A stretch of DNA of 64,000 nt from Pseudomonas alloputida (GTDB lineage Bacteria > Pseudomonadota > Gammaproteobacteria > Pseudomonadales > Pseudomonadaceae), in contig NZ_CP128540.1 in the NCBI RefSeq assembly GCF_021283545.2, positions 2,391,501 to 2,455,500 on the forward strand, in the 5' to 3' direction. The notes beneath the pieces are model-generated. The model was given only the letters and a program-made list of their open reading frames with translations. It made no database searches and was not told where the DNA came from. Of this stretch, positions 1-64,000 are shown piece after piece. Every line of letters starts with the position of its first letter. Positions within the stretch are counted from its first letter, which is position 1. A program made the translations under genes and the position numbers.

Positions 1-427
1 GAAGGGCATCCGTGTCGGTATCCTGATTTGCTACGACATTGAGTTTCCGGAAAGTGCTCGGGCGCTCGGCCAACTCGGCGCCGAGCTCATATTGGTCACT
101 AACGGTAACATGGATCCTTACGGCCCTGTCCACCGCACTGCAATAATGGCTCGCGCTCAGGAAAACCAGGCATTCGCGGTGATGGTCAATCGGGTGGGCG
201 ACGGCGACGAAGGGCTCGTTTTTGCCGGCGGCAGCGCCGCTGTCGATCCCTTCGGGCGCACGCTATTCGAAGCGGGCCGCGCAGAGTGTCGGCAGGTGGT
301 GGAATTAGATCTCGACCTGCTGCGCACCGCCCGCCACGAATATGACTACCTCGGTGACCGCCGCCTGTTCCTGACCGGCGATCAGAGTGAGCACGATGAT
401 GGTCGACGTGAGCTCCTGATCCCCTGA
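1..427 (+). CDS. Carbon-nitrogen hydrolase (nitrilase superfamily), C-terminal part
   Basis: The reading frame is open from base 2, so the N-terminus lies outside the window. The visible part starts at the nucleophile elbow GILICYDIEFPE, whose Cys is the nitrilase-superfamily nucleophile, and continues through the typical ARAQENQAFAVMVNRVG and GGSAAVDPFGR segments to a normal C-terminus. Family members hydrolyse nitriles or linear amides in the cytoplasm. The next genes on the same strand encode a polyamine-type binding protein (141-base gap) and a DmpA-type aminopeptidase, so an amidase role in nitrogen scavenging is plausible. The substrate cannot be told from this fragment. Confidence 0.85.
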   Translation, partial: KGIRVGILICYDIEFPESARALGQLGAELILVTNGNMDPYGPVHRTAIMARAQENQAFAVMVNRVGDGDEGLVFAGGSAAVDPFGRTLFEAGRAECRQVVELDLDLLRTARHEYDYLGDRRLFLTGDQSEHDDGRRELLIP

Positions 428-567
428 ATCAGTTGTGGGGCGCAACAGCAACACAACGATTGTTCCGTCTTAACGGCTGTTTCGACCCTGCCACAACAGT
501 AATTCACAAACTAGTAGGAGCAGTGCTCGTGTCTCTGGACTCAGCGCTAACGCTCCGGAGCATCCCC

Positions 568-1677
568 ATGAAACGGATTCGTTACATGCAATTCGCGCTG
601 GTCTCTCTGTTCAGTTTTGGCGTGGTTTGCGCCGAGGCCGGTGACGCTCAAAAGCCAAGTGTCCATATCTACAACTGGTATGACTACATTGCCCCGAACA
701 CCGTGAAAGACTTCCAGAAAGAAGCAGGCGTCAGCGTGGTGTACGACGTGTTCGACAACAGTGAGGTCATGCAAAGCAAACTGATGGCTGGCCGCAGTGG
801 TTATGACGTTGTGGTTGCCAGTGCCGACCTGCTACCGAACCTGATCAAAGCCGGTGTGCTGAAACGACTGGATCGCTCCAAGTTACCCAACTGGTCCCAT
901 CTCGATCCCGACGTCCTCGCCAAGTTGCAGAGCAATGATCCCGGAAACAGCTACGCGGCCCCTTATTTGTGGGGGACCACTGGCATCGGCTATGACGCGG
1001 ACAAGGTTAAGTCATTACTCGGCCCCGATGCGCCAGTCAATTCCTGGGACTTGATTTTCAAGGAAGAAAATCTAGCCAAACTCCGTCAATGCGGTGTGGC
1101 CATGCTGGACGCGCCTGGCGAGGTTATTCCCATCGCACTGCACTACCTTGGACTGCCATACAACAGCCATAACCCGGACGATTACAAAAAAGCTCAGGAA
1201 CTGCTGCTGAAGCTACGCCCCCATATTGCCTACTTCGATTCTTCCAGGTTCATCTCTGATCTCGCCAATGGCAACGTCTGCGTCGTGCTGGGCTGGGCGG
1301 GCGGTGTCTCCGACGCGCAGAAAGCCTCCGAGCTGGCTGGCAACCATCGAAACCTTGTCTACAGCATTCCACGCGAAGGTGCCCCGGTGTGGGTGGAAAG
1401 TATGGTGCAGCTCAACGATGCGCCGAACCCGGAGCAAGGGTTGGCCTTCATCAACTACATGTTGCGCCCCGAAGTCATTGCTGAGTCATCCAACTACCTG
1501 AGCTATCCGAACGCGAACAAGGATGCCACTGCGCTTGTAGAGAAGAAGATCCGCGACAATCCTGGGGTATATCCGTCCAAGGATGTGCTGTCCACGCTTT
1601 TCCCCCTGGAGCCACTGCCGCTGAAGCTGGAGCGCATTCGGACCCGTGCGTGGAACACGGTCAAGACCGGCAATTAA
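568..1677 (+). CDS. Periplasmic binding protein of a polyamine-type ABC transporter (PotF/SpuD-like)
   Basis: Type 2 periplasmic binding protein of about 369 residues. From ATG 568 the product begins with a basic and then hydrophobic signal peptide cut near VVCAEAG, followed by SVHIYNWYDYIAPNTVKDF, the hallmark N-terminus of PotF/SpuD/SpuE proteins. The frame is open further upstream (to 433), but only the start at 568 gives a clean signal peptide. No permease or ATPase gene adjoins it here, so it either feeds a transporter encoded elsewhere or is an orphan receptor. Position between an amidohydrolase and a DmpA-type peptidase hints at an amine or amide ligand, which is inference. Confidence 0.85.
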   Translation: MKRIRYMQFALVSLFSFGVVCAEAGDAQKPSVHIYNWYDYIAPNTVKDFQKEAGVSVVYDVFDNSEVMQSKLMAGRSGYDVVVASADLLPNLIKAGVLKRLDRSKLPNWSHLDPDVLAKLQSNDPGNSYAAPYLWGTTGIGYDADKVKSLLGPDAPVNSWDLIFKEENLAKLRQCGVAMLDAPGEVIPIALHYLGLPYNSHNPDDYKKAQELLLKLRPHIAYFDSSRFISDLANGNVCVVLGWAGGVSDAQKASELAGNHRNLVYSIPREGAPVWVESMVQLNDAPNPEQGLAFINYMLRPEVIAESSNYLSYPNANKDATALVEKKIRDNPGVYPSKDVLSTLFPLEPLPLKLERIRTRAWNTVKTGN

Positions 1678-1750
1678 TTGGCAGACCCGGTTCTGCTGAT
1701 GATTGACCAAACCCCAGTCATGAAACAAACCAAAACAAGAGCGAGAGATC

Positions 1751-2884
1751 ATGAAAGACACGATGAAGCCACGTGCCCGCGACCTGAATATTCAGTTCGG
1801 CCAACTGCAACCCGGTCCCCTCAATGCCATCACCGATGTGCCGGGCGTTCGGGTCGGTCACAGCAATGTGCGAGGACGCACCGCCAACGGCCGCGACATC
1901 CTGACTGGGGTAACAATCATCGAGCCGCGTGTCGGTTCCACCAGCCAGCAACCGTGCTTTGCCGGCGTCCATGTGTTGAATGGCAACGGCGACGCAACCG
2001 GTCTGGAGTGGATTCGCGAAGCGGGTCTTTTGACCAGTCCCATCGCCTTCACCAACACCCACAGCCTGGGTGTGGTGCGTGATGCACTGATTGTGCTGGA
2101 CCGTGAACAACAACCGGATGACGGCCGTATCTACTGGAACATGCCGGTGGTGCTGGAGACCTATGACGGGCTGCTCAACGACATCAACGGTTTTCATGTG
2201 AAGCACGAGCATGTGGCCGAAGCCCTGAGTAATGCTGTAATTGGGCCCGTTATCGAGGGCGCGGTCGGTGGTGGCAGCGGCATGATCTGCCACGAATTCA
2301 AGGGCGGTATCGGCACCGCATCGCGGCGCCTGAGTAGCACTCAGGGCAGCTGGACTGTTGGCGCCATTGTCCAGGCGAACCACGGCATCCGTAACGAACT
2401 GCGCGTCGACGGCTATCCGGTGGGACGCTACATGGAACAGGCTGACTCCCCGTTCCTCAAGGCTTCGCTGCCGCACCCCGGCATGGGCTCGATAGTCGTT
2501 TGCCTGGCCACCGATGCGCCGTTGCTGCCACACCAATGTACGCGCCTGGCACAACGCGCCAGCATCGGTCTCGCCCGCACCGGTGGTGGTAACGAAGACC
2601 ACAGCGGTGACATTTTCATCGCCTTTTCCACCGGTAATCATGTGCCGCCGGCAGCTTACGAAAGTAAGCGCGCGCCGACCACCGACAACCTTAGCATGGT
2701 CAACAACGACCATATCAGCGAGTTGTTTCTTGCCGCCACCGAAGCGGTGGAAGAAGCCATCATCAACGCCTTACTAGCCGCTGACACCGCCGAAGGCAAC
2801 GGCCATGCAGTACCGGGACTGGATTGTGAGACGCTGCTCAAAGCCTTGCATCAGGCCGGCTGGCCGGGAGCGGCGAATGGTTAA
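1751..2884 (+). CDS. P1-family aminopeptidase / D-esterase (DmpA/BapA-like)
   Basis: 377 residues, matching the DmpA family (L-aminopeptidase D-Ala-esterase/amidase; BapA beta-aminopeptidases). The opening DLNIQFGQLQPGPLNAITDVPGVRVGH is characteristic. The self-cleavage site typical of these N-terminal nucleophile hydrolases is visible at residues 246-247 (MG-SIVVCLATDAPL), with Ser247 expected to become the nucleophile of the beta subunit. No signal peptide is seen, so it should be cytoplasmic. It lies 73 bases after the binding-protein gene and may share its transcript. Whether the substrate is a beta-peptide, D-amino acid amide or ester cannot be read from sequence. Confidence 0.9.
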   Translation: MKDTMKPRARDLNIQFGQLQPGPLNAITDVPGVRVGHSNVRGRTANGRDILTGVTIIEPRVGSTSQQPCFAGVHVLNGNGDATGLEWIREAGLLTSPIAFTNTHSLGVVRDALIVLDREQQPDDGRIYWNMPVVLETYDGLLNDINGFHVKHEHVAEALSNAVIGPVIEGAVGGGSGMICHEFKGGIGTASRRLSSTQGSWTVGAIVQANHGIRNELRVDGYPVGRYMEQADSPFLKASLPHPGMGSIVVCLATDAPLLPHQCTRLAQRASIGLARTGGGNEDHSGDIFIAFSTGNHVPPAAYESKRAPTTDNLSMVNNDHISELFLAATEAVEEAIINALLAADTAEGNGHAVPGLDCETLLKALHQAGWPGAANG

Positions 2885-3063
2885 CTGATCTCTTCGCTTG
2901 GCCGCCCGAGCTTCAGGACAAGCGTTGAGTCTTTGGCGGGGCTGCTGAATAGCCGATTGTCCGATTCAGCTCACAGATGAGTCAGACGAATTTGCGTAAA
3001 ACTGCACGTTCGCTATGGTGGCAATAAACCACCTGACTACAACTAAAGTCGTAGGAGCGTCTC

Positions 3064-3363
3064 ATGAGAATACGCGGTGATGTTTTCTGGGCCTGGGCTG
3101 ACCCGACGCTTCATCACCGAACTCACGACGAGACACTCGACGATGGGACATACATTGATGTTCAGACGCGGCTGTCGCGGACAGGCAAAACGCAGATGTT
3201 CATCGGGGTGTACGCCCCTGGTGGCATGGCTATCCTCGAGGAGGCCTTCGATTCTCGCCCTGGCGAGTCGATGACCAGGGCGCTGGCGTGGGGCGTTGGC
3301 CGGGCCCGACGTGTCGCCGCTGAAGGTGCGCCTGCGGCAGGCTTTCTGGCTGCCTCGAAATAG
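3064..3363 (+). CDS. Conserved small protein of unknown function
   Basis: 99 residues, beginning MRIRGDVFWAWADPTLHHRT and containing VQTRLSRTGKTQMFIGVY. A GAGC motif lies upstream of the ATG. Composition and codon use resemble the neighbours and there is no signal peptide or membrane segment. Small Pseudomonas proteins with this kind of N-terminus and the PGESMTRALAWG motif are familiar to me as uncharacterised proteins, but I know no function. It stands alone between the DmpA-like gene and the convergent SDR gene. Confidence 0.6.
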   Translation: MRIRGDVFWAWADPTLHHRTHDETLDDGTYIDVQTRLSRTGKTQMFIGVYAPGGMAILEEAFDSRPGESMTRALAWGVGRARRVAAEGAPAAGFLAASK

Positions 3364-3488
3364 CGGAGGCGCGCAGCGCCGGAGGTCGAGCGGCGACTTA
3401 CTGTCATCAGCGAAGACGCAGTGCGTGAAATGCCTGCGTCGCCACACTTCCAGCTATCCGACAGAGTGGGCATCATCAGCCTGGCCCG

Positions 3489-4586
3489 TCATCCTCGCTG
3501 GCCAGCGCCCTCACTTTTGGATTTTTTCATCAAGGAGCCGTTGACATAGCGCACCGTGTTTTCCAGGGCTTGTGTCATGTCGGGATGCGTAAACTGGTAC
3601 TTGCGCTCCAATTGCCTGCTGTTTCCCATGTCGAAGCGCTGCGTCTGAATAAAGTTCAATGACTCGGCGCTGATCGCCAAGCGGGTCGCCAGTCCCGGAA
3701 TCGTCAATATCGACCTGAGCAACCCTATGGGTATATGGCGGTGGGGTGCCTTGACCTTTAGCGTGTCTGCGATCTGCCCAAGCATTCCCTGCAAGTTCGG
3801 TGTTCGCTCATATAGCGCCAGAACTTGCCGGTTGGCCATGGAGGGGTCGAACGCCACGCAAGTTATCATTTTCACCAGATAATCGACGCTGACCAATGGC
3901 AACCAGTGACTGGCGGAGCCGGGAATGGCTTTGAACCGGCCTTGTGCCAGATTGCGAATGAGTTCGGCAAGCGGTTGTCCGTCCAGGATATGCCCGTTCT
4001 CGCTGTGGCCGCACACCGTAGCAGGGTGAACAATCGTGTAATCCGCATCCGCGTCTTGCATATAGCGGATGACTGCAAAATGGGACTCGAGTTTGCTGCC
4101 TTCGTAGCCGCCTACACGGGCGTAGACTGCGGGCCAGTTTGTGTTTTCAGGGCACTGAGTATCAACCCCGATACTGGCAAGGTGGTTGAGGTTTTGCAGC
4201 ATGAAGCCGCCTACCATGAGCAATCGGATGCGCTGGCTGGCCGCAAGCCTGGCCACGCTCAGAGCACCTTGGACATTGACTGTGCGGGCGCGCTCCGGTG
4301 TCAGCCCCCAGGAAAATTGCGCCGCGAGATGGAAAAATACAGCGGCCGAAGTGACGCGTTCTTTGTCTGCTTCGCTGAGGCCAAGCCCCTCCTGGCTGAT
4401 ATCGCCTTCAACGGCATGGATATACTCAGGGTTACCCCCCAGTTGGCCTACCTGCTCCTTGAGGCGTTCGATGTTACCGGGGCTGCGCATCAGCACCCAG
4501 GTCTTGTGCCCTTGCGCAGTAAGACCGGCCAGCAAATGTTGCCCCACAAAGCCGCTGCCGCCGGTGACAAAGCACTCCACACTCAT
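3489..4586 (-). CDS. NAD(P)-dependent epimerase/dehydratase-type SDR
   Basis: 365-residue extended short-chain dehydrogenase/reductase. The Rossmann motif GGSGFVGQHL is at residues 9-18, followed by VFFHLAAQFSW and a YEGSKLESH segment holding the Tyr-x-x-x-Lys-like catalytic pair. The C-terminal half is that of NAD-dependent epimerases. It is divergent from a MerR regulator with a 72-base intergenic region that carries a perfect inverted repeat within an over-long promoter spacer, so it is probably switched on by that regulator. The substrate is unknown; detoxification of a reactive carbonyl is one possibility (inference). Confidence 0.8.
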   Translation of the reverse strand: MSVECFVTGGSGFVGQHLLAGLTAQGHKTWVLMRSPGNIERLKEQVGQLGGNPEYIHAVEGDISQEGLGLSEADKERVTSAAVFFHLAAQFSWGLTPERARTVNVQGALSVARLAASQRIRLLMVGGFMLQNLNHLASIGVDTQCPENTNWPAVYARVGGYEGSKLESHFAVIRYMQDADADYTIVHPATVCGHSENGHILDGQPLAELIRNLAQGRFKAIPGSASHWLPLVSVDYLVKMITCVAFDPSMANRQVLALYERTPNLQGMLGQIADTLKVKAPHRHIPIGLLRSILTIPGLATRLAISAESLNFIQTQRFDMGNSRQLERKYQFTHPDMTQALENTVRYVNGSLMKKSKSEGAGQRG

Positions 4587-4616
4587 GTTTGAACCCTTGT
4601 TTGAATGATGGGCGCA

Positions 4617-4647
4617 GGCTAAGGTGTAGAGCCTGCTCTACAGTCAA
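4617..4647 (-). promoter_or_regulatory. MerR-type promoter/operator for the SDR gene
   Basis: Read on the minus strand, TTGACT (4647-4642) and TTAGCC (4622-4617) are separated by 19 bases. A perfect 7-base inverted repeat TGTAGAG-CCTG-CTCTACA (4625-4642) fills the spacer. A 19-base spacer containing the dyad is the hallmark of promoters activated by MerR-family proteins through DNA untwisting. The regulator gene itself is immediately divergent. Confidence 0.75.
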
Positions 4648-4658
4648 GGATTTTTAAC

Positions 4659-5030
4659 GTGAATATTGGAGAGTTGGAGCGCCGGAGTGGGCTCAGCCGC
4701 CATACATTGCGCTATTACGAACAGCTCGGGCTTATCGAGCCACACCGACAAGCCAACAACTATCGCAGTTACAGTGAACAGACCGTTGCTGACTTGGCTT
4801 TCATACAGAGTGCCCAGGGCGGAGGCTTTTCACTTGCTGAGATTGGGGACATTCTAGTGGCCAGGCGGGGGAACACGATTGATTGCGCGCAAGGCGCCGT
4901 CTTGGTCGCCGCCAAGATGGCCGAGATTCAAACGAAGATCACCACGCTACAGGCCGCTTATGTTTTTCTGGACGCGGAGCGTGCCAAGCTTGAAGCCAGT
5001 GCTATTGCCAATGGGAAGATAATGCCTTGA
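4659..5030 (+). CDS. MerR-family transcriptional regulator
   Basis: 123 residues with a GTG start. The N-terminal winged helix-turn-helix of the family is intact (MNIGELERRSGLSRHTLRYY, then EQLGLIEPHRQANNYRSYSE), followed by the dimerisation helix (KMAEIQTKITTLQAAYVFL). There is a single Cys (in NTIDCAQGA) and no metal-binding cluster, so it is unlikely to be a metal sensor of the MerR/CueR type; the effector is probably an organic molecule or redox signal. It is divergent from the SDR gene and very likely controls it through the dyad at 4625-4642. Confidence 0.85.
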   Translation: MNIGELERRSGLSRHTLRYYEQLGLIEPHRQANNYRSYSEQTVADLAFIQSAQGGGFSLAEIGDILVARRGNTIDCAQGAVLVAAKMAEIQTKITTLQAAYVFLDAERAKLEASAIANGKIMP

Positions 5031-5061
5031 AGTCCTGTCAGTGACTATTTTCGATCGAGCG

Positions 5062-5298
5062 TCAGCCTTCAGGAAAGGTGACACCGCAGATAAATTCATG
5101 CGTCCCCAAGCGGTGTGAGCCAAATTCCACCACGTAGCTATCTCCTCTGCGCTGCGCCTCTGCCATGGCCGTTTTCTGGTCGGCATAAACGTCGACAAAA
5201 TGCCACGGGTGTCGGTCTCTCAGGACCCCCCATCCGATGACCCAGCCTTCCCGCGAAGGGTCTGGTGGCAGGTTCTTCGCCAAACTTCGAATGGACAT
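5062..5298 (-). CDS. Small protein of unknown function
   Basis: 78 residues from ATG 5298, chosen because GAGGAG sits 6 bases upstream; an in-frame ATG at 5343 has no such site. The product (MSIRSLAKNLPPDPSREGWV ...) has a WHFVDVYADQKTAMAEA region and no membrane segment. I do not recognise the family. Its 3' end lies 31 bases from the convergent MerR gene end. Confidence 0.5.
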   Translation of the reverse strand: MSIRSLAKNLPPDPSREGWVIGWGVLRDRHPWHFVDVYADQKTAMAEAQRRGDSYVVEFGSHRLGTHEFICGVTFPEG

Positions 5299-5574
5299 AC
5301 CGATCTCCTCATATGCACAGGCTCGCCATTGCAGGTTGAGCACTTTTCTTGAACCACACCTCGCGGGCGTCGGTCTTCAGCATGAAGGATGAGTGATATT
5401 TCCAGGTTTGCTCATCAAATATTGAAATGTTCGCAGTCTAGGGTTGGGCTCAAGCCAATTCCACCATCGAGGGCGTCAGGAAATGGATTATTCCAGCATG
5501 GTTGAATCGTTGGACAAGATGCTGAAGGCAACGGCTGCAGGTAAGGCCTGCCTCCAGCCGTCAGATACAGAGCT

Positions 5575-5781
5575 TCACCCATACCTCCGTAGCCATTCGT
5601 CCGCGACGTCACCCATGGTTGACGGGGTACCACTCTTGATCCAAAGCATGAGTCCACGGTCGAACTTGAATGCCGCGCCGCACTCGCTGAGCAGAAACTG
5701 ACGAACCTTCTGCGTGTTGCGGTAATGCTTGTCCAGTGGAGTCGTGCGGCTAATCGGCCCGGCGTGCCAGTCGACGGTCAT
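5575..5781 (-). CDS. DUF6434-type small protein
   Basis: 68 residues from ATG 5781, preceded by AAAGGAA at a good distance. The protein begins MTVDWHAGPISRTTPLD and contains HYRNTQKVRQFLLSECG, AAFKFDRGLMLWIKSG and TMGDVADEWLRR, the pattern I associate with DUF6434 proteins (sometimes linked to SAP domains). Function is unknown; a nucleic-acid association has been suggested only by domain company. It is monocistronic, and the stretch from 5299 to 5574 next to it shows no convincing gene. Confidence 0.6.
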   Translation of the reverse strand: MTVDWHAGPISRTTPLDKHYRNTQKVRQFLLSECGAAFKFDRGLMLWIKSGTPSTMGDVADEWLRRYG

Positions 5782-5810
5782 GGTCTGTTCCTTTGACAAT
5801 TAAGAAGGCT

Positions 5811-5841
5811 AAAAGCCCGCAGAGGGTCATCTACGGGCTTT
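5811..5841 (-). terminator. Rho-independent terminator of the alcohol dehydrogenase gene
   Basis: The 8-base stem AAAGCCCG (5812-5819) pairs with CGGGCTTT (5834-5841). On the minus strand the hairpin ends in a T run and lies 32 bases beyond the adhP stop codon. Confidence 0.7.
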
Positions 5842-5872
5842 GCTGTGGTTCCACATGACCTGGCTCGGCCTG

Positions 5873-6883
5873 TCAGCCTTCGAACTGTATCACCATCCGG
5901 CCTTTGATCTTGCCCTCCAGCATCTCGTCAAAGATCTGGTTGATATCCTCGATCGGTCGCAGCGTTACCTTGGGCACCACTTTGCCTTCAGCGGCAAACT
6001 GGAAGGCTTCCTGCAGGTCCTGGCGTGTACCTACCAGCGAGCCCACCACTTCGATCCCATCAAGCACCAGGCGGGGAATATTCAGGTCCATGGACTCCGA
6101 CGGAAGCCCGACGGCCACCAGTCGCCCGCCAGCGCGCAAGGCATCGACAGCCGAGTTGAACGCGCCTTTGGCCACAGCAGTAACGACGGCAGCATGTGCA
6201 CCGCCGGTTTTGGCCTGGATGACCTTCGCGGCATCTTCGTTGAGCGGGTTGACGACCAGATCCGCGCCCATCTCGCTGGCGAAGCGCAGTTGCTCTTCGT
6301 TGACGTCGATGGCGATGACTTTGGCGTTGAACACATTCTTGGCATATTGCAGGGCCAGGTTGCCCAGGCCGCCGAGCCCGTAGATGGCGATCCATTGGCC
6401 GGGGCGGACGTTGGAGATTTTCACTGCCTTGTAGGTCGTGACGCCGGCGCAGGTGATGCTGCTGGCGGCGGCGGAGTCGAGGCCGTCGGGCACTTTAACC
6501 GAGTAGTCGGCCTTGACGATGCAGGCCTCGGCCATGCCGCCGTCCACGGTGTAACCGGAATTCTTCACGTCGCGGCACAGGGTCTCGTTGCCGCTGTTGC
6601 AGTATTCGCAATGTCCGCAACCCTGGTAGAACCAGGCAACGCTGGCTCGGTCGCCTGGCTTGAGCGAGGTGACGCCCGGGCCAACTTCCTGAACCACGCC
6701 AATACCTTCGTGGCCCAGTACTACCCCGGTCTTGTCACCAAAGTCGCCATTTTTGACGTGCAGGTCGGTGTGGCACACACCGCAGCACTGCATCTTCAGC
6801 AGCGCTTCGCCGTGTTCGAGAGGGCGCAGGCTTTTCTCTATCACGTCCACGCGACGGCCTGGTGCAACGACAGCAGCTTTCAT
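5873..6883 (-). CDS. adhP: Zinc-dependent alcohol dehydrogenase (AdhP-type)
   Basis: 336 residues from ATG 6883, the usual AdhP start ([20 protein letters not shown]). Catalytic zinc ligands are visible in CGVCHTDLH (Cys and the following GHEGIG His), the structural zinc cysteines in [15 protein letters not shown], and the NAD-binding Rossmann motif in [12 protein letters not shown]. This medium-chain dehydrogenase interconverts primary alcohols such as ethanol and aldehydes in the cytoplasm. The frame is open upstream to 7111, but that part resembles no AdhP N-terminus. Confidence 0.93.
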
Positions 6884-7027
6884 GAGAGCCTCCGTGTCTA
6901 TCCGATGTGAGCTTGGGTGATCGTCGGGATAGCATAGACCTTGCCGGCCCAGGCAAAACTGCTTCAGGTCATGGTCAAGGTGGGCGCTTCCACAAAATTC
7001 CTGCGTATGCCTGGCTGGCCTTTGCGG

Positions 7028-7063
7028 AAAAAAGAAAAGCCCGCGGCAAGGATGCGGCGGGCT
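7028..7063 (-). terminator. Minus-strand terminator-like hairpin upstream of adhP
   Basis: AGCCCGC (7038-7044) pairs with GCGGGCT (7057-7063); on the minus strand the stem is followed by TTTTCTTTTTT. It is the second of two such hairpins between the doxX and adhP genes, although no minus-strand gene is recognised directly before it. Confidence 0.55.
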
Positions 7064-7167
7064 GCAAGAACATACGGAGCAGGGCCAGTGTGCCCATCCG
7101 GATGTCGACATTTCGTGAAGGTCAGGTCATGAGGCTGTCATCATCTGCAACGAAGTGCGCAGGGTCA

Positions 7168-7198
7168 TAAAAAAGCCCGCCATGGAAGGCGGGCAAAA
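7168..7198 (-). terminator. Minus-strand terminator-like hairpin
   Basis: GCCCGCC (7175-7181) pairs with GGCGGGC (7188-7194), followed on the minus strand by six T residues. The rest of the 435-base gap 6884-7318 shows no recognisable gene. The hairpin may end a transcript coming from doxX across the small acidic gene. Confidence 0.55.
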
Positions 7199-7318
7199 GA
7201 CGTTTGAAGGGAGAGCCTGCAGGTTGCGCCGGTCCGGTTAACCCAGGATTAAGCGACCACGCATTGACCCGGCACCCTGATCAGCCTATACAGGCCTGCC
7301 ATTATCCCAGGAGCCAGC

Positions 7319-7513
7319 ATGCGCGACGAAGACGACCTGCACGAACCCGAGCACGATCACCTGCTTGACCACGAATTTCTCTATGACGACATGGAGCCCG
7401 AGGCAGATGCCCAAGGCGCCGAGGATGAAGTGGAGGAAGACGAGGAAACGCTGGATGACCTCGATGACGAAGAGCGCGATCACCCAGCCTGGTTCGACGA
7501 CTGCGACGACTGA
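7319..7513 (+). CDS. Extremely acidic small protein
   Basis: 64 residues, more than 40 percent Asp plus Glu (for example MRDEDDLHEPEHDHLLDHEF, then long D/E runs to the C-terminus DDCDD). A CAGGAG ribosome-binding site precedes the ATG. It is too acidic to fold conventionally alone and could be a nucleic-acid mimic, metal binder or chaperone-like tail, but there is no direct evidence. The opposite-strand frame is merely its Val/Phe-rich complement. It is convergent with doxX, the two stop codons lying one base apart. Confidence 0.6.
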   Translation: MRDEDDLHEPEHDHLLDHEFLYDDMEPEADAQGAEDEVEEDEETLDDLDDEERDHPAWFDDCDD

Positions 7514-7514
7514 C

Positions 7515-7928
7515 TTAGCGACCATCCACCGAGAACCGCCCGGGCCCGCTTACCGCGAGCAACAGCAGGCCGCCCATGATGCTGAGGTTTTTCAGAAACT
7601 GAGTCATGTTGGCGCTGCGCTCAGGGTCGACCATGTTCCAGAATGGGTGGCCCAGCAGCGCCGTGCCCAGCACGAACAGCGCGAACAGAAAGGCCAACGG
7701 CCGTGTGTAGAAACCGAGGATCAACAGGATTGCGACGAGGAACTCCATGATGACGGCAATCCCAGCTGCCAGCATCGGGGCAGGGGCGCCGAGCGAGGTC
7801 ATGTAGCCTACCGTGCCATCGAAGCCGGTCAGCTTGGCCCAGCCAGACAAGACGAAGAGGACCATCAACAGTACGCGGGCGATCAGGATAATGATGTCGC
7901 GTTGACCATCGAACAGGGAGTAGCGCAT
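7515..7928 (-). CDS. DoxX-family membrane protein
   Basis: 137 residues from ATG 7928 (MRYSLFDGQRDIIILIARVL), with four predicted transmembrane helices (about residues 10-30, 48-70, 72-90, 108-128). The FVLSGWAKLTGFDGTVGYM segment and the GHPFWNMVD motif match DoxX/YphA-type inner-membrane proteins. Some homologues take part in thiol or sulfur-compound redox balance; most have no assigned role. A longer start at 7982 has no better ribosome-binding site. Confidence 0.85.
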   Translation of the reverse strand: MRYSLFDGQRDIIILIARVLLMVLFVLSGWAKLTGFDGTVGYMTSLGAPAPMLAAGIAVIMEFLVAILLILGFYTRPLAFLFALFVLGTALLGHPFWNMVDPERSANMTQFLKNLSIMGGLLLLAVSGPGRFSVDGR

Positions 7929-7996
7929 GGCGGCGTTCCAGTGGACGGGGACAAGCTCCACTTTAGCAGCTGCGCCAGACATTGCTGTCAGGCAGC

Positions 7997-8022
7997 AAAA
8001 AGGCGCCGCGAGGGCGCCTTTT
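7997..8022 (-). terminator. Terminator of the tRNA-Leu gene
   Basis: AAGGCGCC (8000-8007) pairs with GGCGCCTT (8013-8020); flanking A and T runs make it usable in both directions. It lies just beyond the 3' end of the minus-strand tRNA. Confidence 0.8.
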
Positions 8023-8032
8023 CAACGAAGTT

Positions 8033-8117
8033 TGGTGCGAGTGGCGGGACTCGAACCCGCAAGGCTCACGCCGACAGATTTTAAGTCTGCTGTGTATACC
8101 AATTCCACCACACTCGC
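8033..8117 (-). tRNA. tRNA-Leu (anticodon TAA)
   Basis: On the minus strand the sequence folds as an 85-base class II tRNA. The acceptor GCGAGTG pairs with CACTCGC, the anticodon arm is AGACTTAAAATCT with anticodon TAA, a long variable arm follows, the T arm is GGGTTCGAGTCCC, and discriminator A plus an encoded CCA end it. It reads UUA/UUG leucine codons. Confidence 0.97.
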
Positions 8118-8316
8118 ACGCTTGAAGGGGTCGCAACGACCAGCTCGCTTCTAAGCAGAAGGGCTTCGCAATCAAGCGCGCTTTATAACCCATTGTTATA
8201 GTTGAGTCAACTGCAGCGCCTATGATCAACAGGTAGAAGGGTGATCGAACCGGCAATTGACACCGTGCTGTCGTTACGCCACTGTTGCCCATCATTGGAT
8301 CCAAGAGTGTAGCGTA

Positions 8317-8592
8317 ATGACTCAGGGTCGAGTTGGCGAAGGTGTGGTGCGTCCGCGGTTATTCTGGCGGCTGTTGTTCGCGCAGGTGCTCGTGCTGGCT
8401 GCATTTCTTTACATCAGCCTGATCAGCCTGGGCGGTTATCTGTTGTTGCTGGGCTTCGATGCGGAGCACTCACAGCAGCAGCGTATGTTGGCCCTGGCCG
8501 GCGGTGGTATGATCATGTTGCTCAGCCTGTGGTTGCTGAAAGTGGCCATGCCGCGATGCATCAGCCCGACACTGGCCGAGCCGGAACGCTGA
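8317..8592 (+). CDS. Small two-helix membrane protein, unknown function
   Basis: 91 residues from ATG 8317. Two hydrophobic helices are visible (about residues 17-42, FAQVLVLAAFLYISLISLGG, and 54-74, MLALAGGGMIMLLSLWLL) with a basic N-terminus. No known domain is recognised. It precedes the histidine kinase gene on the same strand by 84 bases and may be independently transcribed. Confidence 0.6.
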   Translation: MTQGRVGEGVVRPRLFWRLLFAQVLVLAAFLYISLISLGGYLLLLGFDAEHSQQQRMLALAGGGMIMLLSLWLLKVAMPRCISPTLAEPER

Positions 8593-8676
8593 CTGCCTGT
8601 AGTCGTTCAGCTGTCTACTGGCAGACACTCCGGGCTACGCTCATTTCCTCCCTCCTGCTGTGCCAGTGGAGTTTGC

Positions 8677-9837
8677 ATGGTTTCAGCTGACTGCCTCGAC
8701 GCTTCCGTCATGCCCGCCCATCGTTACGAACAGCTGGTTCAGTCGGTGGTGGATTATGCCATCTACATGCTCGACCCTTCTGGCCATGTGGTGTCGTGGA
8801 ATGCCGGCGCGCAACGGATCAAGGGTTACCGTAGAGATGAAGTGATCGGCAAGCACTTTTCGTTGTTTTTCACGCCGCAGGATTGTGCGGATGGCCGCCC
8901 TGAGCGTCTGCTGTGCCAGGCGCTGGAGCAAGGTGTGGCGCAGGACGAAGGCTGGCGGGTGCGCAAGGACGGCACGCAGTTCTGGGCCTTGGCGGCACTG
9001 GATGTGATCCGTGATGAAAGTGGCCAGATCATTGGCCTGGCCAAGGTGACACGTGATATCACTGACCGTCGCGAGACGGCGCAGCAGCTCGACGCAGTGC
9101 GCGCCCAGCTGTTCCAGGCGCAGAAGCTTGAAGCCCTCGGCCAGTTGACCGGTGGTCTGGCGCACGACTTCAACAACATGTTGACCATTATCATCAGCTC
9201 GGCGCGCCTGGCGCTGGCCACCCAGGACCCGGCACGCACCCAGCGCATGTTGCAGCACATCCTCGATGCCAGCCAGCGTGGCACCGAACTGACCCAGCAA
9301 TTGCTCAGTTTTGCCCGTCACCGCAAGTTCGATGTGGCCAGCGTTGCCCCGGCAGAGCTGGTTAACGCTACGCGTGGCCTGCTTGAACATGCATTGCCAA
9401 GCTCGATTGACTTGAAGGTGTTGCTGCAACCGGACCTGCCGTTGATCGAGGTGGATGCCGGGCAACTGCAGATGGTGTTGCTCAACCTGTTGTTCAATGC
9501 CCGTGATGCCATCGACGGGCATGGCCGCATCAGCCTGACTGTCGATGTGGTCGAGTTGTTCGGCGAAGTTGAAGGGCTGAAGGGCAGCTTCGTGCGCTTC
9601 GAGGTGGAAGACAGCGGCGAAGGCATACCCACAGAGATACTGCCGCGCATCTTCGAGCCGTTTTTCACCACCAAGCCTTTCGGCAAGGGTACCGGCCTGG
9701 GGCTCAGCCAGGTCTATGGGTTCGCCCGGCAAAGTGGCGGTGCCATTTGTGTCGACAGCGAGCCTGGCCGGGGAACTTGCATGCGACTGTACTTGCCAAT
9801 GTATCAGAACCAGACGGATAGCCCACTCGACAGGTAG
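8677..9837 (+). CDS. PAS-domain sensor histidine kinase (HDFNN type)
   Basis: 386-residue soluble kinase. A PAS domain covers about residues 16-130 ([20 protein letters not shown]). The dimerisation/phosphoacceptor region carries [15 protein letters not shown] with His163, and the ATPase domain has the N box ([13 protein letters not shown]), G1 box (VEDSGEGIP) and G2 box ([14 protein letters not shown]). There is no membrane segment, so it senses a cytoplasmic cue. It is followed after 5 bases by a KaiC-like ATPase and then a lone receiver protein; the three likely form one signalling unit in which His163 phosphorylates Asp57 of the receiver. Confidence 0.93.
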
Positions 9838-9842
9838 ACAAC

Positions 9843-11288
9843 ATGGCACAGGCACTGAAGCGGCTGGTAACGGGGATCGACGGGCTCGACGCGTTGCTCA
9901 AGGGTGGCCTGATAGCTGGCGCCTCCTACATTATCCAGGGGCCGCCGGGGGCCGGTAAGACCATCCTCGCCAATCAGCTGGCCTGCGGCCACGTGCGTGG
10001 CGGTGGTCGCGTGCTGGTGGCCACTTTGCTGAGCGAGTCGCACGAACGCTTGTTCCAGTACCTGTCCACGCTGGACTTCTTCGACCCGGCGCTGGTCGGT
10101 GACAAAATCCAGTTCGTCAGCGCCTTTGATACCCTAGAGCAGGACGGGCTGGATGCGGTGGTGCGGTTGCTGCGCCAGGAAATTGCCCGGCAACAGGCCA
10201 GCCTGCTGATCGTCGACGGTGTGCTCAATGCCCGGGTACGTGCGGAAACCGCGCTGGACACCAAGAAGTTCGTCTCTGAGCTGCAGGGGCATGCTGCCTT
10301 CGCCGGTTGCACCGTACTGTTGCTGACCAGTGCCCGGCTCGACGAGGGCAGCCCGGAACACACCATGGTCGATGGCGTGATCGAACTGGGTGAGCAACTG
10401 GTCGGCAGCCGCGCCGTGCGCCATGTCCAATTGCGCAAGACCCGCGGCAGTGGTGCGTTGTCGGGGCGTCACGAATGCCTTATCGATGAGTCCGGCATGC
10501 AGGTCTATCCTCGCCTGGAAGCGTTGTTCAGCCACCCCAGCCAATTGGGTAGTGGCACCTTGGCGCGTATCAGCAGCGGCGTACCAACCTTCGATGAAAT
10601 GCTTGGCGGTGGCTTGGCCACCGGGTCAGTCAGCCTGTTGATGGGGCCTTCGGGGATTGGCAAGACATCATTGGGCCTGGCCTTTCTGGGTGCCAGCACC
10701 CCGCAGGCACCGGGGTTGCATTTCGGTTTTTACGAAACACCCGAACGCCTGCGCAGCAAGGCCGCTTCGCTCGGTTACGATTTTGCCGCGATGGAGAAGG
10801 GCGGTAGCTTGCAGCTGTGCTGGCAGCCGACCACCGAGGGCTTGCTGGACCAGGTTGGCGCGCGATTACTGGAGCGTGTAGCGGCGCAGGGCAGCAAGCG
10901 CGTGGTGATCGACAGCCTTGGCGCATTCAGCCGCCTGGCTATTGACCCGACGCGGCTAAATGCGTTTTTCCGCGCGCTGGCGGGTGAGTTGCGCGCGCGC
11001 GATGTCAGCGTGATGCTGACCTGGGAGATGCGCGACATTTTCGGCGCGGAAATCAGCGCCCCCGCGCCGGACCTGTCGAGTATCGTCGACAACCTTATGC
11101 TGATGCGCTTTGTCGAACTGGACTCGCAACTACGGCGCATGCTGTCGGTCCTCAAGGTGCGTGACAGTCACCATGACCCGGCCTTGCACGAGCTGCTGAT
11201 CGTGCCGCAAGGCATTACCTTGCGCAAGGCGTTCGAAGGTGCCTGCGGTGTGCTTTCGGGAACGCCGACGCCGCAGGAGAGCGGGTGA
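9843..11288 (+). CDS. kaiC: KaiC-family double ATPase
   Basis: 481 residues with two RecA/KaiC domains. Walker A motifs are GPPGAGKT at residues 33-40 and GPSGIGKT near 268. In the second domain the segment DLSSIVDNL aligns with the cyanobacterial KaiC phosphorylation loop, so Ser412-Ser413 correspond to the Ser431-Thr432 autophosphorylation pair, while the Thr426 equivalent is Pro. No kaiA or kaiB is present. The operon with a PAS kinase and receiver resembles KaiC sets of non-phototrophs linked to stress signalling rather than a true clock. Hexamer formation and ATPase activity are expected from the family. Confidence 0.92.
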   Translation: MAQALKRLVTGIDGLDALLKGGLIAGASYIIQGPPGAGKTILANQLACGHVRGGGRVLVATLLSESHERLFQYLSTLDFFDPALVGDKIQFVSAFDTLEQDGLDAVVRLLRQEIARQQASLLIVDGVLNARVRAETALDTKKFVSELQGHAAFAGCTVLLLTSARLDEGSPEHTMVDGVIELGEQLVGSRAVRHVQLRKTRGSGALSGRHECLIDESGMQVYPRLEALFSHPSQLGSGTLARISSGVPTFDEMLGGGLATGSVSLLMGPSGIGKTSLGLAFLGASTPQAPGLHFGFYETPERLRSKAASLGYDFAAMEKGGSLQLCWQPTTEGLLDQVGARLLERVAAQGSKRVVIDSLGAFSRLAIDPTRLNAFFRALAGELRARDVSVMLTWEMRDIFGAEISAPAPDLSSIVDNLMLMRFVELDSQLRRMLSVLKVRDSHHDPALHELLIVPQGITLRKAFEGACGVLSGTPTPQESG

Positions 11289-11653
11289 CGGACGAGCCGA
11301 TGAACACCATCCTGATTGTCGATGACGAATACCTGATCGCCGATATCCTCGGGTTTGCCTTGGAGGACGAAGGTTTCCTGGTGGAAAAGGCGAGCAATGG
11401 CTGCAAAGCACTGGAGGCGTTGAAGGAAAAACGCGTGCAGCTGGTGATTACCGACTACATGATGCCGCTACTCAACGGTGAGGAGTTGGCGCGTGCCATC
11501 CGCGAAGACCCGGCGTTAAGCGAGTTGCCGGTCATCCTCATGAGCGGCGCACAGGCCAGCCAAGGATGCCCGGCTCTGTTTGCCGCAATATTCGACAAAC
11601 CGTTCGACATGGATGAGATGATCGCCACGGTGCATCAGTTAATAGGCACCTGA
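11285..11653 (+). CDS. Single-domain response regulator (receiver)
   Basis: 122 residues, receiver domain only: acidic pair in LIVDDEYL, phosphoacceptor Asp57 in VITDYMMPLLNG, switch Ser in ILMSGAQ and Lys in FDKPF. The GTG start at 11285 overlaps the kaiC stop codon (GTGA) and has AGGAG just upstream, which favours it over ATG 11300 and implies translational coupling. Without an output domain it must act by protein contact or phosphotransfer, most simply between the upstream kinase and KaiC. Confidence 0.92.
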   Translation: MTDEPMNTILIVDDEYLIADILGFALEDEGFLVEKASNGCKALEALKEKRVQLVITDYMMPLLNGEELARAIREDPALSELPVILMSGAQASQGCPALFAAIFDKPFDMDEMIATVHQLIGT

Positions 11654-11692
11654 GGCTGGCGGTCGAGCGCATCCATGCCCCTCGGGTGACGC

Positions 11693-11890
11693 TCAGTGTG
11701 TGTCTTCGTGTTTCTCCGGAGCCGGGCTGCCGGCCTGGATGCGTTTGAAAATCTCTTCTCGATGGACCTGAACATCTTTCGGTGCATCGATACCGATCCT
11801 CACCTGCATCCCTTTGACGCCCAGAATGGTGACTTTGATGTCATCGTTGATGACGATGCTTTCGCCAACCTTACGGGTGAGTATCAGCAT
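11693..11890 (-). CDS. csrA: CsrA/Rsm-family post-transcriptional regulator
   Basis: 65 residues starting at [16 protein letters not shown], the canonical CsrA N-terminus, preceded by AAGGAG. The RNA-contacting residues Leu4, Thr5, Arg6 and the Arg44 region ([10 protein letters not shown]) are conserved. The tail [10 protein letters not shown] is family-variable. It binds GGA motifs in mRNA leaders and represses translation or alters stability. P. putida strains carry several paralogues (RsmA, RsmE, RsmI); the non-typical tail suggests this is not the principal RsmA, but the paralogue assignment is from memory only. The 253-base region upstream holds its promoter and no other gene. Confidence 0.93.
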
Positions 11891-12143
11891 GTAGTTCTCC
11901 TTGGTGATGTATAAGTCCGCTGGGCTAGTTGCCGCGGCGGCGGGAGCTTGTCCCTCTTCCTTCTCATTAAAGACGCTTTCGGCGGATAGTAATTCCCCGA
12001 CAGACAAATTCTGTTGCGTGTCTTCAGTTGCAGGTGCCAAAGCAAACCGTCAACGGTTTGTCGGCCAAGGTGCTCGCTGGCAAGAATAGGGGGGTTGGCG
12101 GCTAATGGGAAATTTCTTCGCATCATGGGCTGAATAGACAAGC

Positions 12144-13166
12144 TCAATGGTCCTCCTGTTCCTCAAGTGCCTGAAGAAACAACAGCAAGGCCACTTCCTC
12201 CGGGTCCAGGCCTTTGCGCACACGGTTTTTCGGCAAATTGGCCAGGCGCCCCAAGGCATAGTGCTCCAGAACTGCCGGGTGGATGTAGCAGCGCCGGCAC
12301 ACTGCCGGCGTATTGCCCAGGCGCGTGGCTACCTGGCGGACTATTGCGGCGACCTGGCGTTTGGCTTCACTCTCCGGCTCCCAGGCCAAGGGCTTTAGCA
12401 GGTTCAATGCCAGGCTGCTGCCGGCCCAGGTGCGATAGTCCTTGGCAGTAAAGTCGGCACCGGTCAACTGCTGCAGAAACTGATTGACCTCGCTGGAGCC
12501 GACACTATGGCGCTGGCCATCTTCATCCAGGTACTGAAACAGTGCCTGCCCAGGCAGTTCCATGCAGCGTTTGAGTAGGTTGGCCAAGCGCCGGTCGTTG
12601 AGGGTGACGTTGTGTTCGACGCCGCGCTTGCCGCGGAACTGGAAGCGGATAGTGCTGCCTTTGACCTGCACATGGCGATTGCGCAGGGTGGTCAATCCGT
12701 ACGACCGGTTATCGCGCAGGTAGCGCTGGTTGCCGATGCGGATCAGGGTGTGGTCCAGCAGGCTCACCACCAGCGCCATGACTTTTTCCCGGTCCAGCCC
12801 TGGCCGCGCCAAGTGGGCTTCCAGCTGTGTGCGCAGCTTTGGCAGGGCTTGGGCGAACGCAAGCATGCGCCCGTATTTGTGCTGGTCGCGCAGTTCGCGC
12901 CACTGTGCGTGGTAGCGGTACTGCTTGCGGCCACGGGCATCGCGGCCGGTGGCTTGCAGGTGGCCTTGCGGATCGGCGCAGATCCACACATCCGTGTAGG
13001 CCGGGGGGATCACCAATGCGGCGATGCGCGCAAGGGTTTCGCTGTCGCGTACCCGTTGGCCATCGGCATCCAGGTAGATGAAACGGTCGCGCCAGCGCCG
13101 ACGGGTCAGGCCCGGCTGACTGTCGTCAACGTAGTGCAGGGTGCGCGGCAGGGGGCAGTCAAGCAT
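12144..13166 (-). CDS. DNA topoisomerase IB (poxvirus type)
   Basis: 340 residues. The catalytic core shows DHTLIRIGNQRYLRDNRSYG, KGSTIRFQFRGKRG, KDYRTWAGSSLA and the nucleophile Tyr294 in AVCRRCYIHPAVLEHY. The enzyme relaxes supercoils by transient 3'-phosphotyrosine linkage and needs neither ATP nor magnesium. Length and motif order are complete. It stands alone, between csrA and the mod operon, all on the minus strand. Confidence 0.92.
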   Translation of the reverse strand: MLDCPLPRTLHYVDDSQPGLTRRRWRDRFIYLDADGQRVRDSETLARIAALVIPPAYTDVWICADPQGHLQATGRDARGRKQYRYHAQWRELRDQHKYGRMLAFAQALPKLRTQLEAHLARPGLDREKVMALVVSLLDHTLIRIGNQRYLRDNRSYGLTTLRNRHVQVKGSTIRFQFRGKRGVEHNVTLNDRRLANLLKRCMELPGQALFQYLDEDGQRHSVGSSEVNQFLQQLTGADFTAKDYRTWAGSSLALNLLKPLAWEPESEAKRQVAAIVRQVATRLGNTPAVCRRCYIHPAVLEHYALGRLANLPKNRVRKGLDPEEVALLLFLQALEEQEDH

Positions 13167-13223
13167 GGGCGGCGGGCCTCGATCAGGTCACTGATCAATG
13201 GACAATACGCGCGCTGAGGATGC

Positions 13224-14315
13224 TCAACCCAAAAGGGCCACCGACTTGATCTGGGCGAACAGTATCTGCCCTGTGTGCAAGCCGAGCTGGTCTGCCGAGA
13301 AGCGGGTGATGCGTGCAAGCAGGGCATTGCCGCCAGCATCCAGGCTGACCAGCACATGCGCCGGGTTGGCCGCCGGGCAGCTCTCGCGCACACGCACCGG
13401 CAGGCGGTTGAGGATGCTCGATGCGCTATCCGCCGCCAGTGCCAGGCTGACATCCCGGGCCTGCACCTTGACGCGCAGGGTGCTGCCCATCACCTGCGCC
13501 GCGTGGGTGATGCGCAGCAGCGGCCCGCTGCTGCCGGGCAGGCGCAGGTCCAGCAGGCCGTAATGCGGGTCGTGCCCAACCACCCTACCTTCGAACACGA
13601 CGCCGGCGTCGTCGCCCTGGGCCAGCGACAGGTCAAGGCGAGCCAGGGTTTCGCCGATCGGGCCGCTGGCGATCGCCCGGCCTTGTTCCAGCAACACCAG
13701 GTGGTCGGCCAGCCGCGCGACTTCATCCTGGGCGTGGCTGACATATATCAGAGGGATATCCAGTTCGTCGTGCAGGCGCTCCAGGAAGGGCAGTATCTCG
13801 CGCTTGCGCGGGCTGTCGAGGGCTGCCAGCGGCTCGTCCATCAACAACAGCCGCGGGCTGCTGAGCAGGGCGCGGGCAATACCCACCCGCTGCGCCTCGC
13901 CACCCGACAGGGTTGCCGGGCGGCGGTCCAGCAAGTGGCCGATACCCAGCAGTTGGCACGCCTGGTCGAGGCTGACCTTGCGTTCAGCGGGCGCTACCCG
14001 GCGCCAGCCGAACGTCAGGTTGCCGCGCACCGACAGGTGCGGGAACAGGCTGGCTTCCTGGAACACGTAGCCCACCGGGCGCAGGTGCGGTGCCTGGAAG
14101 TAGCCTCGGGTGCTGTCTTCCCAGACTTCGCCGTTGACTTCGATATAGGCGCTGGCGGCCCGTTCCAGCCCGGCCAGGCAGCGCAGGCAGCTGGTCTTGC
14201 CGGAGCCAGAGTGGCCGAACAGCGCGCTGATGCCGCGCCCGGGCAGGTGCAGGTTGACGTCCAGGGTAAAGTCGTCGCGTGCCAGTTTCAGGTGCGCCAC
14301 AATCGATGCGGTCAT
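13224..14315 (-). CDS. modC: Molybdate ABC transporter ATP-binding protein
   Basis: 363 residues from ATG 14315 ([20 protein letters not shown]). Walker A is GHSGSGKT, the signature [16 protein letters not shown], Walker [12 protein letters not shown]. The C-terminal 100 residues form the TOBE/MOP-like molybdate-binding regulatory domain seen in ModC. It is the last gene of modABC, starting one base past the end of modB. It powers molybdate import for molybdenum cofactor enzymes. Confidence 0.95.
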
Positions 14316-14316
14316 T

Positions 14317-14996
14317 TCAGCTCCAGCCAGCTTTGCCGCGGCGTCCAGCGTACAGCAGGAGCAGCACCAGGAAAGAGAACACCAGCATGGCACCGGCCAG
14401 CCAGTGGGCCTGCGAATACTCCATGGCTTCGACGTGATCGAAAATCTGCACCGAAACCACGCGAGTCTTGTCGGGGATGTTGCCGCCGATCATCAGTACG
14501 ACGCCAAACTCGCCCACCGTGTGGGCAAAGCCGAGGATGCTGGCAGTGACGAAGCCAGGGCGGGCCAGCGGCAGCACCACATGAACGAAGGTATCCCATG
14601 GGCTGGCTCGCAGAGTAGCGGCGACTTCCAGGGGGCGCTGGCCGATCGCGCCAAAGGCATTCTGCAGGGGTTGCACCACGAACGGCATGGAGTACACCGT
14701 CGAGCCAATCACCAGGCCTGTGAAGCTGAACACCACACTGCCCAGGCCTAGCGCCTGGGTGGCCTGACCAAGCCAGCCGTGCGGGCCAAGGGCGATCAAC
14801 AGGTAAAAACCGATCACCGTCGGTGGCAGTACCAGCGGCAGTGCCACCACCGCACCCACCGGCCCGCGCAGCCAAGAGCGCGTGCGCGCGAGCCACCAGG
14901 CGACGGGTGTGCCGATGATCAGCAGGATCAGGGTGGTCAGGCTGGCCAGTTTTACGGTCAGCCAGATGGCGCCCAGGTCACTGGCATCGAGTGGCA

Positions 14997-14997
<1 letters not shown>
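14317..14997 (-). CDS. modB: Molybdate ABC transporter permease
   Basis: 226 residues with five to six transmembrane helices. The cytoplasmic EAA loop ([25 protein letters not shown]) couples to ModC. The start [19 protein letters not shown] is standard for ModB. Its ATG overlaps the stop of modA (TGATG), indicating translational coupling. Confidence 0.95.
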
Positions 14998-15773
<776 letters not shown>

Positions 15774-15805
15774 TTATCGTTATAGCCTTAACTATATAGC
15801 GATAA
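15774..15805 (-). promoter_or_regulatory. ModE-like operator upstream of modABC
   Basis: The interrupted palindrome TTATCG-T-TATA ... TATATA-GCGATAA starts 18 bases before modA. Both half-sites fit the ModE consensus (CGYTATA ... TATAACG type). ModE bound to molybdate represses mod transcription when the metal is plentiful. No modE gene is in the window. Confidence 0.75.
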
Positions 15806-15837
15806 GCCATTGGCCGTGAAGAGGCCATGCCTGCCTG

Positions 15838-16923
15838 TCAGAATGCCTGGTGACCGATCACTGCCAATGCCTTACCGGCAATCTCCCGGGTCAGCTCACC
15901 CGCCGGCATGTGCCGGCCTAGCCGTAACGCCTGCCCCGACCACAGATTGCTGAAATCACTCTTACCCTGCGGATCGGTGATCGCCCGTAAAGGCATCAAT
16001 GCCCCGCCCGCCAGCGGGAAGCGCGGTGCAAGCTCGCTCATCGGCCCCAGCTCGCGCATGAGGCGATTGTTGATGCCGCGCGCCGGGCGGCCGGTGAACA
16101 GGTTGGTCAGGGCGGTGTCGCTGGCAGGCGCGCTGTCCAGCGCCTGGCGATGCGCTGGCGACACCTTGGCCTCGGGGCAGAACAGGTAAGCCGTGCCGAT
16201 CTGCACTGCCGAGGCACCCAGGGCCAGTGCCGCCAACAGCCCGCGGTGGTCGCCGATACCACCGGCGGCAATCACCGGCACGCCGACGGCATCGGCCACC
16301 TGCGGTACGAGCGCGAAGGTGCCTATCTGGCTGGTGATGTCATCGCTGAGGAACATGCCGCGATGGCCACCGGCTTCATACCCCATGGCGATGATCGCAT
16401 CGCAGCCATTGCGCTCCAGCCAGGCCGCTTCTTCCACGGTCGTGGCGCTGGACAGTACCTTGGCACCGCTGGCCTTTACCCGCTGCAGCAGTTCGGCCTG
16501 CGGCAGGCCGAAATGGAAGCTCACCACCTCCGGGCGCAACGCTTCGACCAGCAGGCAGCTCTGCTCGTCGAAAGGCGCACGGTTGGACACCGGCGTGGGC
16601 GCCGTGAAATCGGCGCCCACTTCGCTGTAATAAGGCTCAAGTGCCTGCTTCCAGCGCGCATCGCGCTCGGCATCGGGCGCTGGCGGCTGGTGGCAGAAGA
16701 AGTTCAGGTTCAGCGGGCGCCCCGGGCAGCCGGCGCGGAATGCAGCGATCTCGGCGCGCACCTGTTCGCCGCTGAGCATGGCGCAGGGCAGGGCGCCCAG
16801 CCCACCTGCCTGGCCCACAGCGATGGCCATGGCCGAGCCGGTCGCCCCCGCCATGGGTGCCTGCAGAATGGGCAGCTCGATGCCCAGCAGGTTGAGGATA
16901 CGGCGGTCGGGCCAATGGCTCAT
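15838..16923 (-). CDS. Nitronate monooxygenase (NMO, FMN-dependent)
   Basis: 361 residues with the TIM-barrel of class I nitronate monooxygenases. MLSGEQVRAEIAAFRAG, LNLNFFCHQPP, GYEAGGHRGMF (FMN phosphate/active-site region) and AAGGIGDHRGLLAALALGA are visible. These enzymes oxidise toxic propionate-3-nitronate and other nitronates with O2. It is monocistronic. Confidence 0.88.
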   Translation of the reverse strand: MSHWPDRRILNLLGIELPILQAPMAGATGSAMAIAVGQAGGLGALPCAMLSGEQVRAEIAAFRAGCPGRPLNLNFFCHQPPAPDAERDARWKQALEPYYSEVGADFTAPTPVSNRAPFDEQSCLLVEALRPEVVSFHFGLPQAELLQRVKASGAKVLSSATTVEEAAWLERNGCDAIIAMGYEAGGHRGMFLSDDITSQIGTFALVPQVADAVGVPVIAAGGIGDHRGLLAALALGASAVQIGTAYLFCPEAKVSPAHRQALDSAPASDTALTNLFTGRPARGINNRLMRELGPMSELAPRFPLAGGALMPLRAITDPQGKSDFSNLWSGQALRLGRHMPAGELTREIAGKALAVIGHQAF

Positions 16924-16974
16924 GCGATTCTCCTTGCGTGGGGCGAGCGCTGCGGCGGGGGCTTGCGGCGAGTC

Positions 16975-17145
16975 TTACAGGGCCTTGCTGACCTGGATGT
17001 CGCTGATTTTCTCGGCGTCTTCGCCGTGGATCTTGCGCAGGGCCTCGAGGGCTTGCTCTTGCGAGGCATCGGGCATCAGCGCGAAATCCCAGCGACGCTG
17101 GCCGTCGAGCTTGTATTTGATGACGTACTTGATGGTCTGGGTCAT
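16975..17145 (-). CDS. Small conserved protein downstream of the DUF1883 gene
   Basis: 56 residues (starts MTQTIKYVIKYKLDGQRRWD), ending VSKAL. An AAGG motif lies upstream of the ATG, which is 7 bases after the stop of the DUF1883 gene, so both are surely one transcript. The protein is mixed helix and strand with no export signal. I know no function. Confidence 0.65.
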   Translation of the reverse strand: MTQTIKYVIKYKLDGQRRWDFALMPDASQEQALEALRKIHGEDAEKISDIQVSKAL

Positions 17146-17152
17146 GGTGGCC

Positions 17153-17455
17153 TTATCTGAGTTTCGACGACGAACGACGGATGATCTTGATCTTGTGGGT
17201 CAGCGTTGGCTTGCGGGTGACCGAGATCGGGCGAGTGGTGACGGTATCGATGGTGATGTTCCAGAAGCCGGTGCTGGGTACGGTGATCTTCGCCGGAAAC
17301 TTCTCGAAATGGCCGCCGTGGTAGGTATGACGGCCGCCGTTCTTGAAGCTGCGGAAGTTGGCGTCGTTCATCAGGCGGATATTGCAGCGCTGGGAGCACT
17401 CGATGACGACAATATCGTCCTCGTTGAGGTGCTCGCGCTGGTGTACGAATTTCAT
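17153..17455 (-). CDS. DUF1883-domain protein
   Basis: 100 residues from ATG 17455, which has GGAG upstream. It begins MKFVHQREHLNEDDIVVIEC and has a beta-rich core (NDANFRSFKNGGRHTYHGGHF, then TVPSTGFWNITIDTV) ending in a basic tail (KIKIIRRSSSKLR), the DUF1883 pattern. In other proteins DUF1883 occurs beside TIR or effector-type domains, but its activity is unknown. The first 15 residues of the longer frame (to 17500) are unlikely to be translated. Confidence 0.75.
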   Translation of the reverse strand: MKFVHQREHLNEDDIVVIECSQRCNIRLMNDANFRSFKNGGRHTYHGGHFEKFPAKITVPSTGFWNITIDTVTTRPISVTRKPTLTHKIKIIRRSSSKLR

Positions 17456-17614
17456 GTGATGCTCCGCAAGGTTTGGATCTGCAAAAGCAAAAGATACCAC
17501 GATGTGCCGTTACACTGCCGCGTTGATCGCCGGGCGTAGATAATTCTGCCAAAGCAGGGAGCAAAACCGCCTGGATGTGGTCGAAGCGAATTCTTGAAGG
17601 CAGAGGTGCAGCAA

Positions 17615-17974
17615 ATGAAGTGGATGGTGGCGGCGTTGTCGGTTGCGCTCGGTGGCTGCGTGAGCGTCGCGGAGCTGGAGCAATCGCGTGAAACGATGGA
17701 TGTGATCTCTGGCAAGAGCCCACGCGCCTATGCCGACTGCGTAAAGGAGAAGCTTGCCGATACGCGTGACCCGCTGACCGAAGAGCAGCGTGGCGACGGC
17801 CTGCGGCTGATCGTACCGCAGAAAATCACCTCAGGTGCCGGCCCAGCGGCGCTGGTGGATATCGACAAGCGCGGCAGCGGCAGCAGCATCAAACTGCACG
17901 AGCGGCTGAATAACTTCCCGCTGCGCCTTGGCGATGTGCGCACTGCGGCAACGCAATGCATCTCCGGAAGTTGA
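17615..17974 (+). CDS. Small lipoprotein, unknown function
   Basis: 119 residues from ATG 17615 (GAGG upstream). The N-terminus MKWMVAALSVALGGCVSVAE is a lipoprotein signal with lipobox LGGC, so the mature protein is lipid-anchored at Cys15. Two further cysteines (YADCVKEK and ATQCISG) may form a disulfide in the periplasm. No known domain is recognised. It is divergent from the DUF1883 operon. Confidence 0.7.
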   Translation: MKWMVAALSVALGGCVSVAELEQSRETMDVISGKSPRAYADCVKEKLADTRDPLTEEQRGDGLRLIVPQKITSGAGPAALVDIDKRGSGSSIKLHERLNNFPLRLGDVRTAATQCISGS

Positions 17975-18051
17975 TCTGAAGCAACGGGTCCTCCTTTCTC
18001 TGCTTATATGTTTTAAGCCTAAACATATAACAAAAGAAAAGGAGATTCGTG

Positions 18052-18702
18052 ATGACACCGTTGAGACGCGTGATGATCGGCAGCTTGCTGATCCTGGCCT
18101 GGCCCGCGGCACATGCCGCCGACGGTCAGAAGGTCTTCACCCAGGGGGGGGCCAACCCCGCCGCCATGGCCTGCCTGGGTTGCCACGGCCCGGACGGCAA
18201 TGGCATTGCGGCTGCCGGCTTTCCACGTTTGGCCGGGCTACCGGCCGGTTATCTTGCCAAGCAGTTGCAGGACTGGCGCAACGGCAGCCGCAAGCAGCCA
18301 GTGATGGAACCTTTGGCCAAGGCCCTGAGCGACGACGAAATCAAGGCCGTCAGTACCTACCTGGCCAGCCTGCCGGCAGTGCCCGCTGGCGACCTGCACC
18401 GCCAGCAGATTGCCGATGACCCGACTACCCGCATGGCCCTGTACGGCGACTGGAGCCGGCAGATTCCTGGTTGCGTGCAATGCCACGGGCCGGGTGGCGG
18501 CGGGGTGGGCGAACACTTCCCACCCTTGGCCGGCCAGCCCGCCAGTTACCTGGTGGCACAGCTCAATGCCTGGCGCGACGGCAGCCGCAGCAATGACCCC
18601 AACCAGCTGATGGTCGGCGTGGCCAAGGCCATGACCGATGAGGAGATCAAGGCCGTTGCCGAGTTCTTCGCCCGCCCCGCCAGCCAGGAGGTCACGCCAT
18701 GA
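18052..18702 (+). CDS. Dihaem cytochrome c (c4-like; candidate TsdB)
   Basis: 216 residues from ATG 18052, GGAG 7 bases upstream. A signal peptide (WPAAHAADG) precedes two class I haem domains with CLGCH (Cys41/Cys44/His45) and CVQCH (Cys141/Cys144/His145), each followed by a PLAGQPASYL-type segment. This is the cytochrome c4 layout. It overlaps the next gene by ATGA. The pair c4-like cytochrome plus TsdA-like cytochrome is known in bacteria as tsdBA, where TsdB accepts electrons from thiosulfate dehydrogenase in the periplasm. Confidence 0.85.
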   Translation: MTPLRRVMIGSLLILAWPAAHAADGQKVFTQGGANPAAMACLGCHGPDGNGIAAAGFPRLAGLPAGYLAKQLQDWRNGSRKQPVMEPLAKALSDDEIKAVSTYLASLPAVPAGDLHRQQIADDPTTRMALYGDWSRQIPGCVQCHGPGGGGVGEHFPPLAGQPASYLVAQLNAWRDGSRSNDPNQLMVGVAKAMTDEEIKAVAEFFARPASQEVTP

Positions 18703-19613
18703 AAACCCTGATTCCCGCCTTGTTGCTGCTGGCCGTGGGCAGCGCCCAGGCCACGCCGATCGCCATGGAAGACCAGTCGCAGTTGAAGGTTCCCGGTGTG
18801 CAGGCAGCACCGCAGTTCGTGCCGCCTGCTGAGCGTGAGTTGCCCGATAATGCCTTTGGCAAAATGGTGCGTGAAGGCCACGCCTTGTTCGTCGACACCC
18901 GCCGACTGATGCCCGAGGCGGTGGGCAACGGCATGAACTGCAGTAACTGCCACCTCGATCAGGGGCGGTTGGCGCATTCGGCGCCGCTGTGGGGTGCCTA
19001 CCCGATGTATCCGGCCTATCGCAAGAAGAATGACAAGGTCAACACCTTCGCCGAGCGTATCCAAGGGTGTTTTCAGTTCAGCATGAACGGCAAGCCGCCG
19101 GCTGCTGACAGCCCGCAGATGACGGCGTTGGCGGTGTATTCATACTGGCTGTCGACCAAGGCGCCGACCGGCGTGGAGATTGCCGGACGTGGTTATCCGG
19201 AGGTGGCACAACCCAAGGGCGGTTATGACTTCAAGCGCGGCCAGCAGGTTTACCGTGAGCAATGCGCGATTTGCCATGGCGATAACGGTGAAGGGCAAAA
19301 GGTCGCAGGCGAGTATGTAATGCCGCCGCTTTGGGGCAAGGATTCCTACAACTGGGGGGCTGGCATGCACCGCATCAATACCGCGGCGTCGTTCATCAAG
19401 TACAACATGCCGCTGGGCAAGCCGGGCAGCCTCAGCGATCAGCAGGCCTGGGACGTGGCGGCGTGGATCAACCGCCACGAGCGGCCACAGGACCCGCGGT
19501 TGGTAGAGGGATCCATCGAGAAGACGCGGGTGAAGTTTCATGCCAATGATGGGGTTAACCTGTATGGTAAGCAGGTTGATGGGGTGCTGATCGGACAAGG
19601 GACGGGTAGCTGA
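18699..19613 (+). CDS. Dihaem cytochrome c, thiosulfate dehydrogenase (TsdA)-like
   Basis: 304 residues with signal peptide (GSAQATP). The first haem site CSNCHLDQGR (Cys81/Cys84/His85) sits in the motif GNGMNCSNCHLD typical of TsdA; a conserved Cys124 in RIQGCFQFSMNG matches the cysteine that ligates the active-site haem in TsdA; the second haem is CAICH (Cys189/Cys192/His193). TsdA couples two thiosulfates to tetrathionate. Start overlaps the upstream cytochrome stop (ATGA). Assignment is by motif; other TsdA-like cytochromes of unknown substrate exist. Confidence 0.75.
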   Translation: MKTLIPALLLLAVGSAQATPIAMEDQSQLKVPGVQAAPQFVPPAERELPDNAFGKMVREGHALFVDTRRLMPEAVGNGMNCSNCHLDQGRLAHSAPLWGAYPMYPAYRKKNDKVNTFAERIQGCFQFSMNGKPPAADSPQMTALAVYSYWLSTKAPTGVEIAGRGYPEVAQPKGGYDFKRGQQVYREQCAICHGDNGEGQKVAGEYVMPPLWGKDSYNWGAGMHRINTAASFIKYNMPLGKPGSLSDQQAWDVAAWINRHERPQDPRLVEGSIEKTRVKFHANDGVNLYGKQVDGVLIGQGTGS

Positions 19614-19618
19614 GGTAA

Positions 19619-19669
19619 GCCGGTGGCGGCCTCTTGGCGCGTGAGCCCGTCGAAGAGGCCGCCACCGGC
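19619..19669. repeat. 17-base perfect inverted repeat after the cytochrome operon
   Basis: GCCGGTGGCGGCCTCTT (19619-19635) pairs exactly with 19653-19669 across a 17-base loop. It starts 5 bases after the tsdA-like stop codon. The sequence resembles the outer arm of P. putida REP elements and may end or protect the cytochrome transcript; no T run follows. Confidence 0.75.
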
Positions 19670-19849
19670 ACGCTGATTTCCCTGTCATCCAACGGTCATG
19701 TATGACAGCAATATTTACGATCCCCCGGAACTATCTACACTGGGATATCTCTATGATGGCAACGGTCGTTATCGGGGGCATTGTAAGGTGACTGCCGCCT
19801 GATTAGACTGCGCCGAATTCCACAGGCCTAGCCTTTTGTAAGGACGTAT

Positions 19850-20689
19850 ATGATCAAAAAATGCTTGTTCCCGGCAGCCGGCTACGGCACGCGCTTCTTG
19901 CCTGCTACCAAAGCCATGCCCAAGGAAATGCTGCCGGTGGTCAACAAGCCACTGATCCAGTATGGCGTTGAAGAAGCATTGGATGCGGGTCTGAACGAGA
20001 TCTCCATCGTTACCGGGCGCGGCAAGCGCGCCCTGGAAGACCACTTCGACATCAGCTACGAGCTGGAAAACCAGATCAAGGGCACCGACAAGGAAAAATA
20101 CCTGGTCGGTATTCGTCGTCTGCTCAACGAGTGCTCGTTCTCGTACACGCGCCAGACCGAAATGAAGGGCCTCGGCCACGCCATTCTCACTGGCCGCCCA
20201 CTGATCGGTGACGAGCCGTTCGCGGTGGTGCTGGCGGACGACCTGTGCGTCAACCCGGAAGGTGACGGCGTGCTGACTCAGATGGTCAAGCTGTACAAAC
20301 AGTACCGCTGCTCGATCGTCGCCATCCAGGAAGTCGACCCGCAGGAAACCAACAAGTATGGTGTGATCGCCGGTGAGATGATCCGCGACGACATCTTCCG
20401 TGTGACCAACATGGTCGAAAAACCGGCCCCGGAAGACGCGCCTTCGAACCTGGCGATCATCGGCCGTTACATCCTGACCCCGGATATCTTCGACATCATC
20501 GCCAACACCAAGCCAGGCAAAGGCGGTGAAATACAGATCACCGACGCCCTGCTGCAGCAGGCGAAGGATGGCTGCGTGATTGCCTATAAGTTCAAGGGCA
20601 AGCGTTTCGACTGCGGTGGCGCCGAAGGCTACATCGACGCGACCAACTTCTGCTTCGAGAACTACTACAAGACTGGCAAGGCTTACTGA
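19850..20689 (+). CDS. galU: UTP-glucose-1-phosphate uridylyltransferase
   Basis: 279 residues, the usual GalU length. The nucleotidyltransferase motif FPAAGYGTRFLPATKAMPKE is at residues 6-25, with LADDLCVN (metal aspartate) and MVEKPAPEDAPSNLAIIGRY further on. It makes UDP-glucose for lipopolysaccharide, trehalose and exopolysaccharide synthesis. A terminator follows directly, into whose T tract a group II intron has inserted. Confidence 0.96.
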   Translation: MIKKCLFPAAGYGTRFLPATKAMPKEMLPVVNKPLIQYGVEEALDAGLNEISIVTGRGKRALEDHFDISYELENQIKGTDKEKYLVGIRRLLNECSFSYTRQTEMKGLGHAILTGRPLIGDEPFAVVLADDLCVNPEGDGVLTQMVKLYKQYRCSIVAIQEVDPQETNKYGVIAGEMIRDDIFRVTNMVEKPAPEDAPSNLAIIGRYILTPDIFDIIANTKPGKGGEIQITDALLQQAKDGCVIAYKFKGKRFDCGGAEGYIDATNFCFENYYKTGKAY

Positions 20690-20706
20690 TAAGCCCTGCT
20701 GGCCTC

Positions 20707-20733
20707 AAAGCCATCCTTCGGGGTGGCTTTTTT
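20707..20733 (+). terminator. galU Rho-independent terminator
   Basis: AAAGCCATCC-TTCG-GGGTGGCTTT hairpin with a UUCG-type tetraloop followed by a T run that abuts the 5' end of the intron. Confidence 0.85.
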
Positions 20734-22655
20734 GTGTGCGCCAGGCATGGCGCGTTGCGCGTAAGCGCAACCCGCTTGGTTGTGGTGGCCAAGTGGGTGA
20801 CTTGGAGGTGAAAGTCCTCTACACACCCGGCAAGGGGAAGTGCTAGCCGGAGGCAAGGGTGTCGCGGGTGACCGCGAATCTGAAGGAAGCCCGAGGCAAA
20901 ATGCTGGCCTGACGAACAGGAAGCGGATAGAGGCGGCACAGCGGGGTGAGGTGGCACAAATCGCCAAAGCCCAATACTTGCACGGAACGCTGTGACGTAG
21001 ATCCGACAGGCATAAGCAGGAAGGTCGCGCGAATTACCCTGGGAGATCTGTACGCTTGCCACTGTGCTACCGCGCGTCGAAAGGCGACGGGATGAGCGTG
21101 CAGAAGTCAGCCGAAGCCGTAGTAAGTGGCGGTTAACCGCGCCACCAAGGGCCGAACAGGTTATGCCGCCAGTAGGCGTCGCCGTCTCGTTGGTAACCGT
21201 AATGCAGAAATTTCCCACAGCGGAAACTGTCATCCCGAATCCCGGCCAGAAGCCGAGGGTGATGCCTGACAGTGCAAAGGTGCCGGCGGCGTCAGCGACG
21301 TGGACGAACGCGGAGCCGGACACGCTGATGGAGCGGGTGCTTGCACCGGCCAACCTCAGGCGTGCGTATCAACGCGTGGTTAGCAACAAGGGGGCTCCGG
21401 GTGCCGATGGCATGACGGTCGCTGACTTGGCGGGCTACGTGAAACAGTATTGGCCAACCCTCAAGGCCAGGTTGCTGGCCGGTGAATACCATCCCCAAGC
21501 AGTGCGAGCGGTTGAAATTCCCAAGCCGCAGGGCGGCACACGGCAACTGGGTATCCCCAGCGTCGTGGATCGCCTGATCCAGCAAGCACTGCAGCAGCAG
21601 CTCACACCTATCTTCGACCCACTGTTCTCGGACTACAGCTATGGTTTTCGTCCGGGCAGAAGTACGCATCAAGCCATCGAGATGGCCCGTGCTCATGTGA
21701 CAGCGGGACACCGCTGGTGCGTGGAACTCGATCTGGAGAAGTTTTTCGATCGGGTCAATCACGACATCCTCATGGCCTGCATCGAACGTCGGATCAAAGA
21801 CAAGTGCGTACTCAGGCTTATTCGCCGCTACCTTGAAGCCGGGATCATGTCGGGCGGTGTCGTCAGCCCACGGCAGGAGGGGACGCCGCAAGGCGGCCCG
21901 CTTTCGCCGTTGCTGTCGAATATCCTGCTCGACGAACTCGACCGCGAGCTGGAGCGGCGGGGCCATCGCTTCGTACGTTATGCCGATGATGCGAACATCT
22001 ATGTACGCAGTCCCCGGGCCGGCGAACGGGTGTTGGTCAGCGTCGAGCGCTTCCTGAGAGAACGTCTGAAGCTGACGGTGAACAGGAAGAAAAGCCAAGT
22101 GGCAAGGGCGTGGAAGTGCGACTACCTAGGCTATGGGATGAGCTGGCACCAGCAGCCAAGGCTGCGCGTGGCAAGGATGAGCCTAGACCGCTTACGCGAC
22201 CGGCTCAGAATGCTGCTGCGCAGCGTACGGGCTCGCAAAATGGCGACTGTCATCGAGCGGATCAACCCCGTCCTGAGAGGCTGGGCTAGCTACTTCAAGC
22301 TCAGCCAGAGCAAGCGGCCGCTTGAGGAACTGGATGGTTGGGTCAGGCACAAACTCCGCTGCGTCATCTGGCGTCAATGGAAGCAGCCTCCCACGAGGCT
22401 GAGAAACTTGATGCGCCTGGGGTTGAGCGAGGAGCGTGCCAACAAGTCAGCCTTCAATGGCCGAGGTCCATGGTGGAATTCGGGAGCGCAACATATGAAC
22501 TACGCGCTGCCAAAGAAACTGTGGGACCGGCTCGGGCTGGTCTCGATACTGGATACGATTAACCGGCTTAGCCGCGTAACCTGAACCGCCGTGTACGGAA
22601 CCGTACGCACGGTGGTGTGAGAGGACGGCGGGTGTGAATCCGCCTCCTACTCGAT
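20734..22655 (+). mobile_element. Group II intron
   Basis: About 1.92 kb. The 5' end GTGTGCGCC matches the GUGYG start of group II introns and follows the T run of the galU terminator directly. The 3' end carries a domain V hairpin (GAACCGCCGTGTACGG ... CCGTACGCACGGTGG near 22582-22616), a domain VI-like hairpin (GGCGGGTGTGAATCCGCC) and an ending CTACTCGAT with a terminal AY dinucleotide. Domain IV holds the reverse transcriptase gene. Removing 20734-22655 would rejoin the galU terminator T tract to TTGCGGCGGCC, an uninterrupted galU-gor spacer. Ends are placed by consensus and could shift by a few bases. Confidence 0.85.
21202..22584 (+). CDS. ltrA: Group II intron reverse transcriptase/maturase
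   Basis: About 460 residues (start uncertain: ATG 21202 used; the frame is open from 21064 and ATG 21262 is possible). RT motifs in order: GAPGADGMTV, IPKPQGGTRQLGIPSVVDR, YGFRPGRSTHQAIE, LDLEKFFDRVNHD, TPQGGPLSPLLSNILLDELD, FVRYADDANIYV with the catalytic YADD, and KCDYLGYG. A maturase X domain follows (GWASYFKLSQSKRPLEELDG). No HNH endonuclease domain is present, as in several bacterial intron classes. It would promote splicing and retrohoming of its intron. Confidence 0.92.
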   Translation: MQKFPTAETVIPNPGQKPRVMPDSAKVPAASATWTNAEPDTLMERVLAPANLRRAYQRVVSNKGAPGADGMTVADLAGYVKQYWPTLKARLLAGEYHPQAVRAVEIPKPQGGTRQLGIPSVVDRLIQQALQQQLTPIFDPLFSDYSYGFRPGRSTHQAIEMARAHVTAGHRWCVELDLEKFFDRVNHDILMACIERRIKDKCVLRLIRRYLEAGIMSGGVVSPRQEGTPQGGPLSPLLSNILLDELDRELERRGHRFVRYADDANIYVRSPRAGERVLVSVERFLRERLKLTVNRKKSQVARAWKCDYLGYGMSWHQQPRLRVARMSLDRLRDRLRMLLRSVRARKMATVIERINPVLRGWASYFKLSQSKRPLEELDGWVRHKLRCVIWRQWKQPPTRLRNLMRLGLSEERANKSAFNGRGPWWNSGAQHMNYALPKKLWDRLGLVSILDTINRLSRVT

Positions 22656-22706
22656 TTGCGGCGGCCAACGGCGGTATGCTGGACGCCTGCCTGGGAGAGT
22701 GAATAC

Positions 22707-24062
22707 ATGGCCTTCGATTTTGATCTGTTCGTGATTGGCGCCGGGTCCGGTGGTGTGCGCGCAGCGCGTTTTGCTGCCGGTTTTGGTGCAAAAGTGGCAG
22801 TGGCGGAAAGCCGCTACCTGGGGGGGACCTGCGTCAACGTCGGTTGTGTGCCGAAAAAACTGCTGGTATACGGCGCGCACGTTGCCGATGAGCTGGAGCA
22901 AGCCGCAGGTTTCGGCTGGACGTTGGAAGAGGGGCATTTCGACTGGGGCACCCTGATTGCCAACAAGAATCGGGAAATCGAGCGCCTCAACGGCATCTAC
23001 CGTAACCTGCTGGTCAACAGCGGGGTGACCCTGTTGCAGGGCCACGCGCGGCTGACGGGTGCCAACGAAGTGGAAGTGGACGGTCAGCGCTACACCGCCG
23101 AGCATATCCTCATCGCTACCGGTGGCTGGCCGCAGGTACCGGACATTCCCGGCAAGGAACTGGCCATCACCTCCAACGAAGCCTTCTACCTCAAGGATTT
23201 GCCGCGCCGCGTGCTGGTGGTGGGTGGGGGTTATATCGCCGTCGAATTCGCCGGCATCTTCCAGGGCCTGGGGGCCGACACCACACTGCTGTACCGTGGC
23301 GACCTGTTCCTGCGCGGCTTCGACGGCTCGGTGCGCACCCACCTGAAGCAAGAGCTGGAGAAACGCGGCCTCGACCTGCAGTTCAACGCCGACATCCAGC
23401 GCATCGACAAGCTTGAAGATGGTCGCCTGAAAGCCACGCTCAAGGACGGCCGCGAGCTGGTAGCCGACTGTGTGTTCTATGCCACCGGCCGGCGCCCGAT
23501 GCTGGACAATCTGGGCCTGGAGAACACCGGCGTCGAGCTGGATGAGCGCGGTTACATCCGGGTCGATGAGCAGTACCAGACCACCGCGCCCTCGATTCTC
23601 GCCATTGGCGATGTGATCGGCCGCGTGCAGTTGACCCCAGTGGCCTTGGCTGAAGGCATGGCCGTGGCGCGGCGCCTGTTCAAACCCGAGCAGTACCGCC
23701 CGGTGGATTACCAGAACATCCCCACCGCGGTGTTCAGCCAGCCACCCATCGGTACCGTAGGCTTGACCGAAGAGCAGGCGCTGGAGGCCGGGCACAAGGT
23801 GCAGGTATTCGAAAGCCGCTTCCGGGCCATGAAGCTGACCCTGACCGACATTCAGGAAAAGACCTTGATGAAGTTGGTGGTCGATGCCGAGACCGACAAG
23901 GTGCTGGGTTGCCACATGGTCGGTCCTGACGCTGGCGAAATCATTCAGGGCCTGGGCATTGCGCTTAAAGCCGGTGCCACCAAGCAGCAGTTCGACGAAA
24001 CCATCGGCGTGCACCCGACGGCGGCCGAAGAGTTCGTGACCATGCGCACCGTCACCCGCTGA
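22707..24062 (+). CDS. gor: Glutathione-disulfide reductase
   Basis: 451 residues from ATG 22707. FAD-binding [20 protein letters not shown], redox-active disulfide [19 protein letters not shown]-binding [19 protein letters not shown] and the C-terminal dimer-interface HPTAAEE with the active-site His are all present. It regenerates glutathione in the cytoplasm. Only 51 bases separate the group II intron from its start, so its native promoter is either within this short stretch or displaced by the intron. Confidence 0.95.
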
Positions 24063-24065
24063 TGA

Positions 24066-25373
24066 TCAATACACCCACACCTCGACCCGCCGGTTGCGCA
24101 GCCGGCCTTGCTCCAGTTCATTCCCGGCCACTGGTAGTTCATCGCCCATCCCGGTCACCTGCAACACCTCCACGCCACCGCGCGCCAGTTCGCGGCGCAC
24201 CGCTTGCGCACGTAGGCGGGAGAGCAGGGCTGCGCGCCCAGGGGTTTCCTTTGGGTCGCCGAACCCCACCAGCACTGCCTTGCCCTGCAGCTTCCCGGCC
24301 TGGCGCAGGTACTCTGTCACCCGCTGCACGTCGCGCAGGGCCTTGTTATCCAGGCTGGCGCTTCCTTCCTGGAAGCGGAAGTTCACACTCAGCCGCTGCG
24401 CCTGCCGGGCCAGGGTACGATAGGGCGGTGGCATGTCGCTTTGGGGGGCGACAGACAGGGCCTTGATCTGCTGCGAAACGAAACCCTGCTGGGCGATGAT
24501 CGCCTGGCCGGCCGGGCTCTGGGCAAAATCGACCAGGGCCTTGGCCTGGGGCTTGGGGTTGGCCGGCAGGTAAAAGTACAGGCGCCGTGAGAGCGGGTAG
24601 TCCTCGCTGGCCACCCGTGCGCGCTCCGGCAGCATGGCCGGTGCGTCGCCCTCGGCCACCGCCAGCACCTTGGCCCCGTGTACGGCGGCCAGGCTGCTGA
24701 AACCGATGGCCTGGCGGTCGGTACCCACGCGTGCCGCCAATTCGTCACTGGACTCGAAACGCCTCGCCTTGGCCGAAAGCTCGCCCTGCTGAGGTTCCAG
24801 CACCAGTGCCTTGAAGGTCTCGAAAGTGCCGGAACGGTCGTCACGGGCATACAGATGAATGGCCCCACCAGGTATGCCCAGTTGTTCCCAGCGCTGGATC
24901 TGCCCAGAGAAAATGTGTGCCAGTTGCCGGATGTTCAGTTGGGGTATTGGGTTGTCGGGGTGGACGATGACCGCGACGCCGTCGAGGCCGATCACTTGCT
25001 CGGCGCCGGCTGCGCGAAGGTCGCCCAGCGCCTGCAACTGGCGCACTTCACTGTCGTTGATCGGCCGCGAGGAGGCGGCCAGGTCCGCGTCGCCACGGCC
25101 TAGCGCGACAAAGCCGGTGCTCGAGCCGTGGGCGGCAATGTCGATGCGCAAGGGCTGGCCGTGCCCGTCGCGGGCGGTAATCACCCATTCGTTGGCGACC
25201 TTGCCCTGCTGTTGTTCGATGGCGGTGGCCTGCTGTGCGCGCAATTGCCCCTGTACCAGCGCCGGCAGCAAGGCCGCGCCGATGGTGTTGGAGCCTTGCA
25301 CGCGCAGGTGCAGGGGCTCAGCCAGGGTCGCGAGTGGTAGCAGGGTGAGCAGCAAGACAAGCAGGCGGAGCAT
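24066..25373 (-). CDS. Phosphate-type periplasmic binding domain fused to OmpA domain
   Basis: 435 residues from ATG 25373. A signal peptide (LPLATLAEPLHL) leads a PstS-type substrate-binding domain (about residues 23-290: RVQGSNTIGAALLPALVQGQ, VALGRGDADLAASSRPI, YARDDRSGTFETFKALVL). The last 110 residues are an OmpA/MotB peptidoglycan-binding domain (FQEGSASLDNKALRDVQRVT, VGFGDPKE, RLRNRRVEVWVY). The fusion would hold a ligand-binding module on the cell wall. It is convergent with gor, stop codons 3 bases apart. Confidence 0.85.
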   Translation of the reverse strand: MLRLLVLLLTLLPLATLAEPLHLRVQGSNTIGAALLPALVQGQLRAQQATAIEQQQGKVANEWVITARDGHGQPLRIDIAAHGSSTGFVALGRGDADLAASSRPINDSEVRQLQALGDLRAAGAEQVIGLDGVAVIVHPDNPIPQLNIRQLAHIFSGQIQRWEQLGIPGGAIHLYARDDRSGTFETFKALVLEPQQGELSAKARRFESSDELAARVGTDRQAIGFSSLAAVHGAKVLAVAEGDAPAMLPERARVASEDYPLSRRLYFYLPANPKPQAKALVDFAQSPAGQAIIAQQGFVSQQIKALSVAPQSDMPPPYRTLARQAQRLSVNFRFQEGSASLDNKALRDVQRVTEYLRQAGKLQGKAVLVGFGDPKETPGRAALLSRLRAQAVRRELARGGVEVLQVTGMGDELPVAGNELEQGRLRNRRVEVWVY

Positions 25374-25457
25374 GCCGGGTGACCTGTGGCATAGAGTTGG
25401 CCGGCAGATTACGACAGTGGCGTGATGATAATGTGACGGGGCGTACGCCTCCAATAG

Positions 25458-25515
25458 TGCAGCGCCTGCCAGATCGTGTGCCGCGCGGGCGGTGCTCGAT
25501 CTGGCAGGCGCTGCA
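25458..25515. repeat. 19-base perfect inverted repeat downstream of the potA-like gene
   Basis: 25458-25476 (TGCAGCGCCTGCCAGATCG) pairs exactly with 25497-25515 across a 20-base loop. It lies 13 bases after the stop of the minus-strand ABC operon and probably serves as its terminator or 3' protector, although no strong T run follows. Confidence 0.75.
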
Positions 25516-25528
25516 ACGTACAAGAGCG

Positions 25529-26677
25529 TTAATGCGCCCCGGCCGACTTGCTCAGGTCGCTCTCGGCCCATTCGGTATAAATGCAAGCGTCTGCCACTGC
25601 CCAACGCACCTTCACGCTGTCGCCCGGCTGCATCGGCATGCCCGCCGCCGACAGTGCCTTCACGGTCAGCTCGGTACCCCCTGCAGTCACCACATGGCAG
25701 GTCTGGCTTTCACCCAGGAACAGCACTTCGCCAACCTTGGCAGTGACCTCGTTCCAACCCGCCGGCAGCGGTTCACGCATGGCCTGTTCGGCGCTCATGG
25801 CCACGGCCTTTTCCGGGCGCACCATGATCAGTGCATCCTGCGAGGCGGCCAGCCCCGGGGTCAAGCGAATGGCCACTGGCTGGCCCTCGAAGCTGCCCGC
25901 GCCGTTGCTGCTGGCCTTGATCCGCAGGAAGTTGGAGTTGCCCAGGAACGATGCGACAAAGGCATTCGGTGGGTTCTGGTACAGGTCGTAACCGGTGCCC
26001 AGGCCGACGATCTTGCCGTGGCTGAAAATGGCGATGCGCTGGGACAGGCGCATGGCTTCTTCCTGGTCGTGGGTGACGTAGACGATGGTGATGCCCAGGC
26101 GGCGGTGCAACTGGCGCAGTTCGTCCTGCAGGTCTTCACGCAGCTTCTTGTCCAGCGCGCCGAGCGGCTCGTCCATCAGCAGGATACGCGGCTCGTACAC
26201 CAGCGCCCGGGCGATCGCCACGCGCTGCTGCTGGCCGCCCGACATTTGCGAGGGTTTGCGGTGCGCGAACTGTTCCAGTTGCACCAGCTTGAGCATGGCG
26301 TCGACGCGCTTGGCGGTTTCGGCAGCGCCGAGTTTGCGAATGGCCAGTGGGAAGGCGATGTTGTCACGCACATTCAGGTGCGGGAACAGCGAATACCGCT
26401 GGAACACCATGCCGATGTCACGCTTGTGCGGCGGCACGTTGACCAGCGACTGGCCGTCGACCAGGATCTCGCCGCTGCTCGGTGTTTCGAAGCCGGCCAG
26501 CATCGACAGGGTGGTGGACTTGCCCGACCCGCTGGAACCGAGGAAGGTCAGGAACTCGCCGTCCTGGATCTCCAGGTCGAGGTTGTCCACGGCGGTGAAG
26601 TCGCCGTAGTGCTTGTTCAGGCCGCGCAGGCTGACCAGGGTTTTGCCGTGCGCGTTGTCTTTGATCACTGCACTCAT
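25529..26677 (-). CDS. Polyamine-type ABC transporter ATP-binding protein (PotA-like)
   Basis: 382 residues from ATG 26677. Walker A GSSGSGKST, signature MSGGQQQRVAIARALV, Walker B ILLMDEPLGALDKKLRED, switch His in VYVTHDQEEA, then a TOBE domain. It belongs to the PotA/FbpC group. It is the last gene of a four-gene operon (binding protein, two permeases, ATPase). Confidence 0.9.
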   Translation of the reverse strand: MSAVIKDNAHGKTLVSLRGLNKHYGDFTAVDNLDLEIQDGEFLTFLGSSGSGKSTTLSMLAGFETPSSGEILVDGQSLVNVPPHKRDIGMVFQRYSLFPHLNVRDNIAFPLAIRKLGAAETAKRVDAMLKLVQLEQFAHRKPSQMSGGQQQRVAIARALVYEPRILLMDEPLGALDKKLREDLQDELRQLHRRLGITIVYVTHDQEEAMRLSQRIAIFSHGKIVGLGTGYDLYQNPPNAFVASFLGNSNFLRIKASSNGAGSFEGQPVAIRLTPGLAASQDALIMVRPEKAVAMSAEQAMREPLPAGWNEVTAKVGEVLFLGESQTCHVVTAGGTELTVKALSAAGMPMQPGDSVKVRWAVADACIYTEWAESDLSKSAGAH

Positions 26678-26696
26678 TGTTGTTATCTCCGCGCGC

Positions 26697-27506
26697 TCAG
26701 GCGTTGGTTTCGGTGCGCCGGCGCAAGGCGGCGGCAATGAACATGACCAGCAACGACAGGCCGATCAGCAGGGTCGAGGCCACGGCGATCACGGGGCTGA
26801 GGTCCTGGCGCAGGGTGGTCCACATCTTCACTGGCAGGGTCTGCAGGTCGGGGCTGGCCATCATCACGCTCAGCACCACTTCATCCCACGACACCAGGAA
26901 AGCGAACAGGCCACCGGCGATCATGCCGGGGCGGATGGCCGGGAACGTGACCTTGAAAATCGCCTGCAGGCGCGAGGCGCCGCAGATCACCGCAGCATCT
27001 TCGATCGACTGGTCGAACAGCTTCAGCGAGTTGATGATCGAGATGATCGTGAACGGCAGGGCGACGATCACGTGGCTGACCACGAAGGCGAACAGCGTGC
27101 CGGTGTAACCTAGCTTGAGGAACAGTGCGTATACCGCCACGGCAATGATCACCAGCGGCACGATCATCGGCATGGTAAACAGCCCGTACAGCAGCTCGCG
27201 GCCCGGGAAGCGGCCACGCACCAGGGCGAATGCGCTGGGCAGGCCCAGCAACACGGCGGCGATGGTGGTCAGCACGGCCACCTTCAGGCTGGCCAGTGCG
27301 GCGTCCATCCACTCCGGGTTGGAGAAAAACTGGCCGTACCACTTGAAGGTCCAGCCCGGTGGCGGGAACACCAGCCACTGTGACGAGCCGAATGACAGCA
27401 ACACGATGAACACCACCGGCAGCAGCAGGAAGGCCGCGATGACCCCGGTGGTCAGGTACAGGCCCGTACGCAGCGGGCGGCCCATGGCATTGGGAGACAG
27501 GAGCAT
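26697..27506 (-). CDS. Polyamine-type ABC transporter permease (PotC/PotI-like)
   Basis: 269 residues with six predicted transmembrane helices, and the permease EAA loop (EDAAVICGASRLQAIFKVTFPAIRPG). The sequence motif VISHVIVALPF-like (FVVSHVIVALPFTIISI) and GLPSAFALVRGRFPGREL are typical of PotC/PotI. It is in an operon with its partner permease 6 bases upstream. Confidence 0.9.
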   Translation of the reverse strand: MLLSPNAMGRPLRTGLYLTTGVIAAFLLLPVVFIVLLSFGSSQWLVFPPPGWTFKWYGQFFSNPEWMDAALASLKVAVLTTIAAVLLGLPSAFALVRGRFPGRELLYGLFTMPMIVPLVIIAVAVYALFLKLGYTGTLFAFVVSHVIVALPFTIISIINSLKLFDQSIEDAAVICGASRLQAIFKVTFPAIRPGMIAGGLFAFLVSWDEVVLSVMMASPDLQTLPVKMWTTLRQDLSPVIAVASTLLIGLSLLVMFIAAALRRRTETNA

Positions 27507-27512
27507 GGCAGT

Positions 27513-28430
27513 TTACCTCGCGTTGCCAACCGGGGATTCCGGCTGCAGCTTCAGGTACAGGTAGAAGAGCACCAGGGTGATCGCTACCAAGAGTGCGGCG
27601 GCGGCGCTGGCCAGGCCCCAGTTGAGGAACGACTGCACCTGCTGGATGATGAATTCGGGCAGCATCATGTTCTGCGCGCCCCCCAGCAGCGCCGGGGTGA
27701 CGTAGTAACCGAGCGACATCACGAACACCATCAGCGCCCCGGAGAACAGCCCCGAGCGACACAGCGGCAGGAACACCTTCCAGAAGTTGGTCCACGGGCT
27801 GGCGCCACAGATCGAACCTGCCTGCAGCACCATCGGGTCGATGGCGTGCATGGTCGCCTGCAGTGGCAGCACGATGAACGGGATCATGATGTAGCTCATG
27901 CCGATTACCACGCCGGTGAGGTTGTGCACCATTTCCAGCGGGGCATCGATGATGCCCATGGCCATCAACGCCTTGTTGATCACGCCCGAGCTCTGCAGCA
28001 GCACCAGCCACGAGTAGGTGCGCGCCAGCAGGCTGGTCCACATCGACAGCAGCACGATGTTCAGCAGCCAACGGCCCCAGCCCTTGGGCACCAGGGTGAT
28101 CGCCCAGGCCAGCGGGAAGCCCAGCAGCACGCTGATCAGGGTCACCACGCCGGCCACGGAAAAGGTGTTGAACAGCACACGTGCGTAGGCCGAGTTGGCA
28201 AACAGCTGCTCGTAGTTACCCAGCCCCGGGGTGGGTTCCAGCACCCCGCGCAGCAGCAGGCCGACCAGCGGGGCGAAGAAGAACACGCCAAGGAACAGCA
28301 GGGCGGGCAGCAGGTTGCGGCTGCCTTTCCAGCGCTGGCTCAGGCTTGCGCGGCGCGGGGTGGTGCCCGGGGCGCCGGCACCCGTGGGGGTACCTTGCGC
28401 ATTGTGCAGGGCGTTGATGGCGACTTTCAT
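27513..28430 (-). CDS. Polyamine-type ABC transporter permease (PotB/PotH-like)
   Basis: 305 residues from ATG 28430, whose ATGA overlaps the stop of the binding-protein gene. Six transmembrane helices with a long N-terminal tail (about 35 residues), and the EAA loop QAGSICGASPWTNFWKVFLPLC. Typical of PotB/PotH permeases. Confidence 0.9.
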   Translation of the reverse strand: MKVAINALHNAQGTPTGAGAPGTTPRRASLSQRWKGSRNLLPALLFLGVFFFAPLVGLLLRGVLEPTPGLGNYEQLFANSAYARVLFNTFSVAGVVTLISVLLGFPLAWAITLVPKGWGRWLLNIVLLSMWTSLLARTYSWLVLLQSSGVINKALMAMGIIDAPLEMVHNLTGVVIGMSYIMIPFIVLPLQATMHAIDPMVLQAGSICGASPWTNFWKVFLPLCRSGLFSGALMVFVMSLGYYVTPALLGGAQNMMLPEFIIQQVQSFLNWGLASAAAALLVAITLVLFYLYLKLQPESPVGNAR

Positions 28431-29452
28431 TTGACCAACCACTCATTCCAGCGGGCCGCGATGGCTTGACCGTTCTTGGCCCAGTAGGCGAAGTCGAGGG
28501 TGACCTGGTCCTGGGCGTAGGCAGTTGGCAGGTTTGGCGCGAGGTCCTTGTCCAGCTTGGCCACGCTGTCGACGTTGACCGGCGCATAGGCGGTTTTGTT
28601 GGCGAATTCGGCCTGGCCCTCGGCGCTGCTGGCGTTGGCCAGGAATTTCATGGCCGCTTCCTTGTTCTTGGCGCCTTTGGGGATGACCAGGAAGTCGGCC
28701 ATGACCAGGTTCTGCTTCCAGCTCACACCCACCGGTGCACCGTCTTGCTGCAGGGCGTAGACACGGCCATTCCAGAACTGGCCGAGCGAGGCTTCACCTG
28801 ATGCCAGCAACTGCTGTGACTGGGCGCCACCGCCCCACCAGACGATGTCTTGCTTGATGGTGTCGAGCTTCTTGAAGGCGCGGTCCAGGTCCAGCGGGTA
28901 CAGCTTGTCGGGGGCTACGCCGTCGGCCAGCAGGGCCAGTTCCAGCACGCCGGGGCTGGGCCATTTGTACAGGGCTCGCTTGCCGGGGTAGGCCTTGGTG
29001 TCGAACAGCGCGGTCCAGTCCACCGGCTTGTTGGCCCCGAGCTTGCCTTCGTTGTAGCCGAGCACGAAGGAGAAGAAGAATGAGCCGACGCCATGGTCGG
29101 AGACGAAGCGTGGGTCGATCTTGTCGCGCTTGATCTGGTTGAAGTCGAGGGGTTCGAGCAGGCCTTCGCTGGCGGCACGCAGGGCAAAGTCGGCTTCGAC
29201 GTCGACCACGTCCCACTGCACGTTACCGCTCTCGACCATGGCCTTGAGCTTGCCGTAGTCGGTGGGGCCGTCCTGCACGACCTTGATGTTCGTGGCTTTG
29301 GTGAACGGTACGGCCCACGCTTCTTTCTGGGCGTCCTGGGTCGTACCGCCCCAGCTGACGAAGTTGAGGCTGTCGGCGGCCAGGGCGGCCTGACATGCCA
29401 GGGTCAGCAGGCTGGCAGACAGCACTGCGGTTACACGTTTGCTTAACAGCAT
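28427..29452 (-). CDS. Periplasmic binding protein of polyamine-type ABC transporter (PotD-like)
   Basis: 341 residues. Signal peptide ends at CQAALAADSLNFV; the mature N-terminus LNFVSWGGTTQDAQKEAW with VVQDGPTDYGKLKAMVESGNV places it in the PotD/IdiB-like binding proteins. The WGGGAQSQQLLASGEAS segment lines the ligand cleft. First gene of the ABC operon; it is the only receptor encoded with these permeases. Polyamines are the default guess, but the family also takes other amines and small organic acids. Confidence 0.88.
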   Translation of the reverse strand: MLLSKRVTAVLSASLLTLACQAALAADSLNFVSWGGTTQDAQKEAWAVPFTKATNIKVVQDGPTDYGKLKAMVESGNVQWDVVDVEADFALRAASEGLLEPLDFNQIKRDKIDPRFVSDHGVGSFFFSFVLGYNEGKLGANKPVDWTALFDTKAYPGKRALYKWPSPGVLELALLADGVAPDKLYPLDLDRAFKKLDTIKQDIVWWGGGAQSQQLLASGEASLGQFWNGRVYALQQDGAPVGVSWKQNLVMADFLVIPKGAKNKEAAMKFLANASSAEGQAEFANKTAYAPVNVDSVAKLDKDLAPNLPTAYAQDQVTLDFAYWAKNGQAIAARWNEWLVK

Positions 29453-29603
29453 GGTTACGCCCTCGTTGCTTTTGTTATTCGAGGCGGGGCTTTTGGTGCG
29501 CCCGCCAACAGTGTTCGGGGAGCAGCTAAAACAAAGTGTTCTGGTGGCCGTTTTTAATTGTAGGTGCCGGCCTGCAGACTCAAGGTCTACGGGATATCAT
29601 ATT

Positions 29604-29615
29604 ATGGTATTCCAA
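29604..29615. promoter_or_regulatory. Operator-like half palindrome (TGGTATTCCA)
   Basis: TGGTATTCCA (29605-29614) differs by one base from TGGTATACCA found between the ribBA-like and DUF1330 genes (30937-30946). It lies about 150 bases upstream of the ABC operon start. The resemblance suggests one repressor for both loci; this is inference. Confidence 0.35.
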
Positions 29616-29673
29616 GATTTTGGCAAGAGGTATGGGGCGACCGGCCATCACTCCGCCCTGTCAAAAGCACCAA

Positions 29674-29757
29674 GGGCCCTGTAGGAGCGGGTTTACCCGC
29701 GAATGCGTCGGTGGTGTCACCCTCGCATTCGCGGGTAAACCCGCTCCTACAGGGCCC
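29674..29757. repeat. Perfect 34-base REP inverted pair
   Basis: 29674-29707 is exactly complementary to 29724-29757 across a 16-base loop. The core GTAGGAGCGGGTTTACCCGC is the P. putida REP sequence. It sits between the ABC operon promoter region and the ribBA-like gene end, and could fold into a very long hairpin. The remaining part of the 29453-29782 gap has no gene. Confidence 0.92.
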
Positions 29758-29782
29758 CGCTAAATCAATTGCTTGTGTGTTC

Positions 29783-30904
29783 TCAGCCATCCATCCCCGG
29801 GTCGAACGGGATGCTCTGCACCACCTCCAGCTCATAGCCCGCCAGCCCCGCGTATTTCAGCGGCGGCCCCAGGTGACGCAGCTTGCCCACGCCAAGGTCC
29901 TGCAGAATCTGCGCCCCGGTACCCACTTCGGAATACACCTTGGACTGGCCACGTTGATAGGGCCGCACAGGGTGGGTCAGTTGTGGCACACGCTCAAGCA
30001 AGGCCTGGGAGGATTCGTGGTTGGCCAGGATCACCACCACGCCAGTACCTTCCTCAGCCACCTTCTGCAGCGCCGCCCACAGCGTCCAGTTGGCGGGGCC
30101 GGCGTACTCGGCGCCCACCAGGTCGCGCAGCGGGTCAATCACATGCACCCGCACCAGGGTCGGCTGTTCGCGGCGAATGTCGCCCATGACCATGGCCATG
30201 TGCACGCCACCTTCGATGCGGTCTTCATAGGTGACCAGGCGGAAGGTGCCATGCACCGTCGGCAGCTCGCGCTCGCCGATGCGCTTGACGGTCTGCTCGG
30301 TGCTCAGGCGGTAGTGGATCAGGTCGGCGATGGTGCCAATCTTGATGCCATGCCGGGCGGCGAACACTTCCAGGTCGGGGCGGCGAGCCATGGTGCCGTC
30401 GTCGTTCAGCACTTCAACGATGACCGAGGCCGGGCTGAAGCCGGCCAGGCGTGCCAGGTCGCAGCCTGCTTCGGTGTGGCCGGCACGGGTCAGCACGCCG
30501 CCTTCGCGGGCGCGCAGGGGGAAGATGTGGCCAGGTTGCACCAGGTCTTCGGGGCGGGCGTTGGGGGCCATGGCCGCTGCCACGGTGCGTGCCCGGTCAG
30601 CGGCGGAAATGCCGGTGGTGACCCCGGTGGCCGCCTCGATCGACACGGTGAACGCGGTGCTGAACACGCTACCGTTGGCCGGAACCATCTGCTCCAGGCC
30701 CAGGCGCTGGCAGTGATCGTCGGTCAAGGTCAGGCAGATCAGCCCGCGCGCCTCGCGAGCCATGAAGTTGATGGCCTGGGCGTCGCAGCGCTCGGCGGCG
30801 ATCAGCAGATCGCCCTCGTTTTCCCGGTCCTCGTCATCCACCAGCAGGACCATCTTGCCTTGCCGGTAGTCCTCGAGAAGTTCCTCGATGGTGTTGAAAG
30901 CCAT
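29783..30904 (-). CDS. ribB: RibBA-like: DHBP synthase with degenerate GTP cyclohydrolase II domain
   Basis: 373 residues. The N-terminal 200 residues are an intact 3,4-dihydroxy-2-butanone-4-phosphate synthase ([29 protein letters not shown]), which makes the four-carbon unit of riboflavin from ribulose-5-phosphate. The C-terminal half aligns with GTP cyclohydrolase II ([27 protein letters not shown]-like MAMVMGDI) but the three zinc cysteines of the ARVHSEC...CDCG motif are absent ([20 protein letters not shown]). It is therefore expected to act only as RibB. Pseudomonads usually carry another ribBA elsewhere, making this an accessory copy. Confidence 0.88.
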
Positions 30905-30935
30905 GGTGCACGCTCACTGTGGTGGGGTGAATTTT

Positions 30936-30947
30936 ATGGTATACCAT
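30936..30947. promoter_or_regulatory. Palindromic operator between ribBA-like and DUF1330 genes
   Basis: The perfect 12-base palindrome ATGGTATACCAT is central in the 78-base divergent spacer. Its form resembles sites of GntR-family (FadR/VanR-type) repressors. A near copy is at 29604-29615. No matching regulator gene is in the immediate neighbourhood. Confidence 0.5.
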
Positions 30948-30982
30948 CATACACAAATATCATCGTAACAGGAGAGCTGCAC

Positions 30983-31276
30983 ATGAAGGCCTACTGGATA
31001 GCCCATGTGGACGTGACCGACCCCGAGCAATACCAGCAGTACACCCAGCGCGCCCCAGCTGCCTTCAAGGCATTCGGCGGTCGCTTCCTGGCCCGTGGCG
31101 GGCGTAGTGAGGCGATGGAAGGGAGGGCTACGCCTCAGCGTAGTGTGGTGATCGAGTTCGATTCGTACGCGCAGGCCGTCGCCTGTTACCGCTCCGCGCT
31201 GTACCAAGAGGCATGCAGCCATCGCCAAGGGGTGGCGAAGGCTGAGGTGATCATTGTGGAAGGGTTTGAGCCCTGA
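30983..31276 (+). CDS. DUF1330-domain protein
   Basis: 97 residues, start MKAYWIAHVDVTDPEQYQQY with GGAG upstream. The ferredoxin-like DUF1330 fold is shown by FKAFGGRFLARGG, SVVIEFDSYAQAVACYRS and the C-terminal IIVEGFEP. Function is unknown; the fold resembles small dimeric monooxygenases or isomerases. Divergent from the ribBA-like gene with a shared palindrome, so both may be co-regulated. Confidence 0.85.
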   Translation: MKAYWIAHVDVTDPEQYQQYTQRAPAAFKAFGGRFLARGGRSEAMEGRATPQRSVVIEFDSYAQAVACYRSALYQEACSHRQGVAKAEVIIVEGFEP

Positions 31277-31288
31277 GCAGGATTTGCC

Positions 31289-31320
31289 GGCCCTTTCGCG
31301 GGTTTACCCGCGAAAGGGCC
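31289..31320. repeat. REP-type palindrome
   Basis: A 15-base perfect stem (GGCCCTTTCGCGGGT with ACCCGCGAAAGGGCC) around a TT loop, starting 13 bases after the DUF1330 stop. Core matches the P. putida REP. Confidence 0.85.
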
Positions 31321-31380
31321 GGACCTGCCGCACCGCTGGCAGATTCATTGAAGCCTGCGGGCTGTTTCCGCAAATAGAAG

Positions 31381-31404
31381 CAAAAGACCCGCCCAGGCGG
31401 GTCT
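31381..31404 (-). terminator. Terminator of the esterase gene
   Basis: AGACCCGCC-CA-GGCGGGTCT stem followed on the minus strand by TTTTGC, 14 bases past the esterase stop. Confidence 0.8.
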
Positions 31405-31417
31405 ATTGCTCATCGCC

Positions 31418-32437
31418 TCACTGCAGATGCACTTTAAGTTCGTTGCCCGCCTGCCGCAGCGCCGCCTTTACTGCCGGCACTTGGCTCAACGGGTTGAGCA
31501 GCCCATAGTCATGAATCATTCCGTTGTAGCGCACCGAGGTTACTGTCACGCCCGCCGCATTCAACTTGCGGGCATACGCCTCACCTTCATCCCGAAGCAC
31601 ATCGAACTCAGCCGTTTGCACCAGGGCCGGTGGCAAGCCCTTCAGCTGTTCGGCGGACGCCCGCAGCGGCGAGGCGTAGATCTGCGCCCGCGCCTTTGCA
31701 TCAACGGTGTAGTTGTTCCAGAACCACTTCATCATCCCGGTGGTCAGGAAGTGTCCTTCGGCAAACTGCTTGTACGACGCTGTCTCGAAGCTGGCGTCGG
31801 TCACCGGCCACAGCAGCAACTGGAAGCGCAGGGCAGGGGTGCCGGCCTCTTTGGCCTTGAGTGCAACCACCGCCGCCATGTTGCCGCCAACGCTGTTGCC
31901 GGCTACCGCCAGGCGCTTGCCATCCACGCCGATCTCCTTGCCATGCTCGGCCACCCAGCGCGTCGCGGCGTAGGCCTGGTTGATCGCCGTCGGGTAGTGC
32001 GCTTCCGGTGAGGGGGTGTAGTCCACATAGACCGCCACCGCACCCGAGCCGACCACCAGGTCGCGGATCAGTCGCTGGTGGGTCGGGAAGTCGCCCAGCA
32101 CCCAACCGCCGCCGTGGAAGAACATGAACACCGGCAGATCACCTTTGACATTAGTCGGGCGCACCACTTGCAGCTTGATCGACTGGCCATTGGCCTGAAT
32201 CGTGCGTTCCTTCACCTCGACCCCCGATAGGTCGACCTTTACCGAAGCCTGGGCACCGGTCAGTACCGCGCGGGCGTCGTTTGGTGTGAGCTGTTCCAGC
32301 GGCTTGCCACCCCCTTTCTCCAGGGCTTCGAGGAAGGCCTGGGTGTGTTGTTCGACACCAGGGCTGCCTGCGGCGAAGGCACTGGAAACGGACAGGGCCA
32401 AGAGGGAGGTGGTGAGGGCTTTGTGGACAATGTTCAT
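31418..32437 (-). CDS. Exported alpha/beta hydrolase (HSL/acetyl-esterase family)
   Basis: 339 residues with a signal peptide (ALSVSSAFAAGSPG), so periplasmic or secreted. The oxyanion motif HGGG is at residues 108-111, the nucleophile elbow GNSVGG has Ser182, and the acid/His pair lies in the C-terminal third (AEFDVLRDEGEAYA; NGMIHDYGLLN). This is the hormone-sensitive-lipase/Aes group, which hydrolyses short acyl esters. Divergent from a LysR regulator 147 bases away, which probably controls it. Confidence 0.88.
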   Translation of the reverse strand: MNIVHKALTTSLLALSVSSAFAAGSPGVEQHTQAFLEALEKGGGKPLEQLTPNDARAVLTGAQASVKVDLSGVEVKERTIQANGQSIKLQVVRPTNVKGDLPVFMFFHGGGWVLGDFPTHQRLIRDLVVGSGAVAVYVDYTPSPEAHYPTAINQAYAATRWVAEHGKEIGVDGKRLAVAGNSVGGNMAAVVALKAKEAGTPALRFQLLLWPVTDASFETASYKQFAEGHFLTTGMMKWFWNNYTVDAKARAQIYASPLRASAEQLKGLPPALVQTAEFDVLRDEGEAYARKLNAAGVTVTSVRYNGMIHDYGLLNPLSQVPAVKAALRQAGNELKVHLQ

Positions 32438-32583
32438 GGGCGAATCCTTTTCTGTGCAAGTGTTGGTAGTGGGCGTCTTGCCTGGCCTTTGGGGCCATCG
32501 CTGCGACTTGTGCGTAGATTAGGCAGATGCACTTGTGGGAAAAAGCCGCTATAAAGTGTTTGACTGTCAGCTAGAGCAAGACA

Positions 32584-33468
32584 ATGAACCCTTACGAAGA
32601 CATGCGGATCTTTGCCCAGGTGATGGAGGCAGGTAGTTTCACCGCTGCCGCCGACCGTCTGGGCATGTCCAAGCAATCGGTCAGTCGGCGCCTGATGCAG
32701 CTTGAGGAGCGCCTGGGCGTGCGCCTGCTCAACCGCTCCACCCGGCGCCTCGATGCCACGCCACTGGGGCAGCACTACTACCAGTCGGCCCTGCGCCTGC
32801 TGGGTGAAGTGCAGCAGGTCGAACACGACATCAGCGGCCAGGCCCAGGTCCTGCGCGGCACCTTGCGCCTGAGCGCGCCGCTGTCGTTTGCCATGGCGCA
32901 CCTGGGCTGCCTGCTGACCGAGTTTCTGCAGTTGCACCCCCAGGTTGATGTGGAGGTAGACCTGAGCGACCGCGCTGTGGACCTGATTGGTGAAGGCTAT
33001 GACCTGGCGCTGCGGATTGGTGCACTGGAGGACTCCAGCCTGATCGCCCGGCGTATCGCCAGTGTCGAGCGGGTCTACTGTGCGAGCCCGGCGTATTTGC
33101 AAGCACGGGGAGTGCCGGGAAAACCGGATGAGCTCGCCGCGCATGATTGCCTGCCTTATGGGCATTCGCGGCAGGTGCAGTGGCAATTCCACAAAGGTGG
33201 CAAAACCCAGGCAATTCAGGTGACCGGGCGCATGCGGGCGAACAATGGCGAGTTGCTGCGGGGGGCTGCGATTGCCGGGATGGGGGTCACTTACCTGCCG
33301 ACCTTTATCGTTGGGCAGGCGTTGGCGGAGGGGCAACTGGTGACGGTTCTGGATGAGTGGCGCCCGCCCGCGCTGCAGCTGTCGGCGGTGTATCCGCAGC
33401 ACCGGCAGGTGGCGCGGCCGGTGCAGGGTTTTGTCAGCTTCCTGCGCGCGCGGCTGGCGCAGCTCTGA
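32584..33468 (+). CDS. LysR-family transcriptional regulator
   Basis: 294 residues. N-terminal winged helix MRIFAQVMEAGSFTAAADRL, GMSKQSVSRRLMQLEERLGV, then a LysR effector-binding domain of the CrgA/AaeR-like group (GTLRLSAPLSFAMAHL, ...DLALRIGALEDSSLIARRI). Divergent from the exported esterase, its likely target. Confidence 0.9.
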   Translation: MNPYEDMRIFAQVMEAGSFTAAADRLGMSKQSVSRRLMQLEERLGVRLLNRSTRRLDATPLGQHYYQSALRLLGEVQQVEHDISGQAQVLRGTLRLSAPLSFAMAHLGCLLTEFLQLHPQVDVEVDLSDRAVDLIGEGYDLALRIGALEDSSLIARRIASVERVYCASPAYLQARGVPGKPDELAAHDCLPYGHSRQVQWQFHKGGKTQAIQVTGRMRANNGELLRGAAIAGMGVTYLPTFIVGQALAEGQLVTVLDEWRPPALQLSAVYPQHRQVARPVQGFVSFLRARLAQL

Positions 33469-33494
33469 CCTTCGGTACAGGCTATGCTTGCCCT

Positions 33495-33896
33495 ATGAGT
33501 ACGCCCGTTCCTTTACGCCAACCTTGCCCCCCTGGCGCCTGCGTCTGCGGCCGCGAGCAACTGGCCGACCATCCGCAGGCCGCCCAGCGCATCCTCTTGC
33601 TGACCCGGCAGGAAGAAAAACGCCTGCTCGAACGGCTGGAAAACCTGAAGGACCTGGAAGACCTTCAACGTCTGCAGCAGCGCCTGTACGAAAACCTCGG
33701 CATCCGCGTGCACATCGCCCCCGGTTACAACGAGGTACGGACCATGCGCGGCATCGTCATCGAACTGGACGATCAGCCTGGGCTGTGCCGCAAGACCCGG
33801 CAGTCTATCCCGGCGGCGATCCGGCGCGGGCTGGAGCGTAATCCGCAGGTTGCGTTCCGGTTGCTCGATACGCACGACCTGTTGCGTGATACCTGA
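33495..33896 (+). CDS. Conserved hypothetical protein
   Basis: 133 residues from ATG 33495. It opens with a Cys-rich stretch (CPPGACVCGREQLADHP), continues with a charged coiled-coil-like helix (QEEKRLLERLENLKDLEDLQ) and ends in a mixed segment (APGYNEVRTMRGIVIELDD). I know of no function; similar open frames seem common beside this LysR gene in Pseudomonas. It lies 26 bases after the LysR gene on the same strand. Confidence 0.6.
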   Translation: MSTPVPLRQPCPPGACVCGREQLADHPQAAQRILLLTRQEEKRLLERLENLKDLEDLQRLQQRLYENLGIRVHIAPGYNEVRTMRGIVIELDDQPGLCRKTRQSIPAAIRRGLERNPQVAFRLLDTHDLLRDT

Positions 33897-33945
33897 GGGT
33901 TAATACCGGCATCGGCCGTGGCCACATGGGGCGCGTCAATTCCGT

Positions 33946-33970
33946 TAATTTTTACAGCGCTTGCTACGTC
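33946..33970 (+). promoter_or_regulatory. PvdS-type iron-starvation box upstream of mbtH
   Basis: TTAAT followed by 17 bases and CGT, close to the PvdS sigma-factor consensus TAAAT-N16/17-CGT, 60 bases before the mbtH start. Fits the pyoverdine-linked function of the two genes downstream. Confidence 0.6.
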
Positions 33971-34029
33971 TACTTGAAACCCACCCTGCGCCAGGCGCGC
34001 AGCGGCATCATCATTTAAGGAGACAGGCA

Positions 34030-34251
34030 ATGACTTCCGTTTTCGACCGCGACGATATCCAGTTCCAGGTAGTGGTCAACCACGAAGAGCAATACTCGAT
34101 CTGGCCCGACTACAAAGCCATCCCCAATGGCTGGCGAGCCGTGGGCAAAAGCGGCCTGAAGAAGGACTGCCTGGCCTACATCGATGAAGTCTGGACCGAC
34201 ATGCGCCCGCTGAGCCTGCGCCAGAAAATGGCCGAAGCTGCCGCCCAGTGA
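34030..34251 (+). CDS. MbtH-like NRPS accessory protein
   Basis: 73 residues. Family signature [19 protein letters not shown] and the C-terminal [15 protein letters not shown] are complete. MbtH-like proteins bind and activate adenylation domains of non-ribosomal peptide synthetases; here probably those for pyoverdine, encoded outside the window. Overlaps the thioesterase gene (GTGA). Confidence 0.93.
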
Positions 34252-34967
34252 CCGTGCTGAACCTGCTGTGCCTGCCGTACTCCGGGGCCAGCGCCATGGT
34301 CTACAGCCGCTGGCGGCGCAAGCTGCCGGCATGGTTGCAGGTACGCCCGGTAGAGTTGCCTGGGCGGGGGGCGCGCATGGCTGAGTCGCTGCACACCGAC
34401 ATGCAAGTGCTGGCTCGGCAACTGGCCAGCGAGCAGCGACTGGCGGCAAGCGCTCCTTATGCGCTGCTCGGCCACAGCCTGGGTGCACTGCTGGCCTTCG
34501 AGCTGGCCCATGAGCTGCAGGCATTGGGCTGCCCGGCGCCGCTGGCCTTGTTCGCCTGCGGCACCGCGGCACCTACCCGGCGTGAGGACTACGACGGCAA
34601 CAACTGGCGCGAGCCCAAGAGCGACGCCGAGCTGATCAGCGAGTTGCGCGCGCTGCAGGGCACGCCTGAGGAAGTGCTGGCCAACGCTGAGCTGATGAGC
34701 CTGACCTTGCCGACCTTGCGCGCCGATTTTCTGTTGTGCGGCACTTACACCTACCGGCAGCGACCGGCGTTGCAGTGCCCACTGCATGTGCTGGGTGGAG
34801 TGGAAGACCGGGCCAGCGATGAGCAACTGCGGGCATGGCGCAGTGAAACCCAAGGCGCGTTCTCGCTGCAGATGTTCCCAGGTGGCCATTTCTTCATCCA
34901 TGAGCAGGAAGACCGTGTGCTCGCTGCGCTGACCGCGTCGCTGCAACCGCTTCGGCTGTCCGCCTGA
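34248..34967 (+). CDS. pvdG: Type II thioesterase of pyoverdine synthesis (PvdG-like)
   Basis: 239 residues from GTG 34248, overlapping the mbtH stop. Alpha/beta hydrolase with [13 protein letters not shown] start ([16 protein letters not shown]), nucleophile Ser77 in [13 protein letters not shown] and the catalytic His in GGHFFIHE. Such enzymes remove wrong acyl groups from carrier domains of peptide synthetases. Linked to mbtH as in pyoverdine loci; an iron-starvation box drives the pair. Confidence 0.85.
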
Positions 34968-35023
34968 TTGACGTCACCGCTTGCCTGGGGGAGGCTAGGG
35001 TTTTCCCAGGCAAGAGGCAGACA

Positions 35024-35575
35024 ATGCTGATCGATCCACTCAAGGCCACGCTACTGGTCGTCGACATCCAGGAAAAGCTGATCGGTGCCATGAGCGACCC
35101 CGAAGGCACTCGGGCACGGGCCCGTTGGTTGCTGGCGGCGACTGCCGAGCTGGCGCTGCCGACGGTGATTTCCGAGCAGTACCCCAAAGGCCTGGGTCAT
35201 ACCCTGGCCGAACTGCTGGCCGTAGCGCCGGCAGCCGAAGTGGTGGAAAAAAGTCACTTTTCCTGCGTGGCTGCCGAGTGCCTGCCAGCCAGTTTGATGG
35301 CGCGTGAGCAGGTGATCGTCTGCGGCATGGAAACCCATGTTTGCGTGCTGCAGACCGTGCTCGGCCTGTTGGCGCTGGGCAAGCAAGTGTTCGTGGTCGA
35401 GGATGCCTGCGACAGCCGCACCCCGGCCAGCAAGGCCGCAGGCCTGGCGCGCATGCGTGCCGCCGGCGCGCAGGTAGTGACCCGCGAGATGGTGTTGTTC
35501 GAATTGATGGGCAGTGCCGGGCACCCGCAGTTCCGCCACATCAGCAAAACCTACCTGATCGGTGAACAGCCCTGA
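35024..35575 (+). CDS. Isochorismatase-like cysteine hydrolase
   Basis: 183 residues. Catalytic triad of the family is visible: Asp14 (LVVDIQEKL), Lys76 (VVEKSHFSC) and Cys107 (GMETHVCVLQT), with the usual cis-peptide region before it. Family members hydrolyse amides or vinyl ethers; the YcaC-type short form has no assigned substrate. Its TGA overlaps a putative CTG start of the next gene. Confidence 0.88.
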   Translation: MLIDPLKATLLVVDIQEKLIGAMSDPEGTRARARWLLAATAELALPTVISEQYPKGLGHTLAELLAVAPAAEVVEKSHFSCVAAECLPASLMAREQVIVCGMETHVCVLQTVLGLLALGKQVFVVEDACDSRTPASKAAGLARMRAAGAQVVTREMVLFELMGSAGHPQFRHISKTYLIGEQP

Positions 35576-36654
35576 ACGGCCGGTTACTGGCCATTTCGGT
35601 GATGGCCCTGGTGCTGTTGCAAGGCTGTGCCGGGCGCCGCGAAGAAGCGCCCGAAGCGGACCCGGCGAAAGTCCGTGCGCAGCTGTTGCGGCTGTTACCC
35701 GCCCAGGTCAAGGACCGCGAGGGTTGGGCCAAGGATATCCAGGCAGCCTTCGAAGCCCAGCGCATAGCGCCCAGTAAAAGCAACCTGTGCGCAGTGCTGG
35801 CGGTGACCGAACAGGAGTCGACCTTCACTGCGGACCCACAGGTGCCCAACCTTGGGCGTATCGCCCGCCAGGAGATCGACCGCCGCGCTGCGCGCCTGCA
35901 TATTCCCAAACTGCTGGTCGACGGTGCGCTGAAGACGCCGTCAGGCAACGGCAAGAGCTACCAGCAGCGGTTGCAGACGGTGCGCAGCGAAAAGCAGTTG
36001 AGTGAACTGTACGACGAAGTCGTTGCACGCCTGCCGCTGGGCAAGACCTTGCTGGGCGGGCTGAATCCGGTGCACACCGGCGGGCCGATGCAAGTCAGCA
36101 TCGATTTTGCCGAAAAGCATGCGAGGGATTACCCCTACAGCCATGAAGGCACGATTCGCCAGGAAGTGTTCAGCCGGCGCGGCGGCATGTACTTCGGTAT
36201 TGCCCACCTGTTGGGCTACCCGGCCAACTACGAGCGCCAGCTTTACCGTTTCGCCGATTTCAATGCGGGCTGGTACGCCAGCCGCAATGCGGCATTCCAG
36301 GCGGCATTGAGCAAGGTCACGGGGGTGAAGCTGGCACTGGACGGCGACCTGGTGGCGCCAGGGGCGATCATGCCGGGGACGACTGAACTGGCCGCGCGCA
36401 AGCTGGGGGTGAAGCTGGGGCTGCGTAACCCGCAGATCCGAAGCCAGCTGGAGGAGGCCGACAGCCTGGCGTTCGAGGACAGCAAGCTGTACAGCGGGGT
36501 GTTCGCCCTGGCGGATGCCAAAGCCGGCAAGCCGGTACCCCGCGCAGTGTTACCGGGCATCGAGCTGAAGAGCCCGAAGATTACCCGCAAGCTGACCACG
36601 GCCTGGTTTGCCGGGCGGGTGGATGAGCGCTATCAGCGGTGCATGAAGCGTTAG
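35572..36654 (+). CDS. DUF1615 lipoprotein, probable CTG start
   Basis: 360 residues if started at CTG 35572. The frame is closed by a stop at 35563, and the first conventional start (GTG 35599) would leave only nine residues before the lipobox LLQGC. From the CTG the protein begins LNGRLLAISVMALVLLQGCA, a normal lipoprotein signal with an Arg. GGTGA lies at 35561. The body matches DUF1615 (SKSNLCAVLAVTEQESTFTA, GGMYFGIAHLLGYPANYERQ), a lipoprotein of unknown role with a lysozyme-like flavour (catalytic-type Glu in TEQES). The CTG overlaps the stop of the previous gene, implying coupling. Confidence 0.8.
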   Translation: MNGRLLAISVMALVLLQGCAGRREEAPEADPAKVRAQLLRLLPAQVKDREGWAKDIQAAFEAQRIAPSKSNLCAVLAVTEQESTFTADPQVPNLGRIARQEIDRRAARLHIPKLLVDGALKTPSGNGKSYQQRLQTVRSEKQLSELYDEVVARLPLGKTLLGGLNPVHTGGPMQVSIDFAEKHARDYPYSHEGTIRQEVFSRRGGMYFGIAHLLGYPANYERQLYRFADFNAGWYASRNAAFQAALSKVTGVKLALDGDLVAPGAIMPGTTELAARKLGVKLGLRNPQIRSQLEEADSLAFEDSKLYSGVFALADAKAGKPVPRAVLPGIELKSPKITRKLTTAWFAGRVDERYQRCMKR

Positions 36655-36670
36655 CCTGGCAGCAACCGCG

Positions 36671-36735
36671 ATCCTTGAGCGGGTTTACCCGCGAACACGG
36701 GCGAAGCCCGTGCCATCCACCGCGCGGGCCTGTCC
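36671..36735. repeat. Degenerate REP element
   Basis: GAGCGGGTTTACCCGCGAACACGG followed by GCGAAGCCCGTGCC, a REP core with imperfect arms, between two convergent genes. Confidence 0.7.
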
Positions 36736-36737
36736 GA

Positions 36738-37601
36738 TCAGCGCCCGCCCAATGCCCCAACCACTTGGTCAACGCTGGCTATGAGCCCCGCAATCGCATC
36801 TTCAGGGTCACTCTCCACCACCACCAGCTTGGCCCCGGCCGCCTTGATCACCTCGGCCACTGCCGATTCAGGCTGACGATGGTCCAGCACCAGCGCCACG
36901 TCCTGCGCCTTCAGGTTCTCCCCCAGCGCCTTGAGGGCTGCCGCATCCCACTCGGCCGGCAGTGGCTGCTCGACCGCATCCAGGTTCAACCCGTTGACCA
37001 GATATCCCAGCCTCTCCGACAGGCTCACCACCGTCAGGTTGTCGACTTTGGCCAGCCGCGTCTGGCTGTTGGCCGAAAGCTCCAGCAATTGGCGTTTGAG
37101 CCCTGCCAGGTTGCCCTGGATCTTTGCCTTGTCGTCCGGCGCCAGGCGCTCCAGGTCATTGGCCACCACGTCGGCCATGCGTCCGAGGTTGGTCGGGTTG
37201 AGCCAAGGGTAAGCACCATAGGCATCGTCACCGTTCACCGCAATGCCCGGCAGTGCGCCATCCACCGGTCGCGCGGCATCGATCTCGACAATGCGGATAT
37301 TGCTGCGTCGGGCCATCGGGTACAGCGGGTCATCACGCCAGATCGAACGCACCCCGATCACCGCATCTGCCTGCTGGGCGGCCTTGTGCAGGCCTGCGCC
37401 GCCACGCCCGCTGAAATACGACGGTTGGCGGCTGGCAGGCAGGTTGGCTGGTGCCGCCCGCTGGAGCTGCACCGCAGTGCCTTCGAGCAAGGCGCTGGCC
37501 AGGCTATGAGTGACCGGCAGGGTCGTCAGCACTTGCGTGGCGAAAGACAGGGACGGCAGGCCGGCCAGTGCCAGCGCCAGGGTCAGGTGTTTGAAGTTCA
37601 T
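36738..37601 (-). CDS. fpvF: Periplasmic metal/siderophore-binding protein FpvF
   Basis: 287 residues, signal peptide ending SLSFATQVL. ZnuA/TroA-type binding protein but without the usual His-rich loop. Last gene of the fpvGHJK-fpvCDEF operon, in exactly the order known from P. aeruginosa, where FpvC and FpvF form a periplasmic pair that binds ferripyoverdine and takes iron released by FpvG. Overlaps fpvE by ATGA. Confidence 0.85.
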   Translation of the reverse strand: MNFKHLTLALALAGLPSLSFATQVLTTLPVTHSLASALLEGTAVQLQRAAPANLPASRQPSYFSGRGGAGLHKAAQQADAVIGVRSIWRDDPLYPMARRSNIRIVEIDAARPVDGALPGIAVNGDDAYGAYPWLNPTNLGRMADVVANDLERLAPDDKAKIQGNLAGLKRQLLELSANSQTRLAKVDNLTVVSLSERLGYLVNGLNLDAVEQPLPAEWDAAALKALGENLKAQDVALVLDHRQPESAVAEVIKAAGAKLVVVESDPEDAIAGLIASVDQVVGALGGR

Positions 37602-38497
37602 GCCGGGTTTCCTTGCAGGCGGGGAACGAGCGCGCGGGCCAGAGCGGCCAGAGCAAAGCAGATGCCGGCGACCAGGATGATCGCGGCCCCTGACGGCACC
37701 GGCAGGTCGAAAACGATCGGTAGCAGGATGCCGAACAGGGTACTGATGGTGGCAATCAGCACCGACAGGAAGAAAAAGCCCTTGAGCGACTGGCTGACCA
37801 GGCGAGCGGCGGCGGCCGGGATGACCAGCAGTGCACCGACCAGGATGGCCCCGATCACCTTCACCGCAGCCACGGTCACCAACGTCACCAGCACCACGAA
37901 CAGATAGTCCAGGGTCTTCACCGCCACTCCGCGTACAGCCGCCAGCTGCGGGTTGAAACTGGCCAGCATGATGCGGTTGTACAGCGGCAGCGCCAAGGCA
38001 AGCACCAGCACCGCGACGATGCCCAGTACCAGCAAGTCCTGGGCACTAACGGTCAGCACCGAACCGAACAGCACGTTCTCGAGGATGTGCACGTTGATCT
38101 TGCCTGCCAGCATCAGCAGCAGGCTGGCGCCAAGCGCCAGCGACACCGACAGGAACACGCCAATCAGTGTATCCGGCGACAGCCCGGTACGGTTGCGCAG
38201 GAAGTTGAGCAGGATGCCGAACAGCAGGCAGTAGCCGAACAGGCTGCCGTAAGGGCCGGTATAGGGCTCACCCAGCAGGATACCGATGGCCACGCCGGTC
38301 AGCGCCGCATGGCCGACCGCTTCAGAGAAGAACGCAAAGCGCTTGACCACCACCAAGGTGCCCAGGCCACCCAGCACCGGGCCGATCATCAGGCCGGCCA
38401 GCAAGGCATTGACCACGAAACCGTAGGCCAGCGCCTCGGGCAGATAACCGGCAGTGGCCCAGTCCTGGACCGTTTGGCGAAAGATTTCAAAACTCAT
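37598..38497 (-). CDS. fpvE: Metal ABC transporter permease FpvE
   Basis: 299 residues, eight or nine transmembrane helices, ZnuB/TroC-type (AVGHAALTGVAIGILLGEPY; KTLDYLFVVLVTLVTVAAVK). In the fpv operon, it forms with FpvD the inner-membrane iron importer after pyoverdine iron is reduced in the periplasm. Start and stop overlap the neighbours by one to four bases. Confidence 0.9.
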   Translation of the reverse strand: MSFEIFRQTVQDWATAGYLPEALAYGFVVNALLAGLMIGPVLGGLGTLVVVKRFAFFSEAVGHAALTGVAIGILLGEPYTGPYGSLFGYCLLFGILLNFLRNRTGLSPDTLIGVFLSVSLALGASLLLMLAGKINVHILENVLFGSVLTVSAQDLLVLGIVAVLVLALALPLYNRIMLASFNPQLAAVRGVAVKTLDYLFVVLVTLVTVAAVKVIGAILVGALLVIPAAAARLVSQSLKGFFFLSVLIATISTLFGILLPIVFDLPVPSGAAIILVAGICFALAALARALVPRLQGNPA

Positions 38498-39243
38498 CAG
38501 GCAAGGCTCTCGCTACGCGGGTGAACGGAGAACAGGCCGAGCAGACGCTCCGGGGTTAGGGCCTGGGCAGGCGGCGCATCGAACAGCACCTGTCGGTTCA
38601 GGCCTGTTACCCGGTCCGCCAGGCGCAACACGGCTTCCAGGTCATGTTCGATCCACAGAACGGTAGTGCCGGCCTGGCGCCAGACCTGCAATAACTGTTC
38701 GAACACCTGGATTCCGGCTTCATCGAGGGCCGACATCGGTTCGTCCAGCACCAGCAACTGCGGCTCGGGGATCAGGCCCTGGGCCAGCAGCACGCGCTGG
38801 CGCTCACCGCCGGACAGTGCCCCCATGCGCCGCGTGCGCTTGTCGAGCATGCCAACCTGAACCAAGGCTGCATCAATGGCCGGCTTCACGCGCCGCGACA
38901 GGCCGAGGAAGGCCGGGCGGCGCTGGCACATGGCGGCCATGAAATCGTCCACGGTCATGGGCAGGCCGCGGTCGAACTCCAGTGCCTGCGGCACGTAGCC
39001 AATCACTTCGCGCTCACCAGGCCAATGCAAGGTCAGCTGGCCCTGGTGTGGCATCTGCCCGAGCAGGGTCTTGATCAACGAGCTCTTGCCGCCGCCGTTG
39101 GGGCCGACGATGGCGTGCACGCTGCCTGCTGCCACGCTGAAACTGACCTGTTCGAGGATGCGCGTACGCCCCAAGGTCAGGTCGATGCCAGTGAAATCGA
39201 TGCGCGGCCCGCAGGCTGTCGCCAGCTTGGCGGCAGCGGTCAT
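38497..39243 (-). CDS. fpvD: Metal ABC transporter ATP-binding protein FpvD
   Basis: 248 residues. Walker A GPNGGGKSSLIK, signature LSGGERQRVLLAQGL, Walker B LLVLDEPMSALDE, switch His WIEHDLEAVL. ZnuC-type ATPase powering FpvE. Overlaps fpvC (ATGA) and abuts fpvE. Confidence 0.93.
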   Translation of the reverse strand: MTAAAKLATACGPRIDFTGIDLTLGRTRILEQVSFSVAAGSVHAIVGPNGGGKSSLIKTLLGQMPHQGQLTLHWPGEREVIGYVPQALEFDRGLPMTVDDFMAAMCQRRPAFLGLSRRVKPAIDAALVQVGMLDKRTRRMGALSGGERQRVLLAQGLIPEPQLLVLDEPMSALDEAGIQVFEQLLQVWRQAGTTVLWIEHDLEAVLRLADRVTGLNRQVLFDAPPAQALTPERLLGLFSVHPRSESLA

Positions 39244-40142
39244 GCGCGGTTCTCCTGAATGGCGCGGACCACCGTGTCGAGGTTGCGCTTCATTTCCACC
39301 TCGTACTTGTCCTTGGTGTAATCGCCGTAGGAGATATGCGTCAACGGATACAGGCGCACACCGGACTCACGCTGAATGGTTTCGACATAGGCCGACGGGA
39401 AGTCCATTTCCGAGAAGATCACCCGCACATCCAGCGCCTTGAGCTGGTCGATGGTCTTTTTCAGCTGCGCCGGGCTGGGCTCGATGCCATGGGCCGGCTC
39501 GACGACAGCGGTCACCTCCAGGCCGAAATCGCGCACCAGGTAGTCATAGGCGGCATGGATGGTAGCGACCCGGAACGTTGCGCCAGGGGCTTCGGTGACC
39601 TTGGCCAGGGCCTCGGCACGCAGGGCGCGCAGGCGCTTGGCGTAGGCACGGGCGTTCTGCGTGTACAGCTTGGCGTTGTCCGGGTCGAGTTTGCCCAGTT
39701 CACGGGCGATGTTGTTCACCTGGGCGATGGTGGTGCTGATCGACAGAAAGGTGTGCGGGTTGACCACCTTGCCGGCACCGCGCGCGGCAATGCCGGTGGC
39801 CGCCAGCAGCGGCACGTTCTGATTGGCTTCGATAGTGGCGATGTCGGGTTTTTCGCTGGTGGCGATCATGCGGTCTGCGAAATCGTCATGGCCAACACCG
39901 TTGAGCACCACCACGTCCAGTGTGCCGATGCGCTTGATGTCCTCGGCCCGCGGCTCGTAGGCGTGCGGGTTGAAGCCCGCCGGAATCAGGGGAACCACCT
40001 CGGCCTTGTCGCCGACAATATTGCTCACGTAGCTGTAATAGGGGTGCAGGGTGATGCCGATTCGCAGCGGCTTGCTGTTATCGGCCAGGGCCAGTGCCGG
40101 CAGGGCAAAGGTCAGGAGCAGGGCGAGGGCGGAGCGAAACAT
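39240..40142 (-). CDS. fpvC: Periplasmic metal-binding protein FpvC
   Basis: 300 residues from ATG 40142. Signal peptide FALPALALADNS; cluster A-I metal-binding fold with the expected ligands: His (TLHPYYSYV), His (GFNPHAYEPRAED), His (VATIHAAYDYLV) and Asp/Glu (FSEMDFPSAYVETI). It collects iron in the periplasm and hands it to FpvDE. Seventeen bases after fpvK. Confidence 0.9.
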   Translation of the reverse strand: MFRSALALLLTFALPALALADNSKPLRIGITLHPYYSYVSNIVGDKAEVVPLIPAGFNPHAYEPRAEDIKRIGTLDVVVLNGVGHDDFADRMIATSEKPDIATIEANQNVPLLAATGIAARGAGKVVNPHTFLSISTTIAQVNNIARELGKLDPDNAKLYTQNARAYAKRLRALRAEALAKVTEAPGATFRVATIHAAYDYLVRDFGLEVTAVVEPAHGIEPSPAQLKKTIDQLKALDVRVIFSEMDFPSAYVETIQRESGVRLYPLTHISYGDYTKDKYEVEMKRNLDTVVRAIQENRA

Positions 40143-40158
40143 GGGCGGGTCCTTGGGT

Positions 40159-40728
40159 TCAGTGACGGTGTTCGCGGGTAACACCGGCGTCGTAGTGGCT
40201 GACCACCTGCTGCCAGCCAGCGGCGATCAGGGCGGCCTGGCCGAGGTCGTCCGGGATCACGGCGGCGCTGTCGCGGCGCAGCCAGACATCGGCTTGGCCT
40301 GTGCTGTCGGGTGGCAGGATCAGCAGCAGGCTGCCGGCAACTTCCGGGGCCTGGCTGCGGCCCAGGTAGGCGCCAGATTCCAGCCATGACCATTGGTGGC
40401 CGCCACGGCTCTGGCTGCCGGCATCGACCACGAACGGCGGCAGGCCTTCTTCGGCCAGGGCCTTTACGCTGGGCGTGACGGCGTTTTCTTCGCGCAGTAG
40501 CTGGATCTCGTCGAAGGCTACCCGCAGGTCGGTGTACAGGCCTTGTTCGGCGGCGGTGAGGTCGCGGCGGGCGTCGATCTGGTAGCTGGCGATGGCCTGT
40601 TCGTCCTCGCGCTCACCGCGCAGCAGCACCACGCTGGCGGCGAGTACCACGATCAGCAGGCTTGCCAGCAGCACGTACAGGGTTTCGTGCCCGGCACCGG
40701 CCGGGCGAATGACTTGGGCGCGGCTCAT
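40159..40728 (-). CDS. fpvK: FpvK-like inner-membrane protein
   Basis: 189 residues with one N-terminal transmembrane helix (YVLLASLLIVVLAASVVLL) and a DUF6162-like periplasmic domain. Identified by position in the fpvGHJK-CDEF order; FpvK is part of the periplasmic iron-release complex in P. aeruginosa with no known catalytic activity. Overlaps fpvJ by ATGA. Confidence 0.8.
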   Translation of the reverse strand: MSRAQVIRPAGAGHETLYVLLASLLIVVLAASVVLLRGEREDEQAIASYQIDARRDLTAAEQGLYTDLRVAFDEIQLLREENAVTPSVKALAEEGLPPFVVDAGSQSRGGHQWSWLESGAYLGRSQAPEVAGSLLLILPPDSTGQADVWLRRDSAAVIPDDLGQAALIAAGWQQVVSHYDAGVTREHRH

Positions 40729-41045
40729 GGTTGGGCGATATCGGCGTAGTCCACTTCAACCACGTGCCCGGGGCCGGCATCGAACAGCACATAGAATTCG
40801 CCGTCCGGGCGCTTGAACGTCAGCGTCGAGTCGTCGCCAAGCTTGCCGCCGACCAGCACCTGTTCGTCATAACCGATCACGTCCAGGGTCACCCCGGGGG
40901 CACCGCTGCCGTCCGAGAAACCGCCGGTGCACTTGACCTGGCCGTTGGCCAGTTCCTCGCATTCGCACATCGGGTTGTGCGCCAGCGCCGGGCTGGCAGC
41001 CAGTATCAGGAAGGGCAGCGTCAGGGTGCGTATCAGGTGTTTCAT
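40725..41045 (-). CDS. fpvJ: FpvJ-like periplasmic protein
   Basis: 106 residues from ATG 41045. Signal peptide (LAASPALAHNPMC), two pairs of cysteines (CECEE, VKCTGG) and a beta-rich body (KLGDDSTLTFKRPDGEFYVL) that resembles small periplasmic carboxypeptidase-regulatory-like folds. Assigned from operon position; helps FpvG reduce and release pyoverdine iron in P. aeruginosa. Confidence 0.8.
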   Translation of the reverse strand: MKHLIRTLTLPFLILAASPALAHNPMCECEELANGQVKCTGGFSDGSGAPGVTLDVIGYDEQVLVGGKLGDDSTLTFKRPDGEFYVLFDAGPGHVVEVDYADIAQP

Positions 41046-41575
41046 TTGTTGCCTCCTTGTTTCTCGAGCCATGCAACGGTGGCTGGCGATGCCTTGGCCA
41101 GGGGGATCGACGCCTGGTACATGCTGCCGTCCCAGCCTTCCAGGGTGATCCAGATGTGCGCATCGGGTTTGGTGCGCGGCGGGATCGGCAACGAGGTGCC
41201 CATGTTGTACGGTGCACCGAAGAAAATGGTGCCGGCGGCGCGCAGGCTGCGTGGCTTGCCGATGCGCAGGTAGGCGGCCTTGACGTCCTTTATGCAGGCC
41301 TTGCACAACGCTGCATTGAACGATTTGAAGTAGCCGGCCGGGCCGTCGGCGCGTGGCGCCTCGTCACGCAGTTCGGCAAGGTCGAGGCTGTAGGGGCCGA
41401 CCTGGATGTCCCTGATCACGTTGGCGCCAAGGCCCGCTTCGCCGCGGAACAGCCTGGCGTCGGCGAAGTACTTGGGCATGAAGCCCAGCGGGATCAGGAT
41501 CAGCAGGATGTTCAGGTGAAAACGCCACTTCAGCCAAAGCTGCTTCAGCGGGCTGGCGGGCAGGGCCTGGCTCAT
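41042..41575 (-). CDS. fpvH: FpvH-like thiamine pyrophosphate-independent membrane protein
   Basis: 177 residues with one transmembrane helix (FHLNILLILIPLGFMPKYF) and a periplasmic domain carrying CKACIKDVK (CxxC) and ITLEGWDGSMYQASIPL. Assigned as FpvH by its place between fpvG and fpvJ; ATGA overlaps on both sides. Its precise chemical role is not established. The call rests on order and membrane topology, no enzymatic motif is seen. Confidence 0.78.
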   Translation of the reverse strand: MSQALPASPLKQLWLKWRFHLNILLILIPLGFMPKYFADARLFRGEAGLGANVIRDIQVGPYSLDLAELRDEAPRADGPAGYFKSFNAALCKACIKDVKAAYLRIGKPRSLRAAGTIFFGAPYNMGTSLPIPPRTKPDAHIWITLEGWDGSMYQASIPLAKASPATVAWLEKQGGNK

Positions 41576-42765
41576 GAGTGGATCTCCACGGTGGTTTCAC
41601 TGTGTGCCGCACGTGGAGCGCGCTCGCTGCGCTTGAGGGCCGCGGCGGTGGCCTGGGCGGTGCGTTTGGTCCAGATCAGCAGGCCGCTGAGCACCATCAG
41701 GGTCAGGATCAGGCCGAAGAAGAACCACACCAGCTTGATCGGCAAACCGCCAAAGTCGCCAGTGTGCAGCGGGCGCATGGACTCGGTGACGAACTCCAGC
41801 GCCGAACGGTCGCTGATCAGGAACTGGCTGTCGACATTGCGTGTGTACGGATTCACCGAAGCACTCTGGAACATCAACGGGTACCAGCCCGGGCCAGACA
41901 GCGTGACGTGGCTGTAGGCAGTGGCGGGGAGCGTGATGGAGGTCACTTCCAACCCCGGGATCGCCAGACCGGCAAGGCGCGCCGCTTCGTCCAGGTCGAT
42001 GCGCGAGGCGGGGCTGCCATCTGGCGTTTGCGGCACCTCCTCACGGGCGATCACCGGCACGATGGGTCGGCTGGAAATGGTGATGTGGTTGTCAGACAGG
42101 ATCGCCTGGATCAGGAACCAGGTGCCGGTGATGGAAATGACCGCAATGAACCAGATTGACCACACCCCGGACAGACGGTGCAGGTCACCCCAGAAAATTC
42201 GCGAACCATGGCCGGTACGCACGGGTTTGAAAAAGCCTTTCCAGAACTTCTTGTAAACCACCAGGCCGGTGACGAGCGAGGCCAGCATCGGCAGGCCGAG
42301 CAGCGATACCAGGTACCAGCCCCAGCTGAAACCGTTGGTGAACGGCACCAGCCACCAGCCGTGCAGGGCGCGGGTGAAGGCTTCGAAGTTGAAGTCTGGG
42401 GTCCTGCCCTGAATGGTTCCGGTGTAGGGGTTTACATACAGCGTCGGGCTGGTGCCGTCAGGCAGGGTGACATTGGCTTTTACCGCGAAGTGCGAACCAT
42501 CCGGCTGGCTCAGGCGCTCCACCACCATGTCCGGCTCGGCCTTGTTCAAGGCCTCCAGTACCTGCTGAAAGCTCATGCGCTCGGTGTCCGCGTCTGGCTT
42601 GTTGGCGCGTGCGGCCGGATCGGCGAGCCAGACGATTTCCTGACTGACCACGGCGAGCATGCCGGTGAAACAGACGATCAGGACAAAGAACCAGATCGGC
42701 AAGGCGAGCCAGCTGTGAACCAGGAACCACAGCCTGGATTTGGATTTTTTCGGTGATTTGGCCAT
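41572..42765 (-). CDS. fpvG: PepSY-domain ferripyoverdine reductase FpvG
   Basis: 397 residues from ATG 42765 (MAKSPKKSKSRLWFLVHSWL). Four transmembrane helices and large periplasmic PepSY regions; paired His residues in HSWLALP, LHGWWLVPF, DLHRLSGVWS and LHTGDFGG suit haem or metal coordination. In P. aeruginosa FpvG is the inner-membrane reductase that reduces Fe(III) bound to pyoverdine, releasing apo-siderophore for recycling. First gene of the eight-gene operon. Confidence 0.88.
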   Translation of the reverse strand: MAKSPKKSKSRLWFLVHSWLALPIWFFVLIVCFTGMLAVVSQEIVWLADPAARANKPDADTERMSFQQVLEALNKAEPDMVVERLSQPDGSHFAVKANVTLPDGTSPTLYVNPYTGTIQGRTPDFNFEAFTRALHGWWLVPFTNGFSWGWYLVSLLGLPMLASLVTGLVVYKKFWKGFFKPVRTGHGSRIFWGDLHRLSGVWSIWFIAVISITGTWFLIQAILSDNHITISSRPIVPVIAREEVPQTPDGSPASRIDLDEAARLAGLAIPGLEVTSITLPATAYSHVTLSGPGWYPLMFQSASVNPYTRNVDSQFLISDRSALEFVTESMRPLHTGDFGGLPIKLVWFFFGLILTLMVLSGLLIWTKRTAQATAAALKRSERAPRAAHSETTVEIHS

Positions 42766-42820
42766 CAGACGGTCTTCTGCTATTGGTGGTCGAGCGTGTG
42801 CCAACCAAAGAGTGCTGTAC

Positions 42821-42843
42821 TGATAAGGACGAATGAGAATTGA
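42821..42843 (-). promoter_or_regulatory. Possible Fur box upstream of fpvG
   Basis: TGATAAGGACGAATGAGAATT shows GATAA and GAGAAT hexamers like a Fur site, 56 bases before the fpvG start. Match to the 19-base consensus is partial. I saw no PvdS-type box in this gap. Confidence 0.4.
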
Positions 42844-42889
42844 AAACCTGCAGGTTAAAATGAAACTAAATGTTTCAAAGCACAAAAAC

Positions 42890-42922
42890 CGGACTGCGCA
42901 CGAGGCATCAGTCCGGTCTTGA
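42890..42922 (-). terminator. pvdA terminator
   Basis: CCGGACTG ... CAGTCCGG hairpin (8-base stem) followed on the minus strand by TTTTTG, about 20 bases past the pvdA stop; it separates pvdA from fpvG. Confidence 0.8.
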
Positions 42923-42940
42923 TGGCGGGTTGCAGAGGGG

Positions 42941-44275
42941 TCAGGCGCGGGTCAGCGCCACTGCTGCTTGGGGTTTTTCGTGCAGCTGCTCCAGATCCTG
43001 GTACAGCGCTCGGCCAATTTCCGCAGCGCGGGTTGGCAGGACCGAAAGCAGGGTGTCACTCAGGCCGTGGCTGCTTTCGCAGAAGCCCTGCAGGTACACC
43101 GAGGCTTGCAGGTCCGGGCTGGCCAGTACGCGGTAGTTGCGGTCGACGCTGAAGTCCTCCAGGTAATCGGCCAGCGGCGCCAGCAATTCACGGTGCGAAC
43201 GGCGCTCGTAACCGGTGGCGAGGATAACGGCATCGTAGCGGTGGGTTTGCTGCTGGCCGGTGGCGAGGTCGCGCAGGGTCAGTTCCAGGCCTTCGCGGGT
43301 GGCCACCACCGCTTCCACCTGGCGCCGGCACAGCACATTGTGGCGGTGCTGATGGGCAACCTTCTGCCGGTAGAGGATGCCGTAGATGCGCTCGATCAGG
43401 TTGAGGTCGACCACCGAGTAGTTGGTGTTGTGGTATTCGCCCAGCAGTTTGCTGCGCTGGTCGGCCGGTTCGTTGTAGACCAGGTCGGTATAGTCGGGCG
43501 AGAAGATCTCATTGACGAAGGGGCTGTCGTCGGCGGGCTTGAGGGCCGAGCCGCGCAGAATCATGTCGACCTTGACTGACGGATAGCTGTCGTTGAGGTC
43601 GATGAACGCCTCGGCGGCGCTCTGGCCTGAGCCGATCACGGCAATGCGCATGGGCTTGCCAGCCGTGCACGGCAGTTTGGTCAGGCTGCTCAGGTACTGA
43701 GAGTGGTGGAACACTCGCGGGTCGTCCTTGAAGGCGCCGAAGTTTTCCGGAATTTTCGGTGTGCCACCGCTGCCCACCACCACCGAGCGGGTGGGGCGGC
43801 TGTATTCGCGGCCTTGTCTGTCACGCGTGATCACGCACAGGTGTTGGACCCGGCCTGCATGCACGTGCGGTTCGATGCGCAACACTTCCTGCCCATACAC
43901 CGCCTGGGAGGTGAAATGCTCGGCGGCCCAGCGCAGGTAGTCGTTGTACTCCAGGCGGCAGGGGTAGAAGGTGCCGAGGTTGATGAAGTCGGCCAGGCGC
44001 TGCTTCTGGTGCAGGTAGTTGACGAAGCTGTACGGGCTGGTCGGGGTGCGCAGCGACACCAGGTCCTTGAGGAACGAGATCTGCAACTCGCTCTGGGTAG
44101 CCAAGGTCTCACCGTGCCAGTGGTAGTCTTGCTGCTTGTCGATGAACAGTGCGTCGAGCGCATGGCCCCGGGATTCGGCGAGCTCTTCCAGGGCGATGGC
44201 CAAGGCCAGGTTGGAGGGGCCGAAGCCCACGCCGATCATGTCTTTGATGGTTTCCTGCTGTGAGGACTGGCTCAT
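42941..44275 (-). CDS. pvdA: L-ornithine N5-monooxygenase
   Basis: 444 residues from ATG 44275, matching PvdA length. FAD motif IGVGFGPSNLALAIALEE, NADPH motif IAVIGSGQSAAEAFIDL and the C-terminal ATGYERR signature are present. It hydroxylates ornithine, the first step to the hydroxamate iron ligands of pyoverdine. A perfect PvdS iron-starvation box lies 75 bases upstream, so transcription follows iron starvation. Confidence 0.96.
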   Translation of the reverse strand: MSQSSQQETIKDMIGVGFGPSNLALAIALEELAESRGHALDALFIDKQQDYHWHGETLATQSELQISFLKDLVSLRTPTSPYSFVNYLHQKQRLADFINLGTFYPCRLEYNDYLRWAAEHFTSQAVYGQEVLRIEPHVHAGRVQHLCVITRDRQGREYSRPTRSVVVGSGGTPKIPENFGAFKDDPRVFHHSQYLSSLTKLPCTAGKPMRIAVIGSGQSAAEAFIDLNDSYPSVKVDMILRGSALKPADDSPFVNEIFSPDYTDLVYNEPADQRSKLLGEYHNTNYSVVDLNLIERIYGILYRQKVAHQHRHNVLCRRQVEAVVATREGLELTLRDLATGQQQTHRYDAVILATGYERRSHRELLAPLADYLEDFSVDRNYRVLASPDLQASVYLQGFCESSHGLSDTLLSVLPTRAAEIGRALYQDLEQLHEKPQAAVALTRA

Positions 44276-44349
44276 GGCTGCGATTCCCTGAATGGTCGAA
44301 TATGGACGCCCGCCGGGGCTCCGGCTCCTGCGCAAGTACATGAGTTGGA

Positions 44350-44373
44350 ACGAGCCAGCCGAGGGGGAATTTA
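44350..44373 (-). promoter_or_regulatory. PvdS iron-starvation box of pvdA
   Basis: On the minus strand TAAAT-N16-CGT (44373 to 44350), an exact match to the PvdS promoter consensus. Confidence 0.88.
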
Positions 44374-44449
44374 AGCGGGCTAAAGAACAGCGTGAGGCGG
44401 CCGATGTGTTGGTTACGGCAAGGACCCATCTTTCAGGCAGGGAATCGAC

Positions 44450-44896
44450 ATGAGCGGCATCACGGCAAGCAACCTGATGATCAATGGTGTTTCAGCACAG
44501 ACGCTGAGCGCGAATGCAGCAAACGAGCGTGAACAGGCGAAACAGGCCGGTGAGGCGGTGGGGCCGTTGAGCGTCAGCAGTGACAGAATGAAGGTGTCGG
44601 GGGGTAGCCAGGCGCAATCCACCGACGCTGAAGGCAGTGGCGAATCGGGGGCTGTGAGCGAGCTGCGTCAGTTGATCAAGGATCTGCAGAAGCAACTGGC
44701 AGAAGAGCAGAAACAGTTGGCGGCATTGCAGAGCAGCAAGATGGACGAGGCTGCCAAGGCGGCAGCGATAGGTGCCAAGCAGGCGAGCATTGCCACCCTC
44801 AACGGGCAGATCATGGCGGCCACGGCGCAGTTGCTGGAGCTGTTGCAGCAAGAGGGCGGCAGCAGTGCGGGAGGTATGGTCAGCGCTACGGCCTGA
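44450..44896 (+). CDS. FlxA-like coiled-coil protein
   Basis: 148 residues. N-terminal half is Ser/Ala/Gly-rich and disordered; residues 70-136 form a coiled coil (SELRQLIKDLQKQLAEEQKQ, LNGQIMAATAQLLELLQQ) of the FlxA type. FlxA is a flagellar-regulon protein of unknown role in E. coli; the match is by pattern. No signal peptide. It stands alone between pvdA and the REP cluster. Confidence 0.65.
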   Translation: MSGITASNLMINGVSAQTLSANAANEREQAKQAGEAVGPLSVSSDRMKVSGGSQAQSTDAEGSGESGAVSELRQLIKDLQKQLAEEQKQLAALQSSKMDEAAKAAAIGAKQASIATLNGQIMAATAQLLELLQQEGGSSAGGMVSATA

Positions 44897-44915
44897 CTGG
44901 ACATGCACAGGCCGC

Positions 44916-45021
44916 TGTAGGCGCGGGTTTACCCGCGAATGGGCCGGCCCTGCTGGCCAATTTCCACCCGCCGTTCACCGTTGCCGCCGCGACCGTATTC
45001 GCGGGTAAACCCGCTCCTACA
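44916..45021. repeat. REP inverted pair
   Basis: TGTAGGCGCGGGTTTACCCGCGAAT (44916-44940) and ATTCGCGGGTAAACCCGCTCCTACA (44997-45021) face each other; one mismatch in 25. Confidence 0.9.
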
Positions 45022-45064
45022 CCTGATTGGGGGTGGATACACATTGGTGATTGGGCGCAGGCCG

Positions 45065-45147
45065 TCGTAGGCGCGGGTTTCCTCGCGAACACGGACGAAG
45101 CCCGTGCTATCCGCCGCGTTGTCTGCTTCGCGGACAAGCCCGCACGT
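45065..45147. repeat. Degenerate REP element
   Basis: GTAGGCGCGGGTTTCCTCGCGAA followed by an imperfect arm ending CGCGGACAAGCCCGCACG; third REP in 230 bases. Confidence 0.7.
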
Positions 45148-45162
45148 TCCAGGATATGGCGG

Positions 45163-46101
45163 TCATTCGGCCGCCAACCGTCCTTTGTTCTGCCGGTCGG
45201 CCTTGTATTGCATGGCCACCGCCGGTGCCGGCTTGGCGCTACCGGTTTCCAGCCATTGACGCATGCGGCTGGCATCGGCGAAGTGGGTGTATTTGCCAAA
45301 GGCATCGAGAATGACCATGGCCACCGGGCGGTTGTCCATGCGGGTCAGCAGTACCAGGCAGTGCCCGGCCTCGTTGGTGAAGCCGGTCTTGGTCAGCTTG
45401 ATATCCCAGTTGCTTTTGTTCACCAGGTGGTCGGTGTTACGGAAGCCTAAGGTGTAGTTGGGCTTGCGGAAGGCGACGGTCTTTTCGCGCGTGGTCGACA
45501 GTTCGCTCAGCATGGGGTACTTGCGCGAGGCCATCAGCAGCTTGGCCAGGTCGCGGGCAGTGGATACGTTCTGCGTCGACAGGCCGGTCGGCTCAACATA
45601 GCGGGTGTGGGCCATTCCCAGGCTGCGGGCTTTGGCATTCATTGCCTTGATGAACGCCGGATAGCCGCCGGGGTAGGCGTTGGCCAGGCTATTGGCCGCA
45701 CGGTTTTCCGACGACATCAGGGTAATCAGCAGGGTTTCGCGGCGGTCCAGCTGGCTGCCCAGGCGCACGCGCGAGTACACACCTTTCATCTCCGGGTTGT
45801 TGGCAATGGTCATGGTGAGCATTTCATCCATGGGCAACTTGGCATCCAGCACCACCATCGCCGTCATCAGTTTGGTCACCGAAGCGATCGGCACCACGCG
45901 GTCGGCATGGCTTGAATACAGCTCTTGGTTGCTGTTCAGGTCGATCAGCAGAGCGCTGCCTGAAGCCAGATGCAGTTTGGAGGGGTCACGTTGAACCTGG
46001 GCCGGGGGTTGTGCAGCAGCAGTCGACGGAAGGGTCGCGGTACCTGTGAGCAACAGCAGCAGGCTGAGGATGGACAGGGATGTTTTCACGTTGAGGCTCA
46101 C
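45163..46101 (-). CDS. pbpG: D-alanyl-D-alanine endopeptidase (penicillin-binding protein 7)
   Basis: 312 residues with signal peptide ([12 protein letters not shown]). The three penicillin-binding motifs are SVTK (Ser74-Lys77), SEN (Ser131) and KTG (238-240), in the S11 peptidase fold. PBP7 cleaves D-Ala-meso-DAP cross-links during wall remodelling. The chromosome backbone resumes here beside the integrase remnant. Confidence 0.93.
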
Positions 46102-46220
46102 TAAAAGTTGGTATGTCGTTGGCTGTGCAAGGGTTTTCCCCCTAAAACCGATGCATTTTGGAGTATGGCTGAATTGCTGTCGAATGCCTTATGCCTAAAG
46201 GGCGCAAAGTGAACGATATT

Positions 46221-46330
46221 TAATCCTGTACCCATTACGTTCTTTTCCAGCTTCGCCAGTTCCGTCCAATCGTTGGCAGAATTCAACCACTTGGCGTAGG
46301 TCGAGAGAAGTACCTGCACCGAGCGCCTAA
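46221..46330 (-). pseudogene. C-terminal fragment of a tyrosine integrase
   Basis: The minus frame reads RRSVQVLLSTYAKWLNSAND and on to WTELAKLEKNVMGTG, the end of a phage-type integrase with catalytic Tyr in LLSTYAKWL. It abuts the IS5 element; joined across the IS, with one CTAA copy, it continues from NPAFIAGQL coded at 47500-47526, giving the usual NPAFIAxQLxxSVQVLLSTYAKW string. The gene is broken. Confidence 0.8.
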
Positions 46331-47495
46331 GGATGCTCCGATCAACTTGCCGCGCAGCGATGGCAGGCCGTAATTCACCAAGCAATCAGCGCTATTCCCT
46401 GAAAACGGCATGACGCAGTGTGCGGCAGAGCGTTTTCTGCCCGGTTCTTCGTGTTAAATGCGCAACTCACCCAAACCCATCAGTCGTTTTCGAGCCATCC
46501 ACAGGTTCGACAGGGCGAACAGCGTGGTCAGTTGGGCCGTGTTTTTCATCAGCCCACGAAAGCGTACTTTCACATAACCAAACTGGCGCTTGATGACCCG
46601 AAACGGGTGCTCAACCTTGGCACGTGTCTGCGCTTTGCAGTACTCGATCTTGCGCTTGGCTTTGTACAGCAGGCTGCGTTTGTTCAGCTTGGAATACGTG
46701 CTGCGCCGAGCCGCGATTTGCCAGATCACGTCACGATTTTCGTGCTCTTCACGCTTCTCGACACCGGTGTAACCTGCGTCCGCATAGACTGCGTTTTCTT
46801 CCCCGTGGAGCAGTTCAGCGACTTGGGTGACATCGGCCACATTGGCAGCGGTGCCATGGACGTGATGAACCAGTCCCGACTCAACGTCAGCGCTGATGTG
46901 GGCCTTCATACCGAAGAAATACTGGTTACCCTTCTTGGTCTGATGCATCTCGGGATCGCGCTCGCCATCTTTGTTCTTGGTCGAGCTTGGGACATGAATA
47001 ATGGTTGCGTCGACGATCGTGCCCTGACGCAACGACAGGCCTTTTTCCTGCAAATAACCGTTGATGACCGCGAGGATGGCAGGTGCCAATTGATGCTTCT
47101 CCAGCAAGTGCCGGAAGTTCATGATCGTGGTGTCTTCAGGGATCGGCGCGCTCAGTGTCAGATGCGCGAACTGACGCATGGGCGTGATTTCGTAGAGCGC
47201 TTCTTCCATGGCCGGATCGCTGAGGGAGAACCAGTTCTGCAGCAGGTGAATGCGCAGCATGGTTTCCAGGGGGTAAGGTTTTCGACCGCCACCGGCCTTG
47301 GGGTAGAACGGCTCGATCAGGCCGAGCAGACCTGCCCAGGGTACGACCTGATCCATCTCGGCAAGGAAGCGTTCGCGGCGGGTTTGCTTGCGCTTGCCGG
47401 CGTACTCGAAGTCGGAAAAGCTCATCTGGCTCATGGGAGGCTCGGATCAGGTGGTCAGGCGATTTTCGCATACCCGGGACTTGTTCGGAGATTCC
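46331..47495 (-). mobile_element. IS5-family insertion sequence, complete
   Basis: 1165 bp. Left end GGATGCTCCGATCAACTTG and right end (inward) GGAATCTCCGAACAAGTCC are imperfect terminal inverted repeats of the IS5 type. They are flanked by direct repeats CTAA at 46327-46330 and 47496-47499, the YTAR target of IS5 elements. One transposase gene fills it. The element interrupts an integrase remnant. Confidence 0.88.
46454..47434 (-). CDS. IS5-family transposase
   Basis: 326 residues, start MSQMSFSDFEYAGKRKQTRR. DDE residues lie in IVDATIIHVPSSTKNKD (first Asp), VYADAGYTGVEK (second Asp) and KAKRKIEYCKAQTRAKVEHP with the Y-(2)-R-(3)-E signature (final Glu). N-terminal DUF772 region is complete (MLRIHLLQNWFSLSDPAMEE). 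Full-length and apparently functional. Confidence 0.95.
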   Translation of the reverse strand: MSQMSFSDFEYAGKRKQTRRERFLAEMDQVVPWAGLLGLIEPFYPKAGGGRKPYPLETMLRIHLLQNWFSLSDPAMEEALYEITPMRQFAHLTLSAPIPEDTTIMNFRHLLEKHQLAPAILAVINGYLQEKGLSLRQGTIVDATIIHVPSSTKNKDGERDPEMHQTKKGNQYFFGMKAHISADVESGLVHHVHGTAANVADVTQVAELLHGEENAVYADAGYTGVEKREEHENRDVIWQIAARRSTYSKLNKRSLLYKAKRKIEYCKAQTRAKVEHPFRVIKRQFGYVKVRFRGLMKNTAQLTTLFALSNLWMARKRLMGLGELRI

Positions 47496-47826
47496 CTAAG
47501 CTGCCCAGCAATGAACGCTGGATTCGTGGTGACGAGCCAGAAGGCTGGAAGATGAATGGCGACTCCGTCGAGACGCGGCGCTTCTGCTTCGAGCGGTATT
47601 GCGCGATCTCTCTGGCCCTTGCCAGTGCGCCAAGAGCCCGGCTGTTCAACATTACGGTGCGGGTGTATTTCGTCTTGGTCCGCTCGACTGCCTGCTTTTC
47701 AACCACGATCCGGCAGATGTGAGCCGTCTTTTTCTCGACGTCGACCTCATCCCGGCGCAGCGACATAATCTCGCCCGTGCGCATACCCAACCTGCGACAC
47801 GCTGCGGATGACCCGATTTGCCTCAA
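47496..47826 (-). pseudogene. Internal fragment of a tyrosine integrase
   Basis: The minus frame reads GMRTGEIMSLRRDEVDVEKK, TKTKYTRTVMLNSRALGALA and STESPFIFQPSGSSPRIQ, the central part of a P4-like integrase (catalytic Arg in MRTGEIMSLR). After SPRIQ the true continuation (HTYATM, NPAFIA) appears only in another frame at once, so an internal deletion with frameshift preceded the IS insertion. The N-terminal half is also missing. Confidence 0.8.
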
Positions 47827-48046
47827 AGGCGGTCGACCGTATCTTCAGGCCCGGTTTTCGGTACAGCAAGGCAGAGGTGCTGCTGATGGACTTGCGGCAA
47901 CCCGGTGAGTTGGCAGAGGACTTGTTTGCGCTCAAGCAATGAGTGGCTGCATTCGATCTACATCTGCCTTTAAAAAAGGACAGCTAACGGCCAGAAGAGG
48001 ACCGTCGAAGACATTACCTGATGGGCTGATTTGTGGAACGAGGCGG

Positions 48047-48616
48047 TCATCCATGTTCCGCTGCTAGCATTGATCTGAACTGAGAAATGAGCGCTGAATA
48101 TAATCCGGCACCTTCGAACACTGCGCAGGTGAAGCTAACGGGTGCAGGGCCTGGAGCAGTTATGATGCGGTCTGCAACCACAGCTACTGCACTGCTTCGA
48201 TAGCGCGTGCGCCCGTCATAACCTACGGCATTTTTTTGCAGAAAGTCAGCGCTGTTCGAGGTATGAGGAACCGTGTCGAGTAGCCCGGCTCTCGCAAGTG
48301 CCAGCGTTCCACCACAGATGCCAGCAATTGTCGCTCCACTTGAACGACTAGCATGAAGAAAGTCTCGAATATCCGGAGCTTCTGTACGCTCCCAGACCAT
48401 TCCTCCAATCACGACAACAACGTCCGGTTTCCAGTCCAGGCATTGTTGCAAGCCACTATCGACAGTTACAGCCAATCCGCCCTGCGAGTGGAGCGGCCCT
48501 GTAGTAGGTGCGAAAAACCTGACGTCGATCCCGTAAAATGGAGACGCAGTTCCAGCAATGAATGCGTATTCCCAGTCAGCAAAACCCGGTGTCAGTATCA
48601 AACCCACGCGTGCCAT
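48047..48616 (-). CDS. DJ-1/PfpI-family protein
   Basis: 189 residues from ATG 48616 (GGAGGAA upstream). Flavodoxin-like glutamine-amidotransferase fold; the nucleophile elbow is IAGICGGTLALA with a Cys, and the N-terminal Glu pocket is in DWEYAFIAG. GGMVWERTEAPDI and APGPAPVSF are typical of the YdeA/ThiJ branch. It may be a glyoxalase III-like or transcriptional-regulator-related protein without DNA-binding domain. Its GC content is lower than the core genes, in keeping with accessory DNA. Confidence 0.85.
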   Translation of the reverse strand: MARVGLILTPGFADWEYAFIAGTASPFYGIDVRFFAPTTGPLHSQGGLAVTVDSGLQQCLDWKPDVVVVIGGMVWERTEAPDIRDFLHASRSSGATIAGICGGTLALARAGLLDTVPHTSNSADFLQKNAVGYDGRTRYRSSAVAVVADRIITAPGPAPVSFTCAVFEGAGLYSALISQFRSMLAAEHG

Positions 48617-48720
48617 CAGCCAGATTCCTCCATGAATGCCGATAGCGTACGGCGGCTTCAAACAGACATCAAGGTTCAGCTAGCGGTGCTCATAGAAGGG
48701 AGGATGATGTTCCCGGTCGC

Positions 48721-48738
48721 GATATTGGATTCAATATC
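48721..48738. promoter_or_regulatory. Palindrome upstream of the PfpI-like gene
   Basis: GATATTG-GATT-CAATATC, a perfect 7-base inverted repeat 105 bases upstream of ATG 48616, in an AT-rich 417-base gap (48617-49033) that shows no gene. Possible operator. Confidence 0.35.
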
Positions 48739-49033
48739 GAAATTAAGAATACTGTGCTGCTGGCACCAGGGCCTTAGGGTAATTTGAAATTTGTCAAGTG
48801 TCGGCAAGCTTGATTGACTACGATTATGAGGGCGAAAGCGAAGCTGACGCATCTTAGATAACACGCAATTGACTCCAGACCGCCGGGGGCATTTAGTGAG
48901 CTCCTCAGACTTTGTCTTCAGTAAGTGACCGCGTTTGGCCGATAACTGTTCTCCACGAAGGACAACAATGGGTCGGTTAGCGCCTCTGGATTGGGTTGAT
49001 CATCCTTGTCCTACCTCACATGGAGGACAAGCC

Positions 49034-49660
49034 ATGAACGCCATTACGACCAGCAGCCATCAGCCTTTGAACAAAGGAAAATTGGTCGGGCAGAAAGCTC
49101 CGCTCCGACTGAAAGATATCTGGGCCATTCGGGTAAGGCTCCAAATCGCGGAGGAAACTCGTGATTTAGCCCTTTTCGATCTGGCCATCGATAGCAAGCT
49201 CAAGCTACGAGCCTGCGATCTGACCAAGCTTCGCGTACGCGACGTTGCTCATGGGGAGCACGTGTCATCGCGGGCGATAGTGATGCAGCAGAAAACCCAA
49301 CGTCCCGTACAGTTTGAAATTACAGAGCAAACGCGACTGGCCCTACAGGCCTGGATACATCAAGCCCAACTCCACAGCGAGGATTGTCTTTTCCCAAGCC
49401 GGCTACACGCCTCAGTGCATCTCTCCACCCGGCAGTACGCCCGAATGGTCAAAGCGTGGATAAAGTCTATTGGGCTAGATCCTGCTATGTACGGCACCCA
49501 CACGATGAGACGTACAAAGGCATCGCTGATCTATCGCAGGACAAAGAACTTGAGAGCAGTTCAGCTCCTGCTCGGCCATACAAAGCTTGAAAGCACGGTG
49601 CGATACCTGGGCATTGAAGTCGATGACGCATTGGAGATGGCAGAGCAGACGGAGGTCTGA
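49034..49660 (+). CDS. Short tyrosine-type site-specific recombinase
   Basis: 208 residues from ATG 49034 with GGAGG upstream. It consists essentially of the catalytic domain: Arg in KLRACDLTKLRVRDV, HTMRRTKASLI (His-x-x-Arg), LLLGHTKLESTVRYLG with the last His and the nucleophile Tyr. No separate arm-binding domain. Such short recombinases are common on Pseudomonas plasmids and islands. It separates the integrase remnant from the biosynthetic cluster. Confidence 0.9.
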   Translation: MNAITTSSHQPLNKGKLVGQKAPLRLKDIWAIRVRLQIAEETRDLALFDLAIDSKLKLRACDLTKLRVRDVAHGEHVSSRAIVMQQKTQRPVQFEITEQTRLALQAWIHQAQLHSEDCLFPSRLHASVHLSTRQYARMVKAWIKSIGLDPAMYGTHTMRRTKASLIYRRTKNLRAVQLLLGHTKLESTVRYLGIEVDDALEMAEQTEV

Positions 49661-49670
49661 CAGCGTCCAG

Positions 49671-49693
49671 CGACGGTCGAGGTATGACCGTCG
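49671..49693. repeat. Hairpin downstream of the recombinase gene
   Basis: CGACGGTC-N7-GACCGTCG, 8-base perfect stem 10 bases after the recombinase stop. No T run; may be a weak terminator or recombination site. The remaining 49694-49961 has no gene I can support. Confidence 0.4.
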
Positions 49694-49961
49694 CGATTCG
49701 ACCTAAAACGGGCATTGATCAAGGCACTTTAGCCTGTTCCGGCCTCATCGTCCGATAGCCGGCTACGAACAGAGTTACGCCTGCTTCCTGGACTATGCCA
49801 GCCCGGTGGGGGCTGCGCTTGCAGATCATGAGGCGTGAAACGGCCACCTTCTCGGATAGCTGTCCGCTTCACGCTCTGATGAGGCTAGCCACTATTTACG
49901 ATGTCGCCTCAGATCCAGACGTCAGTCAGTACAGTTCGCTCCCCGCCTTCATGACCGGTAC

Positions 49962-50768
49962 TCAGTCCGCCTGAGCCAAGCATTCACTGTCCAGCGAGTA
50001 GAGGCCGACCCTGCATACCGGCCCTTGCATCAACACGTGATAGTCGTCGTCCAGTTCGATCATGATGACGCCGCCGGCCATGTTGACCGCTACCCGAGGA
50101 CCTACCAGTCCAAGTCGACGCGAGACTGCCGCAGCAGCGCAACTGCTGGTGCCGGAGGAAAGGGTGTAGCCGACCCCCCGTTCCCAGATCTGCACCTCGA
50201 GCGTCTGACGATCGATTACCCGCACGAACTGAACATTTGTGCGGTCGGGGAAGATCGACAATCGCTCGATGAGCGGTCCCAACTGTCGTGCCAGCGTTTC
50301 AGTCGGTTGATCCACGAACACCACGCAATGGGGGTTGCCCATCGAAACCGGATGCAACTGCAAAGGTGTGCCGTCCACGTCAACGGTGAACGCCGCAGTA
50401 TTGGCAAAAGCAGCCTGGCCCATGGCGATCGAAATCCGCTGCCCGTTGTCGAGTACCTGGCAGGTGACGATCCCCCCTTTGGTCGATATTTCAAAGGGTG
50501 AACCGGCCACGATATTCTGATCCCACAAGTAGCGGCAGAGAATACGCAGGCCATTACCACTTTTCTCTGCCTGGGAACCGTCTGTGTTGTAGATCCGTAC
50601 CGACAACCGTTCACCTTCTTTGATCACCGGCACCAGTATGCCGTCGCTGCCCAACCCGCGGTGTCGGTCGCAAATACGTGAAATCATCGGTTTGGAGCAA
50701 TCAAACGGTACGCAGTCCCGGTATACAAGGTAGTCATTTCCAGCCGCATGGTATTTATAAAACTGCAT
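49962..50768 (-). CDS. DapF-family epimerase homologue with both catalytic Cys replaced by Ser
   Basis: 268 residues, full DapF length. Family motifs HAAGNDYLVY, HRGLGSDGI, NTDGSQAEKSGNGLRI, MGNPHCVVF and WERGVGYTLSSGTSSCAA are in order. The cysteines that act as the two bases in diaminopimelate epimerase (NADGSEAEQCGNG and TLACGTGA types) are Ser70 and Ser205 here. It is thus unlikely to be a normal epimerase; it may eliminate, bind or racemise with weaker bases. Last gene of the biosynthetic operon, 69 bases after the exporter gene. Confidence 0.88.
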   Translation of the reverse strand: MQFYKYHAAGNDYLVYRDCVPFDCSKPMISRICDRHRGLGSDGILVPVIKEGERLSVRIYNTDGSQAEKSGNGLRILCRYLWDQNIVAGSPFEISTKGGIVTCQVLDNGQRISIAMGQAAFANTAAFTVDVDGTPLQLHPVSMGNPHCVVFVDQPTETLARQLGPLIERLSIFPDRTNVQFVRVIDRQTLEVQIWERGVGYTLSSGTSSCAAAAVSRRLGLVGPRVAVNMAGGVIMIELDDDYHVLMQGPVCRVGLYSLDSECLAQAD

Positions 50769-50837
50769 TAGCTAAGGCACCAGAATGATCAGAGAAGTGA
50801 GGGTGAGACATTGACGACCAATGCGCGTACTGAAGCA

Positions 50838-52058
50838 TTAAAGATCTCCCCGCGCAAAGTTGCCCGGGGTCAGTCGAGGGCGCATGGCACAAAGGCTGCT
50901 ACCCGCCAGCACGCAGGCGATCAGTGAGAAGCACAAACCCTGGGGGCCCGCGAGCGATAGTATGAATCCACACCACGCCGGGCTGACTGCCGCCCCCAAG
51001 CTCGCCAGATTGTGTGCGGCGAAATAACTGCCTTTGAGGGGCGGCGGGCTGATCGAGTCAATGTAGAGATACTCCGCTGGCTGAATCAGCAGCTCGCCAA
51101 GGGTGAAAACTAGCATGGACAGACACCAGGCAGTAAGTTGCTCGGAAACCGAAAAACCGAGCAATCCGATAGAAAACAACAGGGCGCCCATCATGACCCG
51201 ACTGTTCAAAGTTTCGAGCGTGATGTAACGGCTGACGAGGCGTTGCAATGCAATGACCGTGATGGCGTTGGTCAGCAACAACCAGGACAGCATCTCCATA
51301 CCTTGGTTGGCAGGGTACTGATACAGCAACCACAGGGACAGGAAGAACGTGAAGCGACCGTGAACGACGGTGTTAAAGAATGACCCCAAGGTATAGAGAA
51401 CCAGATTTCGATCGTTGCCCAAGACTTTCAGGGCGTCCGCCAATGAGGGCGCCCCTGTCTTCAGCGAGGTGCGAGGTTGGCCCTGACTTGCGCCCAGGCA
51501 CATCATCACCACCATCGCTGCCCCGCAGGCACCCGCTGCCACCAAAAGCGCCAGGGTAAGTGAGACTTCCGCCAACCGGACCCCGAGCACAGGGCCGATC
51601 GCGAATGCCACGTTGGTCAGGATGTAGCGGTAGGAGAACGCCGAGACGCGTTGCTTCACGCTCACGAAATCGGCCAGCAGCGCTTTAAGACCAATGCCGA
51701 AGAGTGCGGCGGCGAACTCCATGAACACCAGTAGCAGGCTGACGAGCAGAATGATCTGGGCAAAGGGCAGCAGGCCTACAGCCAGCGTCATGAGCAACAA
51801 TGTGATAGTGGCAAGGTGCAATCGCGCGAAACGGTCGAATAGCAGCCCTGCCGGCAATGACATCAGCGTTGCCAGCAGCATTGAAATGCCCAGCAGCGCC
51901 CCTGTCTGCCAGCTGTTCAGGCCAAAGCGGGTGGTCAGCAGAAGAACCATCAGCGGGCTGGCTATTCCCTTGCTTGCATCGTGCAGCAGGGAACCCAGCA
52001 GGAGCGAGTGCAAGGGCGAGTGTGGCCGTGACCACGAAAGAATGGACATGGGCTGCAT
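50838..52058 (-). CDS. MFS transporter, probable exporter of the cluster product
   Basis: 406 residues from ATG 52058 (AGGAG 4 bases upstream), 12 transmembrane helices. MFS loop 2-3 motif GLLFDRFARLHLATI is visible. Position at the end of a coupled biosynthetic operon points to export or self-resistance. Start overlaps the stop of the preceding carrier-protein gene (TGATG). Confidence 0.88.
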   Translation of the reverse strand: MQPMSILSWSRPHSPLHSLLLGSLLHDASKGIASPLMVLLLTTRFGLNSWQTGALLGISMLLATLMSLPAGLLFDRFARLHLATITLLLMTLAVGLLPFAQIILLVSLLLVFMEFAAALFGIGLKALLADFVSVKQRVSAFSYRYILTNVAFAIGPVLGVRLAEVSLTLALLVAAGACGAAMVVMMCLGASQGQPRTSLKTGAPSLADALKVLGNDRNLVLYTLGSFFNTVVHGRFTFFLSLWLLYQYPANQGMEMLSWLLLTNAITVIALQRLVSRYITLETLNSRVMMGALLFSIGLLGFSVSEQLTAWCLSMLVFTLGELLIQPAEYLYIDSISPPPLKGSYFAAHNLASLGAAVSPAWCGFILSLAGPQGLCFSLIACVLAGSSLCAMRPRLTPGNFARGDL

Positions 52059-52330
52059 CAAGCTCCTGTGGACGTTGGCCTCGCCTGCCGGCGATCGGCG
52101 CACAGTGGCTGGAGCGAGGCCAGTGTGAGTGCGTGAAGATTGGCAAAGTTGGCCGGGTCGAAGACGATGCCGAACTCATTCTGAAGATGTGTAATCAATA
52201 CAATTATCCCCATCGAGTTGATTCCCTGCGCGTGAAGCGTGGCTTCTGGGTCCAAAGGGGCGGGCAGATCAGGAAACAACCTGCTCAACAGCTCGGTAAG
52301 TTCGGCACGGCTAATCAGGCTGGTGCTCAC
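52058..52330 (-). CDS. Acyl/peptidyl carrier protein (first of two)
   Basis: 90 residues. Carrier-protein fold with phosphopantetheine Ser39 in the motif HAQGINSMGIIVLITHLQ. It is coupled to the adenylation enzyme gene upstream (ATGA), so it is the likely acceptor of the activated amino acid, or one of two. Confidence 0.88.
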   Translation of the reverse strand: MSTSLISRAELTELLSRLFPDLPAPLDPEATLHAQGINSMGIIVLITHLQNEFGIVFDPANFANLHALTLASLQPLCADRRQARPTSTGA

Positions 52331-53880
52331 GGCAGGCTCCTCTGATTCATCAATGTTGCCGCCAAGGCCCGGCGGTCAACCTTACCGCTCTGATTCAACG
52401 GAAACGCTTCGACCTGAGAGAAACGCGAGGGAGTTGTCGCCTGACCGATCCGTCTGGCACATGACGTTGTAATTGCCTGGATGTCCAAGGGCATATGAGC
52501 GATCAGGAACGCGTGCAGCTCATCACTCACCTTACCCTTGCGCTTGACCACGATGGCATCGCGCACCCCTGGGCAGTTGCGCAAGGCGAGTTCGATTTCT
52601 TCGAGCTCGATGCGAACGCCATTGATCTTCACCTGGTTATCTCTGCGTCCGAGGAACACGATATCGCCGGTCGGCAGGGCACGCGCCACGTCACCGCTGA
52701 GATAGAATCTCACCTCGCCGGCACCCTCGACCTGCAACCTGCGAAAGCGCTGCTCGGTCAGCGGCGCATTGTTCAGATAACCATCGCCCACACATATACC
52801 GCCGATGATCAGCTCGCCTGCTTCCCCCGTCGGGACGGGTTGCAGGTCTTCGTCGACGATGCACACATGTGTTCCTGCAATGGGTTTGCCTATGGGGATG
52901 ACATCGCTGGCGTAACCGCGTGGCGGATTGAAGACCAAGGTGCCAATGGTGGCCTCGGTCGGTCCATAACCGTTGTAGATACGGCAGTTCGGCAAGCGCT
53001 GATGAAGCGCACTGATCAACTCAACTCCCCAAGGTTCTCCGCAGCAAACGATATGCCTGAGGTGCTGGCAGGCATTGATTGCCGGGCTGGCGAGAAGATG
53101 CTGCAGGTGGCTGGGTACCATGATGAGCATGGTGACACCGTGCTCAGCGATGCAGGCCGACAGGTAATTGGGAAAGTTGACTCGGTTGTGGTCAGGCACG
53201 AACACGGCGCCGGCGGAAAAAAAAGGCAGCACGGCCTCCTGGATCGAGGGGTCGAACGAGGCCTGGGTTTTCAGGGCCGTGACATCTTCGCTGCCGAGCG
53301 CGTAATAGTCTTGCGCCCACTGCAATCGGTTGAAAAAGCCTTTGCGGGTAATGCTCACGCCCTTGGGCACGCCGGTCGAGCCTGAGGTGAAGATCAGGTA
53401 GGCAGTCGCTTCGGGTGAAGGCTCCGGGAACAGGTCGAAGGCAGCACCGACGGGCTTGCCCGAAAACAGAGACGAGAGCGTACAGGTTGGTATTGCGTCA
53501 TCAGGCTTTTGCTCGTCCGTGATCATGAGGGCCGGCCGGGCCTGTTCGCAGATCGCCCGCTTGCGCTCAGGCGGCAGAGCTGCGGCGATTGGCAAGTAGA
53601 CCAGGCCAGCGAGCAGTAACCCCAGGACAACGACGGGATAGCGCAGTTGCACTGTCGCATTCACCGCAACCACATCCCCGCTGCGCACGCCGAGTTCATG
53701 CAGCCGAGCGTGCAGTGTGAGCAGTTCGATCCTTAGTTCGCTGTAGGTCAAGCGCTGGTCCTCGTCGAATGCCGCTGCATTCGATGGGTAGCGGTGGATG
53801 ATACGCTCGATGTATTCGACCAGCGAGAAGTGCACGGGGTAGGCAGGCCCTCCCGTGATCGTCAGTAATGCCTGGTTCAT
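52327..53880 (-). CDS. Stand-alone adenylation enzyme (NRPS A-domain type)
   Basis: 517 residues, a complete A domain without condensation or carrier domains. Core motifs: YLIFTSGSTGVPKG (A3, TSGSTG 165-170), YNGYGPTEAT (A5), GELIIGG (A6), YLSGDVAR (A7), GRRDNQVKINGVRIELEEIE (A8) and NQSGKVDRR with the catalytic Lys (A10). The A4 segment FDPSIQE has Asp210, the residue that binds the alpha-amino group of amino acid substrates, with Pro211 and Gln214 as specificity positions. It makes an aminoacyl adenylate and loads a carrier protein. Confidence 0.92.
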   Translation of the reverse strand: MNQALLTITGGPAYPVHFSLVEYIERIIHRYPSNAAAFDEDQRLTYSELRIELLTLHARLHELGVRSGDVVAVNATVQLRYPVVVLGLLLAGLVYLPIAAALPPERKRAICEQARPALMITDEQKPDDAIPTCTLSSLFSGKPVGAAFDLFPEPSPEATAYLIFTSGSTGVPKGVSITRKGFFNRLQWAQDYYALGSEDVTALKTQASFDPSIQEAVLPFFSAGAVFVPDHNRVNFPNYLSACIAEHGVTMLIMVPSHLQHLLASPAINACQHLRHIVCCGEPWGVELISALHQRLPNCRIYNGYGPTEATIGTLVFNPPRGYASDVIPIGKPIAGTHVCIVDEDLQPVPTGEAGELIIGGICVGDGYLNNAPLTEQRFRRLQVEGAGEVRFYLSGDVARALPTGDIVFLGRRDNQVKINGVRIELEEIELALRNCPGVRDAIVVKRKGKVSDELHAFLIAHMPLDIQAITTSCARRIGQATTPSRFSQVEAFPLNQSGKVDRRALAATLMNQRSLP

Positions 53881-54794
53881 GCTGCGCTCCTTGCTGTGTG
53901 GCGTACGAGACTGATTCCCTGATGAAGATCCGCATAGCCGATCAGAAGGTAGTGCTCGTCGGCCGCTATTTGCCGCTGCGAAAGCTCGGCGAGCGCCATC
54001 AGGTAATCGCTGGCGAAGCAGTGAGCCATTTGCGTCGCAGCGCCCGCGAACCGTTGCGGGGCTGAAAGGCCGAGGCGGTTCATCAGCATGTTGACAACCG
54101 GCAGGTAGAAGTTGGGCAGTACGACTTTGGCGATGTCTGATCGCTGCAGCCCGTAGCGGCCGAGCAAGCGCGTGACCTGAGTGTCCAGGGACGCGAGATC
54201 GCCGCGGAAGAATGCGCCTGGGTCGGATGCTCTGCCGAAGCTGCAGGCGGTATCGACCAGGGTTAGCGATGAGCTTTCGCCGCTGCTCAGGATCATCCCG
54301 CCTGCCGCATCGCTGAACATGCAGTTGCGATCGAAACGATGCGCCTCACTGACGGACGTGTCGGCGGTGACCAGCAGTACGTTTTTGCACTTGCCTGAGC
54401 CTATCAAGGCATCGGCCAGGTGCAGTCCGTTGAACAGGCTGTTGCAGCCACTGAGCGTCAGCCCCGTGACCGGCACGGACCCGAGGCCGCAGTTATGCAT
54501 CAGGGTGTCGAGGCGGTCGTTGCCTTGCAGGAAACCCATGGAGAATCGACTGCTGCAAACCATCAGGTGATCAATACATTGTGCTGACCCCGAGTTGGCC
54601 AATATCCGCCTGATCAAGTGCTCGGCCAGCTGGAAGGCATCACCCTGCGTCCGGCCGAGTCGGTGCCAACCCATCAGCTGCGGTGCATCAGGAAGGCCAT
54701 ATTCGCGTCGCTTGCGCTCGAAGTCCTCCACCTCGAAATAGGGAAACTGCTGCTCGCCGAGGACACTGTCGACATTGCGAAGAGAGACAGTCAT
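53877..54794 (-). CDS. KAS III-like ketosynthase/acyltransferase with altered triad
   Basis: 305 residues with thiolase fold. Nucleophile Cys117 is in LTLSGCNSLFNGLHLA, and FSDAAGGMIL is the usual glycine loop. The second catalytic position normally His in PHQAN is Asn228 (LPNFYLPVVN); the third, normally Asn in GNTSAAS, is His258 (MAHCFASDY). The Cys remains, so acyl transfer is possible, while decarboxylative condensation in the standard way is doubtful. It may act as acyltransferase on a carrier-bound intermediate. ATGA overlaps on both sides. Confidence 0.85.
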   Translation of the reverse strand: MTVSLRNVDSVLGEQQFPYFEVEDFERKRREYGLPDAPQLMGWHRLGRTQGDAFQLAEHLIRRILANSGSAQCIDHLMVCSSRFSMGFLQGNDRLDTLMHNCGLGSVPVTGLTLSGCNSLFNGLHLADALIGSGKCKNVLLVTADTSVSEAHRFDRNCMFSDAAGGMILSSGESSSLTLVDTACSFGRASDPGAFFRGDLASLDTQVTRLLGRYGLQRSDIAKVVLPNFYLPVVNMLMNRLGLSAPQRFAGAATQMAHCFASDYLMALAELSQRQIAADEHYLLIGYADLHQGISLVRHTARSAA

Positions 54795-55999
54795 GCCGAT
54801 ACCCTCTCGGCAAGGCTGAACTGTACATTGGACAGTTGCTGACGCAAACGGTTGAACACGGTTTCGGCTTCGCCGCAGAACGCCACGGAAAAGCGTACCT
54901 GATGACGCCCGGCCACCTGATAGGGAATCGTCAGGATACCCAGCTCAGTGGCCAGGTATTGCGAAAAGTCCCTGGCAGTGGCGAATGTCCTGCCGTTGCT
55001 CACAGCCGCAGGACATCGCACGTAAACAAAGAATGTGCCGTCAGCGTTTAACACCTCCAGGCCATGTGCCTGGAGAATATCGACCATTACCGCACGTCGC
55101 TGAGCTATGCACTGGCAAAGGCGTTCGGCGAAGCCCCGGTCGTCGAGAATGCAGGTCACGGCATCGAGTAAAATACGCGGCTGCCCACTTTCATGCAGCA
55201 GGCTGAGCTTGCCAAGCGCTTCGATGATTGCGGGTGCGGCAAGGATAAAGCCAAGGCGCCAGCCGGGAATCTGCAATGACTTGGAAAACGAGTGCACTTC
55301 AATGCAATGGCTCGAGGCGCCCTCGGAGTAGAGGAACCGTCCACGGGGGCGCTCGGCCGGTAGCAGATCAGAATAGGCGGCATCGTTGATCAGCAGAATG
55401 TCGTGGTCCCTGCAGATTGCCAGCAGCCGATCGCATTCCTGTTGAGAAGCCACTTTGCCCGTCGGGTTGTTGGGGTAGTTGACGATCAGCAACTTGGCAC
55501 GGGCGAGGACCTCGGGTGATAACTGATGCAGATCCGGAAGGAAATCGTTTTCCTCCAGCAATGGCAGATGTACCACGGTCGCACCCATGCGCCGGGCAAT
55601 GGTAGAAAAGATCGGGTAGGCCGGCGTCGTGGCGAGAATGACATCCCCTGTATCTATCAGGGCCAGGCATAACAGGTTGAGCGCCGACTTGGCGCCGCTG
55701 GTGGGTAGAACAGCCAGTGCAGGCGGCGCGTCCATGCCTTGGGTGGCATGGCGCAGGCAGGCGGCCTCGTACGCCGAATGATGATAGACATAGCCATGCA
55801 GCTCACGCCGCGTGGCCAGTGAGCTCAGCGCCTGGGACAGTTCGTCGGCCGGGGGGATGAAGGCATCTGCCACGCCGAAGTCCAGCAGTGGTTGTCCCGC
55901 TGTGGAGGACTTCAGCGTGCGGACCCACTTGAAAAAGTCATCGCTGTCCGGGGCCAGACTGGTCTCGCGAAAGAAAGTGTTGAAGACAGTCGCTTGCAT
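54791..55999 (-). CDS. PLP-dependent aminotransferase (fold type I, DapC/DapL-like)
   Basis: 402 residues from ATG 55999. PLP Lys240 in HSFSKSLQIPGWRLGF, NYPNNPTGKVA (residues 174-184) and NDAAYSDL (Asp206, Tyr209), Arg248 for the substrate carboxylate. Overall closest in pattern to LL-DAP or succinyl-DAP aminotransferases. Two DAP-pathway-like enzymes (this and the DapF homologue) in one operon suggest chemistry on a related amino acid; the substrate is unknown. Confidence 0.88.
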   Translation of the reverse strand: MQATVFNTFFRETSLAPDSDDFFKWVRTLKSSTAGQPLLDFGVADAFIPPADELSQALSSLATRRELHGYVYHHSAYEAACLRHATQGMDAPPALAVLPTSGAKSALNLLCLALIDTGDVILATTPAYPIFSTIARRMGATVVHLPLLEENDFLPDLHQLSPEVLARAKLLIVNYPNNPTGKVASQQECDRLLAICRDHDILLINDAAYSDLLPAERPRGRFLYSEGASSHCIEVHSFSKSLQIPGWRLGFILAAPAIIEALGKLSLLHESGQPRILLDAVTCILDDRGFAERLCQCIAQRRAVMVDILQAHGLEVLNADGTFFVYVRCPAAVSNGRTFATARDFSQYLATELGILTIPYQVAGRHQVRFSVAFCGEAETVFNRLRQQLSNVQFSLAERVSA

Positions 56000-56019
56000 G
56001 GTCGCGCTCGCTCGAAGGG

Positions 56020-57360
56020 TCAATAGTGCTCATCGTTGAAGTTGGTCAGGTGTGCAGTGCCTGAGAACCCCCCGTGATGGCTGTAACCGCGCACATGGCG
56101 CAGGCTGCGATGCTGCATGTCGTAGACGTAGATGAGTTCATTGGATACCAGCAACACGTAGCGGCCGTTATCGGAAGTCTCTATCCAGAGAGGCATGTGA
56201 CCCAACAGGGTGCAGAAGTGCAGCCCCTGAGTCGCGATGGACTCATGTGCGAAGAGTTGCTCGTCCCTGATGCACTGCAGCGAAGACTCCCTGACGATGT
56301 GGAACCGGTTGGGGTAGGCGCTGAGCACGATGTAGTGTTCGCCCTGATAACTGAACAACTTATGGGATGTCAGGCGATACAACGCCTCAGGTTGATAGTG
56401 GTCTCCCAGGCTGAGCACGCCCTCCCGAACAGTGCCTGCTTGCAACGTCGCCTCACCGTGCAATATCAATTTGCCGTGGGCTTTGGATAGGTTGTGACAG
56501 GACAGGTAGAACCGCGCAGGGTCGCTGCGTGAGAACTCGATATGCCCGGGAGTGCCCGCAGGAACGATCTGTGCGCAGGACTGCCCGGTCGACTTGTCCA
56601 CTAGGTAGATTCGGTTAGCCTGCAGGCCTCCCGCCTGATAGGCCTGCCACTGCGCTGGGTTGGCAAAAGGGTCCCCTTCTGGAGAAGGCGGACGGACATT
56701 GGCGGCCAGGCAGAATTCAGTCAGTACCAGATAACGTGGGTCCGGGCTCTGCTTGACTTCGTGCAGTGCTTCAAGGGTACGCAGCGAAGCCAGCTTGCGT
56801 GGGCTTTTCCAGCCTGTATCCAGCGCGTACAGCTCGCTATCCAACTCCTGCGGCCCCTTGCCATAGGCCCGCAAGCGCTGCTGCATATCCGTCATCGTGT
56901 ACAGGTATTCGCCTGTGTCGCGATCAAGTGAGTTTTGTGCGGACATCATGCGCGGTATGAAATCATTGTGTTCCGATACATGGCCGACGTGGTGCTGGGA
57001 AAAATCGATTTCTCGCGCATAGCTACAGTTGTGCATGCCAACTACAACGCGGCCGTCACTCAGTTCGAGTGCTTCATGCGGTTGTACGAAACAATAGGCG
57101 ACAGCCTTGCTGGAGCCACAGGCGTAAGGGTACTGGTCCGGGGCGAGGTGCTTTTCTATGTATCCGGACAATGCCGAAACATAGCTATCGACCTGTACGG
57201 CGCAGCTCTTGATCAACTTTTGGGCAAAGTCGATGAGGTAGTAGCACTCTCGATTTTCCCAGAGGCCACCGATGAAGATGCGGCCGGTCAAGTCCTCCGG
57301 CAGATGCCAGTGGGAGGGAAAGGGTTTTTCGTCGAATTGAGCGCTGTCAGTGATCGGCAT
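56020..57360 (-). CDS. Unrecognised 446-residue protein of the biosynthetic operon
   Basis: 446 residues, ATG 57360 five bases after the preceding stop. No signal peptide or membrane segment. Repeating strand-turn units (for example YYLIDFAQKLIKSC, RIYLVDKSTGQSC, NGRYVLLVSNELIYVYDM) suggest a beta-propeller. His-rich spots (FSQHHVGHVSEHNDF, GHIEFS, SCHNLSKAHGK, YSHHGGFSGTAH) could bind a metal as in carotenoid-oxygenase-like propellers, but I cannot assign a family. As an integral member of the operon it is probably an enzyme or chaperone of the pathway. Confidence 0.8.
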   Translation of the reverse strand: MPITDSAQFDEKPFPSHWHLPEDLTGRIFIGGLWENRECYYLIDFAQKLIKSCAVQVDSYVSALSGYIEKHLAPDQYPYACGSSKAVAYCFVQPHEALELSDGRVVVGMHNCSYAREIDFSQHHVGHVSEHNDFIPRMMSAQNSLDRDTGEYLYTMTDMQQRLRAYGKGPQELDSELYALDTGWKSPRKLASLRTLEALHEVKQSPDPRYLVLTEFCLAANVRPPSPEGDPFANPAQWQAYQAGGLQANRIYLVDKSTGQSCAQIVPAGTPGHIEFSRSDPARFYLSCHNLSKAHGKLILHGEATLQAGTVREGVLSLGDHYQPEALYRLTSHKLFSYQGEHYIVLSAYPNRFHIVRESSLQCIRDEQLFAHESIATQGLHFCTLLGHMPLWIETSDNGRYVLLVSNELIYVYDMQHRSLRHVRGYSHHGGFSGTAHLTNFNDEHY

Positions 57361-57365
57361 GATGC

Positions 57366-58517
57366 TTACTCCGGCATAACGGCAACAGCTTCGATTTCAA
57401 CCAGCAACTCGGTTCGGCAGACATCGGCTTGGACGAACGTCGCCACCGCTCGTTCCGGGAGAAGCGCTGCGCATACCGCGCGCACCACCGTGATGTCTTC
57501 ACGGCGTTTGATGTACACCGTGTAGCTGACAATGCTTTCAAGCCCTGATGTCGCGGGATAGCAGTCGTAATCCGAGAGCAGCCTGGCGCTGAGCAAGTTG
57601 TTTATGTTTTCAAGTGTCTGTCTGGTTTGCTGCTCGATATTCCCGACATGGACGCTCTTTGCACCGATGATACTGGCCGTTCCAGACACGAACACCATCG
57701 CCTGTGCGTCGCCGAGGATTGCTACCGCCCGGGAGAACAAGGGCGCGATCAGGCTCTCCTCTTTAGGGTACTGGAACGCGCTCGTCTGGCGTCGGTTCTC
57801 CAGTGCGACCACTCGCATGCCCGAGCGAATCTTGCACGAGAGCATCCCGAGCGTGAGTGAAGAGCCGTGCGTACCTATCCCGGTACTTGCCGGAAATGGC
57901 GAGCACAGTGCCCCCATACCGATCGAGACTTCTCGGAAAGCATCCTGTCGGGCCGCATTGACCCGTTGATAGCGGGTTTCATCGTGAGGACCTTGAGTGA
58001 TGCCGCCAATGTAGATCCAGGTGCGGAGCAGGTCATCCGGCATGTGCCCCTGGGCATGAGCGGATTCCAGGCCGTCGTAGAATTGTCGGCTGAATGCCGG
58101 GGAAACTTGCGTATCGTCGAGCGCATGCGCGTTGCTGGCCGAGAACAGCCATTGTAACGCCGCGGGCGAGCCGATCACGGCTGGTGCATCGGCAATGGCA
58201 GCTGTGTCTACCAGCCAGGCACTGATTTGAACTTGCCCCGAGAAAGGCGGCTGAACGACTACCTCAGCCCGTGAAAGCAGTGCCTGGAAATCCTTCGTCA
58301 GTTGCTCCAGAACGGTGCCGATCTGTTTCTGGTTGCTCACTGCCACGACAAGACGCAGCACGCCAAGTGGTGCCTGTTCGTTGCTGGATGGCGGCAATGA
58401 TTGCGACAGGCAGTCGCTGAATGTGTCAGGCGTACACGTGGCACTGATGAATTGATGACGAGAGCCGGCGAAGGGCAACGCAAATGCGTTGCCCCCGGAG
58501 GGAATGCTGTTAGCCAT
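57366..58517 (-). CDS. Chorismatase-like protein (FkbO/Hyg5/XanB2 family)
   Basis: 383 residues from ATG 58517 (AGGAAGA upstream). Strong family signatures: RTWIYIGGITQG, PASTGIGTHGSSL, ENRRQTSAFQYPKEE, FVSGTASIIGAKSVHVGNIE, QQTRQTLENINNLLS and the C-terminal DVCRTELLVEIEAV with the conserved Glu residues 374/376. FkbO, Hyg5 and XanB2 split pyruvate from chorismate to give dihydroxycyclohexadiene- or hydroxybenzoates. Here it may supply an aromatic unit, or act in a new way with its RidA-like fold. The N-terminal 50 residues are variable. Confidence 0.82.
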   Translation of the reverse strand: MANSIPSGGNAFALPFAGSRHQFISATCTPDTFSDCLSQSLPPSSNEQAPLGVLRLVVAVSNQKQIGTVLEQLTKDFQALLSRAEVVVQPPFSGQVQISAWLVDTAAIADAPAVIGSPAALQWLFSASNAHALDDTQVSPAFSRQFYDGLESAHAQGHMPDDLLRTWIYIGGITQGPHDETRYQRVNAARQDAFREVSIGMGALCSPFPASTGIGTHGSSLTLGMLSCKIRSGMRVVALENRRQTSAFQYPKEESLIAPLFSRAVAILGDAQAMVFVSGTASIIGAKSVHVGNIEQQTRQTLENINNLLSARLLSDYDCYPATSGLESIVSYTVYIKRREDITVVRAVCAALLPERAVATFVQADVCRTELLVEIEAVAVMPE

Positions 58518-58573
58518 TGATGATCTTCCTTTCACTGACGGGAGGGCGCGCAATCGATTCGGGGGCCAGAGCG

Positions 58574-59509
58574 TTACGGAATTCGGTTAAACGCCTTGCC
58601 ACGAGTGGTTTGCGAGCGCACGCGGTTGTGTCCGAATGCGTCTTCCCCGCCAACGATGACGGTGCCGTATTGTTCAAGGCTCACCGTTCGGCCGAACTCG
58701 GTCAGGGTGTCTGCATCCGGGTAGACCCTCACGGAGGTGGGCACGTAGCGCGAAACGTAGCCCAGGCGCGGCGTGGTCGTCTCTCCCAGATGAGGAAGCG
58801 AACCATGGAGGAGGGTGGACCAGAAAATGATGAATTCACCCTTCTTCATGGTGAAGTAGATGGCCTTCGATTCATCTGGCGCCCAGTCCGGGTCTACCTG
58901 CAAATCGCGATAGTCATAGCCATAGAAGCCGCGCGCCACGCCATTCTTGACCAGCCCGTGCTTGTCCTGGGAGTAGGCGGCCGCCTTTGATTCGTCGTAG
59001 AACCGCGCGTGCTGAGTGCCGGGGATGATGCCCATCGGCCCCATGTCCAGCGTTACGTCCGAGAGCGCCGTCCAGACCGTGACCGTTCCCCCTTGCAACG
59101 ACCCTTCGGGCCAGCGCAATGCGTCCTTGCCCCCGTTGAGGCCGGCGAACGTGTCGCCCTGGTGCCAGTCAGTCCCTTCATCGCCTGGGTACTTGGGGAA
59201 GAACTCGGAGCGCCAACAGGCCACATCACGCCCGAGCAGTTGTTGCAGCTTCGAGATGATGGCGGGATGGCAAACATGATCTGCGAGCTCATCGATGTCC
59301 AGGTGGCGGTCGTAGCTGGAGATCGGATCCTTGGTGGATTCGGCTTTACCGAACACCGACTGGGAGTGATCGAACGTCTTCAGCCGCGCGCGTCGCCAGA
59401 TGTCTTCGATCTCGCTCTGGGAGTAGGCTGGAAACGGCCCTAGATAGCCCTCTTTTTGAAAGAACGCCACTTGTTCGTCAGTGAGTGGCTGATGAAGATC
59501 ATTCGTCAT
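58574..59509 (-). CDS. SyrB2-type Fe(II)/2-oxoglutarate-dependent halogenase
   Basis: 311 residues, co-linear with SyrB2 over the whole length. In EFFPKYPGDEGTDWHQGDTF the first iron ligand is His116, and the position where hydroxylases have Asp/Glu is Gly118 (Ala118 in SyrB2), leaving a site for chloride. His235 is in FWSTLLHGSLPH and Arg254 in YVSRYVPTSV is the 2-oxoglutarate ligand. SyrB2-family enzymes chlorinate aliphatic carbons of amino acids held as thioesters on a carrier protein. Adjacent carrier protein (12 bases upstream) and stand-alone A enzyme fit this. Confidence 0.93.
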   Translation of the reverse strand: MTNDLHQPLTDEQVAFFQKEGYLGPFPAYSQSEIEDIWRRARLKTFDHSQSVFGKAESTKDPISSYDRHLDIDELADHVCHPAIISKLQQLLGRDVACWRSEFFPKYPGDEGTDWHQGDTFAGLNGGKDALRWPEGSLQGGTVTVWTALSDVTLDMGPMGIIPGTQHARFYDESKAAAYSQDKHGLVKNGVARGFYGYDYRDLQVDPDWAPDESKAIYFTMKKGEFIIFWSTLLHGSLPHLGETTTPRLGYVSRYVPTSVRVYPDADTLTEFGRTVSLEQYGTVIVGGEDAFGHNRVRSQTTRGKAFNRIP

Positions 59510-59521
59510 TACGGTTGCTCC

Positions 59522-59761
59522 TTAACCGATGTTCTCAAGCGTGATTTTCCGGCTCAATGTTGCAGCCAAGGCCGTTATCGAAGCCCCTTCGGTGAGGACG
59601 TCGAGGCTGGCGGAGAGATTGAAGCGCTTATTGAGTTCATCAATAAGAATCGCTATCTGCAAAGAGTTGATGCCCTGCTCGAACAAGTCGGCATGTGGGT
59701 CGAATACCGAGGTGTCGACCAGATCAGCTAGTATCTTCTCGATCGCATGGATGATCGTCAT
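59522..59761 (-). CDS. Peptidyl/acyl carrier protein (second of two)
   Basis: 79 residues. Phosphopantetheine site Ser33 in DLFEQGINSLQIAILIDEL. Directly upstream of the halogenase gene in transcription order, so it is the best candidate for the halogenase carrier. Confidence 0.88.
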   Translation of the reverse strand: MTIIHAIEKILADLVDTSVFDPHADLFEQGINSLQIAILIDELNKRFNLSASLDVLTEGASITALAATLSRKITLENIG

Positions 59762-59787
59762 TGGATAAAGGACTCCCAGTCAGGCTG

Positions 59788-61203
59788 TCAGATGTTTACC
59801 GCAGCAATTTTAATGTCCGTATTGAATGCGCCTTCGACGAACGCGCGGGCCAAATCATCGATCAGCCAATGGATGAGTGAACAACCCGCCTCGGTGAACA
59901 CCAGCCACTCTGCATCATCGATAGCCAGGCCCATGGCGACCCAGGTATCGAGCAGTTGTTCTACGGCGGGACGCGTTACTCCACTCTCAGCCAGCAGGTG
60001 GGCTCTCTTCACACGGCTGAATACCCGGATGTAGCGCATGAACTTGACCATGAATCGTTCTTTGTCATCGAACAGCGAACCACTGGCCAACGGTAATCGG
60101 CCGCTTCGCACACGCTCCATCCAGCCATTGAGTGATTCATGGTTTTGCACCCAATGGCTGGCGGCTGTGGAAAAGGCCCCCATGCCCAGGCCGAAATAGG
60201 GAACGACTGTACTCCAGCGTTCGATCATCGTTTCCCATGAAGTGATGGCTTCTGTCTTCCTGGCTTTAACGAACCACCCCAAGGGGCTTTCCTGGTAGCC
60301 GCATGCTTCGAGGTAGGTTTTGCCAAGGAAGTACATTTCCCTGGCCTTGTATTCGGAGACCGTTGCCCAAGGTTGCTGGCGGGCCAGTTGATAACTCTTG
60401 GTGCCGGCAAATAGTTCGTTGCGATAGAAGGTGATGGAGGGCACATCCAGATTCACCAGGTCTTTCAGAGTCAGAAACACCGACTCAAGTGATTGCCCGG
60501 GCATCCCATATAAGACGTCGGTATTAACCAGATCGAAATGCTCCAGTGTGGTGGCCACCCGCTCCAGAAGTTTTTCTCGCGGCAGGATCCGCCCTTCCCG
60601 TTGCCGCAATGCCGTATCGGTGGATTGCACGCCCAGGCTGATGCGATTGACGCGAGCGCGGAGCAGTTTCAGTTTCGATGTGGTCAGCGTTGCCGGGCTC
60701 GCCTCCAGCGTGATCACCGGATTGTCGGCAAGTCGACTGCGTTGCAAGGCGCCATCGACGAAAGCCGCGAGCAGGTCGTTGTCGAGAATGGAGGGCGTTC
60801 CACCTCCGAAGTAGAGACTTCCCGCGGGTACCGAAGCTAGCCCGGCATTGTTGTAGATATCCAGTTCCTTGAGGATGACCTCGATGTATTCGCGTTTCTC
60901 TTCCACGCGTGGGCTACGCGAGTAGGCAAGGTCGCAGAATGAGCAGGTTTGAATGCACCACGGCACGCCAAGATAAAGCGCCGTATTTTTGGCAACGGCC
61001 AGTTCCTGGACGATGGCCTGCTGCGCCTGTAGGGGTGACAACGGCGCGCTGATGCTGCGGCTTGCCATGTGACGCAAGTTATCGAAGCGATGTGTGAAGG
61101 CCGTGCGATCAACCCAGAAGTGGGCGGGTACGTCTTGATAACGATGGTTCATTCGCGTCATGGCCGCATTCAGAACATCATTGAAATTCGAGTTGTCAGC
61201 CAT
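59788..61203 (-). CDS. HemN/HemW-like radical SAM enzyme
   Basis: 471 residues from ATG 61203 (GGAGG upstream). The [4Fe-4S] motif CxxxCxxC is PWCIQTCSFCDL (Cys83, Cys87, Cys90), with GGGTPS (SAM binding), then GVQSTD and the HemN C-terminal domain with a winged-helix-like end. Coproporphyrinogen oxidase itself is unlikely, given its place as first gene of a biosynthetic operon with halogenase and carrier proteins. HemN-like enzymes in other clusters methylate or cyclopropanate. Confidence 0.88.
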   Translation of the reverse strand: MADNSNFNDVLNAAMTRMNHRYQDVPAHFWVDRTAFTHRFDNLRHMASRSISAPLSPLQAQQAIVQELAVAKNTALYLGVPWCIQTCSFCDLAYSRSPRVEEKREYIEVILKELDIYNNAGLASVPAGSLYFGGGTPSILDNDLLAAFVDGALQRSRLADNPVITLEASPATLTTSKLKLLRARVNRISLGVQSTDTALRQREGRILPREKLLERVATTLEHFDLVNTDVLYGMPGQSLESVFLTLKDLVNLDVPSITFYRNELFAGTKSYQLARQQPWATVSEYKAREMYFLGKTYLEACGYQESPLGWFVKARKTEAITSWETMIERWSTVVPYFGLGMGAFSTAASHWVQNHESLNGWMERVRSGRLPLASGSLFDDKERFMVKFMRYIRVFSRVKRAHLLAESGVTRPAVEQLLDTWVAMGLAIDDAEWLVFTEAGCSLIHWLIDDLARAFVEGAFNTDIKIAAVNI

Positions 61204-61314
61204 AGCGCGCACGCGACCTCCATTGTGAATTATTTCAACCCAAAGTCCCTGGGCATTGTTCGGCAAAGAGTGCCGGCGGCGGGGATACTCAATGATCTTT
61301 TAGTCAGCTGTCAA

Positions 61315-61342
61315 TCTATATCAAAAATGTATTGCCTGTGAA
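61315..61342 (-). promoter_or_regulatory. Candidate promoter of the biosynthetic operon
   Basis: Minus strand TTCACA (61342-61337), 16 bases, TATAGA (61320-61315), 112 bases before the radical SAM start in a locally AT-rich stretch. The 594-base divergent gap 61204-61797 shows no other gene; the LysR protein encoded across it presumably binds here. Confidence 0.45.
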
Positions 61343-61797
61343 AAAGTTGATATTAATAAGTGGTGCGCGGTAATGGTTTTACGTATTTTTAAAAGGTGGA
61401 TTGGTTCGGTTTTATATGCGGCGTGGTTGATGTTCCTTGCAGTAAGTGATTTGAAGGGCATAAGTGTCGCGGGCTACGCTGAAGGTGCGAGCCAGGGCGA
61501 TACTTGCAAGAAAACCTCAATAGAATGATTATCCTGCAGCCTGACGCTCAGTGCTGATATACGAGCAGGTGTTCCTCGGCCTGTTGTTCGTGGCGTGGGC
61601 CAGGATTGCTGGCAGCGTAGGGTCCCATCTGGGTGGGCCGCTGCTTCACCACTTGCACGGGCATGGCGCAACGTGCGATCAGCCGGGTACGATGGGGCAG
61701 TTGTGAGTCAGCTGTCGTGGGTAGGCGGCGATGGACCCGCAGTGGGAAGGGGCAGGGTTATTGGGTCATAGTGATTTGCGTTATTCAGGGAGTGAAG

Positions 61798-62730
61798 ATG
61801 CAACTAAAATTTCGGCACATAGAGATATTCAAGGCGATCATGATCACTGGAACGGTCACCGGCGCTGCGCAGTTACTTGAGACGTCCCAGCCAACGATAA
61901 GCCGAGAGCTCTCCAACTTTGAAAGCAGTATCGGAATGATGCTGTTCGAACGCCACAAGGGACGCCTCAAGCCCACGGCTCAAGGGATGGCTTTGCATTC
62001 CGAGATTCTCAAGGCCTATGACGGTCTGGCACGAGTGAGTGCCGCCGCGAAAATCATAAAACTTGGACTGCGCGAGAAGGTCAGCGTCCTCAGCCTGCCT
62101 GTCCTGTCACAAACGATCTTGCCGGCCAGCCTGGCGCGGTTCATGGAGATCTACCCTGATATCAACCTCAGCCTCTCGACTCACGACTCGCCCGATATCG
62201 AACCGCTGATATCCAGCCAAGCGTACGACATCGGTTTGATCGAGGGCGTGAGTGCCCCGATGGGGACCACCACTGAACACTTGACGGATGTGGATGAAGT
62301 CTGTGTTCTTCCACCGGGCCATCCACTGTCAGCGTTTACCCACATCGACCCTCGGCAGTTAAGCCAATACCCCTTCATTCACTTGGCACCGAATGACCCT
62401 TATCGACACCAGCTGGACAGTGTATTCGCGCAGTTAGGCGTTTCGCGCAGCAGTATCATTGAAGTGGATAATGCTGCCACTATCTGTCAGATGGTGCTGA
62501 GCGGTATCGGCGTATCGATCATTAATCCGCTCGTGGCCAATACCTATGCCAGTCAGGGCCTCACCATCCGGCGCCTCACGGTCTCGGTGCCTTTCAGTAT
62601 CAGCCTGGTTCGCCCGCTTCAGCGTGGGGCCTCGTTAGTTGTCGACCATCTTGTGGAATGCATACGCAGTACCTCGCACGCGCTATGTATGCAATACCGC
62701 TCGGATATACGTCTGGCTGAATCCGTATAG
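61798..62730 (+). CDS. LysR-family regulator, probable cluster regulator
   Basis: 310 residues from ATG 61798. Winged helix MQLKFRHIEIFKAIMITGTV, GAAQLLETSQPTISRELSNF, then a LysR substrate-binding domain (NLSLSTHDSPDIEPLISSQ). Divergent from the biosynthetic operon, so very likely its regulator. Similar to OccR/NocR-type opine regulators in its N-terminus (SQPTISRELSNFE). Confidence 0.9.
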   Translation: MQLKFRHIEIFKAIMITGTVTGAAQLLETSQPTISRELSNFESSIGMMLFERHKGRLKPTAQGMALHSEILKAYDGLARVSAAAKIIKLGLREKVSVLSLPVLSQTILPASLARFMEIYPDINLSLSTHDSPDIEPLISSQAYDIGLIEGVSAPMGTTTEHLTDVDEVCVLPPGHPLSAFTHIDPRQLSQYPFIHLAPNDPYRHQLDSVFAQLGVSRSSIIEVDNAATICQMVLSGIGVSIINPLVANTYASQGLTIRRLTVSVPFSISLVRPLQRGASLVVDHLVECIRSTSHALCMQYRSDIRLAESV

Positions 62731-62816
62731 GTGAAGGCGACCGTTTTTTGCGACGCTGTGTGATGTGCACGGGGGTGATATCAAATGATGCGTGTTTCAT
62801 TCGAATCGGATATGCA

Positions 62817-62846
62817 TTGACAGTTTTTTTTGCTAGGGATTATGTT
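62817..62846 (+). promoter_or_regulatory. Candidate sigma-70 promoter of the proC-like gene
   Basis: TTGACA (62817-62822), 18 bases including an 8-T run, then TATGTT (62841-62846), 86 bases before ATG 62932. Confidence 0.6.
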
Positions 62847-62931
62847 CTGTAACTGTCCTGCCTTGATCCAGTCTGCGGGCATCCGCAGCAGCGTCTTATC
62901 GCTGCTGCTTCAATTCATAAAAGGGAATTAT

Positions 62932-63726
62932 ATGAAAACCATCTACATGGTCGGTGCGGGCCACATGGGCGGGGCAATCCTGCTGGGGTTGAAAGCGTAT
63001 TTCAAAAGTGCCACCGACTTGCGTGTGATTGAAATTGATACGCAGCGGTCGAACGATTGGCGTGCGAAGGGATTTGAGACGTCTTCACGGATTCAAACAC
63101 TGCAACCTCAGGATTGTGTGGTGCTCGCCGTGCCACCGCAGCAGTTCGAAAACATGCTCGCGGCAAATCCGGTGCTTTGTCGCCACCGTGGGCCGGTCGT
63201 TTCGGTGATGGCGGGCATCACACATGCCACGCTGGTTCGCCTGCTAGGGCATGACGCCGTCGTGCGAGCCATACCCAATACGCCCTCGGAAGTCGCCCAA
63301 GGCGTCACGATGTATTACGCACCCTCGGATGCCGATGCGGCGCTGATCGACAGTGCTCGGCAGATTTTCGACGTGATCGGGCTCTCGCTGAGGGTCAATG
63401 ACGAAAGGCAAATCGACACTGGAACGGCTTTGGCCGGCGGTGGGCCTGCATTGGTCGCGCACTTTGCCGATGCGCTTCAGGACTACGGGCTTCACATGGG
63501 GCTGGACAGCGAGCAGGCCGCGGTCGTCGCCCTGCAGCTACTCAGTGGCACAGCAGCGTTGATCCAGGCGAGCGGTAAGCCGGCAAGCCAGATCTGCCAG
63601 GAGGTGCAAACGGCCGGAGGCACTACCGAACGCGCTATCCGTGCCTTGGACGCAGCTGGCTTCAAAGGGCTGGTAAATGCGGCACTGGATGCGGCAGCCA
63701 GGCGTTCTGCAGAGTTGGGTCAGTGA
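62932..63726 (+). CDS. Pyrroline-5-carboxylate reductase (ProC-like)
   Basis: 264 residues from ATG 62932 (AAGGGA upstream). NADPH motif MVGAGHMGGAI, and RAIPNTPSEVAQGVTMYY and AGGGPALVAHFADAL correspond to the substrate pocket. The usual ALTGSGPAY is AGGGPALVA and the Lys/Arg surroundings differ, so it may reduce an imine other than pyrroline-5-carboxylate. Part of the cluster by position, followed by a methyltransferase gene 17 bases on. Confidence 0.85.
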   Translation: MKTIYMVGAGHMGGAILLGLKAYFKSATDLRVIEIDTQRSNDWRAKGFETSSRIQTLQPQDCVVLAVPPQQFENMLAANPVLCRHRGPVVSVMAGITHATLVRLLGHDAVVRAIPNTPSEVAQGVTMYYAPSDADAALIDSARQIFDVIGLSLRVNDERQIDTGTALAGGGPALVAHFADALQDYGLHMGLDSEQAAVVALQLLSGTAALIQASGKPASQICQEVQTAGGTTERAIRALDAAGFKGLVNAALDAAARRSAELGQ

Positions 63727-63743
63727 TTCCAGGAGGATGAGGC

Positions 63744-64000
63744 ATGACAACTATGACCGCGCCCGGAAGTGTTCACACTGACCTGGCGGCCTATAACCTG
63801 TACTTCGGCATGGGGCAGCGGATTACGTTGATCGACAACCCGAAGGTGTTCAGGGTGAGCCCTGCCGGAGAAGCGTTCGGGTCATTGATTGCTAGGCGTT
63901 TCGGGGGGCGTGACAGAGATGCCCGTTTTCTTGACGTGGGGACGGGGAGTGGTGTGCACGCCTTACTGCTGCGACAGTTAGGCATGCGGCATATCACCGC
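63744..64000 (+). CDS. SAM-dependent methyltransferase, N-terminal part
   Basis: Starts at ATG 63744 with AGGAGGA upstream and runs off the window. SAM-binding motif I is RFLDVGTGSGVHALLLRQLG (near residue 65), preceded by a HemK/PrmA-like segment (VFRVSPAGEAFGSLIARRF). Class I methyltransferase fold. Probable tailoring enzyme of the cluster; the substrate-recognition part is not visible. Confidence 0.8.
   Translation, partial: MTTMTAPGSVHTDLAAYNLYFGMGQRITLIDNPKVFRVSPAGEAFGSLIARRFGGRDRDARFLDVGTGSGVHALLLRQLGMRHIT

Follow-up and report, generated by a model that had tools for sequence, protein, structure and literature searches.

What would a Pseudomonas cell make with an operon that combines chlorination, radical SAM chemistry, a chorismatase-like protein and a DapF-fold protein? 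The operon lies at one end of the window (the whole 64,000-nucleotide stretch of Pseudomonas alloputida DNA analysed here) and is a biosynthetic gene cluster whose enzyme set is unusual; these types were not found together in the literature searched. The chances are about evenly balanced that it is an orphan operon for a small exported metabolite, assembled on stand-alone carriers by a route that includes DapF-driven loss of chloride. A product made by chlorination, a radical SAM enzyme and a chorismatase would probably have an unusual scaffold.

Gene content and layout of the operon

The sequence-only reading had claimed eleven same-strand genes in a fixed order with divergent LysR, ProC-like and methyltransferase genes, and open reading frames and family matches in the 64-kb window bear this out. 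The run of eleven minus-strand genes extends from 61203 to 49962, and the methyltransferase gene continues past the window. The features are as follows.

59788..61203, minus strand: HemN-like radical SAM protein, CxxxCxxC (PF04055, 7e-13)
59522..59761, minus strand: carrier protein CP1, GINSL (PF00550, 5e-11)
58574..59509, minus strand: SyrB2-type Fe/2-oxoglutarate halogenase, HxG motif (TIGR01762, 358 bits, cut-off 226)
57366..58517, minus strand: Hyg5/FkbO-type chorismatase-like protein (PF21168, PF01042)
56020..57360, minus strand: beta-propeller protein with seven invariant His (no convincing Pfam match)
54791..56023, minus strand: PLP aminotransferase, LL-DAP-aminotransferase-like (PF00155, 3e-49)
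53877..54794, minus strand: KAS III-like protein, HCFASD motif, Cys117 kept
52327..53880, minus strand: stand-alone amino-acid adenylation enzyme, A (TIGR01733, 360 bits, cut-off 317)
52058..52330, minus strand: carrier protein CP2, overlapping the A and MFS genes (PF00550, 2e-7)
50838..52058, minus strand: MFS exporter, YdeE-like, start ATG 52058 (PF07690, 2e-26)
49962..50768, minus strand: DapF-fold protein, both catalytic Cys replaced by Ser (TIGR00652, 219 bits, cut-off 115)
61307..61354, minus strand: largely conserved block of the divergent promoter, inverted repeat then TTGACA
61798..62730, plus strand: divergent LysR-type regulator, likely start 61798 (PF00126, PF03466)
62830..63726, plus strand: ProC-like reductase (PF14748)
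63744..64000, plus strand: class I methyltransferase, cut by the window end (continues at L087:2245-3084)

Most genes had been said to overlap by ATGA or TGATG. Overlaps occur at five of the ten junctions, provided that the aminotransferase starts at TTG 56023, so "most" was slightly too strong; they are of the types TTGA (propeller/aminotransferase), ATGA (aminotransferase/KAS III and KAS III/A), GTGA (A/CP2) and TGATG (CP2/MFS). The start proposed for the radical SAM gene, ATG 61203, is possible; an upstream TTG lies at 61266, and a database copy of the protein (474 aa) starts three codons before that ATG. The aminotransferase scored 261 bits against PRK06290, below the cut-off of 585. Within the operon no modular NRPS or PKS is present, as had been stated, and family scans of its proteins revealed no thioesterase family.

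Conservation and mobile context

The operon is real. The same eleven genes are colinear and complete in 5 of 398 Pseudomonas genomes, with proteins 46-100% identical, and searches with the propeller and with the radical SAM protein each matched these same five genomes. The five loci represent approximately three lineages (the window with LB-090624; G200; P. orientalis with G168). Eleven genes in one order in five of 398 genomes is more than chance would give, and the idea of a single operon co-conserved across strains holds here across species. The ProC gene adjoins the operon in only three of the five loci, and it is therefore regarded as accessory; a second ProC is encoded elsewhere in the same genome.

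The earlier description of a flank "full of" recombination genes fits the last 3 kb only. A transposase gene (46454-47434), an integrase piece (47455-47826) and an integrase gene (48935-49660) lie just past the downstream end of the operon and support a mobile context, whereas a scan of ten proteins encoded at 19.8-33.4 kb, a subset of the flank ORFs, revealed no recombination family. A group II intron is located at 20.9-22.7 kb. Searches against plasmids gave a single 49-base match for the operon DNA and none for the integrase stretch. Comparison of the loci gave 79% for the L002 integrase.

The combination of enzymes had been thought to lack a characterised product, and no characterised cluster with this gene set was found in the open-licence PMC literature. 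The search was limited to open-licence PMC papers, which leaves some room for a characterisation in a paper or database outside that literature. This is improbable, as the searches gave no match and the named database copies are called either "hypothetical" (propeller) or by generic names (radical SAM protein and chorismatase). The hydrazine cluster por of P. orientalis was also considered; its N-hydroxylase and hydrazine synthetase, as given in part of PMC11705231, were not recognised among the ORFs of L003, and it is taken as a different cluster.

Predicted chlorination on stand-alone carriers

The halogenase aligns to SyrB2 at E 5e-107, in support of its predicted type. At positions that we take to be those of the SyrB2 iron site, all five loci carry HQG (the HxG that replaces the carboxylate ligand) and the distal His. 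It is the best conserved protein of the operon (83-100% identity across the five loci). A halogenase turned hydroxylase, or an inactive one, is very improbable in view of this conservation and of the HxG position and both His kept at the iron site in every locus.

The presence of a stand-alone A enzyme and two carrier genes was confirmed by family matches, and the Ser of CP1 is kept in all five loci. The substrate-pocket stretches of A are identical in the five loci, though the enzymes themselves fall to 66% identity. Read by eye on what we take to be the PheA positions, the pocket code is D-P-Q-I-V-C-G-I-G-K, which matched no known substrate; this single A enzyme looks amino-acid specific.

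SyrB1, SyrB2 and SyrC have roles in the syringomycin pathway and CmaA-E in that of coronamic acid. As in those systems, the operon has an A enzyme and a SyrB2-type halogenase and, by prediction, a carrier-bound amino acid and a separate acyl shuttle. It differs from them in that the putative shuttle is KAS III-like, in having two free carriers, in the additional radical SAM protein, chorismatase and propeller, and in that no thioesterase family was seen.

The KAS III-like label holds for the family and for the active-site Cys, but not for the FabH arrangement of the Cys-His-Asn triad: at the sites located by what we take to be the FabH motifs, Asn stands in place of His and His in place of Asn. 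The protein scored 39 bits against TIGR00747, below the cut-off of 292. Judging from these residues it is more likely an acyltransferase than a FabH condensing enzyme. ChlB3, a KAS III-type acyltransferase, is among its five solved-structure matches (E 5.5e-5); the two share a thiolase-type profile and the Cys, albeit at only low identity. The best solved match, 9z38, has a similar HCxASD motif and is itself named a 3-oxoacyl synthase, so the protein may instead catalyse condensation. An AlphaFold model built from three sequences was poor (pLDDT 50).

Radical SAM protein, chorismatase-like protein and propeller

The radical SAM protein shows the class C (HemN-like) pattern, CxxxCxxC with a HemN-like profile, from which transfer of a methyl or methylene group is predicted. 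Its best solved-structure match is the NocN methyltransferase (E 1.6e-17), followed by HemN (8e-15), and it reaches 164 bits against the HutW model, below the 400-bit cut-off. Like the C10P/C10Q cyclopropanase and NocN, it is a HemN-like protein encoded in a biosynthetic cluster, with a methyltransferase nearby in the window; unlike them, it belongs to a separate clade, of 20 close proteins. Plasmid relatives of the Klebsiella radical SAM protein were considered as members of this clade and rejected, the best 5 of 400 being 25-28% identical and named hemN or coproporphyrinogen oxidase.

The chorismatase-like protein scored 171 bits against TIGR04444, below the cut-off of 325. Counterparts of the catalytic Hyg5 E334 and of the subfamily residues G173, G240 and C327, whose roles are described in part of PMC7170507, are present, and none of them varies in an alignment of 14 sequences (G173, G240 and C327 were mapped with a constant offset), while the Hyg5 SRG is replaced by THG, TQG or THS in the operon homologues. 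The protein shares Hyg5-type residues and a natural-product gene cluster with the Nat-Hyg5 of the neoantimycins, as presented in part of the same source, but the operon has no NRPS/PKS line and the protein is divergent, below the NCBIfam cut-off. These residues suggest an aromatic input, 3-hydroxybenzoate, which goes beyond the sequence-only reading.

The orphan propeller-like protein proposed earlier proved to belong to a conserved family, of which 19 proteins were found, counting this one, and which no Pfam entry matches convincingly. A Pfam and NCBIfam scan gave no match, and across the 19 members the best Pfam match was at chance level (E 0.08). An AF2 model (pLDDT 88.3) took a propeller fold in a structure search, and the protein is confidently modelled as a beta-propeller; its family is genuine and conserves a set of His residues. 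Foldseek placed NdCCD at rank 4 (TM 0.48, rmsd 9.6) among many unrelated propellers; the Pfam family of the carotenoid cleavage oxygenases was absent from the weak matches up to E 1, and a sequence search of solved structures with the propeller profile likewise gave none up to E 1. Of the 369 class genomes searched, all but one gave no match to the propeller, and neither did the plasmids.

Outside Pseudomonas, e.g. in Klebsiella sp. DNRA6, the radical SAM protein, the chorismatase-like protein and the propeller seem to be encoded on common contigs, judging from contigs of equal length. At L105 and L106, two other loci from Pseudomonas, a KAS III relative directly adjoins a 52-53% identical halogenase; Pfam confirmed an adenylation-family and a carrier protein at L105, and of the operon genes tblastn (E 1e-4) found only the halogenase and KAS at these two loci. 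The operon may therefore unite modules that lead to products with no simple relation to one another. An older core of radical SAM protein, chorismatase and propeller would then act on a chorismate-derived ring, the halogenase-KAS-A-CP set having been added in Pseudomonas. The shared contigs and the halogenase-KAS pairs without a detected core make this possible, if doubtful; the Klebsiella and metagenome clusters are known from these three genes, and a halogenase may be there too.

The DapF-fold protein and the fate of the predicted chlorine

Of the DapF-like label the fold and profile stand (219 bits against a cut-off of 115), as in DapF and O-ureidoserine racemase, but the catalytic Cys pair does not. 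Both Cys are Ser in all five loci, so the protein is probably no epimerase; the other DapF of the same genome keeps both. Part of PMC8142540 describes HX elimination from beta-halo amino acids by DapF and glutamate racemase, and elimination of 3-chloroglutamate by Cys-to-Ser glutamate racemases, with halide as leaving group in DapF-type enzymes so far almost only with unnatural substrates. The glutamate racemase precedent retains one Cys as base whereas the Ser/Ser enzyme retains neither, and it could thus have another reaction or none. The operon offers a concrete test case of whether a DapF-fold enzyme without both Cys uses halide as a leaving group.

Products made with SyrB2 relatives often retain the halogen. 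Chlorine might likewise be kept here: the product would then be an amino acid that still bears chlorine, either unconjugated or joined to 3-hydroxybenzoate, and the DapF-like protein would bind it or isomerise it at another position. Intact chorismatase residues are in keeping with this, as are the neighbouring EamA, DAO and MFS genes, which fit an amino-acid-like product, but no condensation domain that could form a conjugate was seen. Ser/Ser in a fold whose members can eliminate HX, glutamate racemase in single Cys-to-Ser form included (PMC8142540, in part), also argues against kept chlorine, which we consider somewhat unlikely.

Proposed route, export and regulation

The gene set, the catalytic-residue patterns and the co-conservation are observed; each reaction of the preferred route, which includes chloride loss, the order of the reactions and the product are inferred. 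A would load an alpha-amino acid onto CP2. The KAS III-like protein, as a putative acyltransferase, would shuttle the aminoacyl group from one carrier to the other or hand it to an acceptor; such a transfer would also account for the lack of a thioesterase. While bound to a carrier, the residue would be chlorinated by the halogenase at an unactivated carbon. The radical SAM protein would transfer a methyl group, or another one-carbon unit, to an sp2 carbon, and the chorismatase would convert chorismate to 3-hydroxybenzoate as a second building block; since the single A enzyme looks amino-acid specific, the route does not explain how a hydroxybenzoate would be joined. The propeller and aminotransferase would finish the product. 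The Ser/Ser enzyme would deprotonate the released chloro-amino acid at its alpha-carbon, with chloride lost or displaced internally to give an alkene, imine or ring instead of an epimer. The small modified amino acid suggested earlier remains a good guess.

A bolder claim, rather unlikely at present, is that the operon holds a new logic: a natural Ser/Ser DapF-fold dehydrohalogenase or cyclase that consumes a C-Cl bond made on free-standing carriers, together with a new family of His-lined beta-propeller enzymes accompanying chorismatase and radical SAM proteins.

Export would be by the MFS protein and regulation by LysR. In the divergent promoter the inverted repeat ATATCA..TGATAT is exact in three of the five loci, and the TTGACA that follows it is found in all five.

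Organization of the operon and its surroundings

An uncharacterized, rare and strongly co-conserved biosynthetic operon lies in a mobile-looking setting in the window (2391501-2455500 of a single-contig genome of 6.44 Mb), and its parts, the β-propeller protein excepted, belong to known families. The sequence-only reading was largely right in kind, its chemistry being an unproven proposal. ORF listing and family scans bore out the eleven same-strand genes, running from 61203 to 49962 in the order proposed: a HemN-like radical SAM protein (rSAM), a carrier protein, a halogenase, a chorismatase-like protein, the propeller, an aminotransferase, a KAS III-like protein, a stand-alone adenylation (A) enzyme, a second carrier protein, an MFS protein and a DapF-like protein. 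Overlaps, which had been ascribed to most of the genes, are present at five of the ten junctions, provided that TTG 56023 is the aminotransferase start. No recognizable match to the gene set was obtained among the papers listed by searches of open-licence PMC full text, within which scope the claim that no characterized cluster has this set holds. The operon is accompanied by the following features.

Start at 61798, opposite strand to the operon: LysR gene
Opposite strand to the operon, same arm as LysR: ProC-like gene and methyltransferase gene
L087:2245-5145 (DNA continuing past the window end): methyltransferase, EamA transporter and FAD oxidoreductase genes extending the LysR-ProC arm, the latter two past the window end
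46454-49660: one DDE transposase ORF and two integrase ORFs, separating the operon from other chromosomal genes

The operon has a G+C content of 57.9 % and the LysR arm one of 56.8 %, versus 60.3 % at 1-20 kb and 62.1 % at 20-49.9 kb. Among four further loci with the whole operon (L002, L003, L088 and L089), L002 carries at the same operon end an integrase 79 % identical to that of the window, and rve-type transposase genes, which we take to be IS3-like, adjoin the operons of L003 and L088. No mobile-element gene was recognized in the one flanking ORF scanned in L089. The genes neighboring the operon vary between loci, which, together with the transposase and integrase genes, is consistent with horizontal transfer. 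ORFs with N-termini resembling the methyltransferase and EamA transporter of the arm were observed in L089 and L002. The window also contains a group II intron with a reverse transcriptase/maturase ORF (20862-22655) and, approximately 5.6 kb past the operon end, a lysine/ornithine N-monooxygenase family gene (42941-44341), for which no conservation with the operon was seen in the loci as far as read.

Distribution of the operon

A halogenase scan of genome contigs yielded 226 relatives. In the best 80 of these, the whole operon was present twice, in Pseudomonas sp. LB-090624 (99-100 % protein identity to the window operon) and P. orientalis DSM 17489 (46-83 %). The propeller was found in 5 of 398 Pseudomonas genomes, and a search with rSAM at E 1e-60 hit the same five, which include the LB-090624 and P. 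orientalis records and represent about three lineages. The predicted co-conservation across strains was confirmed: the eleven genes and LysR are colinear in a single common order in all five loci, with ProC adjoining the operon in three.

In protein searches, the propeller family comprised 19 proteins and the rSAM clade 20 (34 % identity or more, E 1.4e-91 or better), both counts including the protein of the window operon; in the rSAM search, the next match falls to E 5e-41. Chorismatase relatives numbered 2727 among 7998 scored proteins, and their co-occurrence was judged among 120 listed. Using identical sizes of the longest contigs listed per protein, an indirect sign, all three proteins coincided for P. 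graminis (135192), Klebsiella sp. DNRA6 (312401) and one other case (13763). Propeller and rSAM shared a size in two more cases (8733, 16393), propeller and chorismatase in three (4552, 3798, 452100), and chorismatase and rSAM in three (168503, 345835, 57949); the remaining listed members of the three families had no contig size in common. The Klebsiella propeller and chorismatase carry the locus tags HG597_20195 and HG597_20200.

Halogenase and KAS III-like protein

The halogenase scored 358 bits against a chlorinating-enzyme cut-off of 226 and aligns with SyrB2 across about 300 residues; SyrB2 has HQA where the operon enzyme has HQG, the distal His being kept in both. It is the best conserved operon protein (83-100 % between loci).

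Cys117 of the KAS III-like protein is invariant in all eight aligned sequences. Asn228 occupies the FabH His site, marked in FabH by the HQAN motif, and His258 the FabH Asn site, within an HCF-[AS]-[AS]-D motif. Five solved sequences were matched: 9z38, the FabH-type 2ebd, ChlB3 and two further KAS III proteins. A stretch resembling the motif, HCGASD, is found in 9z38, which is named 3-oxoacyl synthase 3.

Of 398 Pseudomonas genomes, 12 carry relatives, which in five genomes lie within the operon; five of the seven others (L104-L108) were examined. In L105:6497-11596 and L106:5544-10654, the KAS III-like gene directly follows a 52-53 % identical SyrB2-type halogenase. Pfam confirmed an adenylation-family and a carrier protein near the pair in L105, and the ORF adjoining the pair in L106 was read by eye only. 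As it is repeatedly partnered with a halogenase, the KAS III-like protein may serve as an acyl shuttle. L105 and L106 form a second, different Pseudomonas locus type, in which a TPR protein comes next; amidohydrolase and methyltransferase genes lie nearby in L105. The relative sits between large ORFs in L104 and at an A-carrier protein ORF in L108. In L107:616-9608, it is accompanied by thioesterase, haem-oxygenase-like, acyl-CoA dehydrogenase, P450, Lys/Orn monooxygenase and DAO genes, possibly another biosynthetic cluster.

Chorismatase-like protein, A enzyme and DapF-like protein

The chorismatase-like protein is below its family cut-off. Alignment revealed residues identical to Hyg5 G173, G240, C327 and E334, the first three of these mapped from Nat-Hyg5 by a constant offset of nine; E334 is reported to be catalytic and the three Nat-Hyg5 residues to mark the subfamily (PMC7170507). 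All four are invariant in 14 of 14 aligned sequences, one Klebsiella row being a short model.

Its family score places the A enzyme in the amino-acid type (360 bits; cut-off 317), and its stretches with pocket positions are identical in all five loci. Family scans of the operon proteins found no thioesterase or condensation family.

The last gene product passes the DapF profile, as had been read, but both catalytic Cys residues are Ser in all five loci. Since the second DapF of the genome retains both, the operon copy is a specialized paralogue. Halide elimination from β-halo amino acids by DapF-type enzymes, and also by Cys-to-Ser glutamate racemases with one remaining Cys, is described in section 9 of PMC8142540. 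By analogy, and as the boldest step, the substrate of the operon enzyme would be a halogenated amino acid.

Divergent promoter region

The LysR-rSAM gap has largely diverged between the five loci, apart from a 48-base block (61307-61354) that is largely kept in all. Its TTGACA is present in all five; its ATATCA/TGATAT inverted repeat is exact in the window, L002 and L089, with TGACAT in L003 and L088. This block is a plausible LysR site and promoter. Immediately before the rSAM ATG lies a hairpin-like stretch, CCCAGGGACTTTGGG (61239-61253); the region that holds it shows partial conservation across the other loci.
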